Shown here: positions 1 through 41,673 of the stretch, in pieces | How positions within the stretch are numbered: the first letter of the stretch is position 1 | Layout of the letters: every line of letters starts with the position of its first letter | Virus record (IMG/VR): IMGVR_UViG_3300013128_000008 | Location: 1-41,673 of that record | DNA from: a virus | Reading direction: 5' to 3' (one strand) | DNA: 41,673 nucleotides | Position numbers and translations under genes: made by a program | The notes under the pieces: model-generated | What the model was told of the DNA's origin: nothing | Seen by the model: the letters and a program-made list of their open reading frames with translations, nothing else | Database searches by the model: none

Positions 1-1
1 G

Positions 2-136
2 GCGATCGGCTTCGTTGCGGGTTACTATGTCGGCATGGAGCTTGGATTCGTTGCGGCAAGCACGACGCTTGCCGGACGACCCGTCGTGATCTCCTGCGAC
101 ATCCTAAGCCGCAACTCGATCAATGCGGGCACCTAA
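2..136 (+). CDS. Partial hypothetical protein, C-terminal end only
   Basis: An open frame runs in from the left edge and ends at TAA (134-136), giving 44 residues. They are rich in Gly, Val, Ala and Phe over the first 25 positions (for example AIGFVAGYYVGMELGFV), which could be the end of a small membrane-associated or glycine-rich protein. The next gene begins 8 bases after the stop on the same strand, so it looks like the last part of an upstream gene in the same operon. No function can be assigned because the start lies outside the window. Confidence 0.5.
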   Translation, partial: AIGFVAGYYVGMELGFVAASTTLAGRPVVISCDILSRNSINAGT

Positions 137-144
137 AGGCGCGC

Positions 145-360
145 ATGACACTACTACTGCAACTGAACCCACCCATTCCTGTAACAACCCCACGGGGAAA
201 GGGGTTTGCTGTCGTTCTTCTTGACTATGGAATGGACCACGATTTGTGCTGGGTGGTGTTCTTGGATGAAAATGGGGAATGTTGGACTTTCCGCAACCCA
301 CAGATTCGCGCACAGTCAAACTTCACGTTTGGGCGCGGTCCTGTAAGCACACCTGCGTAA
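145..360 (+). CDS. Small conserved phage-type hypothetical protein (71 aa)
   Basis: The ATG start has an AAGG-like ribosome site just upstream. The protein contains NPPIPVTTPRGKG near the N-terminus, then a hydrophobic and aromatic stretch ending in HDLCWVVFLDENGECW, then a basic C-terminal part with RNPQIRAQ. I associate this pattern (PIPV-TP-GKG followed by DYG-x-DHDL-W) with small proteins of unknown role in tailed-phage genomes; that is recall, not a search result. There is no transmembrane segment or catalytic motif. It sits between other small plus-strand genes in the run leading to the terminase. The opposite-strand frame over the same bases is arginine-, serine- and proline-rich and was not accepted. 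Confidence 0.75.
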   Translation: MTLLLQLNPPIPVTTPRGKGFAVVLLDYGMDHDLCWVVFLDENGECWTFRNPQIRAQSNFTFGRGPVSTPA

Positions 361-361
361 C

Positions 362-658
362 ATGAGTACTCCCGGTCCTCTACGTGAATGGTACCTACGC
401 GTTCGTAAGGATGGCGAACTCGAAGGTCCGTACACGTACTACGAGGCAGACTACGTTGGAAGACACTCCACCAGGCTTGCTGCGCGCACTGGAGAAGGTT
501 CTCTCACACGGGAACTGGTTGTGAACTTGGGCTCCCGTCAAGGCGACCCACCGCAGCCTAGTAGCCCTGAGTACAAAGTAGTTGCTGTCTATGTGTCCGG
601 TCGCAAGACTATGGGCGGTAGGCTGGCACAGTACAACAGCGATAGAGGTAACACTTGA
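362..658 (+). CDS. Hypothetical protein (98 aa)
   Basis: It starts one base after the preceding stop and encodes a soluble, charged protein. The sequence opens MSTPGPLREWYLRVRKDGE, continues with an EGPYTYYEAD segment, and has a Pro/Ser-rich middle. The early part resembles a small all-beta fold, but no family was recognised. The stop codon reads ACT TGA, and the +1 frame beyond it stays open to 752 with protein-like content (DHSIYGGYYCPGGV). A frameshifted longer product is therefore conceivable; see the overlapping small frame at 591-752. Codon use matches its neighbours, which supports it as a real gene. Confidence 0.65.
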   Translation: MSTPGPLREWYLRVRKDGELEGPYTYYEADYVGRHSTRLAARTGEGSLTRELVVNLGSRQGDPPQPSSPEYKVVAVYVSGRKTMGGRLAQYNSDRGNT

Positions 659-752
659 TCACAGCATCTACGGAGGCTACTATTGTCCTGGCGGCGTAAC
701 AGACAGCCACGTCATCGTAGTCGTAGACGGATTGAGATGGATCAAAGAGTGA
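591..752 (+). CDS. Possible small overlapping ORF, or +1 extension of the preceding gene (53 aa)
   Basis: A frame opening at ATG 591 and ending at TGA 750-752 reads convincingly as protein in its second half (SIYGGYYCPGGVTDSH, then VIVVVDGLRW). Its codons there (GTA, GTC, GAC, GGA) are like those of neighbouring genes. The first part overlaps the 98-aa gene and ATG 591 has no ribosome site, so a separate gene starting there is doubtful. The alternative is that ribosomes shift +1 at the ACT-TGA end of the upstream gene. Its stop overlaps a GTG (749) in the RNase HII frame, the coupling style used throughout this genome. Confidence 0.3.
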   Translation: MCPVARLWAVGWHSTTAIEVTLDHSIYGGYYCPGGVTDSHVIVVVDGLRWIKE

Positions 753-1408
753 TAGACACCTATCAAGCGGCTTTGGCTCTGCACAAGCCAGAGTTCATCA
801 TAGGCATCGATGAGGTAGGTTGGGGCTGTATTGCTGGTACTTTGGTGCTTGGTTGCGTTGTCTACAAGCCAGACTTCTCGCACCCCAAAGTGAAGGACAG
901 CAAGGCGTTCACCACGGAACGGTCCAGGGAAGCTGGCCTGGAGGTAGTGCGAAACACGTCGCCCTACGTGGACACGCACGTCACAAGCGTCCAGGCTATC
1001 TCCTCGCTAGGTGCCAGTGCTGTGCTACATGCTGCGATGTTCACCTTGGCTACCAAGGCCATCGCACACTACCCAAACAGTCTTGTGGTGATTGACGGCT
1101 CGAAGCCGATCAAAGGTTTGAACCATCCGCAACTTGCGCTTGAGAAGGGTGACGGTTACGTCGCCGCTGTCAGCGCCGCGAGCATGGTAGCCAAGGTAAC
1201 TCGGGACAAATACATGTCCGAGATTAGCAAGAACTATCCGGAATACGAGTGGCACAACAATAAGGGCTACCCTACGGATAAGCATGTGCGTATGCTGAAT
1301 CAGCATGGCGTGTCTGAGCATCACAGGCTCAACATCGCGTTGGTTAGAGAAGCATTGAAGAAACATGGTACATACGAGGAAAACCACTGTGTAGGGTTGG
1401 AGGAGTGA
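737..1408 (+). CDS. rnhB: Ribonuclease HII
   Basis: This is a metal-dependent endonuclease that cuts the RNA strand of RNA/DNA hybrids, likely used to remove primers or stray ribonucleotides during phage replication. The family signature GIDEVGWGCIAGTLV lies about 24 residues from the chosen start and carries the Asp-Glu catalytic pair. VIDGSKP supplies a third acidic residue, and the AASMVAKVTRDKYM block with its Asp is the typical fourth motif. At about 223 residues it has normal RNase HII length. ATG 737 is chosen because a well-composed frame runs through the upstream bases to 752. A TTG at 683 with an excellent GGAGG site (672-676) would add an arginine-rich N-terminus, and GTG 749 is also possible. 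The end overlaps the next gene by 4 bp. Confidence 0.93.
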   Translation: MDQRVIDTYQAALALHKPEFIIGIDEVGWGCIAGTLVLGCVVYKPDFSHPKVKDSKAFTTERSREAGLEVVRNTSPYVDTHVTSVQAISSLGASAVLHAAMFTLATKAIAHYPNSLVVIDGSKPIKGLNHPQLALEKGDGYVAAVSAASMVAKVTRDKYMSEISKNYPEYEWHNNKGYPTDKHVRMLNQHGVSEHHRLNIALVREALKKHGTYEENHCVGLEE

Positions 1409-1605
1409 GTTCAGTGAAGAAGGTCGAAGACATCAAGTTCGGTGCGCGTGTTCTGGCTATTCTTGAGTCCCCAACTGCCTTCAACGAGGTAGTCACCAAG
1501 GCGTCGATCGACCGCCTCTCCGCGCAGAAAGTGCTTGCCGCGTTGCACAAGAGCGGCTATATCTGCAAGAACGAGCGAGACCTTTGGGTCGCTCAGGAGA
1601 AGTGA
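1405..1605 (+). CDS. Small hypothetical protein, possibly winged-helix (66 aa)
   Basis: A GTG start overlaps the RNase HII stop (GTGA), the coupling pattern common in this genome; a second GTG at 1414 could also serve. The protein is helix-rich, with a VVTKASIDRLSAQKVLAALH segment followed by SGYICKNERDLWVA. That order of helices, with a Gly turn and short strands at the end, is reminiscent of a winged helix-turn-helix DNA-binding domain. This is inferred from layout only, and no family was identified. It is followed immediately by a zinc-ribbon gene whose ATG overlaps its stop by one base. Confidence 0.6.
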   Translation: MSSVKKVEDIKFGARVLAILESPTAFNEVVTKASIDRLSAQKVLAALHKSGYICKNERDLWVAQEK

Positions 1606-1823
1606 TGCCACGCAAACACGGTCTGATAGACGCTGACGGTAATAGCACAGGGAACTCTTGGATCTCGAACAGAGACGGAGATGAGGAAGAAGAGGGCTTC
1701 CGGTCCTTGTTCACCAGTCAGGACGACGGTTGCACTGCCTGCGGGTTTGAGGGCCCCCTGAGGTCTACTCGCAAAGGCTACAAGTGCCCCAAGTGCCGCA
1801 CCCTTGTAATTCCGAGCGAGTGA
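1605..1823 (+). CDS. Small zinc-ribbon protein (72 aa)
   Basis: The ATG overlaps the previous stop as TGATG, with an AGGAGAAG ribosome site just before it, so this start is preferred to an in-frame ATG at 1584. The N-terminal half is acidic (DGDEEEEG). The C-terminal half holds two Cys-x2-Cys knuckles, CTACG and CPKC, about 20 residues apart, which would bind one zinc ion as a zinc ribbon. Such small ribbons often act in nucleic-acid or protein binding, but no specific role can be given. The downstream gene starts 2 bases after its stop. Confidence 0.7.
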   Translation: MPRKHGLIDADGNSTGNSWISNRDGDEEEEGFRSLFTSQDDGCTACGFEGPLRSTRKGYKCPKCRTLVIPSE

Positions 1824-1825
1824 AC

Positions 1826-2836
1826 ATGTTGCCGTTTGACTCTTGGGATGGAAGTGATTGCTCAAACACCATTGAGCAAGCCAAACTGGAAGCCTTCTTC
1901 GGGCCTACCGCTGTGGTATTCAACAGCTACCAGGCGTCGATTACAGCCATATTGGAGGTACTCGGCTCTCGCACACACGAACTGCCTGTGATACTCCCCA
2001 TCACGTCTTCCCCTGACACCATCAGCGCAGTTCTTCGTTCCGGTGCGAACCCTATCCTGCTCGACATCAACGCGGATAGTTTGCAGATGGAGCCCGCCCT
2101 TCTTACCGAGGTGCTTGAGACGATCAAGTCTGCGGTGATCATCCTCGATCGTCCTGGAGGCATGCCCGTAGACCCGGCGCTCCTCGCCATCGCCAAGATG
2201 CTGCCCACCATCATCGACACTCGGTTGCCTCCGCACCAGGGCTCCACGCAGGACTGTGTGGGTACCTTCACCGTGTTCGACTTTGGTCCCATCATCGGCA
2301 CAGGAAGCCTCGTAATCCACAAGTTCACGCATCAGGTGCGTGAGTTGAAGATGGTACGCAACGGCCTCCTTGGACTTGCTGCGAGCATGAATGACGCCCT
2401 GTGCGCGCTGGCTCACAAGCGACTGAAGTCCCAGCCGGAGCTTCAAGACCGCAAGGCGGCTCAGGCACAAGCTGTAAGTCTTTACCGCAATTTACTAGAG
2501 GGCAAGAACCACGAAATCGTTTTCCCTGAGTGCCAAGAGCGCCCGTACCTGATGGTGGTTGTTGAGAACGCCAACAAAGTCGTCGCACATCTGCACAGCC
2601 TCGGACTCCCCGTAGTGAAGCCAGTGTTTCCGCTGCACTACTTGCCGATCATGCAACGCCGCTGGCAGGAGACACCTGAGTATCCAGTCGCAGAAAGCGT
2701 ATTCAACCGGGTAGTAGCACTTCCGACACACCCTGGTATACTTGGCAAAGAAGCCGAAATCATCGAACGGCTGTTGGAAATCGATCATGAACAGGAGCGG
2801 GACAGTGAAGAAGCAAAGCGCGAAGACAACCATTGA
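1826..2836 (+). CDS. DegT/DnrJ/EryC1-type aminotransferase homologue lacking the PLP lysine
   Basis: The 336-residue protein has the layout of fold-type I sugar aminotransferases. It contains FNSYQASITAILEVLGS (cofactor-phosphate region, equivalent to the family's GTxA helix), a SGANPILLDINADSLQM strand-turn (the family's AGxxPVFVDid element), and a DTRLP element at the usual DxAxA position. Where the family has a serine-containing strand ending in the Schiff-base lysine, this protein reads VFDFGPIIGTGSLVIH, with no lysine at the expected place. It may therefore be catalytically dead as an aminotransferase, with a binding or structural role, or use different chemistry. ATG 1826 follows the zinc-ribbon stop closely. 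Its C-terminal end overlaps the ParB-like gene by 32 bp. Fold assignment is moderately sure; function is unknown. Confidence 0.65.
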   Translation: MLPFDSWDGSDCSNTIEQAKLEAFFGPTAVVFNSYQASITAILEVLGSRTHELPVILPITSSPDTISAVLRSGANPILLDINADSLQMEPALLTEVLETIKSAVIILDRPGGMPVDPALLAIAKMLPTIIDTRLPPHQGSTQDCVGTFTVFDFGPIIGTGSLVIHKFTHQVRELKMVRNGLLGLAASMNDALCALAHKRLKSQPELQDRKAAQAQAVSLYRNLLEGKNHEIVFPECQERPYLMVVVENANKVVAHLHSLGLPVVKPVFPLHYLPIMQRRWQETPEYPVAESVFNRVVALPTHPGILGKEAEIIERLLEIDHEQERDSEEAKREDNH

Positions 2837-3674
2837 GTCTACCGAAGCACCGAAGAAGGTACACCTGGCCAAGCTGTTGCCAGTTGCCCTGCTAGCCGAA
2901 CACCCAAACAACACCAACGTGCAGTCCAAGCACGTCTACAAGGAGTTGAAGGAGTCCATCCTGGCCGGTGGGTTCGATGAGCCGCTCATCGTAGTTCCGC
3001 GCAAAGATGTGGAGAGTGGCTTCTACGTTGTCTCCGGTAACCACAGGTTCAAGGCAGGTAAGGAGGTCGGGTACGACCAGCTTCCCTGCATCGTTCGAGA
3101 GGACTGGGATTCCGTCGAGGCGGAGATTCAGCTTGTCCGCAGGAACTACGTTCGTGGTCAGATTGACCGAGTAGCGTTCACCGAGACCGTCAACCGCTTG
3201 GCTACAGAGCAGGCGCTAGGTCTTGACGTGATCATGGAACGCATGGGTTTCGAGGACGCCTCCGCATTCGCCGAGTTCTACAAGGAAGAGAAGACTCGTG
3301 AGCGTCGCACCGCTGCTGCCGTAGCTGGCTCTGGCCCAGCCGTTCAGCAGGTGAAGATGATTGACGACCTCGGGGTCATTCTCAGTGTCATGTTCGAGAA
3401 GTTCGGAAGCACCGTACCTCAGTCGTTCATGATCTTCCCCATCGGTGGCAAGAACCACATCTTCGTGCAGATCACCCCTGCGCTCAAGAAGAGCATCGAC
3501 GCCATCACGACCAAGTGTGTGGCCGATGGCTTGGACATCAACACCGTTCTGGGTGGCTTGCTTCAGATCGCCATCCATCACACCGACTTCTTCAGGGCCC
3601 AGAAGGACCAGTCCGCTGTGGTCGAAGCAGGATCCGTCACTGGAGACGCGAATATTGCACTGATCGAGAAGTGA
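2805..3674 (+). CDS. ParB/Srx-fold N-terminal domain protein next to terminase
   Basis: The N-terminal half carries ParB-type boxes: a LLAEHPNNTNVQ segment, GGFDEPLIVVPR, and VVSGNHRFKAG, where the GNHR matches the ParB G-x-x-R nucleotide-binding box. ParB-fold domains bind CTP or ATP and some act as nucleases. The C-terminal half (from VAGSGPAVQQ) is a separate domain, possibly for oligomerisation. GTG 2805 is chosen because AGGAG lies 7 bases upstream; ATG 2787 would add 6 residues without a good site. It ends one base before the terminase start, the usual place of the small terminase subunit, and no other small-subunit candidate is evident here. A DNA-recognition role in packaging is an inference. 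Confidence 0.75.
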   Translation: MKKQSAKTTIESTEAPKKVHLAKLLPVALLAEHPNNTNVQSKHVYKELKESILAGGFDEPLIVVPRKDVESGFYVVSGNHRFKAGKEVGYDQLPCIVREDWDSVEAEIQLVRRNYVRGQIDRVAFTETVNRLATEQALGLDVIMERMGFEDASAFAEFYKEEKTRERRTAAAVAGSGPAVQQVKMIDDLGVILSVMFEKFGSTVPQSFMIFPIGGKNHIFVQITPALKKSIDAITTKCVADGLDINTVLGGLLQIAIHHTDFFRAQKDQSAVVEAGSVTGDANIALIEK

Positions 3675-3675
3675 T

Positions 3676-6477
3676 ATGAGCGGAGTTACATACCCACATC
3701 TAAAGGCTCCAACAATCGATGGAGCACCCACAATCGTAAGGCTCCCTAAGAAGGTGAAGCCAGAGGACATCACTATCGATGACCTTCGGCACCTCTCGAA
3801 CGAGAGCTTCACGTTGTGGACCCAGACCTCTGGTGTGACGGTTGACGGAAACAACATCGACTTCAATGCCCACAGGTACCTGCTCCCCATCTACCTCTGC
3901 AACGACACAGAAATCGTGTGGCAGAAGGCTGCTCAGATGGGCGCTACGGTGTACATGCTCCTCAAGGTCATCCACTGGTTGCACACGCACCAAGGTAGGA
4001 AGGCCGGACTGTACTTCCCGACCAAAGAAGGCGTAGAAAACCTTTCCAAGGACCGTCTCACGCCCCTGCTTCAGTCGATCCCGGAGCTTAACGGCACAAT
4101 TGACACTCAAGATAAGCTCGGACTGAGGAAGATCGGCAAGTCCTCCTTCTACCTGTTCCACCTTGGCGGTGTTGCCTCCAAGGACTCCGTGCCTCTGGAC
4201 TTCGTGTCCTTCGATGAGGTGCGTCTTTGCAAGCCTCAGGAGATTGACCAGGCCCTAGAGCGTATCAGCCACTCGCCGTACAAGCAGAAGGTATTTATGA
4301 GTACCTGTCATAGCAAGGATACGCGAATTCTTGTGCGTAAGAAGCAAGATGTAAAGTATTGGAAAGTCTCTAATCCGGTGGAGAGTAAGTCCTTTAGGGA
4401 GCTAGAAGATTGCTGGCATCAGTACCAAGTTCTCTGTCAATACCAGAGCAATGGACTGAACTACACATTCCGTGATATTACAGCGTTCCACGACAACGGC
4501 ATCAAGCCTGTAGTAAAGGCGCTATTTGATGACGGTACGGAAGTGGTAGCTACCCACGACCATGAATACGCTTGGTGTGACGCATTCGGAAAGAGCAAGA
4601 ACATACTACGTTGGGAGCAGCTTTCTAAACTCACGGATAAGAACGCTATCGTAACACTCAGGAATATCAGTCAGTATGAAGAGATTGACACTCCGTTTGA
4701 CCTGCTGACCTACTATGTGTTCGGTGCGTACGCCGCAGAAGGCTGTGTGGTTACCGGCACTACGAACACTATTAGCATAGCGCAGCTAAAGAAGACTGAT
4801 ACGCCCATTCGTTCTCGTGTCATCGAATGGGCACAGCGCAACGGATTCAAGTTTTCAGAACAGAGGACTTGTATTCGTGTGTCCTTGAAGACCCGCCCAG
4901 ACTTGTACCAACTGTTCGAGTCTTTTGGAAAGAGCAGCAGCGACAAGCGTTTCCCTGAAATAATTCGCAACGGATCGGTGAAGCAGCTTCGAGAACTTCT
5001 GGATGGCTACATCGATGGTGATGGAACACGCAGAACTGATCATTCGTGGGACATCACCACTACGTCATATGCAATGCTATATGACCTCAAGCTGATAGCC
5101 TTGCGTGTTGGAGAACCTGCGTACATTCGTGACTATGAAGGCCGCACAGAAAACAGAGCACACAGCTATCAACTTTGTCACAACGCTAACTCAAACCGTA
5201 TATTGTCACGCCCACTGAATGCACACTACCGCGCTGCTCGCCTTGTAGAGCTTCGCGAGTGGGGGAATCAAGCCGTCTGCGACATCACAGTAGACCAGTA
5301 CCATAATTTCGTACTGGAAAATGGTATAGTGGCGCATAACTGCGGCTTGCCTGAAAACGATATTGCGGCCCGATTTGACCTGGGAACACAGCATATTTGG
5401 ATGGCTAAGTGCGGGTGCCCAGATGGCGTAGACCTGGCTCGTGCCTTCCCCGACTGTGTCGTAGACGACAAGAAGCGGGGAAAGCTTTACCTGCGCTGCC
5501 CCAAGTGCCGTTTCGTCATCAACGACCCCCAGAACGGCAGGTACGTGGCACACAATCCAGGCGCGGACTACACGTCTTTCCATGTCAGCCAGCTTACGTC
5601 CAAGTACATGCCCTTGAAGACGCTGTGGGACTTCTACTACCGCACGACCAACAAGGCCGAGTTCTTCAACGCTAAGCTTGGACTACCCTACGTTGACGAA
5701 GAGAACAGGGGTGTAACTCTCGGTCAGTTGAAATCCTGCGTTGACCCCATGCTCGAATGGGCGGCTCCTGGCAAGGCGGCTGGCACAGCTATGGGCGTAG
5801 ACGTTGGTGGTGGTTACTGCTATGTAATCATCGCCGACCTTCACGAGAGCAAGAAGCGCATCCGCCATGTGGAAATCATCGAATCGGACAACCCGCATTA
5901 CATGGAAGCTGGCAAGCGTGTGTCTCCGTTCAAGCGGCTTCGCACCTTGATGAAGGAGTACAAGGTTCAGCTATGCGTAATCGACGCCATGCCGAACTAC
6001 GACAGCGTTCTTGAGTTCGCACAAGAGTTTCCAGGCAAGGTGTTCGCTTCCTTCTACTCGAAGGAGGCAAAGGATGTTGTTACCTGGAGTGACAAGCCCA
6101 GGACCAAGGTCACGATCAAGAAGGCCGGTCCACTGCTCAAGTTCAAGTACTACTGCGTTGTGTCGCGGTACTTGAGCCTGGACGTTGCACTCGGCCAGTG
6201 GGCTGGCAACGACGTGATTTGCCCTGACCCAGATCGTCTAGTTCAGATGTGTCTAAACGAGAAGACGAAGGATCTGGAGCCTGAGGCCGTGATGAACCGT
6301 GCGTTCTCCATGTTCATGCGTTTGATCAAACGCTTCAACGTGTCGAACGAGGAAACAGGTGAAGGTAGGCACGAGTGGATCTACTCTGGTGGTGACCCAC
6401 ACTTCGCACATGCCTGGAACTACTGCAACGTGGCCCTTGAACGTATGCGTAGAGGCGTCATCTTCACGTTTGGTTGA
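3676..6477 (+). CDS. terL: Terminase large subunit (GpA-like) with in-frame intein
   Basis: This is the packaging motor that cuts concatemeric DNA and drives it into the procapsid. The 933-residue precursor has a Walker A-like QKAAQMGAT (83-91), the FPTKEGVENLSKDRL block typical of lambda gpA-like terminases, Walker B DFVSFDE (175-181), and the coupling-motif strand FMST (207-210). The frame is then interrupted by an intein (residues 211-555), after which extein resumes with CGLPENDI. A Cys-rich zinc element (CGCPD and CPKC) follows. The nuclease domain shows GVDVGGGY, VIDAMPNYDS and a late HFAHAWNY as candidate RNase H-fold acidic positions. Spliced product would be about 588 residues, normal for the family. 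It follows the ParB-like gene by one base and ends facing minus-strand genes. Confidence 0.95.
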   Translation: MSGVTYPHLKAPTIDGAPTIVRLPKKVKPEDITIDDLRHLSNESFTLWTQTSGVTVDGNNIDFNAHRYLLPIYLCNDTEIVWQKAAQMGATVYMLLKVIHWLHTHQGRKAGLYFPTKEGVENLSKDRLTPLLQSIPELNGTIDTQDKLGLRKIGKSSFYLFHLGGVASKDSVPLDFVSFDEVRLCKPQEIDQALERISHSPYKQKVFMSTCHSKDTRILVRKKQDVKYWKVSNPVESKSFRELEDCWHQYQVLCQYQSNGLNYTFRDITAFHDNGIKPVVKALFDDGTEVVATHDHEYAWCDAFGKSKNILRWEQLSKLTDKNAIVTLRNISQYEEIDTPFDLLTYYVFGAYAAEGCVVTGTTNTISIAQLKKTDTPIRSRVIEWAQRNGFKFSEQRTCIRVSLKTRPDLYQLFESFGKSSSDKRFPEIIRNGSVKQLRELLDGYIDGDGTRRTDHSWDITTTSYAMLYDLKLIALRVGEPAYIRDYEGRTENRAHSYQLCHNANSNRILSRPLNAHYRAARLVELREWGNQAVCDITVDQYHNFVLENGIVAHNCGLPENDIAARFDLGTQHIWMAKCGCPDGVDLARAFPDCVVDDKKRGKLYLRCPKCRFVINDPQNGRYVAHNPGADYTSFHVSQLTSKYMPLKTLWDFYYRTTNKAEFFNAKLGLPYVDEENRGVTLGQLKSCVDPMLEWAAPGKAAGTAMGVDVGGGYCYVIIADLHESKKRIRHVEIIESDNPHYMEAGKRVSPFKRLRTLMKEYKVQLCVIDAMPNYDSVLEFAQEFPGKVFASFYSKEAKDVVTWSDKPRTKVTIKKAGPLLKFKYYCVVSRYLSLDVALGQWAGNDVICPDPDRLVQMCLNEKTKDLEPEAVMNRAFSMFMRLIKRFNVSNEETGEGRHEWIYSGGDPHFAHAWNYCNVALERMRRGVIFTFG
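4306..5340 (+). mobile_element. LAGLIDADG homing intein in the terminase
   Basis: The insert encodes 345 residues from Cys 211 to Asn 555 of the precursor. Splicing features are CHSKDTRILV at the N-terminus (block A), ATHDHEYAW with the block B Thr-x2-His, and VCDITVDQYHNFV followed by the terminal IVAHN (blocks F and G). A Cys is the first downstream extein residue. Two dodecapeptide motifs, VFGAYAAEGC and LLDGYIDGDG, indicate a central LAGLIDADG endonuclease that would copy the element into intein-free alleles. The DNA appears richer in A and T than the flanking terminase. Insertion directly after FMST, a conserved motor motif, follows the usual preference of inteins for invariant sites. 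Confidence 0.95.
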
Positions 6478-6481
6478 GAAC

Positions 6482-6700
6482 TTATATTCCCCTTGCGTCG
6501 CCGCAGATTTCTGCGGCGTACTGCTCTAGCGTCTTGCTTGCGAACGGATTGCCATGGCGCTCCAGTGCCCACCTTGCGCCACGTTCCTCTGCTTCACGGA
6601 TTATGCGCGCCAAGCATTCTTCGCGTGTTTCGCCGGGACGCCAGATGGAGTCGTCCGTACCGTTCATCGATACAGCGTCAATGAGTTCTCGCGTGTTCAT
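6482..6700 (-). CDS. Hypothetical protein (72 aa)
   Basis: A short, charged, helix-rich protein whose middle reads ETREECLARIIREAEERGARW and whose end reads LEQYAAEICGDARGI. ATG 6700 is chosen because AAGGAG lies 8 bases upstream. The frame is open further, with in-frame ATGs at 6757, 6766 and 6820 that have weaker or no ribosome sites; the 6757 start would follow the stop of the 36-codon frame upstream by 1 base. The protein converges on the terminase, 4 bases separating the two stops. Its last codons overlap a perfect hairpin at 6499-6518. No family was recognised. Confidence 0.55.
   Translation of the reverse strand: MNTRELIDAVSMNGTDDSIWRPGETREECLARIIREAEERGARWALERHGNPFASKTLEQYAAEICGDARGI
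6499..6518. terminator. Perfect 8-bp stem-loop between convergent genes
   Basis: CGCCGCAG and its exact complement flank a 4-base ATTT loop, 20 to 40 bases downstream of the terminase stop and inside the last codons of the minus-strand gene. There is no U-tract on either side, so this would be an intrinsic terminator of the tract-less kind at best. Its position at the meeting point of convergent transcription units supports a bidirectional termination or transcript-end role. Confidence 0.45.
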
Positions 6701-6758
6701 CGCTTCTTCTCCTTCACGTTCCCGTTCGTATTGGTCGGTCGCATAGGCAAGGTGCATT

Positions 6759-6869
6759 TCAACCATGGTGTTGTACTGCTTGGCAACGCCGACTGGACTC
6801 CTCGAATGCAATGCCGCCATGCGGGTTTGCTGGTGCTGGATGGATTAGATCCTTCTTCTTCTTCTTCAC
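6759..6869 (-). CDS. Possible tiny protein, Lys-rich start (36 aa)
   Basis: A GTG at 6869 overlaps the stop of the 165-aa gene upstream (GTGA), with GAGGGG just before it, and opens a 36-codon frame. It begins with five lysines (MKKKKKDLIHP) and ends AVQHHG. The lysine run comes from an AAG repeat. The start/stop coupling is like that of genuine genes in this genome, but the length is small and no motif is present, so it could be fortuitous. Confidence 0.3.
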   Translation of the reverse strand: MKKKKKDLIHPAPANPHGGIAFEESSRRCQAVQHHG

Positions 6870-7363
6870 GCGCCCCTCTTGTATTCTGCGCTTAGCTCAA
6901 TGAGCGCGAAGAAAGCTTCGACTGTCTCAAGGTCGCCTTCCAGGCCAGCCGCAGTTGCCTGCACGAACTGTTCGTAATTCATGGAAGGGCCAAGTTCCTT
7001 GTCGGTGACGGTCTTTGCCATGTGTACCATCCAACCCGGTAGCACGCGCCTAGATACCAGGCAAGGTGCATCATTGTCCAACACCACCAACGCGTCCTTC
7101 ACGGTAATCACATGCGCTGCTAGCTCGGTGCCGTTTGCACTCGCACGCATGATCAAGTTCTTCAACGCCGGGACGAAATGATTGGCGTCTGTAAAGGGCA
7201 CATACCCTTTGCTCGTCCACTGCTCAAGGTTGGCTCTAGCTATGCGCGTCATCTCCACAGTAGGATGTGCTTCATACATACTCATGCTAATCCACCGAGT
7301 CTTTCTGGTGCTGTCGCCTGCGAAGTGTGCTTCCACAGCAGCCACCACTCCAGGATGCGTCAA
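6866..7363 (-). CDS. Hypothetical protein (165 aa)
   Basis: The frame is long, well composed and on the same strand as its neighbours. The TTG start at 7363 overlaps a stop in the preceding short frame (TTGA). ATG codons 26 and 28 codons further in (MSMYEAHP) are alternatives, and protein-like codons continue a little upstream of the TTG, so the start is uncertain. The protein mixes helices and a short hydrophobic strand (HVITVKDALVVLDN) and ends with a helical segment (ETVEAFFALIELSAEY). No motif, signal peptide or membrane segment is visible and no family was recognised. Confidence 0.6.
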   Translation of the reverse strand: MTHPGVVAAVEAHFAGDSTRKTRWISMSMYEAHPTVEMTRIARANLEQWTSKGYVPFTDANHFVPALKNLIMRASANGTELAAHVITVKDALVVLDNDAPCLVSRRVLPGWMVHMAKTVTDKELGPSMNYEQFVQATAAGLEGDLETVEAFFALIELSAEYKRGA

Positions 7364-7431
7364 GTCCGCCCTGAATGCCAGCAGATACAGCCAGTGAGGA
7401 CAACATCGCCATAGTCCACTTCGTACCTCAC
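7360..7431 (-). CDS. Possible 23-aa coupled leader-like ORF
   Basis: A GTG overlapping the stop of the 56-aa gene (GTGA) opens a 23-codon frame (MRYEVDYGDVVLTGCICWH) whose own stop overlaps the TTG start of the 165-aa gene (TTGA). Both junctions have the coupling form seen elsewhere, and the composition is protein-like. It may be a genuine micro-protein or may simply deliver ribosomes to the next start. Confidence 0.25.
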   Translation of the reverse strand: MRYEVDYGDVVLTGCICWHSGRT

Positions 7432-7598
7432 TTCCGAACTAGACAGAACTTGAAGTCCTGGATGTTTCCAGCGAGGTCGAACTGACCTATTAGCTTGTCG
7501 AGGGCCTCACTCAAGGACTTAGCTGAGACGTACGCGTCCAACAGCTTGCCTTGCTTGGTGAGCACTACAATGTAGTAGCAGGACCTAGTTGCCTCCAT
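7428..7598 (-). CDS. Small hypothetical protein (56 aa)
   Basis: ATG 7598 has a GAGG ribosome site 7 bases upstream and lies about 30 bases downstream of a strong sigma70-like promoter (7631-7659). The protein begins MEATRSCYYIVVLTKQGK, then AYVSAKSLSEALDKLIG, and ends DFKFCLVRK. This looks like a compact beta-alpha-beta domain. It appears to be the first gene of a short minus-strand unit running to about 6482. No family was recognised, but promoter, ribosome site and codon use together make it a convincing gene. Confidence 0.7.
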   Translation of the reverse strand: MEATRSCYYIVVLTKQGKLLDAYVSAKSLSEALDKLIGQFDLAGNIQDFKFCLVRK

Positions 7599-7630
7599 GA
7601 GTATACCTCATCAACTGTGCCCTCTCTAGT

Positions 7631-7659
7631 ACAGTAACACTATGTCTGGAATGTGTCAA
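7631..7659 (-). promoter_or_regulatory. Sigma70-like promoter for the 7598-6482 unit
   Basis: On the minus strand a perfect -35 box TTGACA (7659-7654) is followed after 17 bases by TACTGT (7636-7631). It points at the 56-aa gene, whose ATG is 32 bases beyond the -10 box. It is back to back with the patatin promoter. Confidence 0.7.
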
Positions 7660-7669
7660 GCACTTTCAC

Positions 7670-7698
7670 TTGGCAGGAACGTACATAGCTGCTACATT
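7670..7698 (+). promoter_or_regulatory. Promoter for the patatin gene, leaderless geometry
   Basis: TTGGCA (7670-7675), a 17-base spacer and TACATT (7693-7698) place the expected transcription start at about the ATG of the patatin gene (7706). There is no ribosome site upstream of that ATG, which agrees with leaderless translation. The -35 boxes of this promoter and the opposing one are only 10 bases apart. Confidence 0.6.
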
Positions 7699-7705
7699 CA
7701 AGCCC

Positions 7706-8560
7706 ATGAGGGCGCTAGTACTTTCAGGTGGCGGTAGTAAAGGTGCGTACCAAGTAGGAGCACTCCGTCGTCTCGCTGAGAATGGCGAGAGGTATGACCT
7801 ATTCTCTGGCGTCTCCGTAGGATCCATCAACGCCACACAGCTTGCCCAGCATACCAGCCTGCCTCCTGCAATCGAGAGACTCACTGAGTTGTGGGCCAGT
7901 GTCAGGACAGAGGACGTTGCCAAGAAGCGTTTCCTAGGGCCGCTGAGCCTGCTCTGGGCTCCGTCAATTTACACCGCTGAGCCTATGCGGAAGCTGATCT
8001 CGGACAACCTGGACTACGACGCCCTGCTCCGAAGCGGCAAGAAGCTCCAGATAGTAAGCGTGAACCTGCACACGGGTGGTACACACATTTGCACCGAGCA
8101 GGTTCCTCGCGAAGAACTAATTGACAACATTCTCGCGTCTTCAGTTGCGCCCATCGTCTACCCGCCTGTGCTACTCGGCGGCGAAGCGTATGTGGACGGC
8201 GGCGTGAGACATGTTTCCCCGCTGGATGCAGCCATCCAGGCAGGTGCAGTGGACATTGACCTGATCCTCTGTGGCGGGCAGAAGCAGCGCCGCTGGGACT
8301 CGAAGGTCACGAACATCCTGTCGTACGCAGACCGTATGATTGACCTAATGCTCGCAGAGATCATCGAGAACGACCTGGTAATGACAGAGCTACACACCAA
8401 GCTGAAGCTAGTGGACAGCACTCACACCAAGAGGGCTATCAACCTCAGGGTATGCCGTCCGGAAGTCACGCTTGACGTGGAGTCTACGAAGTTCATCCCA
8501 GCGGTTTCGCAGGAGCTCATGCGTAAGGGCTACGCAGACGCCATGTGTGCCTTTGGCTAG
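7706..8560 (+). CDS. Patatin-like phospholipase
   Basis: A serine lipid acyl hydrolase of 284 residues. The oxyanion-hole loop SGGGSKGAYQVG lies at residues 7-18, the nucleophile elbow GVSVG has Ser37, and the catalytic Asp is in DGG at 164-166, so the Ser-Asp dyad is complete. Members cleave fatty acyl chains from membrane lipids. For a phage, possible roles are host membrane remodelling or lysis support, but nothing here decides between them. There is no signal peptide, so the product should be cytoplasmic. ATG 7706 gives the canonical start MRALVLSGGG; a TTG at 7670 is in frame but lies in the promoter. Its stop overlaps the convergent 52-aa gene by 4 bp. Confidence 0.92.
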   Translation: MRALVLSGGGSKGAYQVGALRRLAENGERYDLFSGVSVGSINATQLAQHTSLPPAIERLTELWASVRTEDVAKKRFLGPLSLLWAPSIYTAEPMRKLISDNLDYDALLRSGKKLQIVSVNLHTGGTHICTEQVPREELIDNILASSVAPIVYPPVLLGGEAYVDGGVRHVSPLDAAIQAGAVDIDLILCGGQKQRRWDSKVTNILSYADRMIDLMLAEIIENDLVMTELHTKLKLVDSTHTKRAINLRVCRPEVTLDVESTKFIPAVSQELMRKGYADAMCAFG

Positions 8561-8715
8561 GGTGCGTCTACAATCTCTCCGGTGATGGAGATTACCTGTA
8601 GGCGCGTCATCCTCGTGCGATCCTTGCGTTCTTCCTGGTCTTCAGCCTCTTGTTCAGGCTTGACCGAGGCGGTAACGTCAAGGTCAGGGTCGAGAAGGTT
8701 GAGTACAATGACCAT
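8557..8715 (-). CDS. Small acidic hypothetical protein (52 aa)
   Basis: ATG 8715 is preceded by AAAGGAG 10 bases upstream and by a near-consensus promoter (8738-8766). The protein starts MVIVLNLLDPDLDVTASV, has a highly charged centre (EQEAEDQEERKDRTR), and ends with a short strand-like segment LQVISITGEIV. It is a single-gene unit convergent with the patatin gene. The function is unknown. The strength of its own signals makes it more credible than the plus-strand frame over the same bases. Confidence 0.65.
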   Translation of the reverse strand: MVIVLNLLDPDLDVTASVKPEQEAEDQEERKDRTRMTRLQVISITGEIVDAP

Positions 8716-8737
8716 AGAGGCAGCACTCCTTTACTAC

Positions 8738-8766
8738 ATGATAGATCGGGTGCTGCTGCTTGTCAA
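8738..8766 (-). promoter_or_regulatory. Strong sigma70-like promoter
   Basis: TTGACA (8766-8761), 17-base spacer, TATCAT (8743-8738) on the minus strand. It reads into the 52-aa gene, leaving a leader of roughly 15-20 bases that contains its AAAGGAG ribosome site. No equally good promoter was seen for the divergent dam gene. Confidence 0.7.
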
Positions 8767-8855
8767 CTCTTGACTATCTCGGTCTTACTTTAGGAACGCC
8801 GCAATGAGAGCGGTTTTCACTGGCACGACGATCATAACCTGGTAGGGTAGCGGTG

Positions 8856-9377
8856 ATGGATCAAACCACCCTCAGTAAGATGGTCTCCAGCGCCAACCAG
8901 CACTGGAATACTCCTCCCGAAGTCCTAGACCCGATCTACCAGAAGTTCGGCACAATCGGACTAGACCCCTGTTCCAACTCGAACAGCATCGTTCAGGCAA
9001 ACAACAAGTTCGCCGGACCCGACATCGACCACGACGGTCTGGCGGAGTCGTGGCAGGGTTACGGCCTTGTCTTTGTGAACCCACCGTACGGTCGCAAAAT
9101 CAAGCACTGGGTTAAGAAGTGCGCCGACGAAGCTGCGCTTGCCAAGAACGCAGGCACCAACACGGAGATCATCCTCCTGGGGCCAGCGCGCACGGATACG
9201 AAGTTCTTCCAGAAGATTGTTTGTCCTACGGCGGACAAAGCTATCCTCTGGGAAGGACGTTTGACGTTCCTTGGCGCGCCCGCACCAGCGGTATTCCCGT
9301 CGTTCCTGGCCTATTGGGGACCGAACGCGGACAAGTTCATGATGGCCTACCTTGGAAAAGGTTGGTTCATCCTCTGA
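8856..9377 (+). CDS. dam: Phage DNA N6-adenine methyltransferase (Dam-type)
   Basis: It transfers a methyl group from S-adenosylmethionine to adenine N6 in DNA, probably protecting phage DNA from host restriction or marking it for regulation. The 173-residue protein has the compact layout of the phage Dam family: an N-terminal HWNTPPEVLDPIY segment, IGLDPCSNSNS (the D-x-C SAM-region block), and the catalytic NPPY (75-78), then a C-terminal FLGAPAPAVFPSFLAYWG block. ATG 8856 is preferred over the adjacent GTG 8853. Its last 16 codons including the stop lie within a 60 bp sequence repeated exactly at 11646-11705. It is convergent with the tail-fibre gene, with one base between the stops. Confidence 0.93.
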   Translation: MDQTTLSKMVSSANQHWNTPPEVLDPIYQKFGTIGLDPCSNSNSIVQANNKFAGPDIDHDGLAESWQGYGLVFVNPPYGRKIKHWVKKCADEAALAKNAGTNTEIILLGPARTDTKFFQKIVCPTADKAILWEGRLTFLGAPAPAVFPSFLAYWGPNADKFMMAYLGKGWFIL

Positions 9378-9389
9378 ATCAGAGCGCGA
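9330..9389. repeat. Direct repeat A, copy 1 (60 bp exact)
   Basis: This 60 bp block covers the last 16 codons of dam (through its stop at 9377) and the last codons of the convergent tail-fibre gene. An exact copy lies at 11646-11705. It marks the left edge of unit 1 of the tail-module tandem duplication. Confidence 0.95.
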
Positions 9390-11598
9390 CCTTCTCGCCC
9401 ACATGAATGATGATGCTCGACTGCGAGAACGCGAAGCCAATGCGGATGGACGTAGATCCAACTGCGGTAGGAACCGTGCTCGTGAGCAGACCGGCCGTGG
9501 AGTCACTGAGGTAGACGGGCGTGTTCGCCGTGAGTCCCGAGAGCCCATCGACGTAGCCGCCCATCGCGACCAGAGCGCGTTCACCCGCGAGGCCGGTTCC
9601 TTCGACGGCGATGACGACGCCGAAGGCGTTGTCCGTGTTGTTCGCTGTGATCGGATCTGCCTTCACGACGGTCGAGGTCGCGGCGTCCATCGCGACGACA
9701 TCCTGCACCGCGACGCCTCCGGTCCCGATGACGAACTCGCGGAGGAGCGCGGTCGCGTAGAGACGGCCACCCTTCGTGAGCAGGGTCTCTCCTGCGGAGC
9801 CCGCACGCAACGCCAGATCGGCGACAGTGCCGTCTGCGGTGTTCGTACCGGGCCGCATGAGCAGGCGACCCAGGTTGTTCACGTCGAGCGGATCGCTTCC
9901 GACGTTCGTGGTGTAGGCGTCGAAGCCCTTGACCGTCGTCCCGGTGCCGCTGCCCATGCGGACGACCGAGTGCCCGATCACGGGGATTGGAGCCGCAGGC
10001 TCGCCCACCGTCATGAGCGCCGGGTCCACCACGAGCACGTTCGTGCCGCCCGTGCGCGCGTTGATGAGGACGTTCAATCCTCCCGCTGCGTTCAGGTCGA
10101 GAACGATGCCGGTTCCCTGATGCTCGATGGCCGTTGCGATGCCGCCGCTGAAAGCGTTCGACACGATGATCTGAGCGGCCCCCGCGTTGCCTGCCTGGTC
10201 GATGTCGAGACCCAGAGCGGGTGCTGAGAAACCCACGTCCACGTCGAGTGCAGCACCGCTGCCTGCGGTGGAGAAGTCCACATGGACGCCCGCACCAGAC
10301 GAGGTGACGAGAAGCGCGTCGCTCACACCTGCGTGATGGACTTCCAGCGCAGGGTTGGGGTTGCCGAAGGGCCCCACGACGCGGCTGGCCGGAGTTGTCG
10401 CGCCCGCACCCACGAGCAGCGCAGGACGCCCGCTGCCCGAATGGTTGACACTGATGCCCTCACCCGCCGAGTTCGCTCCGTTGGAGATGTTGAGCGCGTC
10501 ACCCGCCGTGTTCGCGATGGTCGGGTTCTTCGTGATCTCCAAGCCACTGCCGACGTTCGGCGTGGTCGAGGTGATCAACATGACGCGCCCATCCGGGTTC
10601 GTCGCGGCGTCGATGATGTCGATCGCCCCCGTGAGGTCGAGCGTGATGTCCGGCCCGCCGTCGTAGGCACCCTGGAGGTCCGTGACGCCACCGCCACCAC
10701 CTGCGGTGAAGGCAGTAACCGTTACCCACCAGTTCGTACCGTCAGAAGACACGTCCCACTGGCCACGAGCAGCGGTGTTAGACCCCTGGAGGTCGAAGTT
10801 AGCGGCTACACCATTGATTAGCTCAGCAACGTCAGGAGCAAGCGTGATCTTGTTGGTACCTGTATTGGTCTTCGTAATCCTGAAATGACGACCAAGGCCC
10901 TGAATAGTAGGATCAGGAAGCGTGAGCGTTACGTCACCGCCCGTCGTATTTACGAAGAGCTGACGGTCCTTCTGGACGAGAGTCGTGCTCACGGTGACCG
11001 TCTGCGCATCTACTGCGTCGATACGAATCCACCATGCGTCTCCAGCGTCATCACCAGTCTGAACATAGAGACGCCCAGAATCACCAACGCCCTCCTGCCA
11101 GAACGAGCCAGGAAGAAAGCCCACAATATTATTGTCAGTGCCGTCCACTGGAGCGGTGCCCGCACCATACCGAAGGCGCGACTGCGGAGAAGTAGAGAAT
11201 GTGAACCAGTTAGTCCCGTCGCAGTAGACCATCCACGCCACATACGGGAGCGAGAAGCCCGAGGAACTAACCGGATTCTCTGCGCCGTACAAGACACGAT
11301 TGGCTGCAACGTTGTCGATGCTCTCCAGACCCGCACGCACAAGCGTGATCGTACCGGTCGCAGGACCGTTGGTCTTGCGGATGATGTACACTCGACCAGC
11401 AGCAGCCGCTGGGAGCGTGAGGTTGAGTACGCCAGGAGCGATTGCCGTGGTGTCCACGTTCACAATCGCGTTGCTCGAAGGCAGAGTCTGAGACGCAACC
11501 GCCGAAACGTAGGCGTAAGAACCCCCCAAGGTAGCAGGGTCGATTGCGGCGCTGAAAACACCAGTTACATTGTCGCGGGCTACAAGACGATCTGACAT
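9379..11598 (-). CDS. Tail-fibre-like structural protein (739 aa)
   Basis: A large, low-charge protein rich in Gly, Ala, Thr, Val and Asn with many short beta-strand-like repeats, typical of trimeric tail fibres or spikes. Repeated features include DGTNWF and DGTNWWVTVTA (residues about 130 and 290), strings such as ALDVDVGFSAPALGLDID and NAFSGGIATAIEHQGTG that suggest a beta-helix, and a C-terminal module (TANTPVYLSDSTAGLLTS) resembling a beta-barrel tip. The first 25 residues (SDRLVARDNVTGVFSAAIDP) are nearly identical to those of the product of 13010-13489, which probably form the shared attachment end. The ATG lies 10 bases after a TAAACT -10 box. A receptor-binding role is inferred from composition and position. 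Confidence 0.75.
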   Translation of the reverse strand: MSDRLVARDNVTGVFSAAIDPATLGGSYAYVSAVASQTLPSSNAIVNVDTTAIAPGVLNLTLPAAAAGRVYIIRKTNGPATGTITLVRAGLESIDNVAANRVLYGAENPVSSSGFSLPYVAWMVYCDGTNWFTFSTSPQSRLRYGAGTAPVDGTDNNIVGFLPGSFWQEGVGDSGRLYVQTGDDAGDAWWIRIDAVDAQTVTVSTTLVQKDRQLFVNTTGGDVTLTLPDPTIQGLGRHFRITKTNTGTNKITLAPDVAELINGVAANFDLQGSNTAARGQWDVSSDGTNWWVTVTAFTAGGGGGVTDLQGAYDGGPDITLDLTGAIDIIDAATNPDGRVMLITSTTPNVGSGLEITKNPTIANTAGDALNISNGANSAGEGISVNHSGSGRPALLVGAGATTPASRVVGPFGNPNPALEVHHAGVSDALLVTSSGAGVHVDFSTAGSGAALDVDVGFSAPALGLDIDQAGNAGAAQIIVSNAFSGGIATAIEHQGTGIVLDLNAAGGLNVLINARTGGTNVLVVDPALMTVGEPAAPIPVIGHSVVRMGSGTGTTVKGFDAYTTNVGSDPLDVNNLGRLLMRPGTNTADGTVADLALRAGSAGETLLTKGGRLYATALLREFVIGTGGVAVQDVVAMDAATSTVVKADPITANNTDNAFGVVIAVEGTGLAGERALVAMGGYVDGLSGLTANTPVYLSDSTAGLLTSTVPTAVGSTSIRIGFAFSQSSIIIHVGEKVAL

Positions 11599-11607
11599 AG
11601 TGGCAAA

Positions 11608-11645
11608 CAGTTTAGCGCATCTAGGCTAACAACACAACTCAAATA
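11608..11645. repeat. Direct repeat B, copy 1 (38 bp exact)
   Basis: Identical to 13500-13537. It lies directly upstream of the tail-fibre ATG (minus strand) and abuts repeat A copy 2 with no base between. Homology of lower identity extends leftward to about 11521, through the shared N-terminal codons. Its right edge includes the 7 bases that, in the other copy, form the metallophosphoesterase 3' end. Confidence 0.95.
11609..11637 (-). promoter_or_regulatory. Duplicated promoter of tail-fibre gene 1
   Basis: Within repeat B on the minus strand: TTGTGT (11637-11632), 17-base spacer, TAAACT (11614-11609). The ATG follows 10 bases later with no ribosome site, so the transcript would be leaderless or nearly so. 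The offset to ATG differs by one base from the second copy, which argues that the conserved block is regulatory rather than coding. Confidence 0.5.
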
Positions 11646-11693
11646 GACAAGTTCATGATGGCCTACCTTGGAAAAGGTTGGTTCATCCTCTGA
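11646..11693 (+). pseudogene. Remnant of the dam 3' end (16 codons with stop)
   Basis: Bases identical to the last 16 codons of dam, reading DKFMMAYLGKGWFIL then TGA, but with no methyltransferase sequence before them. The block is a by-product of the tandem duplication: the junction with repeat B at 11645/11646 is abrupt. Confidence 0.9.
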
Positions 11694-11705
11694 ATCAGAG
11701 CGCGA
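11646..11705. repeat. Direct repeat A, copy 2 (60 bp exact)
   Basis: Exact second copy of 9330-9389, located between the tail-fibre 1 promoter and the 90-aa gene. It contains the dam 3' remnant and, on the minus strand, a vestige of codons equivalent to the fibre 1 C-terminus (IAL then stop), which no longer belong to a gene. Confidence 0.95.
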
Positions 11706-11730
11706 TGGTGGTTGTCCGTCCACCGCATCG

Positions 11731-12003
11731 TTAGTTGACGTTCTTTGGGTCGTCGATAACGTAGTCTGTCGTGTCGATCCCGAAGGTTCCGGGGCCAGGG
11801 TACGAAGCACCGATCGTGTCGGGGCCCGCAGTCTGCCACCGCACCTCGTAGCCGCCGATCGTGGACCAGACACGGTTTGTCACGAGCGGTGGTGCAGGCG
11901 GAGTACCCGGAAGTGTCCCGACGTCACGAAAGTCGATCGCACGCCCGAACTGAACGCGATCAACATTGATTTCTATATCGCGGAAGTCGTCTAGAGTTGC
12001 CAT
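11731..12003 (-). CDS. Hypothetical tail-module protein (90 aa)
   Basis: ATG 12003 has GAGG just upstream. The protein is soluble, starts MATLDDFRDIEINVDRVQFG, has a Pro-rich centre (GTLPGTPPAPP), then a strand-rich end (VWSTIGGYEVRWQTAG and TTDYVIDD). The composition suits a small virion or tail-associated protein. It is the last gene of unit 2 of the duplication, downstream of two structural genes on the same strand with a 9-base gap. No family was recognised. Roughly 25 bases separate its stop from repeat A copy 2. Confidence 0.55.
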   Translation of the reverse strand: MATLDDFRDIEINVDRVQFGRAIDFRDVGTLPGTPPAPPLVTNRVWSTIGGYEVRWQTAGPDTIGASYPGPGTFGIDTTDYVIDDPKNVN

Positions 12004-12012
12004 GGTTCCTCA

Positions 12013-13008
12013 TCAGGGGATCGGCACAGGCTGCGGAGCCGGTGGCCACGGAAAGCACCAGGTGCCGCTGTTAGCGCCGGTACACCAGCCAAGCCCGTTC
12101 TGATCCAACCCGTAGAACCCAAAAGTGCGGGTCAGCGGCAGCATACGGAGCGAGGTAGGATGCACTGTGCCCTTTGCGCACTCGTTTGTGGAGGTGACCC
12201 ACAAAGGTGCGGCGATTGCGCTGAAGCCGGTGATTGGATCAACCTGACCGTTGTTGGCCCAGAAAGAAGAAGTGTCGGGAGAACTCATCTGGCGTCGGGT
12301 GTAGGTAGGTCCAGCGGCCCAATCCCATCCGCTCCAGTCGCTGTTGGATGCGTTGTAGACGACGGGATCGATGTCAGCCGACGACTCGTTTGCGATGATC
12401 GGCTCCAACGACCAGTACCTGACCTCCGCGAGAGTAGTGTTTCTGACAGAGAACCACCCCAGCGGACGTCCACCATCCACGCCTGGCGTCGTGTCGGCCC
12501 ACATATGAACAGTGGATGCGGTGTTAAAACCAAACAGATCAACTCCAGTAGAGTTGCGGGTCGAGCCAAAGAAGAAATACTCATCACCGGCACCGCTCGT
12601 CGGCGCACCTGGAGCCGTAGTAGCGTTGGCCGTCGCGCCGTTGAAGCCGCTGCTGCCAGCGCGAGCCACGGCGATGATTCCGTAGGAGGCCCAAGCTCCA
12701 GCGCCTGTGCCGCTGGTCATCTGCAACAGAACTTGACGACCGGCGGGATCTTCCAGCACGCACCACGCGCTCGCGTTGCCCGCGTCTCCTGCAACGACCG
12801 GCGTGCTGTTTGTGCGGACGTTGCCGGTAGCCCACACGTCGTATATCGGCCCAGGCGTGATGCCGTTCCACTCAAACAAAACGTCGCCATCGCCACTGCC
12901 GCGCACGACGTAACCAGCGGACACAGCGAGAACTTTCAGCTCAAAGAACTTCTGGCCAGCGTACTGCGTCGCGCCCTGCCCCTGATTCACGTTGAAGATC
13001 TGTGCCAT
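12013..13008 (-). CDS. Probable tail or virion structural protein (331 aa)
   Basis: A strong GGAGGT ribosome site lies 8 bases before ATG 13008. The protein is rich in Gly, Ala, Ser, Thr, Trp and Asn with few charges, as in many phage structural beta proteins. Examples are FELKVLAVSAGYVVRG near the N-terminus, FFFGSTRNSTGVDLFGF in the middle, and a Pro-rich C-terminus (FPWPPAPQPVPIP). Four Cys residues occur late and could be structural. It lies between the short fibre-like gene (one base upstream) and the 90-aa gene, so the three probably form one structure. It could be a fibre shaft, tip or head decoration; the function is inferred from composition and context only. Confidence 0.55.
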   Translation of the reverse strand: MAQIFNVNQGQGATQYAGQKFFELKVLAVSAGYVVRGSGDGDVLFEWNGITPGPIYDVWATGNVRTNSTPVVAGDAGNASAWCVLEDPAGRQVLLQMTSGTGAGAWASYGIIAVARAGSSGFNGATANATTAPGAPTSGAGDEYFFFGSTRNSTGVDLFGFNTASTVHMWADTTPGVDGGRPLGWFSVRNTTLAEVRYWSLEPIIANESSADIDPVVYNASNSDWSGWDWAAGPTYTRRQMSSPDTSSFWANNGQVDPITGFSAIAAPLWVTSTNECAKGTVHPTSLRMLPLTRTFGFYGLDQNGLGWCTGANSGTWCFPWPPAPQPVPIP

Positions 13009-13009
13009 T

Positions 13010-13489
13010 TCAGCTTACCTCCAGCCCTGCCCAACGAACAACGAGTGAGTTTGCCGGTCCCGACCACTCGGCGCGGATCTCGTACATGCGAAGCGCCGCG
13101 ACCATGACACTGAGGCTTGGCGTGGTTGGATCCGTCGTGAACGGTGCTGAGTCAAAAGACACAGGCGCATTGACCGTGGTATCGACCAGAGTCGCGATCT
13201 GCACACCAGCCGCAGGGGAGCCCGGTGCGCCACGGTCCCAGAGGGAGATCGTCGCAATAGGCGGCGAAGCCGGCGGCGACTGCACCAGCGTCCAGTAACC
13301 CCGGAACACGCGCGACGTGTAGAGCGATGCGTCGAACACGAAGCCGCCAACGACAGCCTGGACGCCGCTCGTCAGTTCCTCGTTCGTCGCGCCAGTCAGT
13401 TGCGAGATGCCACCCCCCAAGGTAGTAGGGTCTATTGTGGCGCTGAAAACACCAGTTACATTGTCGCGAGTTACAAGACGGTCGGCCAT
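13010..13489 (-). CDS. Short tail-fibre-like protein sharing N-terminus with fibre 1 (159 aa)
   Basis: The first 25 residues (ADRLVTRDNVTGVFSATIDP, then TLGGG) match those of the 739-aa fibre at both protein and DNA level, after which similarity stops. The rest is a beta-rich domain (FVFDASLYTSRVFRGYWTLV, TISLWDRGAPGSP, and near the end RMYEIRAEWSGPANSLVVRW) that could be a sandwich. It is the first gene of unit 2 and lies behind the second copy of the repeat B promoter. The shared N-terminus is probably the part that attaches to the tail, with the variable remainder exchanged. ATG 13489 lies 11 bases from the -10 box; in-frame TTG codons further upstream fall within the promoter. Confidence 0.65.
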   Translation of the reverse strand: MADRLVTRDNVTGVFSATIDPTTLGGGISQLTGATNEELTSGVQAVVGGFVFDASLYTSRVFRGYWTLVQSPPASPPIATISLWDRGAPGSPAAGVQIATLVDTTVNAPVSFDSAPFTTDPTTPSLSVMVAALRMYEIRAEWSGPANSLVVRWAGLEVS

Positions 13490-13499
13490 AGTGAACAAC

Positions 13500-13537
13500 C
13501 AGTTTAGCGCATCTAGGCTAACAACACAACTCAAATA
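13500..13537. repeat. Direct repeat B, copy 2 (38 bp exact)
   Basis: Exact copy of 11608-11645. Its right end includes the last 7 bases of the metallophosphoesterase gene (final Ile codon, stop and one more base), and its left end reaches the leader of the short fibre-like gene. It marks the right edge of the duplicated segment. Confidence 0.95.
13501..13529 (-). promoter_or_regulatory. Duplicated promoter of the short fibre-like gene
   Basis: TTGTGT (13529-13524), 17-base spacer, TAAACT (13506-13501) on the minus strand, identical to the copy before fibre 1. The ATG follows 11 bases after the -10 box without a ribosome site, again suggesting a leaderless or near-leaderless message. Confidence 0.5.
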
Positions 13538-14217
13538 TGTACTACTAGCGGTGACATATGTGCCACACCAGTCGAGTCAGCCGAGCATGCTGCGTTCACC
13601 ACGATAGTATCATACTGTGTAGCCTGTATGCCATATCCTGCATGTAGGTGCCCACAGACGTGATATTTGGGACGGACTACTTTGATGCGCTCCAATAGCT
13701 GCTTGCAGCCTGCGTGGCAGAGGACACGCTTGTCCCTGCCGACGTACCGGTTGGCTGGTACAGTCATATCCAGGACAAGGTCCCGAAAACCATACGGTGG
13801 GCCGTGAGTAATCAATACGTCGGTATCCAATGGTATTTTAGCCCAGTGGTCTTCCGTCTTTCTCGCGGACCGGTCCAACTGGAAAGCAAAGCCTTCCCCG
13901 AACCTTGGCGTATGAGGATCGCCGTAGAACTTTACACCCTCGATCTCGCAGGCACTGCCGTTGAGAATGAAGGCGTTGTGACGCGTAAAGTCGTCCTGGA
14001 TGACCTCGAATGTGCGCTCGGCGAACACGTCGTGGTTTCCGGGGATGGCAACCTTGTACCTGGCCTGTGAGAGCCCGAAAAACCACTTCTCGAACTCCGA
14101 GATCTCTGAGTACGCGCCACCTACAGTCCAGTCACCTGCATGGACAAGTACGTCGCACTCAGGAATCTTGATCATCTTGTGCTTGTTGTGGGTGTCGGAA
14201 ATGCAAACAATCTTCAT
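13531..14217 (-). CDS. Calcineurin-like metallophosphoesterase
   Basis: The 228-residue protein has the full set of metal-binding motifs: SDTHN near the N-terminus, VHAGDW, IPGNHDVF, ITHGPP and CGHLHAG. This supports a two-metal phosphoesterase acting on phosphomono- or diesters; the substrate is unknown. A Cys-containing insert (RVLCHAGCKQLLER) lies before the last motif. ATG 14217 overlaps the epimerase stop as ATGA, so the two are translationally coupled. This start gives the usual beginning MKIVCISDTH; an in-frame TTG upstream is not needed. Its final codons form the edge of repeat B. It is distinct from the SbcD-like nuclease gene at 22415-23515. Confidence 0.9.
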   Translation of the reverse strand: MKIVCISDTHNKHKMIKIPECDVLVHAGDWTVGGAYSEISEFEKWFFGLSQARYKVAIPGNHDVFAERTFEVIQDDFTRHNAFILNGSACEIEGVKFYGDPHTPRFGEGFAFQLDRSARKTEDHWAKIPLDTDVLITHGPPYGFRDLVLDMTVPANRYVGRDKRVLCHAGCKQLLERIKVVRPKYHVCGHLHAGYGIQATQYDTIVVNAACSADSTGVAHMSPLVVHI

Positions 14218-15017
14218 CGTCCCGCCAATCTGAAGAGTCCACTTCGTAGGGACGTTGTAGCACGCCAACGACCGTCAGCACGTACGCGTTCAAGCGCAGG
14301 CAGCTTCCACCAGACGTGCCGGTCGGTAGTCTCCGTCAACTCTATGGTTGGCATTACAGCAAACGCATGTCCTATGCTCTTCGCAAGCGACAAGAGCTCC
14401 ACCTGTTCATCCGAGCCCACGTTGTAGATGCCTCGTCCTCCACGGAGCAGGCGTGCCAACAGCGCGTCTATCGCCCCAAAGAAGTCGTCCAGCCACAAGT
14501 ATGTACGCGTCTGCCTACCAGGTGTATGCACCTGGAGAGGCTTGCTCTCCTGGATGGCCTTCACGAAGCGACTGATTACTCCATGGTTGATATCTGGTCC
14601 ATAGACGTTGAACGGACGGATGACCAGAGTCCTGCCCACGTCCCTCTGGACGAACAGGTGCTCGAACGTCAAGGCAGTGAGCGGGCGAACCACGCTAGGG
14701 TCTAGCGGCGAGGTGATGACGTGGCCGTGAGACTCATCCGATGGTGCCAACGGGCGAAGACCCATTCCGTAGTCTCGGTCGCCGTACACACTAGACGAGG
14801 AGAGCACTAGCACTGGAGCATGCATGGGGAAACCGGCAAGGTCTCCGTACAAAGCTTTGGCCGCAGTCTGGTCGTATACTTCAGCTCCAAAGACACCAAA
14901 CACCGGACGGTCTGGGTCAACCTGCTGAACGAGTTCATACCCCGACAGAATGAGGTGGTTACGAACTGCCAGGAGAAGCGGGTGCCGTCCAGCGACTACG
15001 AACTGTGTACGTCGCAC
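14214..15017 (-). CDS. NAD-dependent epimerase/dehydratase-like protein, degenerate active site
   Basis: The 267-residue protein follows the extended short-chain dehydrogenase plan: a first strand with FVVAGRHPLLL, VLVLSSSSVYGD (catalytic-Ser strand), RPFNVYGPDIN, RTYLWLDDFFGAIDALL and YNVGSDEQVELLSLAKSI. Two elements are abnormal. The Rossmann G-x-x-G-x-x-G loop is missing from the N-terminus, and where Tyr-x3-Lys is expected it reads PLTALTFEHLF. It may bind a nucleotide sugar without normal redox chemistry. Its closest functional partner in the window would be the equally degenerate aminotransferase homologue at 1826, though they are 12 kb apart. The GTG 15017 start has GAGG 5 bases upstream. 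Confidence 0.75.
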   Translation of the reverse strand: MRRTQFVVAGRHPLLLAVRNHLILSGYELVQQVDPDRPVFGVFGAEVYDQTAAKALYGDLAGFPMHAPVLVLSSSSVYGDRDYGMGLRPLAPSDESHGHVITSPLDPSVVRPLTALTFEHLFVQRDVGRTLVIRPFNVYGPDINHGVISRFVKAIQESKPLQVHTPGRQTRTYLWLDDFFGAIDALLARLLRGGRGIYNVGSDEQVELLSLAKSIGHAFAVMPTIELTETTDRHVWWKLPALERVRADGRWRATTSLRSGLFRLAGR

Positions 15018-15024
15018 TAGTGCC

Positions 15025-15129
15025 TCACTTCTTCAGTTCGTTCTCTGCACACTTGCAGTGCAACGCAATCTTCCCGCACTTGGGGCAACGTGGCAGCTTG
15101 ATTGGGGTGGTGTCTTCCTTATCGGTCAT
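15025..15129 (-). CDS. Tiny zinc-binding protein (34 aa)
   Basis: A 34-codon frame opens at ATG 15129, overlapping the end of the nuclease gene by 11 bases. It ends 7 bases before the epimerase GTG. It encodes MTDKEDTTPIKLPRCPKCGK followed by IALHCKCAENELKK. The paired CPKC and CKC motifs would suffice for one zinc. Its placement in a tight chain of minus-strand genes supports it as real despite its size. Confidence 0.6.
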   Translation of the reverse strand: MTDKEDTTPIKLPRCPKCGKIALHCKCAENELKK

Positions 15130-15610
15130 AGATCCAATGCTCCTTCTTGGTCTTGAAGAGGTGGTCTAGAGCGAACACGGAGACCGGGCACTCTCCAATC
15201 GCCGTGTCGAAGATTGCACCAGCAGCGTGCAGCCTGATGCTGAGGTGCAAGTCCGACGTGCGCATCATGACGAATAGGGGCGACCTATTCTTCGTGAAGA
15301 CCAGGACGGGAATCTTGTTCACTGGAGTCTCATCGACGGTCTGCGCCCACCACTTGTGCATGTGGGTCTTATCTGACGTGAGCATCTGCTCCAACGTCCA
15401 ACCTTCGACCTTCTTAGACTCGACGCAGAAGGGGAAAGACGGGTCGGGCGTCACTAGATCACCTGCCGCGTTCCAATCTTCTCGGAACTTTGCCGTAGCA
15501 AAGCCACCAGATAGTGGGGTTCGTGCGAAGTTCGATCCCCACCAGTTGCCGAATAGCTTAGCCAGCTTTCTTTCCGCTGTCTGTCCCTTCTTACGTCCAT
15601 TCACTGCCAT
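15119..15610 (-). CDS. PD-(D/E)XK nuclease, Holliday-junction-resolvase-like
   Basis: The 163-residue protein starts MAVNGRKKGQTAERKLAKLF, the usual opening of archaeal Hjc-like and phage resolvases with its early Glu. It continues with WWGSNFARTPLSGG (the R-x-P-x-SGG block), AAGDLVTPDP (Asp of the PD motif) and FCVESKKVEGW (E-x-K). These give a complete metal-binding core. It would resolve branched intermediates made by recombination and replication here, before packaging. Beyond the core, the C-terminal half (PVLVFTKNRSPLFVMM) supplies further strands. The ribosome site is weak. It overlaps the 34-aa gene by 11 bases. Confidence 0.8.
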   Translation of the reverse strand: MAVNGRKKGQTAERKLAKLFGNWWGSNFARTPLSGGFATAKFREDWNAAGDLVTPDPSFPFCVESKKVEGWTLEQMLTSDKTHMHKWWAQTVDETPVNKIPVLVFTKNRSPLFVMMRTSDLHLSIRLHAAGAIFDTAIGECPVSVFALDHLFKTKKEHWIYDR

Positions 15611-15625
15611 CGTACGATCCGATCA

Positions 15626-16006
15626 CTAGAAGAGGTCCCACTTGTGTTGTCCCTCTTTGAAGGTTACTGCGCGAGGCGCTTTGAGTGTTGGTGCCTCTGG
15701 CGCGGCGGTCATTGGGGGTGACACACTAGCACCTACATACCCCTTGTTCAACTTGTCTCTAACCCTCCCGTTTAGATACGTCTTAGCCACATGCTTCGAC
15801 TCAAAACGTTTGATGTCAGGACCTTGCCCGTTTGTGCCAATCTTACCCCAGCGAAGCACCACTACGTACGGCTTGATGGATGAAGACAGCTCTTTACCGA
15901 CGAGGCCAGACCAGAACTTGTTGTGCCCACCAGTAGTGCACGTCAGATTGTACTGTTCGTCTACTTCGACGCTCGTGGTCCCGATTACAGCGACTTTAGT
16001 GGTCAT
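15626..16006 (-). CDS. WGR-domain protein (126 aa)
   Basis: A WGR domain is readable over most of the length: YNLTCTTGGHNKFWSG, then VVVLRWGKIGTNGQG carrying the signature (WGK-IG-x-GQ), then KRFESKHVAKTYLNGRVRDK and LNKGYVG. WGR domains occur in PARP-family enzymes, where they bind DNA ends, and as accessory domains in bacterial proteins. No catalytic domain is attached here; a Pro/Ala-rich linker (PPMTAAPEAPTLKAP) leads to a short tail ending WDLF. ATG 16006 overlaps the HNH gene stop as ATGA with AGGA upstream. The product may bind nicked or broken DNA, or interfere with a host WGR or ADP-ribosylation factor; both roles are inference. Confidence 0.8.
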   Translation of the reverse strand: MTTKVAVIGTTSVEVDEQYNLTCTTGGHNKFWSGLVGKELSSSIKPYVVVLRWGKIGTNGQGPDIKRFESKHVAKTYLNGRVRDKLNKGYVGASVSPPMTAAPEAPTLKAPRAVTFKEGQHKWDLF

Positions 16007-16623
16007 TTCTTTTCCTGACTTGGTGTGAAGACGGCCTTCTCCGAGTCCCAACCACGGTTCAGGCGCTTGTAGATGGTGAACATCGACACAGAGCACCTGG
16101 AGTCGCGAGACCACTCAGAGACTGTCTTGGTTTCGTTGTCGATAGTAAGCTTGACGTTGCTGCGGGTGTTGACGTTCTGCTCTGCACGAGACGCCCACCG
16201 AACGTTTCCTGGCTCGTAGCCCCGGTTCGTGTCGATGCGCTCGATGGTATCGGTGAGGTTGGGACGCTTGCCAACCATGAAGAGGAAGGCTTCAAAGCTG
16301 CCCCTCCACAGGTCGCAGACATAGATGCCGCGTCCACCGTAGTTCTTGTAGTCCTTGTTGTTGGAGTTGTGGCAACGCTGGATCATGTGAACCCAGGTGT
16401 TGTACTCCGGTGACGCACGCCCATAAGGAGATGCTCCGTGGGTCGTCTTGGACAACCCTACGGAGCATTTTCGACACATCAGGGACTTGCCGTTAAGCAA
16501 GTCATAGATACGTACGTAGTGTTCGGTGCGTTCGCAAGTACAACGGCACAGTACCTTCCCATCCTTCTCAGGACCAAGTACCGTCCACGCTCCGTACTTC
16601 TTTCCAGTCTCTACACCAGCCAC
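16003..16623 (-). CDS. HNH homing endonuclease
   Basis: A free-standing endonuclease of 206 residues. The N-terminal part has two Cys pairs (CRCTC and CRKC) forming a zinc module. The central part has SPEYNTWVHMIQRCHN and YGGRGIYVCDLWRGSF, then the HNH core ending in ERIDTNRGYEPGNVRWAS with Asp, Asn and Arg positions typical of the phage HNH group. The C-terminus (TKTVSEWSRDSRCS, ending in RGWDSEKAVF) is a helix-turn-helix repeat of the NUMOD type for DNA recognition. The GTG start is served by AGGT and by its own promoter-like boxes 8 bases upstream. It is not inserted in a recognisable intron, so it is probably an intergenic homing gene. Confidence 0.9.
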   Translation of the reverse strand: MAGVETGKKYGAWTVLGPEKDGKVLCRCTCERTEHYVRIYDLLNGKSLMCRKCSVGLSKTTHGASPYGRASPEYNTWVHMIQRCHNSNNKDYKNYGGRGIYVCDLWRGSFEAFLFMVGKRPNLTDTIERIDTNRGYEPGNVRWASRAEQNVNTRSNVKLTIDNETKTVSEWSRDSRCSVSMFTIYKRLNRGWDSEKAVFTPSQEKK

Positions 16624-16631
16624 AATACGTA

Positions 16632-16659
16632 CCTATAGCACCATTAGCCTGTCGTGCAA
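16632..16659 (-). promoter_or_regulatory. Promoter-like element before the HNH gene
   Basis: TTGCAC (16659-16654), 16-base spacer, TATAGG (16637-16632) on the minus strand. The GTG start lies 8 bases after the -10 box. A private promoter would fit a recently arrived homing gene, but the boxes are only moderate matches. Confidence 0.4.
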
Positions 16660-16663
16660 GCGT

Positions 16664-17023
16664 TTAGGTGGCCAGATCCCACCTTTCGCGCTCGGAGGCC
16701 ACACAATGCTTGACCAGCTTGTCGCGTAGCTCCTTGTTGGCTCCCTGGCGCAAGTCGCCCATGTAAGCAATCCCGACGTACTCACCGGTGTCGTAGTCGT
16801 GTCCGACCTCTCGCACCTTGACCTTCAGCTTGGTGATCTTGTTGAAGACCTTCTCCATGTAGTCAAACTCGTGGTAATCACCCACCCCCAGCTTCACAGG
16901 GAGCGAGAAGCCTACAGTGGTGGCCAGTGCGGGCTCGAAGCTGGTTGCCAGCTTCTTGGTCGTGGTCTTCTTGGTCGTGGTCTTCTTGGTCGTGGTCTTC
17001 TTGGTCGTGGTCTTCTTGGTCAT
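16664..17023 (-). CDS. Protein with repetitive Lys/Thr-rich N-terminal tail (119 aa)
   Basis: The first 24 residues are built from tandem KKTTT units encoded by a 15 bp DNA repeat, giving a histone-like, strongly basic tail. The rest is a compact acidic-to-neutral domain (LPVKLGVGDYHEFDYMEKVF, KVKVREVGHDYDTGEYVGIA) of unknown fold. The tail is likely to contact DNA or RNA, or to serve as a flexible linker; this is inference from charge. The start overlaps the upstream stop as ATGA with AAGGGA before it. The repeat number could vary between relatives. Confidence 0.65.
   Translation of the reverse strand: MTKKTTTKKTTTKKTTTKKTTTKKLATSFEPALATTVGFSLPVKLGVGDYHEFDYMEKVFNKITKLKVKVREVGHDYDTGEYVGIAYMGDLRQGANKELRDKLVKHCVASERERWDLAT
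16952..17020. repeat. 15 bp tandem repeat in coding sequence
   Basis: Four full units and one partial unit of CTTCTTGGTCGTGGT, starting at 16952, 16967, 16982, 16997 and 17012. The length is a multiple of 3, so copy-number change keeps the reading frame of the basic tail. It was judged a coding minisatellite rather than a CRISPR or regulatory array. Confidence 0.9.
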
Positions 17024-17385
17024 CGGATCTTTCCCTTCTTAGCGCCTTCACGGGCGTTGTTGACGATCTTCTTGGCAAGGGCGACTTCATCGCCTGGCTT
17101 CGCGATCTGGATGCTCTGCGACTCCTCGCGCAGAGCGCCCGCTGCCGCTGCTTCGATCTTCTTCGCGACCACCTCTGGTGGGTTCTCGATCACCTGGAGC
17201 GTGATCTCACGCTTCTCCTCGTCCACCAGCTTCTGGACGGTGTAGTAGGTGTCCATGAACAAGCGAAACTTGTCGGACAGCAGTAGCTGGTTGAAGATCG
17301 TGCCGTACGCAAGCAGGATCTCACGTTCATTGGGCAGGACGTTCTCTGCGGTTTCAGGGGTTTCCACGTTCTCAGTCGCCTCCAT
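17020..17385 (-). CDS. Hypothetical protein (121 aa)
   Basis: ATG 17385 overlaps the thyX stop as TGATG, with AAGGAGG immediately upstream. An acidic N-terminus (EATENVETPETAENVLPNE) leads into helices (REILLAYGTIFNQLLLSDKF) and then mixed segments (EKREITLQVIENPPEVVAKK). The Lys-rich end (NNAREGAKKGKIR) overlaps the next gene. No catalytic motif is visible. It lies between thyX and the KKTTT-tail protein, so it probably belongs to the metabolic and DNA-handling operon, but its role is unknown. Confidence 0.6.
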   Translation of the reverse strand: MEATENVETPETAENVLPNEREILLAYGTIFNQLLLSDKFRLFMDTYYTVQKLVDEEKREITLQVIENPPEVVAKKIEAAAAGALREESQSIQIAKPGDEVALAKKIVNNAREGAKKGKIR

Positions 17386-18233
17386 CACTCCTCCTTCTTG
17401 GGAAATACGCTCTCGTTTGGTAGCGTCTTACGGTATTGAATCCACGGTATGGCGAAATTGCCTGCTAGATCAAGGCGGTTCAACTCTGGGTGACTGTACG
17501 GACCTACGAATGCCTGATGCTCGAACGGACTCATGTGTCCAGACTGTTGCAGCATGTCGTGACGTGCGATCTCCTCTTCCACAGTCTTCCGCACGCCGTG
17601 CTTCTCGTAGGAGACAGCGGCGCAACGAGCTACGGAAATCTTTGCAAGCAGGAGGTCTAGCCCATACACTGCGTTGATGTCATCCTCGCCGATGAAGGGA
17701 AGATGCCATTCGCCGTCTAAGAGCTTGGTCGGCTTGGACTTGGCAATGGCCTCGCGCATCAACTGAGCCACGATCATGATCTCGGGCTGTGCGTCCTTGT
17801 GCGTGCGGAGGTTCATGTAGTTGTCCCACTCCGTAGCCGTGACGATCTGTGAGACCCACGCAAACGGTTCCGTGAGACGGTTGGCGTACTGCTTGTGCAC
17901 GCCAATATTAGCTAGCCGACGAGCATGACGAAGTGCGTCCGCCAGAGCCTCACGCCAGATGGCCTCGGCCTCTGCATTGGCTTCCGGGTCAAGCAGTTCG
18001 TCCGCCCTCATGCCCCGCTGGTTCTTCCCGAAGGCTTCCGGGACGAACGGGTTGGCTTCGATGGTACTACATCGAGTCTCTACCGGAATGGCTCGACTGG
18101 ACGCTGTGTTCCGGCTGAACACTCGGTGGGTATTCTGCTCCGCTAGTACGATTCGTGGGAACGTTGCAACGATGGAAATCAATCGCTTGCCATTTGGTGC
18201 GATGGAATCGCACAGGATATCAGCTCCGTACAT
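17385..18233 (-). CDS. thyX: Flavin-dependent thymidylate synthase
   Basis: It converts dUMP to dTMP using methylene-tetrahydrofolate, FAD and NADPH, supplying thymidine nucleotides for phage replication. The ThyX signature appears as THRVFSRNTASSRAIP (residues 35-50), a phage variant of R-H-R-x7-S with Thr for the first Arg. Supporting segments are FAWVSQIVTATEWDNYMNLR (the usual Q-x-T-E-W-x-N region) and a C-terminal block ISVARCAAVSYEKHG. At 282 residues it is within family range. The Met start joins the upstream membrane-protein stop as TAATG. It sits next to the dNMP kinase, which would phosphorylate its product. Confidence 0.9.
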   Translation of the reverse strand: MYGADILCDSIAPNGKRLISIVATFPRIVLAEQNTHRVFSRNTASSRAIPVETRCSTIEANPFVPEAFGKNQRGMRADELLDPEANAEAEAIWREALADALRHARRLANIGVHKQYANRLTEPFAWVSQIVTATEWDNYMNLRTHKDAQPEIMIVAQLMREAIAKSKPTKLLDGEWHLPFIGEDDINAVYGLDLLLAKISVARCAAVSYEKHGVRKTVEEEIARHDMLQQSGHMSPFEHQAFVGPYSHPELNRLDLAGNFAIPWIQYRKTLPNESVFPKKEE

Positions 18234-18526
18234 TATTCGCCTTTCTCGTCGTCTTCCCCGTCTTCATCTTCCCCATACGCGTCCTCTTCCGTTACAGGCG
18301 GCGGTGGCTCGCTTGGCGTAGAAGCAAGGTACTCAAGCCAGTTTACGTAGCCGTCCCAAGCTGCACGGGCAATGAGCGTGAACACCGCAATCACCAAACA
18401 AGTCAGCGCAGCGAGCAGGATCTGCTTCGACAGGATGAAGGCGACAAAGAAGACCACCAGGAGGACGATATACGCCTCACACATGGCGGCTGCTGCGGCA
18501 TAAAGGGAGTTTCCTTTGTTCTTCAT
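18233..18526 (-). CDS. Small membrane protein with acidic tail (97 aa)
   Basis: Two hydrophobic segments are evident at about residues 18-33 (AYIVLLVVFFVAFILS) and 36-52 (ILLAALTCLVIAVFTLI), enough for a helical hairpin in the membrane. The C-terminal 25 residues are Pro-rich then extremely acidic (EEDAYGEDEDGEDDEKGE). No lysis or transport motif is recognised. It lies between dNMP kinase and thyX with a one-base overlap to the latter. It is one of several small membrane proteins embedded in this replication operon. Confidence 0.65.
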   Translation of the reverse strand: MKNKGNSLYAAAAAMCEAYIVLLVVFFVAFILSKQILLAALTCLVIAVFTLIARAAWDGYVNWLEYLASTPSEPPPPVTEEDAYGEDEDGEDDEKGE

Positions 18527-18535
18527 GGCAGGCTC

Positions 18536-19348
18536 TCAGTGGTGTGACAGGTTGAACAACTCGATGTAGGTGTCTACAGCCTGGTAGAGCTCCCGCAAAG
18601 AGTGGTCATTCTGAATGAGACAGTCGAAGCTGTCCAGGTCAAAGTCCTCTGCTTCCGACGCATGACCAAAGATTCCGATGCTTGCAGCCTCGGAATCAGT
18701 CGATGGACGTATCACTCGGATGACGCTACCGCCTTCCTTGTGGATGGCCTCAAACTCGTTCTGAAAACGCACATCAGAGATGACTACGCCGTGAACTACC
18801 TTGGAAGCCTTTGTCGCCGGGATTGGACCTAGCAGTGGGTCATACGTCCACTTCTTGGTGTTACCGTCCTCGTGGAGCAGCGTCTTGGCCTGCGAGAGCA
18901 ACGCGTCGATCCAGATGCTGTCCCGCACTGCCTCACGACCCCATTCCGTGCCCAACGTCTGCAACATCACGCGGGGCGACAGGTTGGGGTAGGACTCCTG
19001 GAGGGTACAGAACCAATGCACCAAGGCTTTGTACGCGCTCTCCACGAGGTCCACATCATCGGTACCCATCACAGAGCGGCAGTACTCACGTCCCCAGGCT
19101 TCTAGCCGTCCGCGAGCCTCTGCCCATGCCGCGCTGTCTGGAGCGTAGCGCGCGTCCACAGCGTTCCGGTACTGAGACGGACCCCAGAGTTGCTTCTCGG
19201 TGAAGAGGAACACGTGGTATCCGAACCGCTTGATCGGATCTGCCAGTGCGATACGCACGAAGCCGTATTCCGCGATGAGATGCTCCGCGACTGTGTCCTT
19301 ACCGGACCCAGCCCGACCAGATACTCCAATGATTCTGCTCTTGTGCAT
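18536..19348 (-). CDS. Deoxynucleoside monophosphate kinase
   Basis: It transfers phosphate from ATP to dNMPs, completing dNTP supply along with ThyX and MazG. The Walker A motif GVSGRAGSGKDT lies at residues 8-19. RVMLQTLGTEWGRE and VVISDVRFQNEFEAI, then GGSVIRVIRP, and a late HASE segment are the familiar blocks of the T4 gene 1-like phage dNMP kinase family. The length of 270 residues is normal. GAGG upstream of ATG 19348 overlaps the end of the preceding gene. A phage-specific modified nucleotide as substrate cannot be excluded, since these kinases often accept them. Confidence 0.9.
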   Translation of the reverse strand: MHKSRIIGVSGRAGSGKDTVAEHLIAEYGFVRIALADPIKRFGYHVFLFTEKQLWGPSQYRNAVDARYAPDSAAWAEARGRLEAWGREYCRSVMGTDDVDLVESAYKALVHWFCTLQESYPNLSPRVMLQTLGTEWGREAVRDSIWIDALLSQAKTLLHEDGNTKKWTYDPLLGPIPATKASKVVHGVVISDVRFQNEFEAIHKEGGSVIRVIRPSTDSEAASIGIFGHASEAEDFDLDSFDCLIQNDHSLRELYQAVDTYIELFNLSHH

Positions 19349-19354
19349 GGTGCC

Positions 19355-19702
19355 TCACAGACCGTAGCGTACAGCGTCGCTCAGAGTGATCCGATAGATG
19401 GCGTCGCTACGAAACGTTTGACCAAGGGTGTTCAGTTCTCGGATCTCGCGGTCGAAGTAGGCCGCACGCTCGACACAGGCTTTGAAGAACAGGGCCCGCT
19501 CGTTGAGAGACACGTTGTCGGACAGGGCGATCATCAGGGTGACGGCATCGGCCTTGTCAGGGATCTCGTTGTTCATGCGCTCGATGAGTTGCTTGTACGA
19601 GGTCTCCAGGCCGTGGATGCGCTCCTTGATGAGCTTGCGTAGGACATCGCCCTGCGCCGTGATGTAGTCCCCGCCTCTTGCGTCAATAATCTCTTGTTTC
19701 AT
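19355..19702 (-). CDS. Hypothetical helical protein (115 aa)
   Basis: ATG 19702 is preceded by GAGG within the end of the SbcC-like gene. The protein is predominantly helical and charged (RKLIKERIHGLETSYKQLIE, then MIALSDNVSLNERALFFKAC), with a late segment AYFDREIRELNTLG. The shape suggests a small coiled-coil or helical-bundle factor. It has no zinc, nucleotide or membrane signature. Located between the recombination ATPase and dNMP kinase, it may be a DNA-metabolism accessory protein. No family was recognised. Confidence 0.6.
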   Translation of the reverse strand: MKQEIIDARGGDYITAQGDVLRKLIKERIHGLETSYKQLIERMNNEIPDKADAVTLMIALSDNVSLNERALFFKACVERAAYFDREIRELNTLGQTFRSDAIYRITLSDAVRYGL

Positions 19703-19711
19703 CTAAGCCTC

Positions 19712-21643
19712 TCAGGTACCAGCCAGGGAGCTAATCCCGTTTTCCTTCACGAGAGTAATCTGCTGGGAGAACAATTCTTTGAAGTCCGCCTTGTGCGTCA
19801 CGACGAAGACAGTCCGGTACCTGGACTTCTGGTCGTTCAGGAGCCTTACTATAGCCTCTGTACCGCTCCGGTCAATAGACTCGAACGGCTCGTCCAGGAA
19901 GCGCCAGGGAAGCTGTTTGGCGGTCCTGAACTGCGCCAGGTCACCAAGGGACATGGCGATGACCAAGTCGGCTCTGGCGCGCTCCCCGGTGCTGGAACCG
20001 CGATATGAGTCGGAACCGTGCGCCTGCTGGCAGGTGATGCTGAACTTCTCCTTCTCCGACCCGCTCTTGAGCGTGGACTTGGTGGAGAAGTTGATCGTCA
20101 TCTCGCCGTTGGTGAGGAGAGATGAGTAATACTTGGCACGATCGTTTAGAATAGGTGTCACATAGTCAAGCATGAAGCTGCGAAGGCCAGCAGGGCTGAA
20201 CCCGGACACCCAGAAGCCGCAAAGCTTTGCCTCGTGCTCAGCCTTTGCAATCTCCGCCTCGTGGGTCTGAACTGTCTCCTCGGTCTTCTGGACAAGTGCT
20301 TCCTTCTTCACGATCATGGCGTCGAAGTCGTGGGACTCGATGGTGCCCTCGGTGTCCAACTTGGCTAGAGCAGCCTGTTCCCGAACCAGGTCAGCCGTGG
20401 CGCGGGTGTGAAGCTGCTTGACCGTGAGAAGCTTGTCCAACTTCGACTTGACGGCAGACTCGGCGAAACGAAGCTGCTGCGCCCGGTCACGCATTTCTGT
20501 GACGGTAGTCATAGTGTAGAGCTCCAAGGAACGCTTCTCGTCCTTGAGAACAGAAACGTTTCCCCTGGACTGCTCCATCTTTTTAGATAGATCGACGAGG
20601 CTAGCCGAGAGCCGGGACTTCACCTCGGCAATGTGGTCCTCCGGCACCGCTTGGAAGCAGTGGTCACACGTAGAGGTCAACTGGTCGGCCTGGTCTCGCT
20701 CGTCCTGAACCTTGTCCTTCTGGGACTGAACCACGGCAAGGGCGATGTGCTCGTCACGGATCTTGGCATCCTTGCGGGATAGGGCCGTGTTGAGAGGCGC
20801 AAGGTACTCAGTCTCGATCTCCGTCTCTAGCTTGTTGGCACGCGTACGGTAGTCGTAGTGCTCGTTCACTAGGTCTTGCTCAGCAGCAAGCTGGGTAGTG
20901 AAGCCCTCCAGTTCAGAGGTTAGCTCTTGGATGCGGGTTTCGTGACCGGCACGAGCCTGCTGCGTCCTGAGACGAGACTGCTCAAGCATGTTCCTGAGGT
21001 TGTCGATGTCCGTGTTCAGCGCGGCCAAGTGCTGGCGGCACTGCGTGATGTGGCCCGTGTGTGCCACGATGGACCCTTCCAGGGCCTTGAGCTTGACGCG
21101 GGAAGCCTCGTGAGCCTGGGATAGCTGCTCCGTCTGAAGCAGGGACTCTAGCAACTCCTTGATGGCCTTGTCGGTCATGTTCGCCACCTTGATACCGGCT
21201 CCAGGCATCATGGCCCGGAAGGTATCAAAGTTGAACCCAATCAACTGGTTCACGACTTCCTGCATCGAGGACATCTTACCAGTGGTGCCCAAGGGCAAAC
21301 CGTTCATCTTGACTACCAAGTCGTTAGGTTTCCTGGTGCGCGTGTCAAGCCTGTGGCGCGAGACGACATACGTTCGACCGTGCTCGGTGAGCGTCAACGC
21401 CACCGCACAGTCCTTACCGGCCCTGGTGTTGACCACGTCATCTGCGGACAGCCCGCGAACGGTCTCACCCCACAGACACCAGCAGATAGCCTCGAAGATC
21501 AAGCTCTTACCAGACCCGTTCGAGTCGGCAGTTGGGTTGTCCTTGTTGACTCCAGTGACAAGGATGAGCCCAGGCTTGTTCAGAGGCAGCGTGATGTCAC
21601 CGATAGACCCGAAGTTCTCAATCTTGAGGCTTGTTAGTTCCAT
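19712..21643 (-). CDS. SbcC/Rad50-like recombination ATPase (T4 gp46-like)
   Basis: This is the SMC-like subunit that with the Mre11-like nuclease processes DNA ends. The N-terminal ATPase half has an unusual Walker A loop from Gly31 with an insert (GVNKDNPTADSNGSGKS). A long coiled coil follows, broken by the Rad50 zinc hook STCDHC about residue 325. The C-terminal half has the ABC signature region (SYRGSSTGERARADL), Walker B WRFLDEPFESID and the switch His in VVTHKADF. The 643-residue length fits T4 gp46-type subunits. ATG 21643 has GGAG 8 bases upstream. Its partner nuclease is encoded about 0.8 kb upstream in the same operon. Confidence 0.93.
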   Translation of the reverse strand: MELTSLKIENFGSIGDITLPLNKPGLILVTGVNKDNPTADSNGSGKSLIFEAICWCLWGETVRGLSADDVVNTRAGKDCAVALTLTEHGRTYVVSRHRLDTRTRKPNDLVVKMNGLPLGTTGKMSSMQEVVNQLIGFNFDTFRAMMPGAGIKVANMTDKAIKELLESLLQTEQLSQAHEASRVKLKALEGSIVAHTGHITQCRQHLAALNTDIDNLRNMLEQSRLRTQQARAGHETRIQELTSELEGFTTQLAAEQDLVNEHYDYRTRANKLETEIETEYLAPLNTALSRKDAKIRDEHIALAVVQSQKDKVQDERDQADQLTSTCDHCFQAVPEDHIAEVKSRLSASLVDLSKKMEQSRGNVSVLKDEKRSLELYTMTTVTEMRDRAQQLRFAESAVKSKLDKLLTVKQLHTRATADLVREQAALAKLDTEGTIESHDFDAMIVKKEALVQKTEETVQTHEAEIAKAEHEAKLCGFWVSGFSPAGLRSFMLDYVTPILNDRAKYYSSLLTNGEMTINFSTKSTLKSGSEKEKFSITCQQAHGSDSYRGSSTGERARADLVIAMSLGDLAQFRTAKQLPWRFLDEPFESIDRSGTEAIVRLLNDQKSRYRTVFVVTHKADFKELFSQQITLVKENGISSLAGT

Positions 21644-21848
21644 CAGCAGGCTCCGTGATTGTGCAGAACGCACGCAGGGCGTAGTCACCGGTGCCGAGGC
21701 GAGCAACCTTGCCACGAAGCTGGTCAGCAATCGCCTTGGAGATTAGGTCAGCCAAGTCTAGCTCACCCTTGACGGTCAGGGTCAGGTCTACCGACACGTT
21801 GATGACGTGCTTGGGAGCCTTGTCGATGACTACGTTGATCTTACTCAT
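21618..21848 (-). CDS. Hypothetical protein (76 aa)
   Basis: ATG 21848 has GAGG 6 bases upstream and is preferred to a frame extension to 21893. The protein reads MSKINVVIDKAPKHVINVSV, then LTLTVKGELDLADLISKAI, ending ALRAFCTITEPADG. Amphipathic strands alternate with one helix, suggesting a small alpha-beta domain. It overlaps the SbcC-like start by 26 bases and lies between the two nuclease-complex genes, so it could belong to that complex. No family was recognised. Confidence 0.6.
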   Translation of the reverse strand: MSKINVVIDKAPKHVINVSVDLTLTVKGELDLADLISKAIADQLRGKVARLGTGDYALRAFCTITEPADGTNKPQD

Positions 21849-21856
21849 CCAGCACC

Positions 21857-22159
21857 TCAGTCGGGACACATTGGACAGGCGCCAGCAGACCACGGATGGT
21901 CACAGGACCGAGACCAAGTCAGGAAGTACTGTACGTCATTCGGGTCCATGCCAAACTTCTTGGCTAGGTGAGCATAGAGCCGTTCACGATGGCCCTTAGC
22001 AAACTCCCAGCCTCCGGAGACACGGCGGCGAACCTTAGCTTCATACTTCTCCTTCTCAGCGCGAATCTTCGCACCAAGCACCTGACGCTCCGTGACTGCT
22101 TTCATTGTTGACCCCGCTTTCATTGTTGACCCTGCTTTCATTGTTGACCCCACGTTCAT
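21857..22159 (-). CDS. Cys-containing protein with start-codon repeats (100 aa)
   Basis: The conserved body runs from about VTERQVLGAKIRAEKEKYEA through GHRERLYAHLAKKFGMDPND and ends SCDHPWSAGACPMCPD, where three Cys and a His could bind a metal. The N-terminus is built by an 18 bp tandem repeat that gives STMKAG units, each with an in-frame ATG (22159, 22141, 22123, 22105) preceded by GTCAACA. The 22159 start is chosen because it overlaps the stop of the tiny membrane gene as ATGA; 22105 would remove all repeats. Several N-terminal forms may be made. The function is unknown. Confidence 0.6.
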   Translation of the reverse strand: MNVGSTMKAGSTMKAGSTMKAVTERQVLGAKIRAEKEKYEAKVRRRVSGGWEFAKGHRERLYAHLAKKFGMDPNDVQYFLTWSRSCDHPWSAGACPMCPD

Positions 22160-22169
22160 TGTTGACCAC
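22098..22169. repeat. 18 bp tandem repeat carrying ATG codons
   Basis: Four units beginning at 22098, 22116, 22134 and 22152 share GCTTTCATTGTTGACCC with one variable last base; the fourth is slightly diverged. On the minus strand each presents GTCAACAATG, that is, a start codon in the same frame 18 bases apart. This lies at the junction of two coupled genes. Confidence 0.9.
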
Positions 22170-22239
22170 ACAGGAATCCTAGCTGGAAGGCTAGGAGTAC
22201 CGCGATGATGAAGAAGAAGACATCGATTTCGCGCATCAT
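22156..22239 (-). CDS. Tiny single-pass membrane peptide (27 aa)
   Basis: The frame MMREIDVFFFIIAVLLAFQL then GFLCGQQ is almost entirely one transmembrane helix. ATG 22239 overlaps the stop of the preceding membrane gene (ATGA) and its own stop overlaps the ATG at 22159 in the same manner. The double coupling and perfect hydrophobic composition make a real micro-protein plausible. No function can be assigned. Confidence 0.5.
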   Translation of the reverse strand: MMREIDVFFFIIAVLLAFQLGFLCGQQ

Positions 22240-22406
22240 CGACGCCGCATGGCGAGCGAAACAATCAATCCGACGAGAGCCCCGTACATCACGTGCAATA
22301 CGAAACGCTCGGTGTCGATGGGTGCTGCTGTGCCAATGTCCTCACGGGCAGGGCAGGCAACAAGAGCCAGGGCGACGAAGGCAAGAATGCGGGTCACGTT
22401 CTTCAT
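22236..22406 (-). CDS. Small membrane protein or lipoprotein-like peptide (56 aa)
   Basis: The N-terminus MKNVTRILAFVALALVACPA resembles a signal peptide, with Cys after ALVA, somewhat like a lipobox although the spacing is not exact. A second hydrophobic segment (LHVMYGALVGLIVSLAMRRR) ends the protein. It could be a two-pass membrane protein or a lipid-anchored spanin-like piece; neither can be proven. ATG 22406 has GAGG upstream; a GTG at 22418 that overlaps the SbcD-like stop is an alternative. The stop overlaps the next micro-gene. Confidence 0.5.
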   Translation of the reverse strand: MKNVTRILAFVALALVACPAREDIGTAAPIDTERFVLHVMYGALVGLIVSLAMRRR

Positions 22407-22414
22407 GTTGTTCC

Positions 22415-23515
22415 TCACGCGTTGGAAGTAACCAGCAAGGTCTTACCGTAGGCTACAAGCTGGTCCTCTTCGACTTCCGGAAGGTTGGCCTTCAACCACG
22501 CTTCGTTGGACTTGACCCAAGCTACTACCATGGCTGACGGGGAAAGGTTTTCCTCGGACAGCTCCATCGCAGTCTGCGCTACTTCAGGAGGTACGTACAT
22601 CACTTCGCAGTTCTGGGAGCCGGACTTCTTCCGCAGTTCGTCCAACTCCGTTGGAGTATGCTTCTTCTGCGTGAGAAGTCGAACGAAATCCTGCGGACGT
22701 GCAGCCTCGTGGTCCTCCTTGCAGAGGATGAACTTAGGCGCACTAGTTTCGATGTGCTCGAACGTGACGTGGTCCGTGTAGAGCTTCACATGGAGGAAGC
22801 CACGACGAGAGTTCACGTCGCCCCAATTGTGTTGGTGAGATGCACCCACGTACCAACCGTTCTGGAAGAGTTGCTGGTGCTCGTGGTAGTGCCCGAAGAA
22901 GCAGGCAGTGAACTTCTGCCACGGGATGTCTCCCACGGAGAGGTCAGTGTCACTAACCAGCACGTAATCAGATCCTACACGGGCACCCTGAATACCGAGG
23001 TGGGCGAACAGTACGTGTGGTTCATCCGGCTTCGTAAGCTCCGCCAGTTCTTTGATCTCCTTCACAGCCTTGTCACGGTCGTCTGTGTAGGGGACAAAGG
23101 AGTACCGGATGAGGTCTCTACGAGAACCAGGTACCGTGATCGACCTGGAGGTGCTCCAGTCAAACACTTGGTGGGCAAACACATGCAGGCTGTGAACCAT
23201 GCCTTCTCTGTCCGAGTAGTCATGGTTGCCTGGAATCATCCGCACCTTCGCCGACATGTCCCTGATGGCATCATACATCAGGTTCAACGCTACGGTAGGC
23301 ACAGCCTCTCGAACGTGGAACAGGTCGCCACAGAAGAACACGTTCTTGATGCCGTGTTCGCGAGCGAATGCGTCGATCTCCTTGATGACCTCATACGCCG
23401 CGAACAGCCTGGAGTTCACGAAGTGCCCCTCGTGCGGGACTTCCTTGGCTCCGAACGGAAAGGTGTGTGCGTGGTGGTCAGAGAACACCAAGAACTCGTC
23501 AACCATCACTGGCAT
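22415..23515 (-). CDS. SbcD/Mre11-like nuclease (T4 gp47-like)
   Basis: This is the metal-dependent nuclease subunit of the end-processing complex with the SbcC-like ATPase. Phosphoesterase motifs are in order: VFSDHHAH near the N-terminus, FFCGDLFHVRE, IPGNHDYSD, LFAHLGIQG and FGHYHEHQ. A C-terminal capping domain (TPTELDELRKKSGSQN, then MYVPPEVAQ) follows. The length of about 366 residues is typical. ATG 23515 has a GGAGGAG site about 9 bases upstream; ATG 23506, which overlaps the stop of the small membrane gene as TGATG, is nearly as likely. Together with RecA, the UvsW-like helicase and SSB it indicates recombination-dependent replication. Confidence 0.92.
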   Translation of the reverse strand: MPVMVDEFLVFSDHHAHTFPFGAKEVPHEGHFVNSRLFAAYEVIKEIDAFAREHGIKNVFFCGDLFHVREAVPTVALNLMYDAIRDMSAKVRMIPGNHDYSDREGMVHSLHVFAHQVFDWSTSRSITVPGSRRDLIRYSFVPYTDDRDKAVKEIKELAELTKPDEPHVLFAHLGIQGARVGSDYVLVSDTDLSVGDIPWQKFTACFFGHYHEHQQLFQNGWYVGASHQHNWGDVNSRRGFLHVKLYTDHVTFEHIETSAPKFILCKEDHEAARPQDFVRLLTQKKHTPTELDELRKKSGSQNCEVMYVPPEVAQTAMELSEENLSPSAMVVAWVKSNEAWLKANLPEVEEDQLVAYGKTLLVTSNA

Positions 23516-23679
23516 GACTCCACTCTCCTCCATTCACGAATGGCTGGAACGATGTTACGTGCCAATGGGGTGAGCAGGAGCAAGGTTAGACACACGACAC
23601 CCACAGCAGCAAACATGAAGCACCCGCAACCGGCAATGTCGGGTGCTTCATTGATGGTAGCATTGCTGGGAAGTTCCAT
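23506..23679 (-). CDS. Small single-pass membrane protein (57 aa)
   Basis: The frame from ATG 23679 (GAGG 5 bases upstream) encodes MELPSNATINEAPDIAGCGC, then a hydrophobic segment FMFAAVGVVCLTLLLLTPLA, then a basic end (IREWRRVESCQ). This gives one transmembrane helix with the C-terminus probably cytoplasmic by the positive-inside rule. The stop overlaps the alternative SbcD-like start at 23506. Codons for its first third form a perfect 12-bp stem (23615-23651). Function is unknown. It is preceded two bases earlier by another membrane-protein gene. Confidence 0.55.
   Translation of the reverse strand: MELPSNATINEAPDIAGCGCFMFAAVGVVCLTLLLLTPLARNIVPAIREWRRVESCQ
23615..23651. repeat. Strong inverted repeat within the membrane gene
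   Basis: ATGAAGCACCCG (23615-23626) and its exact complement (23640-23651) flank a 13-base loop. On the transcript this 12-bp stem begins about 28 bases into the small membrane gene and could slow ribosomes or protect the message. No U-tract follows, so it is not a typical terminator. Confidence 0.6.
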
Positions 23680-23680
23680 G

Positions 23681-23938
23681 TCAACCTCTTTGATGTTTAT
23701 GAAGGGTACGGACTAGGTAGCGGATGAACCTTCCGACAAGCGAACCAACGCCAGAAAGCACCAACACAACCAGTAGGATGGGCCATACAGCAGCGAGAGC
23801 CAAGACGATTATCCCCTCCGTGGAAGCTGCCATCATGGTGTAGGGTGTAGGGTCTGCATACCTGACTGCCGTGGCAGTCACGATTGCACAGACGAGTCCG
23901 ATCAAGGCGTAGATGAAGACGGGCAAGTAGAACGACAT
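23681..23938 (-). CDS. Membrane protein, two helices (85 aa)
   Basis: From ATG 23938 (GAGG 5 bases upstream) the protein begins MSFYLPVFIYALIGLVCAIV (helix 1), has a short polar loop (RYADPTPYTM), then IIVLALAAVWPILLVVLVLS (helix 2), and ends in a basic segment (GRFIRYLVRTLHKHQRG). A helical hairpin with cytoplasmic basic tail is expected. A longer frame to 24001 lacks a ribosome site. It overlaps the end of the coiled-coil gene and precedes the single-pass membrane gene. Such paired small membrane proteins can be holin-like, but no lysin is present nearby, so that is not claimed. Confidence 0.6.
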   Translation of the reverse strand: MSFYLPVFIYALIGLVCAIVTATAVRYADPTPYTMMAASTEGIIVLALAAVWPILLVVLVLSGVGSLVGRFIRYLVRTLHKHQRG

Positions 23939-23945
23939 GTCACCC

Positions 23946-24317
23946 TCACTTCTCGATCTCAGCGAGAACCAGTTGAACAGTCTCGGAACTGTGGGAGGCA
24001 AGCATGCGTCTCGCCGCTTTCTTCAGCGATTCTAGCTTGCGTTCCGCGTTCACAGCACGCGCCTTCATCTTAGCAGCTTCGTCAGGAATCGGCCGAGACG
24101 AAAGCATGCAGTCCAATTCCACGGCGATAGACAGGAGTTCGCCCTCAAAGAAGTCCTTCAGGCGCTCCGACTCCTTCAACCGCTTGAGGACGTTGATGAG
24201 CGTTTCGAGAGTATCACCGGCTCCATCCCAAGCAGGCTCAGGTACGCCGCTTCTGAACGACGCGAGAGTTGCTTCTGCGTTCTGTAGCTCGGCTTCGATG
24301 TCTAGAGGCTTGCTCAC
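23946..24317 (-). CDS. Coiled-coil hypothetical protein (123 aa)
   Basis: A GTG start overlaps the recA stop as GTGA. The protein is almost all helix with heptad-like patterns ([17 protein letters not shown], then [18 protein letters not shown], then [20 protein letters not shown]). The one Pro-rich break ([10 protein letters not shown]) separates two helical regions. It could be a dimeric accessory protein. Translational coupling to recA suggests a role in recombination or its regulation, but no motif supports a specific function. Confidence 0.65.
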
Positions 24318-25384
24318 TCCGCAGCCTCAGCGACGCGAGGCACAGGAGACTTAAGGCGGTAGTGCTTACGCACCTCTGCGTCCACAGCCCTCAGCATGTC
24401 TGGATGGCTGGCCAGGAACGCGGCAGCATTCACGGCACCCTGACCGATGCGCTCACCCTGGTACGAGTACCATGCGCCTGCACGCTCGATGAAGCCTAGC
24501 TGGGTTCCAAGCTCCAGAACATCGGTCGCATAGTTGACACCCTTGCCGAACATGATGTCGAACTCCACCTCACGGAAAGGAGGAGCGACCTTGTTCTTCA
24601 CGACCTTGACACGCGTGCGGTTACCCACGGTCTCTTCACCCTGCTTGATCGCACTGATCCTGCGAATGTCCAGGCGAAGGCTTGCGTAGAACTTGAGCGC
24701 GTTACCACCCGTGGTCGTCTCGGGCGAGCCGAACATGACGCCGATCTTCATGCGAATCTGGTTGATGAAGATCAGGATGGTGTTCGTCTTGGACGCGATG
24801 CCTGCGAGCTTGCGGAGCGCCTGGCTCATCAGTCGGGCCTGAAGACCTACGTGAGAGTCACCCATCTCACCTTCGATCTCAGCCTTGGGCACCAGTGCCG
24901 CTACCGAGTCGATTACGACGATGTCGAAACCGCCCGACGCGACAAAGGTTTCCGCGATGTCCAGTGCCTGCTCACCGTTGTCCGGCTGGGACAGAACGAC
25001 GGAGTCCATGTCCACACCGAGGGCGCGTGCGTAGCCAGGGTCCAGTGCGTGCTCAGCGTCGATGAACGCCGCTGCGCCACCAAGCCTCTGGATCTCAGCA
25101 ATCGCATGTAGCGTGAGCGTCGTCTTTCCGCTCGACTCCGGGCCGTAGATCTCAATCACACGACCACGAGGATAGCCACCGACTCCGAGTGCAACGTCGA
25201 GACTCAGAGAGCCCGTGGACACTGCCTCAACGTCAGGGAGCGGATGTGCGCTGAACACGAACGCTGCTCCGTCGCCATGTTCCTTGGCAACCCTGTCGAG
25301 TGCAGCCTTGCGTGCAAGCTCCTTGGACGTGAAGTTACCTGCGCTGATCTTCTCTTCCTTCTTTTCGTCTTTCTTGAATGCCAT
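24314..25384 (-). CDS. recA: RecA recombinase
   Basis: It forms ATP-dependent filaments on single-stranded DNA and performs strand exchange. The 356-residue protein is bacterial-type RecA rather than the UvsX type: Walker A GPESSGKT (81-88), [18 protein letters not shown], the [17 protein letters not shown] Walker B strand, LMSQALRKL and [17 protein letters not shown] (L2 region with TTTGG after it). A Lys/Glu-rich N-terminal extension precedes the core. ATG 25384 has GGAG 6 bases upstream. The 75-base gap to the SSB gene holds crossing inverted repeats. Its C-terminus is shorter and less acidic than in many bacteria. Confidence 0.97.
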
Positions 25385-25404
25385 GTTGTGCTCCGTAAAT
25401 AGAA

Positions 25405-25459
25405 CGGGCACACAACTACCGAAGTAATCATGTGCCCGCAGGTTACCTCAGGTAGTTGT
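25405..25459 (-). promoter_or_regulatory. Crossing inverted repeats before recA, attenuator-like
   Basis: In transcript order the elements are ACAACTACC (25459-25451), CGGGCACA (25438-25431), GGTAGTTGT (25420-25412) and TGTGCCCG (25412-25405). The first pairs with the third, the second with the fourth, so the two stems compete. The second stem is followed by TTCTATTT, like a weak intrinsic terminator. The arrangement suggests a choice between terminator and antiterminator ahead of recA. Confidence 0.5.
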
Positions 25460-26344
25460 TCAGGCCAGCGAGCGTCTCATCTCAGCGGCCAGGTCTCCAT
25501 CGCCATCTGCATCACCGGACCACTCCGTGGTAGTGGCTGCTGCACTCTTCACGTTGGTCCTGCCGCCACCCGAAGAAGTGGATGCTGGAAGCGCAGCCTT
25601 GAACGCACCGCCAGGTCCCTCAGAGAGGAGCTTGGACATTTCGTCCACAGGCTGGAAACGCCCGATGCTGGAAAGGTCAGGAAGCGTGAACTCAGGCGGA
25701 AGCGGAGCCTTGGTCTTCTTGAGATCCGGCTGCACCGTGTAGCGCGTGAGCATCTTGTTCTTGTTACCGTGCTTCGTGAGGATGATGTTGTGGCCTTCCT
25801 CACGGTTGGTGATGTCCATCTCGTTCGTCAGGATGATCGAAGCCACCTGCTCGTAGATGGTCGTGGTCGCAGCGTACACCTGGACCTTGGGGTCGCCGAC
25901 CTCGAAGGGTGCTTCCTTCTCAGGACGCTCCTTCTTCCAGTCCGCCACGTCCTTCGCCGTGTAGACGGGATCCGCGAGGTCCACGATGGACATCAGGTAC
26001 GCCACCTTCGCACGAAGGTCCTTAGCGAGTTCCTGGGCCTTCACGTCCGACTTCTGGTTCTTGAGCATGTCCACGAAGTCACAGATCGGACAGTCGTTGT
26101 CCTCTGCGCCAGGCGTCTTCTTCGGACAGAGAATGGGTCCACTCTCCTCCGTGACGTTCCAGTGCTGCCACACCTCACGCCAGAACGAACCGGCGAACTC
26201 ACCCTCTTCGGTCCAGGGAGGCAGGATGCGAATGCGGTTGACGCCATCTTGTGGCCTCCAGAACTTCATTCCGGGTCCACCGCGCGTGGTTCGTGCCTGT
26301 ACCTCTGCCTGTGCCTTACGAAGCTTTGCTAGATCTAGTCCCAT
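25460..26344 (-). CDS. Single-stranded DNA-binding protein (T4 gp32-like)
   Basis: It protects and organises single-stranded DNA at forks and during recombination. The N-terminal region carries MKFWRPQDGVNRIRILPPW, the usual opening of gp32-like proteins. The zinc site follows as His61, Cys73, Cys85 and Cys88 (within HWNVTEES and CPKKTPGAEDNDCPIC), as in T4 gp32. A basic OB-fold core (GHNIILTKHGNKNKMLTRY) follows, then a Ser/Gly-rich linker and acidic tail (GDADGDGDLAAEM), which would recruit partner proteins. ATG 26344 has GGAG 6 bases upstream. An unusual leader with pseudoknot-type repeats precedes it, and recA follows. Confidence 0.88.
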   Translation of the reverse strand: MGLDLAKLRKAQAEVQARTTRGGPGMKFWRPQDGVNRIRILPPWTEEGEFAGSFWREVWQHWNVTEESGPILCPKKTPGAEDNDCPICDFVDMLKNQKSDVKAQELAKDLRAKVAYLMSIVDLADPVYTAKDVADWKKERPEKEAPFEVGDPKVQVYAATTTIYEQVASIILTNEMDITNREEGHNIILTKHGNKNKMLTRYTVQPDLKKTKAPLPPEFTLPDLSSIGRFQPVDEMSKLLSEGPGGAFKAALPASTSSGGGRTNVKSAAATTTEWSGDADGDGDLAAEMRRSLA

Positions 26345-26375
26345 GTTCTCTCCATTTCACTTTGTTGCTACCGTT

Positions 26376-26424
26376 GTGGTAGGAATTGTTTAGAACCAAT
26401 AGCCTACCACGCTGTAAGCTATTG
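26376..26424 (-). promoter_or_regulatory. Candidate pseudoknot or operator in the SSB leader
   Basis: In transcript order: CAATAGC (26424-26418), 7 bases, GTGGTAGG (26410-26403), GCTATTG (26403-26397), 13 bases, CCTACCAC (26383-26376). The first pairs with the third and the second with the fourth, with the 7- and 13-base loops and no central gap that H-type pseudoknots require. It ends about 30 bases before the SSB start. T4 gene 32 is autoregulated by a leader pseudoknot, so a similar mechanism is plausible. Alternatively these are DNA operator sites overlapping the promoter. Confidence 0.5.
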
Positions 26425-26428
26425 TCAA
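26401..26428 (-). promoter_or_regulatory. Possible promoter of the SSB gene
   Basis: TTGACA (26428-26423), 16-base spacer, TAGGCT (26406-26401) on the minus strand, overlapping the stop of the preceding gene. Its start point near 26394 would leave most of the crossing repeats outside the transcript, so it competes with the RNA pseudoknot interpretation unless transcripts also arrive from upstream. Confidence 0.4.
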
Positions 26429-26916
26429 CCCCGGCCTTGCATTTCACGTCCCAACACTGTTGCGTCGGCACGGAACTCTGAACGTTGATTCGCGCCTAGC
26501 GAGATCAACATTTCCTTGCGCGCTGCCATCGAATCGCGAGCAGCCTTTAGCAGGCCAAGCTGCTTCTCTGCATCCGTCGCTTCGTTCTGGAGCGCCACAT
26601 AGCGGTCATCAGTGATGACCATGTTCTCGATCATCTTCTCAGTCGTCTTCACCCCATGCATTTCGCCACGCTTCTCTGCATCCAGAACAGCGTACATGCG
26701 CTTGAGGTCGATGTCGAAACGGCGTACCTTGTCGGCCGCAAGCTCATAGCAAGTCGCGTAGTACGCGAATCGCTCCGAGTGCTCGGCGAACTCACCACTC
26801 AGGTCACCCCTGTTGATGAACAAGTGCTCATCGAGGTGCGAGGTGTAGTCCACTGATCCGACTGTATGTGTTGGTACTAGCTCGTTCAAGGTTGGCGCAT
26901 CTACTACATCAGTCAT
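26425..26916 (-). CDS. Hypothetical helical protein (163 aa)
   Basis: ATG 26916 has GGAG 6 bases upstream and a good promoter just before it. The N-terminal quarter is polar (TLNELVPTHTVGSVDYTSHL). The rest is long helices with heptad patterns (GEFAEHSERFAYYATCYELA, then EATDAEKQLGLLKAARDSMA) and a basic stretch DKVRRFDIDLKRMY. It may be a dimeric DNA-metabolism accessory factor; its place between DNA polymerase and SSB supports that. No sequence family was recognised, and an SSB-loading or helicase-loading role would be speculation. Confidence 0.65.
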   Translation of the reverse strand: MTDVVDAPTLNELVPTHTVGSVDYTSHLDEHLFINRGDLSGEFAEHSERFAYYATCYELAADKVRRFDIDLKRMYAVLDAEKRGEMHGVKTTEKMIENMVITDDRYVALQNEATDAEKQLGLLKAARDSMAARKEMLISLGANQRSEFRADATVLGREMQGRG

Positions 26917-26934
26917 CGTTTCTCCGTTTCCGGC

Positions 26935-26962
26935 ACTCTAGCAGGCCAGGGGTGCGTGTCAA
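26935..26962 (-). promoter_or_regulatory. Sigma70-like promoter before the 163-aa gene
   Basis: TTGACA (26962-26957), 16-base spacer, TAGAGT (26940-26935) on the minus strand, in the 56-base gap after the DNA polymerase gene. The expected transcript has a leader of about a dozen bases including the GGAG site. It would drive the 163-aa gene, SSB, recA and beyond. Confidence 0.65.
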
Positions 26963-26972
26963 CAGTAATACG

Positions 26973-29168
26973 TCAGGCGATGTGCAGGCTCTTCTTCGCG
27001 CCCCACGACTCAGTAGACGAGGAGAATTCAGCCGTGATGGGCACGGAGAACTTCCAGTCTTCCATGGCCTTCTTGATCAGTGGAAGCAGGTACATCTCGT
27101 CCTTGTGGACATAGAGTTGGATCTCGTCATGGACAAAGTTAACGAGCTTGGTGCGCTTGCCCTTCAAGAGACTGTGAACTCGGACAACTGCGATCTTGAA
27201 GAGATCAGCCGCCGTGCCCTGAATCAGGAAATTGACGCCCTGTCTTTGAGCACGCGCTTCCAGCCAGAAGAGGGACTCGTCCTTCAAAAGCTTTCGTGCC
27301 TTGGCATGTGGGAGATGTCGCACACGACCGAAGTAGTTGGACAGTTCCCCGGCCAGTTTGACAGTGCGGTTGCCCTGGTTGATGAAACGCTTGACGCCGA
27401 CGTACTTGTCCAAGTACATGTCGATGAAGCTCTGGCACACAGCGACCCAGTCATCGTCGCTGTAGTTGAGGTACTTCTCTGGACGCTTGATCTGCTCCGA
27501 GAGACCAGGCGCACCTACGCCGTAGATGATGCCGAAGTTGATGCGCTTGGCAACACCACGGAGCAAGGAATACTCCTTGTACTTCGGGTGGCTCTCGTCC
27601 TTGAGAACCTCGGTGATTTCATCGATGTCCAGTCCGAACATTTCGCAGAACGTGCGGGTGTGGATGTCCTGTCCCTTGCGGTAAGCATCCAGCAACAACT
27701 CATCCTGTGAGTAGTGTGCGGTGAGGCGCACCTCGATCTGAGAGTAGTCGGCGAAGACGTAGAGGTAGTCAGGATCCCACGGCACGAAAGCTTTGCGGAT
27801 GGTCTTGTCCTGTGCCGGGATGTTCTGGAGGTTAGGGTCCTGCGAGGACATACGACCAGTACTCACGTTCTGGTTGAACGAGCAGTGGAGCACGTTGTCC
27901 TTGGAGGTCTTCTCCAGGATGCCGTCTACGTAGGTGCCCTTGATCTTGGTAATCTCTCGGAGCTTGAGGATATCCTTGACTACCTCATGCTTATTCTTGA
28001 GCTTCTCCAAGACCTTCTTGTCGAGGGCGTATCGCTTGTCTTCCTCGTTCTCAGCGTCCTCGGTCGCCTCCGTGAACTTGGTGAACTCCACGCCCTGAGC
28101 CTGTAGTGCGGCGACAAGCTGCGGTACGGACCCAAGGTTGATGTTACCTAGCACGTTCTTGATCTTGTCCGTGAGCTCGATGATCTGGTTGTTGAGTTCT
28201 TCACCCGCTACGAGCAGGTGCTGCGTATTGATGCGAACGCCATGCTCCTCAGCTTCAAACAGTGCTCGAAGCAGGCGCATCTCGTTCTTGTACAGCGCGG
28301 TGAGTCCAGGCGTCCAGTCGATGTTCTTGACACAGTATTCGTACAGGCGATAGGTCAGGAACGTATCGAGGGCGGCGTACTCGGTCATTAGACTGACGGG
28401 GACGTATCCATAGTGGATCTCTTCCTTGCCAGCCTTTGCGTACTTGTGGTCCTTGAGAAGCGTTTCAGCGATGTGCTTCTTCAACTCAGGACGCTTCATG
28501 TGCTGGTAGGCCAGATCCTTGGACAAGCGATCGGCTTCAGCCATGACCAGCTTGCGGAAGAACGCCCTGCGGAGCTTGGACTCCTTGGTGCGCCAGTCAC
28601 CAATCAGCTTCTCCTTGGCGTTGGCGGACCCGTCCACCAAGCCTTTGTGCCAGCGACCCATGTCATCCTTCCATCCGGAAGCGATGGTCTTGAGGGCACC
28701 AGGCGCGTTCTCGTCATGGAAGTGCCACAGGATGCGGGTGTCGTGAATGCTGCACTTGATGTCTACACCCTCTCTGGCATAGAAGTGCATATCGAACTTG
28801 CCGTGGTGCCACACCGTGGTGCGTTTGGGGTTGCTGAAGAACTGCTGCAAGTCGGCACGGATGTCGTCCATGCTCAACTGGGACGGAGGCAGGCCATCCT
28901 GTAGGGACTCCTCGTGCCTGCACGCCACGTAGAAGTGCGTGTTCTTCCAGCCAAAGCTCAGGCCGATGATGTGGTGTCCGGAATACCAGTAGAACCCGGT
29001 GGTTTCCGTGTCACACGCAACGAGATCCTGCTGTTCGAGCAGCTTGTAGAAGTTGTCCCACTCGGACTTCGTGTGCACGAGGTAAAGCTTTGAGCCACCT
29101 ACACCACGCCAGCAGTTGTGGATGAGCCCATTCAGGTCTTCCGTAGGCAGAGTAAGGTCACTTAGCAT
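26973..29168 (-). CDS. Family A DNA polymerase with 3'-5' exonuclease
   Basis: The replicative or repair polymerase of the phage. The N-terminal proofreading domain shows VACDTETTG (Asp53, Glu55), VWHHGKFDMHF and a late YAALDTFLTYRLY (Y-x3-D). The polymerase domain shows motif A DYSQIEVRL (Asp474), motif B RGVAKRINFGIIYG with Arg537 and Phe545 in the O helix, and motif C VHDEIQL (680-682). Phe545 at the sugar-discrimination site suggests rejection of dideoxynucleotides. There is no 5' nuclease domain, as usual for phage enzymes. At 731 residues it is near T7 polymerase in size. The start overlaps the preceding gene by 11 bases. Confidence 0.96.
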   Translation of the reverse strand: MLSDLTLPTEDLNGLIHNCWRGVGGSKLYLVHTKSEWDNFYKLLEQQDLVACDTETTGFYWYSGHHIIGLSFGWKNTHFYVACRHEESLQDGLPPSQLSMDDIRADLQQFFSNPKRTTVWHHGKFDMHFYAREGVDIKCSIHDTRILWHFHDENAPGALKTIASGWKDDMGRWHKGLVDGSANAKEKLIGDWRTKESKLRRAFFRKLVMAEADRLSKDLAYQHMKRPELKKHIAETLLKDHKYAKAGKEEIHYGYVPVSLMTEYAALDTFLTYRLYEYCVKNIDWTPGLTALYKNEMRLLRALFEAEEHGVRINTQHLLVAGEELNNQIIELTDKIKNVLGNINLGSVPQLVAALQAQGVEFTKFTEATEDAENEEDKRYALDKKVLEKLKNKHEVVKDILKLREITKIKGTYVDGILEKTSKDNVLHCSFNQNVSTGRMSSQDPNLQNIPAQDKTIRKAFVPWDPDYLYVFADYSQIEVRLTAHYSQDELLLDAYRKGQDIHTRTFCEMFGLDIDEITEVLKDESHPKYKEYSLLRGVAKRINFGIIYGVGAPGLSEQIKRPEKYLNYSDDDWVAVCQSFIDMYLDKYVGVKRFINQGNRTVKLAGELSNYFGRVRHLPHAKARKLLKDESLFWLEARAQRQGVNFLIQGTAADLFKIAVVRVHSLLKGKRTKLVNFVHDEIQLYVHKDEMYLLPLIKKAMEDWKFSVPITAEFSSSTESWGAKKSLHIA

Positions 29169-29850
29169 TCGGGTCCTTGTCGCGTTCGCGTGCGGCGTAG
29201 AAACGAGTGACTGGGTCTAGGCTTTCCGTTCCCTGTCGCATACCTTCGGTGATTCGAGGATCACCGACACAGGTGTATGTGCGGCATGTGATAGGACGGA
29301 TATCGTAGATTCCGCAACGCTTCTCGGGGGTTAGGAACGGGCAGGGTTCACCGACCTTGCCTTCCAGGAAGTGAGCAGCCTTGCCTATGTCTTGTGGTGC
29401 GTTGAACATGGCAACGGTCAGATACTGGCTCTTTAGCTGCTTGAACATCTCAGGAGTCAACTCGATGGCAGCATCTCCGTAGAGGCCGCTATCGTACTCC
29501 TCCTTCGTGATGTTCACGGTAAACACATAGCAGCAAGCGCCCGTCTTGCATGACTCGCACGGGGGCTTCTTGGCCTCGGGGATAGGCGGCACTCTATCGT
29601 GCAGCACGCGTAGGTGCATCTGCTTTTTCGTCTTCTTGACGACATCGCTGTGCGCCACCTTGGGACGCTGAATCTTCTCCAAGCCAAGCGTGCGCTTCTC
29701 AACCACGGGTGCAGGCAGTGGGACGTTCGTTGCGTGCGCCTCCACGCTGAACGGCGTGTTTGGAAACTTACCCTCCGCCGCTAGCTTCTGGACGTGGGTA
29801 GGCTTCAACACCGCGATGTGTACTGGCTTCTTGAGTACGTCCTCTCCCAT
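29158..29850 (-). CDS. YkgJ-family cysteine-cluster protein
   Basis: The C-terminal 130 residues carry the YkgJ pattern: CESCKTGACCYVFTVN, then EPCPFLTPEKRCGIYDIRP and TCRTYTC. The conserved Cys set is proposed to bind an iron-sulfur cluster or zinc. The N-terminal 95 residues form a basic, Pro-rich extension (VHIAVLKPTHVQKLAAEGK, ending with KKTKKQMHLRVLHDR) without a clear fold. Members occur in bacteria and phages, but the biochemical role is not settled. It overlaps the polymerase start by 11 bases and is followed upstream by a zinc-ribbon gene, so a redox or metal-linked accessory to DNA synthesis is an open possibility. Confidence 0.8.
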   Translation of the reverse strand: MGEDVLKKPVHIAVLKPTHVQKLAAEGKFPNTPFSVEAHATNVPLPAPVVEKRTLGLEKIQRPKVAHSDVVKKTKKQMHLRVLHDRVPPIPEAKKPPCESCKTGACCYVFTVNITKEEYDSGLYGDAAIELTPEMFKQLKSQYLTVAMFNAPQDIGKAAHFLEGKVGEPCPFLTPEKRCGIYDIRPITCRTYTCVGDPRITEGMRQGTESLDPVTRFYAARERDKDPNAK

Positions 29851-30128
29851 TACTTCTTCTTTCCGGTAATGTGACGACTCATCTTCATGGACGTTGGGTC
29901 CTGCTTGAGCATCTTCCGCGTATGGTCACGCGAACGCTTCCTCAAGCTCTTAGCTTGGTCGTCCTTACTCAACAATGAGTACGAAGCTACGTTCGTAGCG
30001 GACAGGATGTAGTCGTTGGTCGCGCCGCAGCTTGGACAGGTGCTCTTCTGGTCCGACCCGCTTTGAACGATGTCGTCCCACTCATGTCCACAAGTTTCGC
30101 ACCGGTAGTCTCGACTGATCCAACCCAT
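29850..30128 (-). CDS. FmdB-like zinc-ribbon protein (92 aa)
   Basis: The N-terminus MGWISRDYRCETCGHEWDDI continues to STCPSCGAT, giving two CxxC knuckles of the FmdB or rubredoxin-like zinc-ribbon type. The C-terminus is Lys/Arg-rich (KSLRKRSRDHTRKMLKQD, ending HITGKKK) and should bind nucleic acid. ATG 30128 has GGAG 6 bases upstream, although this overlaps the end of the 167-aa gene by 47 bases. The stop overlaps the YkgJ-family ATG as TAATG. A role in transcription or DNA binding is likely but unproven. Confidence 0.75.
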   Translation of the reverse strand: MGWISRDYRCETCGHEWDDIVQSGSDQKSTCPSCGATNDYILSATNVASYSLLSKDDQAKSLRKRSRDHTRKMLKQDPTSMKMSRHITGKKK

Positions 30129-30585
30129 ACACTCTCCTGACCGCGTCCACTAGTGCGTACGCATGAAACCTTTGCCAAACTCGGATGCGCTTAGTAAGCG
30201 GCTTGCATTTTCGCTGATTGCCCGGAGGTACATCTTCTACCGTAGAGAACTTGACGGCGGTAGAAAGGTAGCCAGCCAATGGCTCACTCAGGTCTACATA
30301 GCAGTGCTTCGAGGCATCCGTCCAGATTCGCATGACCTTCTGCCCACCAATGAGCAGGAGATGGGAACTGCTGGCCGAAGCCCACAGCACAAGACCCAGT
30401 GCGCCATACCGCTTTTGGAACGCGTCAACGCCACGATGATGCCATCGTAGGGGAAGTCGTCCGTCACCGGGTAGCTTCTCAAGAACCGCTGTCAGAACAT
30501 GGTCTGCTTTGCGGCCCTGATTCACATACCCAGTGCGGGCGTACTTGTAGTCGTCTTCTAGCTCTAGGTCAACGGTTGTCGCCAC
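30082..30585 (-). CDS. Hypothetical protein (167 aa)
   Basis: The best start is GTG 30585, because the frame upstream of it is arginine- and serine-rich and lies within the MazG gene. The protein has segments such as LELEDDYKYARTGYVNQG, YGALGLVLWASASSSHLLLI and CYVDLSEPLAGYLSTAVKF, and a basic C-terminus (RIRVWQRFHAYALVDAVRRV). It may be an alpha-beta protein with a buried strand. No signature was recognised. It overlaps MazG by 17 bases and the zinc-ribbon gene by 47. The latter overlap is long, so the gene or its end is less certain than its neighbours. Confidence 0.5.
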   Translation of the reverse strand: MATTVDLELEDDYKYARTGYVNQGRKADHVLTAVLEKLPGDGRLPLRWHHRGVDAFQKRYGALGLVLWASASSSHLLLIGGQKVMRIWTDASKHCYVDLSEPLAGYLSTAVKFSTVEDVPPGNQRKCKPLTKRIRVWQRFHAYALVDAVRRVYGLDQSRLPVRNLWT

Positions 30586-30910
30586 TGCCCTGGAGTGTGC
30601 CACGCTCCTTGCGACTTCGCAACTTCTCGACGTTCGTTTCCACGACCTCCTGGGACGAGAAGCCAAGCTCCGAGCAGAGACGGGCCAGGTACCAGTAGAC
30701 ATCGCCAAGCTCGTACTTGAGCGCGGCACGGGACTGATCGTCCATCACGCCATTCTTGTCCCTGAGAACCTTCTTGACCTTCTCCGCAACCTCCCCTGCT
30801 TCGCCGCAGAGACCAAGGGCCGGATAGATGAAGTTGGAACCCCTGTTGGGGTAAACCGCCGTCGTGCCCACAAACTCCTGGTAACCATCAAAGTCGATCT
30901 TCTCTGCCAT
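30569..30910 (-). CDS. MazG-like nucleotide pyrophosphohydrolase
   Basis: An all-alpha NTP pyrophosphatase of 113 residues. YPALGLCGEAGEVAEKVKK and YELGDVYWYLARLCSELG provide the E-x-x-E and E-x-x-D metal-binding pairs on two helices, and the end KLRSRKERGTLQGSGDNR is the family's usual tail. It hydrolyses (d)NTPs to monophosphates; in phages it is proposed to adjust nucleotide pools or host alarmone levels. ATG 30910 has a strong GGAGGAG site. It works naturally alongside ThyX and the dNMP kinase encoded elsewhere in this operon. Confidence 0.9.
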   Translation of the reverse strand: MAEKIDFDGYQEFVGTTAVYPNRGSNFIYPALGLCGEAGEVAEKVKKVLRDKNGVMDDQSRAALKYELGDVYWYLARLCSELGFSSQEVVETNVEKLRSRKERGTLQGSGDNR

Positions 30911-30927
30911 GTCTCCTCCAGTTCAAA

Positions 30928-32634
30928 TCACTTGGCTCTTACGCCCTTCCTAAGCATGCCATCGAGAACCTTTAGTGGTTCCTTAGCAAGGTCATCCAGC
31001 TTCTGGATAACTACAGAGTTGGGATAGTATTGTTTCACCGCACTGTCCTGGATGCCAAATGCCACCACCTCTACCCCAGCAGCGGCGGCGGAAGCGACGA
31101 CAGCGTGCAGATGCTGCTGACAGCGACCCAGATGGCCGTAGCCCGGATACGGCATCCCGTCGTTCAGGACGAAGAGAATCTTTCGCTTCTCCTTGCGCGC
31201 AAGGAGCCTGCGAACGCCATGCTTCACGGACTCCGCGTCCAACGTGTTGTTCCTGACGTTGCGCTGGGAACCAGCGAGCCGGACTGCGCCCTTCTCCCAA
31301 GATTCCCCGAAGTCTCGGTAGTAGCGGATCCAGAGGTGACTCCACCGCGCATACGGAGACGAGTCAGGAGGTGACTGCTTTGGTGACTCAGTCGAGTACC
31401 CGTACACGGCGAAAGGTACACGCAAGGTATTCAACGCATCCCCCATGACGATAGCAGCCTCGCCAGCCAACTCTAGCTTCCGACCATCCATAGAGCCAGA
31501 ATGGTCGATCGCCATACACACAGCCGTGTCCAGATGGATCTTGTCCGACAACTGTTTGTACACATCGTTGCTGGTGCCCATGATAGCATGGTGCAGCCTG
31601 CGTGCGTCGATCTTACCCTCTTCCTTGCCGCCCACCCAACGACGCCTAGACTGAGCGCGCAAAGAATTGACCAGGCGGATGCGGATTACGCCTGTGAGTT
31701 CACGCGCCTCGTCGCGCAAGGTATTCAGCCTGCGTCCATTCATCGAGAGGTTGTTGTCAGGTATGGACGCCACCGTGTCACCTGCGGTGGAGTACACGAT
31801 GTACGTGTTGTCTCCCGTAAGTCCGTGCTGGTATCCGCTAGCTCCCGCACTGCGCTTTCCGCGTCCATGCTCGACCACCATAGCCGCTGCCGTCTGTCCG
31901 AGCATCTCACCAAGCTGCTCTTTGGACACAAGCGTGACCTTCACGGGCGTACCACCCGAAGCCATCGTGGCGGCGTTCTTACGCTTCTGCTCTTCCCGCT
32001 TCTTGTTCTCTTCCTCCTCTTCCTCGGCGAACTCCTTGATGACCTCGTACATGCGAAGCCCTGCGTCGATTGCCAGGTCCGTGGAAGTAATTTTGCTGTG
32101 CGGACCCACTGCCTGAACGCAGTCAGCGACAAGCTGACGGGTCTTGGGGTCCACGGCATTCCAGAAGTCCGTCTCATCCCCGTAGGAGATGTAGTTGCCA
32201 TACGCGGCACAGGCGCGCATGAACTGATTTACGGAGTTCCAGTTCTTCGCAATCAGTGGCATGAGCCAGTCGTTGGATGCGCGCAGGTTAGCTGCTGAGC
32301 CGGGGAAGATTCCACAGATTGCAGATTCGATTCGGATGTCTTCAATCACGTTGATGCAGTGGAACTGCGTCTGTGTAGGAACAGGATTGCGCGCTCGCAG
32401 GGCTTTGAAGTCCGTGAACAAGACGTGACCCGTCTCATGGTCTAGGAACCCATGAATAGCCTCAAGTAGTTCATCAGGGGCATCGGGCGGAAGTGTGGGC
32501 AGATAGATGGTATTGCCATCCGTCTTACACTCACCTGGCCGCCAAACTACGTTGATGCCAAACTGCTGTGACAATAGCCTCGCAGTTCGCTCAACCGTAG
32601 TTTCGGTGAGTCTGATTTTGCGCGCGTTGTCCAT
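30928..32634 (-). CDS. VWA-domain protein with HExxH motif (CobT-like)
   Basis: The 568-residue protein pairs with the MoxR/CobS-like ATPase encoded just upstream. The N-terminal region has HETGH (66-70), a zinc-peptidase-type HExxH, followed by EDIRIE (98-103), a plausible third-ligand helix. A charged linker (FAEEEEEENKKREEQKRK) divides the halves. The C-terminal von Willebrand A domain has MIDAS DHSGS (377-381) and FVLNDGMP for the distal Asp. Such ATPase plus VWA pairs act as metal chelatases or protein-remodelling machines; CobT itself is not a peptidase, so the HExxH is notable. ATG 32634 has AGGA upstream; GTG 32640, overlapping the ATPase stop, is an alternative. Function in the phage is unknown. 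Confidence 0.85.
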   Translation of the reverse strand: MDNARKIRLTETTVERTARLLSQQFGINVVWRPGECKTDGNTIYLPTLPPDAPDELLEAIHGFLDHETGHVLFTDFKALRARNPVPTQTQFHCINVIEDIRIESAICGIFPGSAANLRASNDWLMPLIAKNWNSVNQFMRACAAYGNYISYGDETDFWNAVDPKTRQLVADCVQAVGPHSKITSTDLAIDAGLRMYEVIKEFAEEEEEENKKREEQKRKNAATMASGGTPVKVTLVSKEQLGEMLGQTAAAMVVEHGRGKRSAGASGYQHGLTGDNTYIVYSTAGDTVASIPDNNLSMNGRRLNTLRDEARELTGVIRIRLVNSLRAQSRRRWVGGKEEGKIDARRLHHAIMGTSNDVYKQLSDKIHLDTAVCMAIDHSGSMDGRKLELAGEAAIVMGDALNTLRVPFAVYGYSTESPKQSPPDSSPYARWSHLWIRYYRDFGESWEKGAVRLAGSQRNVRNNTLDAESVKHGVRRLLARKEKRKILFVLNDGMPYPGYGHLGRCQQHLHAVVASAAAAGVEVVAFGIQDSAVKQYYPNSVVIQKLDDLAKEPLKVLDGMLRKGVRAK

Positions 32635-32636
32635 GC

Positions 32637-33701
32637 TCACTTCCTAGTGGTCAGGTACTTCTTGTCATCCTTCTCGGGGAGCTTGAAGTGGCGCTGAATC
32701 AAGTTGGCGATGGCGATGGCATCGTTGGGCGGAAGCTTGTCCAGGAAGCTGTGTCGCGCAGCCCTCATAGGGAAGGGTACGCGGGTGATCTTCTCCAGCC
32801 AATTGATTCCGTCACGAGTCGTGAGTGGCACCGACATCGCACCAGCCTTGAACGCTTCCCGAACAGCGGTCAGCGTTTTGACCACGGCTGCGATATGCTG
32901 CTTGGCGTGCGGAGCAGTGAACATGCCTTCCAGTACGCGCGTCTCGTCCGGGGGAGTGATGTAGTCGATTTGGATGACGGTCTTCCAGCGGTTCAGGAAC
33001 GAGAAGTTCTGGATGTTGGTTCCTGCGACGTAGAGGCTGGAATCGTCCCCTAGGCCGTTCGTGTTGGCCGTGCCCACGATGCAATTCTGTGGGTGCAACT
33101 CGAAGATCTCGTTCGTCTCATGCATCAGGAACCGAAGCTCGTCGCTGATGGCGCGCTGGAGCACGAACGCAGTCTCGGGAGGACATGCATCGATCTCGTC
33201 AAAGAGGACGATCGTGCCAGGCTCCGTGAAAGCGATCGGCGTTAGACCGTAGCGGAACTGCATGTTGCCGCCAGCAATCTTCCAGTCACCAATCAAGTCG
33301 CTACGCGACAGGTGACCGTCGAAGTTGATCTGGACGACATTGTAGTTCAGCCTAGCAGCTACCTGATTCACCAGGGCGGTCTTGCCGGTACCTGAGTGCC
33401 CAACGAGGTACGTCGTATCCCGCGAACTCAGTGCCTGAAGGAACTGCACCAGTTCCTCTTTGGGGAAGACGTAGTTGGGGTTGACCTTCGGCGTCATCAC
33501 GCCCGGAGACTCGAACCCGGTGATGTTGACATCCCGGTACTCGACGTTGCCGTTGGCGTCCTTCACGGGCTCCCCGTGAAGCATCTTCACGCCCGTGTCA
33601 ATCCGAAACGTTTCGCGTACGGAGAACTCTTTCTCTGGGCGGTTAGGGCGATGCTGGACTACGGAAATCTTGGACTGCGATAGTTGAGTGTGTACGTCCA
33701 T
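32637..33701 (-). CDS. MoxR/CobS-like AAA+ ATPase
   Basis: A 354-residue AAA+ ATPase. The N-terminal third is a variable region (EFSVRETFRIDTGVKMLHG). The core has VGHSGTGKTALV (Walker A, 101-108), a LSRSDLIGDWKIAGG loop typical of CobS and MoxR, IVLFDEIDACPP (Walker B, 164-171), CIVGTANTNG (sensor 1), and an arginine-containing sensor-2 region (FPMRAARHSFLD). It probably forms a ring that remodels substrates presented by the VWA partner. ATG 33701 overlaps the upstream stop as TAATG. The coupled gene order ATPase then VWA is the usual one for this pair. Confidence 0.9.
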   Translation of the reverse strand: MDVHTQLSQSKISVVQHRPNRPEKEFSVRETFRIDTGVKMLHGEPVKDANGNVEYRDVNITGFESPGVMTPKVNPNYVFPKEELVQFLQALSSRDTTYLVGHSGTGKTALVNQVAARLNYNVVQINFDGHLSRSDLIGDWKIAGGNMQFRYGLTPIAFTEPGTIVLFDEIDACPPETAFVLQRAISDELRFLMHETNEIFELHPQNCIVGTANTNGLGDDSSLYVAGTNIQNFSFLNRWKTVIQIDYITPPDETRVLEGMFTAPHAKQHIAAVVKTLTAVREAFKAGAMSVPLTTRDGINWLEKITRVPFPMRAARHSFLDKLPPNDAIAIANLIQRHFKLPEKDDKKYLTTRK

Positions 33702-34147
33702 TAGAGGATGTCCCATTCTGTGTTGGTTTGTATTGTTGGAGTATCGAATACCCTGTGTACCTGTGCGTCCTGCTTGCCGTTGAGGAAGGCAAGCTCGGTT
33801 CCCTGTGGCACCGAGACCAACGCGCCAGACAACACTATAGGCAATGCGTCCTGAAATGCAAGGTGTCTCGACTGAACTTCCACATCGTGCTCGTGGAGGA
33901 TGAGTCGAAGCTTCCTGACAGCGGCTTGGATGCTGGGCATGTCCAAGTCGTATTCCAGCAGTCGCACGTTCTTGGGAAGGTCCCAGCACTTGGGGAACAG
34001 GTACTTGTTTCCGTGTGACAACAAGATGACCAGCTTGTTCACCTTAGCCAACGACTCAACCGTCTCGTAGTGAGTAACACTGTCGGGCAAGACAGTGGGG
34101 TCCTTGACAAACACGATTCGGTTTATGCTGCCCAGAGAAGCTGCCAT
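33701..34147 (-). CDS. Hypothetical protein (148 aa)
   Basis: ATG 34147 lies within the last codons of the primase gene, giving a 25-base overlap. The protein begins MAASLGSINRIVFVKDPTVL, has a hydrophobic strand NKLVILLSHGNKYLF, then alternating helices and strands (IQAAVRKLRLILHEHDVEVQ) and a short Gly/Val-rich loop (IVLSGALVSVPQGTELAF). The alpha-beta rhythm suggests a small Rossmann-like or receiver-like fold, but no motif proves it. It is followed by the AAA+ ATPase with a one-base overlap, so it may be an adaptor for the ATPase/VWA pair. This is inference. Confidence 0.6.
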   Translation of the reverse strand: MAASLGSINRIVFVKDPTVLPDSVTHYETVESLAKVNKLVILLSHGNKYLFPKCWDLPKNVRLLEYDLDMPSIQAAVRKLRLILHEHDVEVQSRHLAFQDALPIVLSGALVSVPQGTELAFLNGKQDAQVHRVFDTPTIQTNTEWDIL

Positions 34148-35220
34148 CTGCTGTACTCCAAAGCATCGTATGTATCCACACGATCCTCCAGTGCCAGCTT
34201 TAGCTTATCAGCACCGTCAGGTTCTGCAAGCATGTTACCTGCATCTTTATTTGCAGGCCAACCGGTCATGTTGCTTACGTACACCTTTCGGAAGTGCATA
34301 TGCAGTTCCGGTACCGCTCTGATTATCTCCTTGCGCGCATCACGTCGGTCCCAGAATACCGTAACCTCTTCCACGCCCCAGGACTTGAGCAGCAAGATCT
34401 GCTCGATGGAAATCTTCTTGGTGAAGGTGGCGTAGGCAGACACCTCCGGGATGCGGCGTACTGACAGAGCGTCGAGCACACCCTCAACCAGGACGGCATG
34501 CGTGCCGTAGGGTGGAACGTACGGCCAAAGCGTTTTCGCTAGTTCAGACTCTGGCGCGGTGAGGTACTTGTCGTGACCTGGGTAATCCGGTTCGATGACT
34601 CGACACTGCCAAGACACGAGTTCATTGTGACCGCCATAAATAGGAACAAGCACACGACGACCAACATCACCTCTTCTTTTGTTCTTAGAGTCATAGACCA
34701 CACACGACGCCTCGGGGATGAAGTGGAACCTGACTGCACGAATCTCGTTCTCCGTGAGTCCACGGTTGATGAGATAGTCCCAGAACGGAGCAGACACTTC
34801 CGTGCGAGACAAAAGTAGCTGACTACCGGGCGGAAGTCCAGCAATGGTTTTGATCGGGGTGATCGTCGGGGCGTTGGTCTCTGCCTCCTGCTGCTCCTCC
34901 GTGATCTGCTTGAACACGAACAGCGGATCGTCCGGGGTTGTCCTCGAATACTCTTGCAGCAGGCGCTTGACTGCCTTGTGCCTGGGAATGTTCTCAGCCT
35001 TGGACACGAAGTCAAAGGTGTCGTACTTACCGGAGGAGAAGCTGCACTTGAAGCAGTTGAACTTCTTCTTGACCGGGTTCACGTACAGCTTGAACCCTGA
35101 CTCGCCGCAGACGAAGCAGCAGACGCGAAGCTCGTCACTTGGCGTGTTCTTCACCTGGAAGTGATCACGCAAGTACTCTTCCCACTCGAACTCGTCTTGG
35201 ATGCGTGGAAAGAGGGTCAA
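34123..35220 (-). CDS. DnaG-type DNA primase with TOPRIM domain
   Basis: It makes RNA primers for lagging-strand synthesis. The N-terminal zinc-binding domain has CFVC (35-38) and CFKC (56-59) with a KLYVNPVKKKFN loop between. The helical linker leads to a catalytic core with VGRRVLVPIYG, and TOPRIM elements VLVEGVLDALSV (Glu) and VTVFWDRRDARKE (D-x-D-like pair with Arg replacing the first loop Gly). No helicase domain is fused; the DnaB-like helicase is a separate gene 0.45 kb upstream. TTG 35220 is chosen because GGAG is 7 bases upstream and it overlaps the zinc-protein stop as TTGA. Confidence 0.88.
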   Translation of the reverse strand: MTLFPRIQDEFEWEEYLRDHFQVKNTPSDELRVCCFVCGESGFKLYVNPVKKKFNCFKCSFSSGKYDTFDFVSKAENIPRHKAVKRLLQEYSRTTPDDPLFVFKQITEEQQEAETNAPTITPIKTIAGLPPGSQLLLSRTEVSAPFWDYLINRGLTENEIRAVRFHFIPEASCVVYDSKNKRRGDVGRRVLVPIYGGHNELVSWQCRVIEPDYPGHDKYLTAPESELAKTLWPYVPPYGTHAVLVEGVLDALSVRRIPEVSAYATFTKKISIEQILLLKSWGVEEVTVFWDRRDARKEIIRAVPELHMHFRKVYVSNMTGWPANKDAGNMLAEPDGADKLKLALEDRVDTYDALEYSRWQLLWAA

Positions 35221-35654
35221 GCAACGTCTCCGGAGGGAACGGGCGCAGCGCGCTGATCCCGTGACAAGATGTAGAGGCTCTCCCACACGAGCTTGAACGG
35301 AAGCTGCGTGAGGCACTTACCGCAGTGAGCAGCGAGGAACTTGTCAGTCCTACGATCCCACGAGCGGCTGACGCCCACAGGTGAATAGATTGCTGTGTCT
35401 CTCTTGTCCTGTCCCTGGTGTACAAACAGCACACGAGCACCGCCCGCGTACTTGACCATAACGGACTTGTAGAAGCCGCACTTCAGACAGCAGAGGGCAC
35501 CATCGGGGATGATGCCAAGGTTCACCTTCATGGCGTAGATGCAGTTGTGGCAGACTATCTTGCCTGTGCTCTTGGACCGCACGGCGAACTTGTCTACGGT
35601 AGTTACACAGAAGTCGCAAACGTGTTCGCCCTGAACGGGCTCCAACCCAGACAT
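35217..35654 (-). CDS. Cys-rich zinc-binding protein (145 aa)
   Basis: The protein starts MSGLEPVQGEHVCDFCVTTV and has KIVCHNC, then ALCCLKCGF and later AAHCGKC: four CxxC pairs, enough for two zinc sites. Between them are beta-rich segments (KYAGGARVLFVHQGQDKRDT). The layout resembles zinc-ribbon proteins that bind DNA or protein partners. It lies directly between the DnaB-like helicase and the primase, whose start it overlaps, so it may be a primosome accessory such as a helicase loader or an adaptor. No homologous family was recognised. Confidence 0.65.
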   Translation of the reverse strand: MSGLEPVQGEHVCDFCVTTVDKFAVRSKSTGKIVCHNCIYAMKVNLGIIPDGALCCLKCGFYKSVMVKYAGGARVLFVHQGQDKRDTAIYSPVGVSRSWDRRTDKFLAAHCGKCLTQLPFKLVWESLYILSRDQRAAPVPSGDVA

Positions 35655-35666
35655 AGTTGTACCTCG

Positions 35667-37067
35667 TTAGTCAAGTACCACGTCACCAGCAGCAACTATC
35701 TCAGGAGGAATCTGAGCGATCTCGTCCTCCTGCGTGTCGAACTCATCGACAGTAGCACTGGTCTTACCGGACTGCAAGGCAGTGTCCTTGACTGGGCCAG
35801 AGTAAAACTGCATGTGCGCGAAGTCCGTGGCGATCTTGACCTGGCGCAACGCTGGGCCATTGCGGTTCTTGTTGATGAACAACCGCATCACGCCGTCTTC
35901 CTTCTCGTCCTTGGTCTGTGCTAGGATGATACACAAGTCAGCAGTATACAGGCGGGAGATAGAGCCACCAATACCCGTCTCGTCCGCAGTATCCATCGCC
36001 ATACCAGCACGATTCAACTGCAACGCGGACCAAACTCTTGTGTTGAACTCCTTGGCCATACCACGAGTAGCCTTGGCCACCGCAGCCTGCTCCTGGTTCA
36101 CGTCGTTGTAGTTGCGGTGCGGCTTCATCAGATCCAGGTAGTCGATGATGACCAGACCTGGGGTGACGCCGATGGCGGCAAGCTGCTTGTAGTGCGCCTT
36201 GATGGTGTGGATGGTCGCTTCGTCCTCAGGATACTCCTTGATGATGAGGTTGTTCCCGAAACGGTTGTGGTAGCCATGAAGCTGCTTGTAAGCAGAGTCA
36301 TTCATGGACTTGAGCTCGCTAGGCTTGATGTGGCAGAACAGCGAGTCGAAGCGGTCAGCGATGTCTTCTGCGGACAACTCCAGCGTGTAGTACACGACCT
36401 GATGTCCAAGCAGAATTGCCACCCTAGCGAGCCACTCCAAGGCAATCGATTTACCGCGTCCGGAGCCACCGATCAGCAAGCCCATCTGCTTGGTCTTCAA
36501 GCCACCGAAGGTGTACTCATCGAGCTCTGCGATACCGGTTGAGAGCTTGCGGGCTTCCTCGCGAGCCAAACGATTGGCTAGCCGGTCCTCGAACTCCTTG
36601 AAGTAGTTCGTGCCTACGGTGAGGATGTCCATGCCCGTGTTACGAGCCTGCTCCACCACCTGGACAACCTCGTCCCAGCGCTCCTCCTTGATGAGATCCA
36701 AGGAGTCCAGGATTGCCTGCTTCATCGACTGCGTGCGGATGAACTTGGCAAAGGTGTCCTGAATGTGCTGTTCCTCAGCAGGCAGCGGCGGCTTCGCTAC
36801 GTAGGTGTAGTAGCCTGCTACTTTCTCTACCTCGGACTCACGGATGATCTTGTTCTTCGCAGCCTTGATCAACTCCTCACGCAGCGTTACCGGCGTGAGG
36901 GGAATAGGGGAAGTCTTGATCGTCGTAAAGTACCACTGGAGGGCACGATTTGCGAAATGCGTGTCGTCAACAGCTTCGCTAGCGATCTCGCGAAACGAGG
37001 TGTTGGACAGCATGTAGGCCAACACCTTGACCTGATAGTCTTCGGTGTAGAGAACAGTATCTGTCAT
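35667..37067 (-). CDS. DnaB-like replicative helicase
   Basis: The 466-residue ring helicase unwinds DNA 5'-3' at the fork. The N-terminal helical domain runs to about residue 170 (YQVKVLAYMLSNTSFREIAS), as in DnaB. The RecA-like core has LIGGSGRGKSIALEWLAR (Walker A at 200-207), YYTLELSAEDIADRFDS (the catalytic Glu region), LVIIDYLDLMKPHR (Walker B), VWSALQLNRAG with the sensing Gln, and FINKNRNGP near the end carrying the arginine finger region. An acidic tail (TVDEFDTQEDE) follows. ATG 37067 is the start. It is adjacent to a J-domain gene, the zinc-binding protein and primase. Confidence 0.92.
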   Translation of the reverse strand: MTDTVLYTEDYQVKVLAYMLSNTSFREIASEAVDDTHFANRALQWYFTTIKTSPIPLTPVTLREELIKAAKNKIIRESEVEKVAGYYTYVAKPPLPAEEQHIQDTFAKFIRTQSMKQAILDSLDLIKEERWDEVVQVVEQARNTGMDILTVGTNYFKEFEDRLANRLAREEARKLSTGIAELDEYTFGGLKTKQMGLLIGGSGRGKSIALEWLARVAILLGHQVVYYTLELSAEDIADRFDSLFCHIKPSELKSMNDSAYKQLHGYHNRFGNNLIIKEYPEDEATIHTIKAHYKQLAAIGVTPGLVIIDYLDLMKPHRNYNDVNQEQAAVAKATRGMAKEFNTRVWSALQLNRAGMAMDTADETGIGGSISRLYTADLCIILAQTKDEKEDGVMRLFINKNRNGPALRQVKIATDFAHMQFYSGPVKDTALQSGKTSATVDEFDTQEDEIAQIPPEIVAAGDVVLD

Positions 37068-37073
37068 CAGTAG

Positions 37074-37709
37074 TCATCCTCGCACTTTGTGCCAAAGTGG
37101 GTCAGCGTTGAGGAACTTCTCTGGGAAGATAGCTAGTCCAGGGACCACGAGCTTGCGGTACACGTCCTCCCTGGACATCTTTTGCGCCCGCATCAGATCT
37201 CCCATCTGCTTCTCACACCGCTTGAACAGGTCACCTACTGAGACGTTGTCTTCGATGGCTACGGTCCTGACTGCCTTGGGAGCGACAGTAGCAGCGCGTA
37301 CGACAGCCTCATCCGTGGTCAATTGCAAGGGCGTAGGAGCCTTACGAAACGTGTCGTGGAACCACGTGAACTGAGCGCGCACGAAGGCTTCCCTGTCAGC
37401 GCCCGAGGCTTTCAACGCCTTCGCAGCACGCTTCCACAGGGCTAGTCCACGCGGAGTGAATGGCTCATGTGTACCGAAACCTGGCTTGCGTGTGTACTCC
37501 TCCAGTACGCGATAGTAAGTGTCACGCAGCATGTACTCTTCGACATGCTCGGTGTGACCGCCTACAACACCACCAGAAAGCATGGCCGCTGTACGCGCAG
37601 CTACGCCAGCCACCCTGCGCTCGTAGTTCTCCGAGGAAGTGAGACTACGTTGCACCGATGCAAGCCGCTGGGCTTGCACTGCCGCGAGAATGTCTACACC
37701 CATGTTCAT
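37074..37709 (-). CDS. Hypothetical protein (211 aa)
   Basis: ATG 37709 overlaps the J-domain stop as ATGA; an ATG 6 bases later is also possible, with AAGGG upstream. The protein is basic and mostly helical (LAAVQAQRLASVQRSLTS, EEYMLRDTYYRVLEEYTRK, LWKRAAKALKASGADREA) and has a C-terminal helical part (DLFKRCEKQMGDLMRAQK, ending GLAIFPEKFLNADPLWHKVRG). It precedes the DnaB-like gene by 6 bases. Size, charge and position would fit a helicase loader, but no Walker or loader motif was found, so this is a positional guess. Confidence 0.6.
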   Translation of the reverse strand: MNMGVDILAAVQAQRLASVQRSLTSSENYERRVAGVAARTAAMLSGGVVGGHTEHVEEYMLRDTYYRVLEEYTRKPGFGTHEPFTPRGLALWKRAAKALKASGADREAFVRAQFTWFHDTFRKAPTPLQLTTDEAVVRAATVAPKAVRTVAIEDNVSVGDLFKRCEKQMGDLMRAQKMSREDVYRKLVVPGLAIFPEKFLNADPLWHKVRG

Positions 37710-38080
37710 CCCTTCGTCGTCAGGATCTCGTAGGCTTCCTTCGCTCTCAGGAACTCTTCGGAGTTGCCCCCGTGGTCCGGGTGAAGGAGTTTTGCGAGTT
37801 CTCGCCAAGCAGCCTTGATGATAGCTGGCGGGGCTGTGGGACGCAAGTGGAGAACGGCGTAGGGGTCGCTTATTACCTTAGAGGTAATCTTTGTTGTCTG
37901 CTCGTCTTGGAGTTGGCGTACACCGTCGATGTACTTCTCGTGGACGAACCACACTTGATCCTCAAGGTTGCGGTAAATCTTTGGGACGGAGTACTTGATG
38001 TACTGAAGGCTCGCCTTGTTCGGTGCCGACACGCGCCACCAACCAGCCCACGGTCCGGCGTGTACAAGCGTCAGGTCCAT
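37706..38080 (-). CDS. J-domain (DnaJ-like) protein (124 aa)
   Basis: The C-terminal 55 residues form a J domain: DPYAVLHLRPTAPPAIIKAA, then WRELAKLLHPDHGG with the HPD tripeptide at 100-102, and EFLRAKEAYEIL. HPD stimulates DnaK-type Hsp70 ATPase, so the protein probably recruits the host chaperone to its substrate. The N-terminal 70 residues are unrelated (WWRVSAPNKASLQYIKYS, KIYRNLEDQVWFVHEKY) and may bind that substrate. Position beside the 211-aa gene and the DnaB-like helicase suggests remodelling of the replication complex. Having the J domain at the C-terminus is unlike classic DnaJ. Confidence 0.85.
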   Translation of the reverse strand: MDLTLVHAGPWAGWWRVSAPNKASLQYIKYSVPKIYRNLEDQVWFVHEKYIDGVRQLQDEQTTKITSKVISDPYAVLHLRPTAPPAIIKAAWRELAKLLHPDHGGNSEEFLRAKEAYEILTTKG

Positions 38081-38490
38081 TTGAGCAAGACCTCTTCGGT
38101 TGTACGATAGTTCCGGTTGTGACTACCGATCGCGATCTGTGTTGGGCGTGCCGGGTTCTGTGGCTTGCCAGGATAGTTGATCTTGGATAGCCTACGCAGG
38201 CGCTTCAACGCCGCGTACGGGATCTCCACACGCAACGACTCGGACACGGCCATCGTGTAGCGGTTCATCTCCTGAACCTCCACGACAAGCACTTGGTTCA
38301 CTACATCGTTGTGCGTGAGGAGACCGGTGAATCTGCTCAGGTCATCGAAGTCGTAGCGTTCTGGACGGCCAGGTACATAACGAAAAGGAAGTCCGGTAGC
38401 CACGTTGCGTCCCTTACGCAACGCAAACCCGATTCGCATCCAACCAAGAAGTTCGTCACTTGGCTTTAGCTCCGTCACCAGCAGCGTCAT
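38071..38490 (-). CDS. Hypothetical protein (139 aa)
   Basis: The protein-like part runs from about MTLLVTELKPSDELLGWMRI through GFALRKGRNVATGLPFRY, DFDDLSRFTGLLTHNDVV and VEIPYAALKRLRRLSKIN, ending TTEEVLLKWT. It is basic, alpha-beta and without a recognised signature. The start is uncertain: ATG 38490 overlaps the helicase gene end by 35 bases, GTG 38478 or ATG 38439 are alternatives, and none has a clear ribosome site. It shares its last bases with the J-domain start, so coupling on that side is good. No function can be given. Confidence 0.55.
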   Translation of the reverse strand: MTLLVTELKPSDELLGWMRIGFALRKGRNVATGLPFRYVPGRPERYDFDDLSRFTGLLTHNDVVNQVLVVEVQEMNRYTMAVSESLRVEIPYAALKRLRRLSKINYPGKPQNPARPTQIAIGSHNRNYRTTEEVLLKWT

Positions 38491-40927
38491 CGTTCCACAA
38501 CTTCTGCACCAACTCGACGCTAGGACCGCTCTGATACAACGGGAAGCAGTCTTCCTTCTTGTAGTCTTCGTACCTTTGCAGGCTGTGCCGAAGCAGATAG
38601 TCGTGGCAGAAGTTCGCAAACTCTACCGCGATTAGCTTCTTCCCCCGAAGACCACGACCGAGACGCTGCATTGTCTTGATCCTGCTCTTACGGGAACCCG
38701 CCAGGATTAGGGCGTCGATAGTTGGTACATCTACTCCTTCATCAAGGATAGTAGATGCGATGAGTACAGGCAAGCGTCCTTCACCGAAATCTTTCAGTGT
38801 GTTCCTGCGTACGTCCGTGTCCTCGTCGCCGTAGATGAACTGATGAGGAATGAACTGCCCGCCAGTGGCTGTCCAGAGCGCCTCGTCAATAGCCTTTCCG
38901 TGGGCGATCTCCTCACACAAAACCAGCGTGCCGAGGCCGAGGGAGTGGAATACCTTGACCCAGTCCACGACCATGCTCAGGGCATTAGGGTTGTCCGTAA
39001 TACCTTGCTTGTAGGCTGTGGAGTAGGTGATCTTCTTCTTGAGGACGGGAGCCGTCACCTTCGAGAAGATGATGGTCGTACGCGCAGAAATCCCACGCTC
39101 CACCAGGAACTTGTTTGGGATGTCTACGATGATGTCCCCGATCGCGGCCAGGAGACGAAGGTTTGCGCCGTCCGTACGGTCCATAGGCGTGCCGCTAAGA
39201 CCGTAGCGGTAGTTGGCCGGACAGAGGGTACAGATCTCGTACCACGTCTCCGACCCCAGGTGGTGGCACTCGTCTGCGAAGAGAACCTCGATGGTCTTGA
39301 GGAAGTCCGCGCACTCGGTCCTGTCCAGTCGGGACTCAAGCGTGTCGATGGTGGCGATGGTCACCCAGGAGCCAGGTTCCCAATGGCCGTCACCGATGAT
39401 ACCCACCTCAGCTTCCGTCATACCAAGACGGGCCATGAAGCGGTCCCGCGCCTGGTAAAGTAGCTCGCGGGTAGTCACCATGAACAACGTGTTCAGACCC
39501 AGGTACTGCGTGATAGCACACGCGATCTCGGTATTGTGTGTTACGGTGAAGTCACCCAGAAGGAACCTACCATCACCGTCCAACGTGAAACCGGCATAGT
39601 CGCCGTCTCCCAACGGCTCAACTCGGAAGCCAGTATTGAGCCTGAAGGCGTGCTTGCGCGCCTTAGCCTGCTTACGAGGAAGGCGCGTGGGAATAGTGTG
39701 CAGGTCTCCGTAGATGTGGATACGGTAGTACGTTGTTCCGTTGACTACCTTAGGCTTAATGTTAGCTCGGAATCCCAGCGAACGCGCCAATGACTGAATG
39801 CCTTCAGCATACGACAAACGTACCTGCGTGATTTCAAACCCCTTGGAATCTACTTCCAAGTGCCCATCTGTGTCAAGCAGTCCAGCCAAGAACAACTTAC
39901 GAGTACGACGAGACCCGCGAAGATAGGAGGCGGGCAGAGAGGATGCGTCACCTACAATGCTGCGCATCTCGTTGAGAAGGGGATTGCCTTTACCGCTCAC
40001 GAGACCATAGGTGTCCGCCTGTCCGGAAGATGCTGAGTTGTACTTCGACAGCCACAGGTTCCAGTCTTCGCACGTCTCTCTCAGTGCCTCCACAATCTCC
40101 GCATCCATGGTCGTTACCTGGATGCCCTGTGACAGGTCTTTACGCCCATCACCAAACCACACACCCAAAAAGTAAGGGTTAATCGTAGGAGCGGCGATTA
40201 GCGGATAGTCAACACCCACACTGAACTGCTTGAGTAGGTGCTTCTTATTCTTGTTGGACGCCAGGTAGTCTGGCAGCGCGATGTCTACGACCTCCCCCGC
40301 GTGCTTGCCCTTGCGGCGAGAGTCACGGAGTGTGAGAACGTGCACGTCGTTGCAGATCCAAGGGTCACCCACATTCGGGATGATCTTGTACATCGGACCC
40401 CTGCCTGTGCAGGTACTCTTTACGGTGCGAGGCAAAGAGTCGGGTCCCATCAGGTAATCCCCCGTCCGGATATCCTTGGCCGCTTTCACATCGCCGCTAG
40501 CGAGCATTACCAAGGTATCCGGGTGGAGACACTTACCGCCGTTCGTAGCGATACGAAGGATGCCCTGCTTCGCCGCAACCGCCTTCTGGGCCGCGTCTAG
40601 CTGGTAGTCGTACTTGCCATCCATCTTGACACCTACGAGGTCGTAGGTGCCTCCCTTGGGCTTTGGGAGGTTGCGGTGGTCTACGATCGTGACGACGGCT
40701 CCAGCAAGCTCGCAGGCTTCCTTGACAAGCCCTGTGAGGCCCGTAGGGAATGTCGAGGAGGTCGAGCGAAACAAGTGCTTCCGACCGTCCCACATACCCT
40801 TACGGTAAGTCTGTGCGAAGTGAGCACCCTCCACAGGGTATGAGGTCACAAGACGTACCGCGTTCTTTGGATACGGACCACTAATCTTGGCCGTTGGTCC
40901 GTAGATGTCGATCTGAACGTCGGTCAT
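38456..40927 (-). CDS. UvsW-like DEAD/DEAH helicase with in-frame intein
   Basis: A superfamily 2 helicase that remodels forks and recombination intermediates. The N-terminal domain (MTDVQIDIYGPTAKISGPYP) resembles UvsW. Walker A is split as ATNGGK before the intein and TEIACAI after it. Downstream are VTTRELLYQARDRF (motif Ia), LFADECHHLGS (motif II), YGLSGTPMDRTD (motif III), and MQRLGRGLRG (motif VI), with IASTILDEGVDVPTID for motif V. The precursor has 823 residues; without the 333-residue intein it is about 490, close to T4 UvsW. The start overlaps the upstream stop as ATGA. Its function depends on accurate splicing, since the intein divides the ATP-binding loop. Confidence 0.93.
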   Translation of the reverse strand: MTDVQIDIYGPTAKISGPYPKNAVRLVTSYPVEGAHFAQTYRKGMWDGRKHLFRSTSSTFPTGLTGLVKEACELAGAVVTIVDHRNLPKPKGGTYDLVGVKMDGKYDYQLDAAQKAVAAKQGILRIATNGGKCLHPDTLVMLASGDVKAAKDIRTGDYLMGPDSLPRTVKSTCTGRGPMYKIIPNVGDPWICNDVHVLTLRDSRRKGKHAGEVVDIALPDYLASNKNKKHLLKQFSVGVDYPLIAAPTINPYFLGVWFGDGRKDLSQGIQVTTMDAEIVEALRETCEDWNLWLSKYNSASSGQADTYGLVSGKGNPLLNEMRSIVGDASSLPASYLRGSRRTRKLFLAGLLDTDGHLEVDSKGFEITQVRLSYAEGIQSLARSLGFRANIKPKVVNGTTYYRIHIYGDLHTIPTRLPRKQAKARKHAFRLNTGFRVEPLGDGDYAGFTLDGDGRFLLGDFTVTHNTEIACAITQYLGLNTLFMVTTRELLYQARDRFMARLGMTEAEVGIIGDGHWEPGSWVTIATIDTLESRLDRTECADFLKTIEVLFADECHHLGSETWYEICTLCPANYRYGLSGTPMDRTDGANLRLLAAIGDIIVDIPNKFLVERGISARTTIIFSKVTAPVLKKKITYSTAYKQGITDNPNALSMVVDWVKVFHSLGLGTLVLCEEIAHGKAIDEALWTATGGQFIPHQFIYGDEDTDVRRNTLKDFGEGRLPVLIASTILDEGVDVPTIDALILAGSRKSRIKTMQRLGRGLRGKKLIAVEFANFCHDYLLRHSLQRYEDYKKEDCFPLYQSGPSVELVQKLWNDDAAGDGAKAK
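39533..40531 (-). mobile_element. LAGLIDADG homing intein in the helicase Walker A motif
   Basis: The insert covers precursor residues 133-465 (333 residues) and starts with Cys in CLHPDTLVMLASGDVKAA, typical block A. It ends with GDFTVTHN, with Thr as the first downstream extein residue. The block F region is AGFTLDGDGRFLLGDF. Two dodecapeptides, YFLGVWFGDGRKD and LFLAGLLDTDGHLE, mark a LAGLIDADG endonuclease; their first Asp or Glu positions are intact. The insertion point between Lys and Thr of GGKT is an ATP-loop position frequently used by inteins. It is not closely similar by eye to the terminase intein, so a separate arrival is likely. Confidence 0.95.
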
Positions 40928-41370
40928 GTTGGTTTCACTAGCAGGTTCTCCACGGGAATCAAGCCCAACGTTCGTGGCATCAGCCAGTAGTCGTCGGTGG
41001 GCATCCAGGTGAAGGACATACCCTCGCGTTGAAACTTCTTGAACGCGGACTGGTTCAACGTCATGACCCTAGGCTCGCTAAGCTCACGGTCGAAGACACC
41101 AGCCCGGATGGACTCAGGCTTGTCGCGGTACTTGAAGTAGGCGACCAGAAGCTTGCCCTCGGGTACTACGTGCGTGAACAAGTAGTTCACGCGCTTGGCA
41201 AGCACGTCCATACACCCAATGTTTGCCGGACAAACGTCGTTCTTCAGGCAGTGCAAAGGTGAAAGTTGGTCGTGCTTGTCTATGAGCGTGAGACATTCCC
41301 CGTAGACGTATCTAAGGGGAATGAAGATGCTGTGCTTCTGGAACACGAAGAACGACAGGGGCTGCTTCAT
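40924..41370 (-). CDS. Hypothetical protein (148 aa)
   Basis: ATG 41370 lies 2 bases after the preceding stop. The protein begins MKQPLSFFVFQKHSIFIPLR, has Cys in NDVCPANIGC, then LFTHVVPEGKLLVAYFKYRD and a basic middle, with a C-terminal WMPTDDYWLMPRTLGLIP. It is a soluble alpha-beta protein without a recognised motif. The stop overlaps the helicase start as ATGA, so the two are coupled, and it may act with the helicase. No family was recognised. Confidence 0.6.
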   Translation of the reverse strand: MKQPLSFFVFQKHSIFIPLRYVYGECLTLIDKHDQLSPLHCLKNDVCPANIGCMDVLAKRVNYLFTHVVPEGKLLVAYFKYRDKPESIRAGVFDRELSEPRVMTLNQSAFKKFQREGMSFTWMPTDDYWLMPRTLGLIPVENLLVKPT

Positions 41371-41372
41371 AC

Positions 41373-41673
41373 TCAGAGTCGCGTTGCGCCTCGATCCATA
41401 CGCTCGGCCATCTTGGAGAAAGACTTCCAGAGACCTGGAGTCATGAAGTTCTCCGCCCAGCCGATCATGGCTTCCACGGGCTCCCTCTCGTCAATGAACT
41501 CCATGAAGTGAGCATCGAGCTCAACCGGAGTCTTTGCGCGGTAAGGGCTAGCCTTGTCGCCGGTACGTGCGTAGGTGCCGAAGTTAGGCACCAGCTTCAT
41601 GTTACCAAGACCGCCACCGGTCTTGTTGATTACGCCGACGAAATCGGCAATCGAACGATCAATCACGCTGTCA
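41373..41673 (-). CDS. Partial hypothetical protein, C-terminal part
   Basis: The frame is open to the right edge of the window (…DSVIDRSIADFVGVINKTGG) and ends at 41373, so the start is probably outside. A GTG at 41666 cannot be excluded. The visible part has a Gly-rich loop (INKTGGGLGNMKLVPNFGTY), then acidic helices (ELDAHFMEFIDEREPVEAMI) and a late WAENFMTPGLWKSFSKMAER. No recognised family. Two bases separate it from the 148-aa gene downstream, so it belongs to the same operon. Confidence 0.55.
   Translation of the reverse strand, partial: DSVIDRSIADFVGVINKTGGGLGNMKLVPNFGTYARTGDKASPYRAKTPVELDAHFMEFIDEREPVEAMIGWAENFMTPGLWKSFSKMAERMDRGATRL

Follow-up and report, generated by a model that had tools for sequence, protein, structure and literature searches.

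The fibre locus studied here lies in an uncultivated virus contig of 41,673 bases, the whole of which was analyzed (hereafter the window). Between the 3′ ends of dam and of a metallophosphoesterase gene, two units stand head to tail, the first with a single large ORF and the second with three smaller ones (Table 1).

Table 1. Features of the fibre locus and its borders (window positions)
Feature	Positions	Strand	Remarks
dam (DNA N6-adenine methyltransferase)	8853..9377	+	Pfam PF05869, E 7e-15; 60-69% identity to relatives' dam, C-terminus included
Unit 1	9330..11645	-	2316 bp
Left border, native copy	9330..9389		last 48 bp of dam plus 12 bp including the fibre 1 3′ end
739-aa putative tail fibre (fibre 1)	9379..11598	-	residues 4-293 55% identical to a 313-aa protein in L012/L013
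Right border of unit 1	11521..11645	-	7-bp severed metallophosphoesterase end, promoter-like 38-bp block, fibre 1 start and first ~26 codons
Novel joint between units	11645..11646		no microhomology
Unit 2	11646..13537	-	1892 bp
Left border, severed second copy of dam 3′ end	11646..11705		100% to 9330-9389
90-aa ORF, unit 2	11731..12003	-	good ribosome-binding site; no family match
331-aa ORF, unit 2	12013..13008	-	good ribosome-binding site; no family match
159-aa ORF, unit 2	13010..13489	-	common fibre N-terminus; 49% over 45 aa to L026 fibre
Right border, native copy	13412..13537	-	continues into metallophosphoesterase gene
Metallophosphoesterase gene flanking the island	13531..14217	-	PF00149, E 5e-12; orthologue at same place in L024 contig

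Alignment of the two units bore out the first-pass annotation, which had described tandem units with exact borders of 60 and 38 bp. The left borders are identical at 60 of 60 positions. On the right, 11604-11645 and 13496-13537 agree at 41 of 42 positions, 38 bp of these being exact, and the adjoining 11521-11602 and 13412-13493, the stretch of about 85 bp said to encode a common fibre N-terminus, are indeed 90% identical. In the unit-unit alignment, the right borders merge into a single match of 126 bp (91.3% identity, 38 bp exact, ten mismatches and one gap). These repeats are far above those of shuffled sequence, the longest exact repeat expected by chance being 14 to 17 bp (30 Markov-shuffled windows). 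Elsewhere in the window, direct repeats of at least 22 bp are confined to an array with a 15-bp period near 16950-17020, within or near ORFs 16664-17023 and 17020-17388, and the remainder of the record holds no extra border copies. Beyond the borders, no further significant similarity was detected between the units (next match, E = 0.04), as expected from the claim that their interiors differ completely. The junction, CTCAAATA/GACAAGTT, is base-precise where it had been placed and has no microhomology with either native flank; the window contains no N's. The footprint is that of a tandem duplication: copies placed head to tail, outer borders identical, and a single novel joint. The homology throughout the copies that a simple duplication would give is absent, only the 60-bp and 126-bp borders matching, and because the interiors are unrelated we call the locus heteroallelic.

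At 9330, the 60-bp copy stays in the dam reading frame, and its translation, DKFMMAYLGKGWFIL up to the stop codon, aligns with the dam C-termini of the relatives L026, L024, and L025 (PSFLAYWG...G.GW). Because the frame runs through this copy and the product aligns in this way, the copy at 9330 is the native one, and that at 11646 a severed end of the gene. The 60 bp had been described as the dam 3′ end, which holds for 48 bp, but the other 12 bp lie downstream and also carry the last codons of the 739-aa ORF. At the opposite side, the 7 bp at 11639-11645 are a severed metallophosphoesterase end, with the intact gene end at 13531. For both flanking genes, the inner border copies are severed pieces and the intact copies lie outside, again as in a tandem duplication. 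The borders thus have the anatomy of a tandem duplication that reaches 7 bp into one flanking gene and 48 bp into the other and breaks neither.

The remainder of the 38-bp block had been taken for a promoter. The gene end within it stands, but the promoter-like TTGTGT-17-TAAACT matches the consensus at only 4/6 and 4/6 positions and was not called by a promoter scan. No clear ribosome-binding site precedes the fibre-type starts at 11598 and 13489, and a possible −10 box stands ~10 nt ahead of each; messages from these starts may be leaderless.

Blocks this precise, bracketing each cargo, could also be independent attachment or regulatory elements between which a dedicated recombinase inserted modules. 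We regard this as very improbable and as largely refuted: relatives carry homologues of the 60 bp, which belong to the dam coding sequence, the window has just two occurrences of the promoter core, neither block was found in other viral contigs (an exact search for the promoter block and a degenerate back-translation of the dam end gave no match), and no integrase or invertase is present among the ORFs scanned. An independent regulatory repeat, named beforehand as the finding that would overturn the duplication, was dropped on the same grounds. A terminator role for the 60 bp was dropped as well: the folding z is −0.36 in unit 1, and the −2.78 of unit 2 includes an added stem formed by sequence beyond the 60 bp.

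Both units open with a protein that begins M(S/A)DRLV(A/T)RDNVTGVFSA(A/T)IDP(A/T)TLGG, and the anchor codons of unit 1 and unit 2 differ by four nonsynonymous and two synonymous changes. In unit 2, the 174-aa ORF first called from a TTG is better started at the ATG at 13489, which aligns with the start of unit 1 and gives 159 aa. The 11 bp corresponding to the fibre 1 end persist in unit 2 as a noncoding remnant, 25 bp behind the last ORF. A structure model of the 331-aa protein was unusable (pLDDT 31).

The fibre-slot proteins of the window have no match in PHROG, Pfam, the PDB, or phage records, and DNA and protein searches with the units against phage records were likewise empty. Three matches to a degenerate fibre N-terminus were rejected as chance occurrences inside unrelated fibres. 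The neighbours of the L012 protein that matches residues 4-293 of the 739-aa protein show weak matches to tail/virion families, and a protein in the corresponding slot of the L024 contig matches tail PHROG 17420 at 6.6e-9, which places the slot at a tail-module position in relatives. From the slot position and the weak N-terminal homology to the L012 protein, the cargo is putatively a tail fibre, and it would presumably bind receptors. Residues 301-739 of fibre 1 (439 residues, window 9379-10698) have a GC content of 66% and a GC3 of 0.82, against 57% and 0.59 in the N-terminal part. A separate origin of these C-terminal residues, and with it a second level of mosaicism, is suggested. No genome contig was confirmed to carry the 739-aa protein.

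A search with TerL retrieved five relative contigs, including one of 169 kb, at 79 to 87% protein identity in the best segment, and a search with dam recovered two of the five again. Gene order in the L024 and L026 contigs is replication block, epimerase, (metallophosphoesterase), fibre island, small gene, RNase HII, ParB, TerL, with dam beyond TerL and in the opposite orientation. The L026 island holds one 273-aa gene with an N-terminus of the same kind, MPDRIVTRDTATGVLSATLDP, and a promoter-like element at the same place, while that of the L024 contig holds at least four different genes (282-, 113-, 142-, and 1164-aa ORFs), one being the tail PHROG match. Because these islands differ in gene content, the slot downstream of the epimerase/metallophosphoesterase changes its cargo, with the start region partly kept in L026. 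Among the five contigs, the slot is a fibre island of differing cargo wherever it was readable, and no border duplication was seen in any of them. The comparison proposed earlier, of one-unit and two-unit forms among relatives, therefore yielded one-unit islands with different cargo in the same slot, but no two-unit relative and no one-unit sibling of this very lineage. A near-identical second record (99.9%, from another sample) covers only window 19290-41358, which excludes the fibre locus. This phage is also present in sample 3300013133. At 16092-18748, L026 also carries a low-complexity family, several tandem ORFs built from (N/D)G(N/Y)G repeats that end alike at the C-terminus.

Relative to the replication block, the window carries its TerL block in inverted orientation; a divergent pair, dam and a small ORF, sits between the TerL block and the fibre slot. 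The 60-bp border crosses the dam/fibre joint, so the duplication postdates the rearrangement that set dam against the fibre 3′ end. Compared with the L024 and L026 contigs, the inverted block comprises small gene-RNase HII-ParB-TerL-patatin (window 1-9377 versus 9379-41673). The pair of dam and the 53-aa ORF (8556-9377) is flipped against patatin, a layout that one simple inversion does not account for. The gene truncated by the contig start (window 1-136) matches, over its last 43 residues and at 86% identity, a 210-aa gene that in L026 lies beyond dam, in another neighbourhood.

We consider it probable that the fibre slot underwent a heteroallelic tandem duplication through a nonhomologous joint, placing two fibre alleles in one genome. 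The slot is bounded by the 3′ end of the metallophosphoesterase gene and by that of dam, the latter in this lineage; joining the metallophosphoesterase end of one copy to the dam end of another would give two complete modules head to tail, each with its own promoter-like start, a similar N-terminal anchor, and a different cargo. Both flanking genes are retained, because one intact copy of each remains. Such an exchange would most likely have taken place during co-infection by sibling phages already differing in their fibre cassettes. Both anchors could be made and dock at the same virion site; the four nonsynonymous anchor differences and the two synonymous ones weaken the case for shared docking.

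The first-pass annotation had proposed duplication followed by replacement of one cargo. The duplication footprint, the severed ends, the common N-terminus, and the unrelated cargo are all in place, but the order of events does not follow, as a single unequal exchange gives the same DNA. In this two-step variant, which we hold to be possible though not the likelier course, the phage's own module was duplicated exactly, and recombination at the conserved borders with a relative then replaced one cargo. The outer borders are identical (60/60 and 38/38) while the adjoining 88 bp differ by ~10%, which fits a recent duplication and a more distant donor of cargo and N-terminus, and the remnant of the fibre 1 end in unit 2 points the same way. 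Identical borders are, however, equally expected from sibling parents, and the L026 N-terminus agrees with unit 2 at codons 7 and 18 but with unit 1 at codon 22, so that neither unit is clearly the newcomer. The two routes are inseparable from sequence; we slightly prefer the one-step sibling exchange because it needs one event where the other needs two.

A further explanation is that two strains, dam-unit 1-phosphoesterase and dam-unit 2-phosphoesterase, were strung into one contig during assembly or amplification. Strain bubbles with common borders are typical assembly trouble spots, the record is a linear metagenome contig, and the sole near-identical second record does not cover the region. 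The joint, however, has no overlap, microhomology, or N's and occurs in neither single-unit genome, so that a k-mer assembler would need reads holding it, and, at 98 bp in total, both repeats at the joint fit in a single short read of ordinary length. We judge chimerism unlikely.

If the heteroallelic duplication is real, its own repeats offer a way out of it. An in silico crossover in the 60-bp repeats deleted unit 1 and left an intact dam with unit 2, and crossovers at all positions tested in the 126-bp repeats deleted unit 2 and kept the 739-aa fibre in frame with 0 to 4 residues changed. The two-unit arrangement should be unstable, one crossover in either repeat giving, in silico, a clean single-unit locus. 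Recombination between the border repeats is plausible because the phage encodes UvsX-, SSB-, RusA-, and SbcCD-like proteins. That the locus is instead maintained as host-range bet-hedging, with both fibres made and the repeats steadily releasing either single-fibre progeny type, seems to us improbable. Fibre cassette swapping is usually inferred from the comparison of finished genomes. A genome with both cassettes in tandem, and with borders that can be ordered in time, is a plausible intermediate of such swapping and lets read data test whether a two-fibre state is a passing or a lasting one in phage populations.

Among known systems, the invertible fibre segments of Mu and P1 switch by site-specific inversion and carry a recombinase gene. 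They likewise let one genome carry two alternatives for the receptor-binding part, preceded by a common N-terminal part, but here the repeats are direct and nearby genes include no recombinase that was found, so any switch would delete a unit irreversibly. With no inverted repeats of at least 22 bp in the window and no site-specific recombinase among the ORFs scanned, a switch of this type was dropped. Crosses of T4 can give duplications with two different alleles. Tandem segmental amplifications arise readily in T4 through recombination at short homologies, as in the tifA amplification (PMC9391042), and rII duplications are known from Kumagai et al. 1993, as cited there. These amplifications and partial diploids share with our locus a short segment duplicated head to tail and an expected instability through recombination between copies; the tifA copies, however, are identical and joined at short homologies (PMC9391042), whereas the cargo here is unrelated and the joint lacks microhomology.

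Multi-tail-spike clusters of the Ackermannviridae also combine several receptor-binding genes per locus, with conserved N-terminal parts, exchangeable C-termini, and added copies that recombine; one kuttervirus gained a fifth tail-spike gene, which has a common N-terminal part and recombined with its neighbour (PMC11414711). Those spikes differ in having distinct N-termini and in assembling, with XD/TD domains, into a defined branched complex, and severed flanking-gene borders are not described in the passages of that article consulted here. Orphan CdiA-CT/Rhs tip arrays, for which tandem duplication was proposed as a route, resemble the locus in keeping displaced variable modules beside the active one, to be restored by recombination in common flanks (PMC3150448). 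Most orphan tips, however, are without starts, whereas each unit here has a promoter-like region and a start codon, and the proteins are unrelated.

Intein-like inserts were observed elsewhere in the window. The gene for a UvsW-like helicase (window 38456-40927) carries one with homing endonuclease and LAGLIDADG domains at residues about 133-465, which is absent from the L024-contig orthologue. The TerL gene (window 3676-6477) carries another with a LAGLIDADG domain at residues about 220-535; it is absent in the TerL genes of four relatives, and L025 holds a partial related insert.
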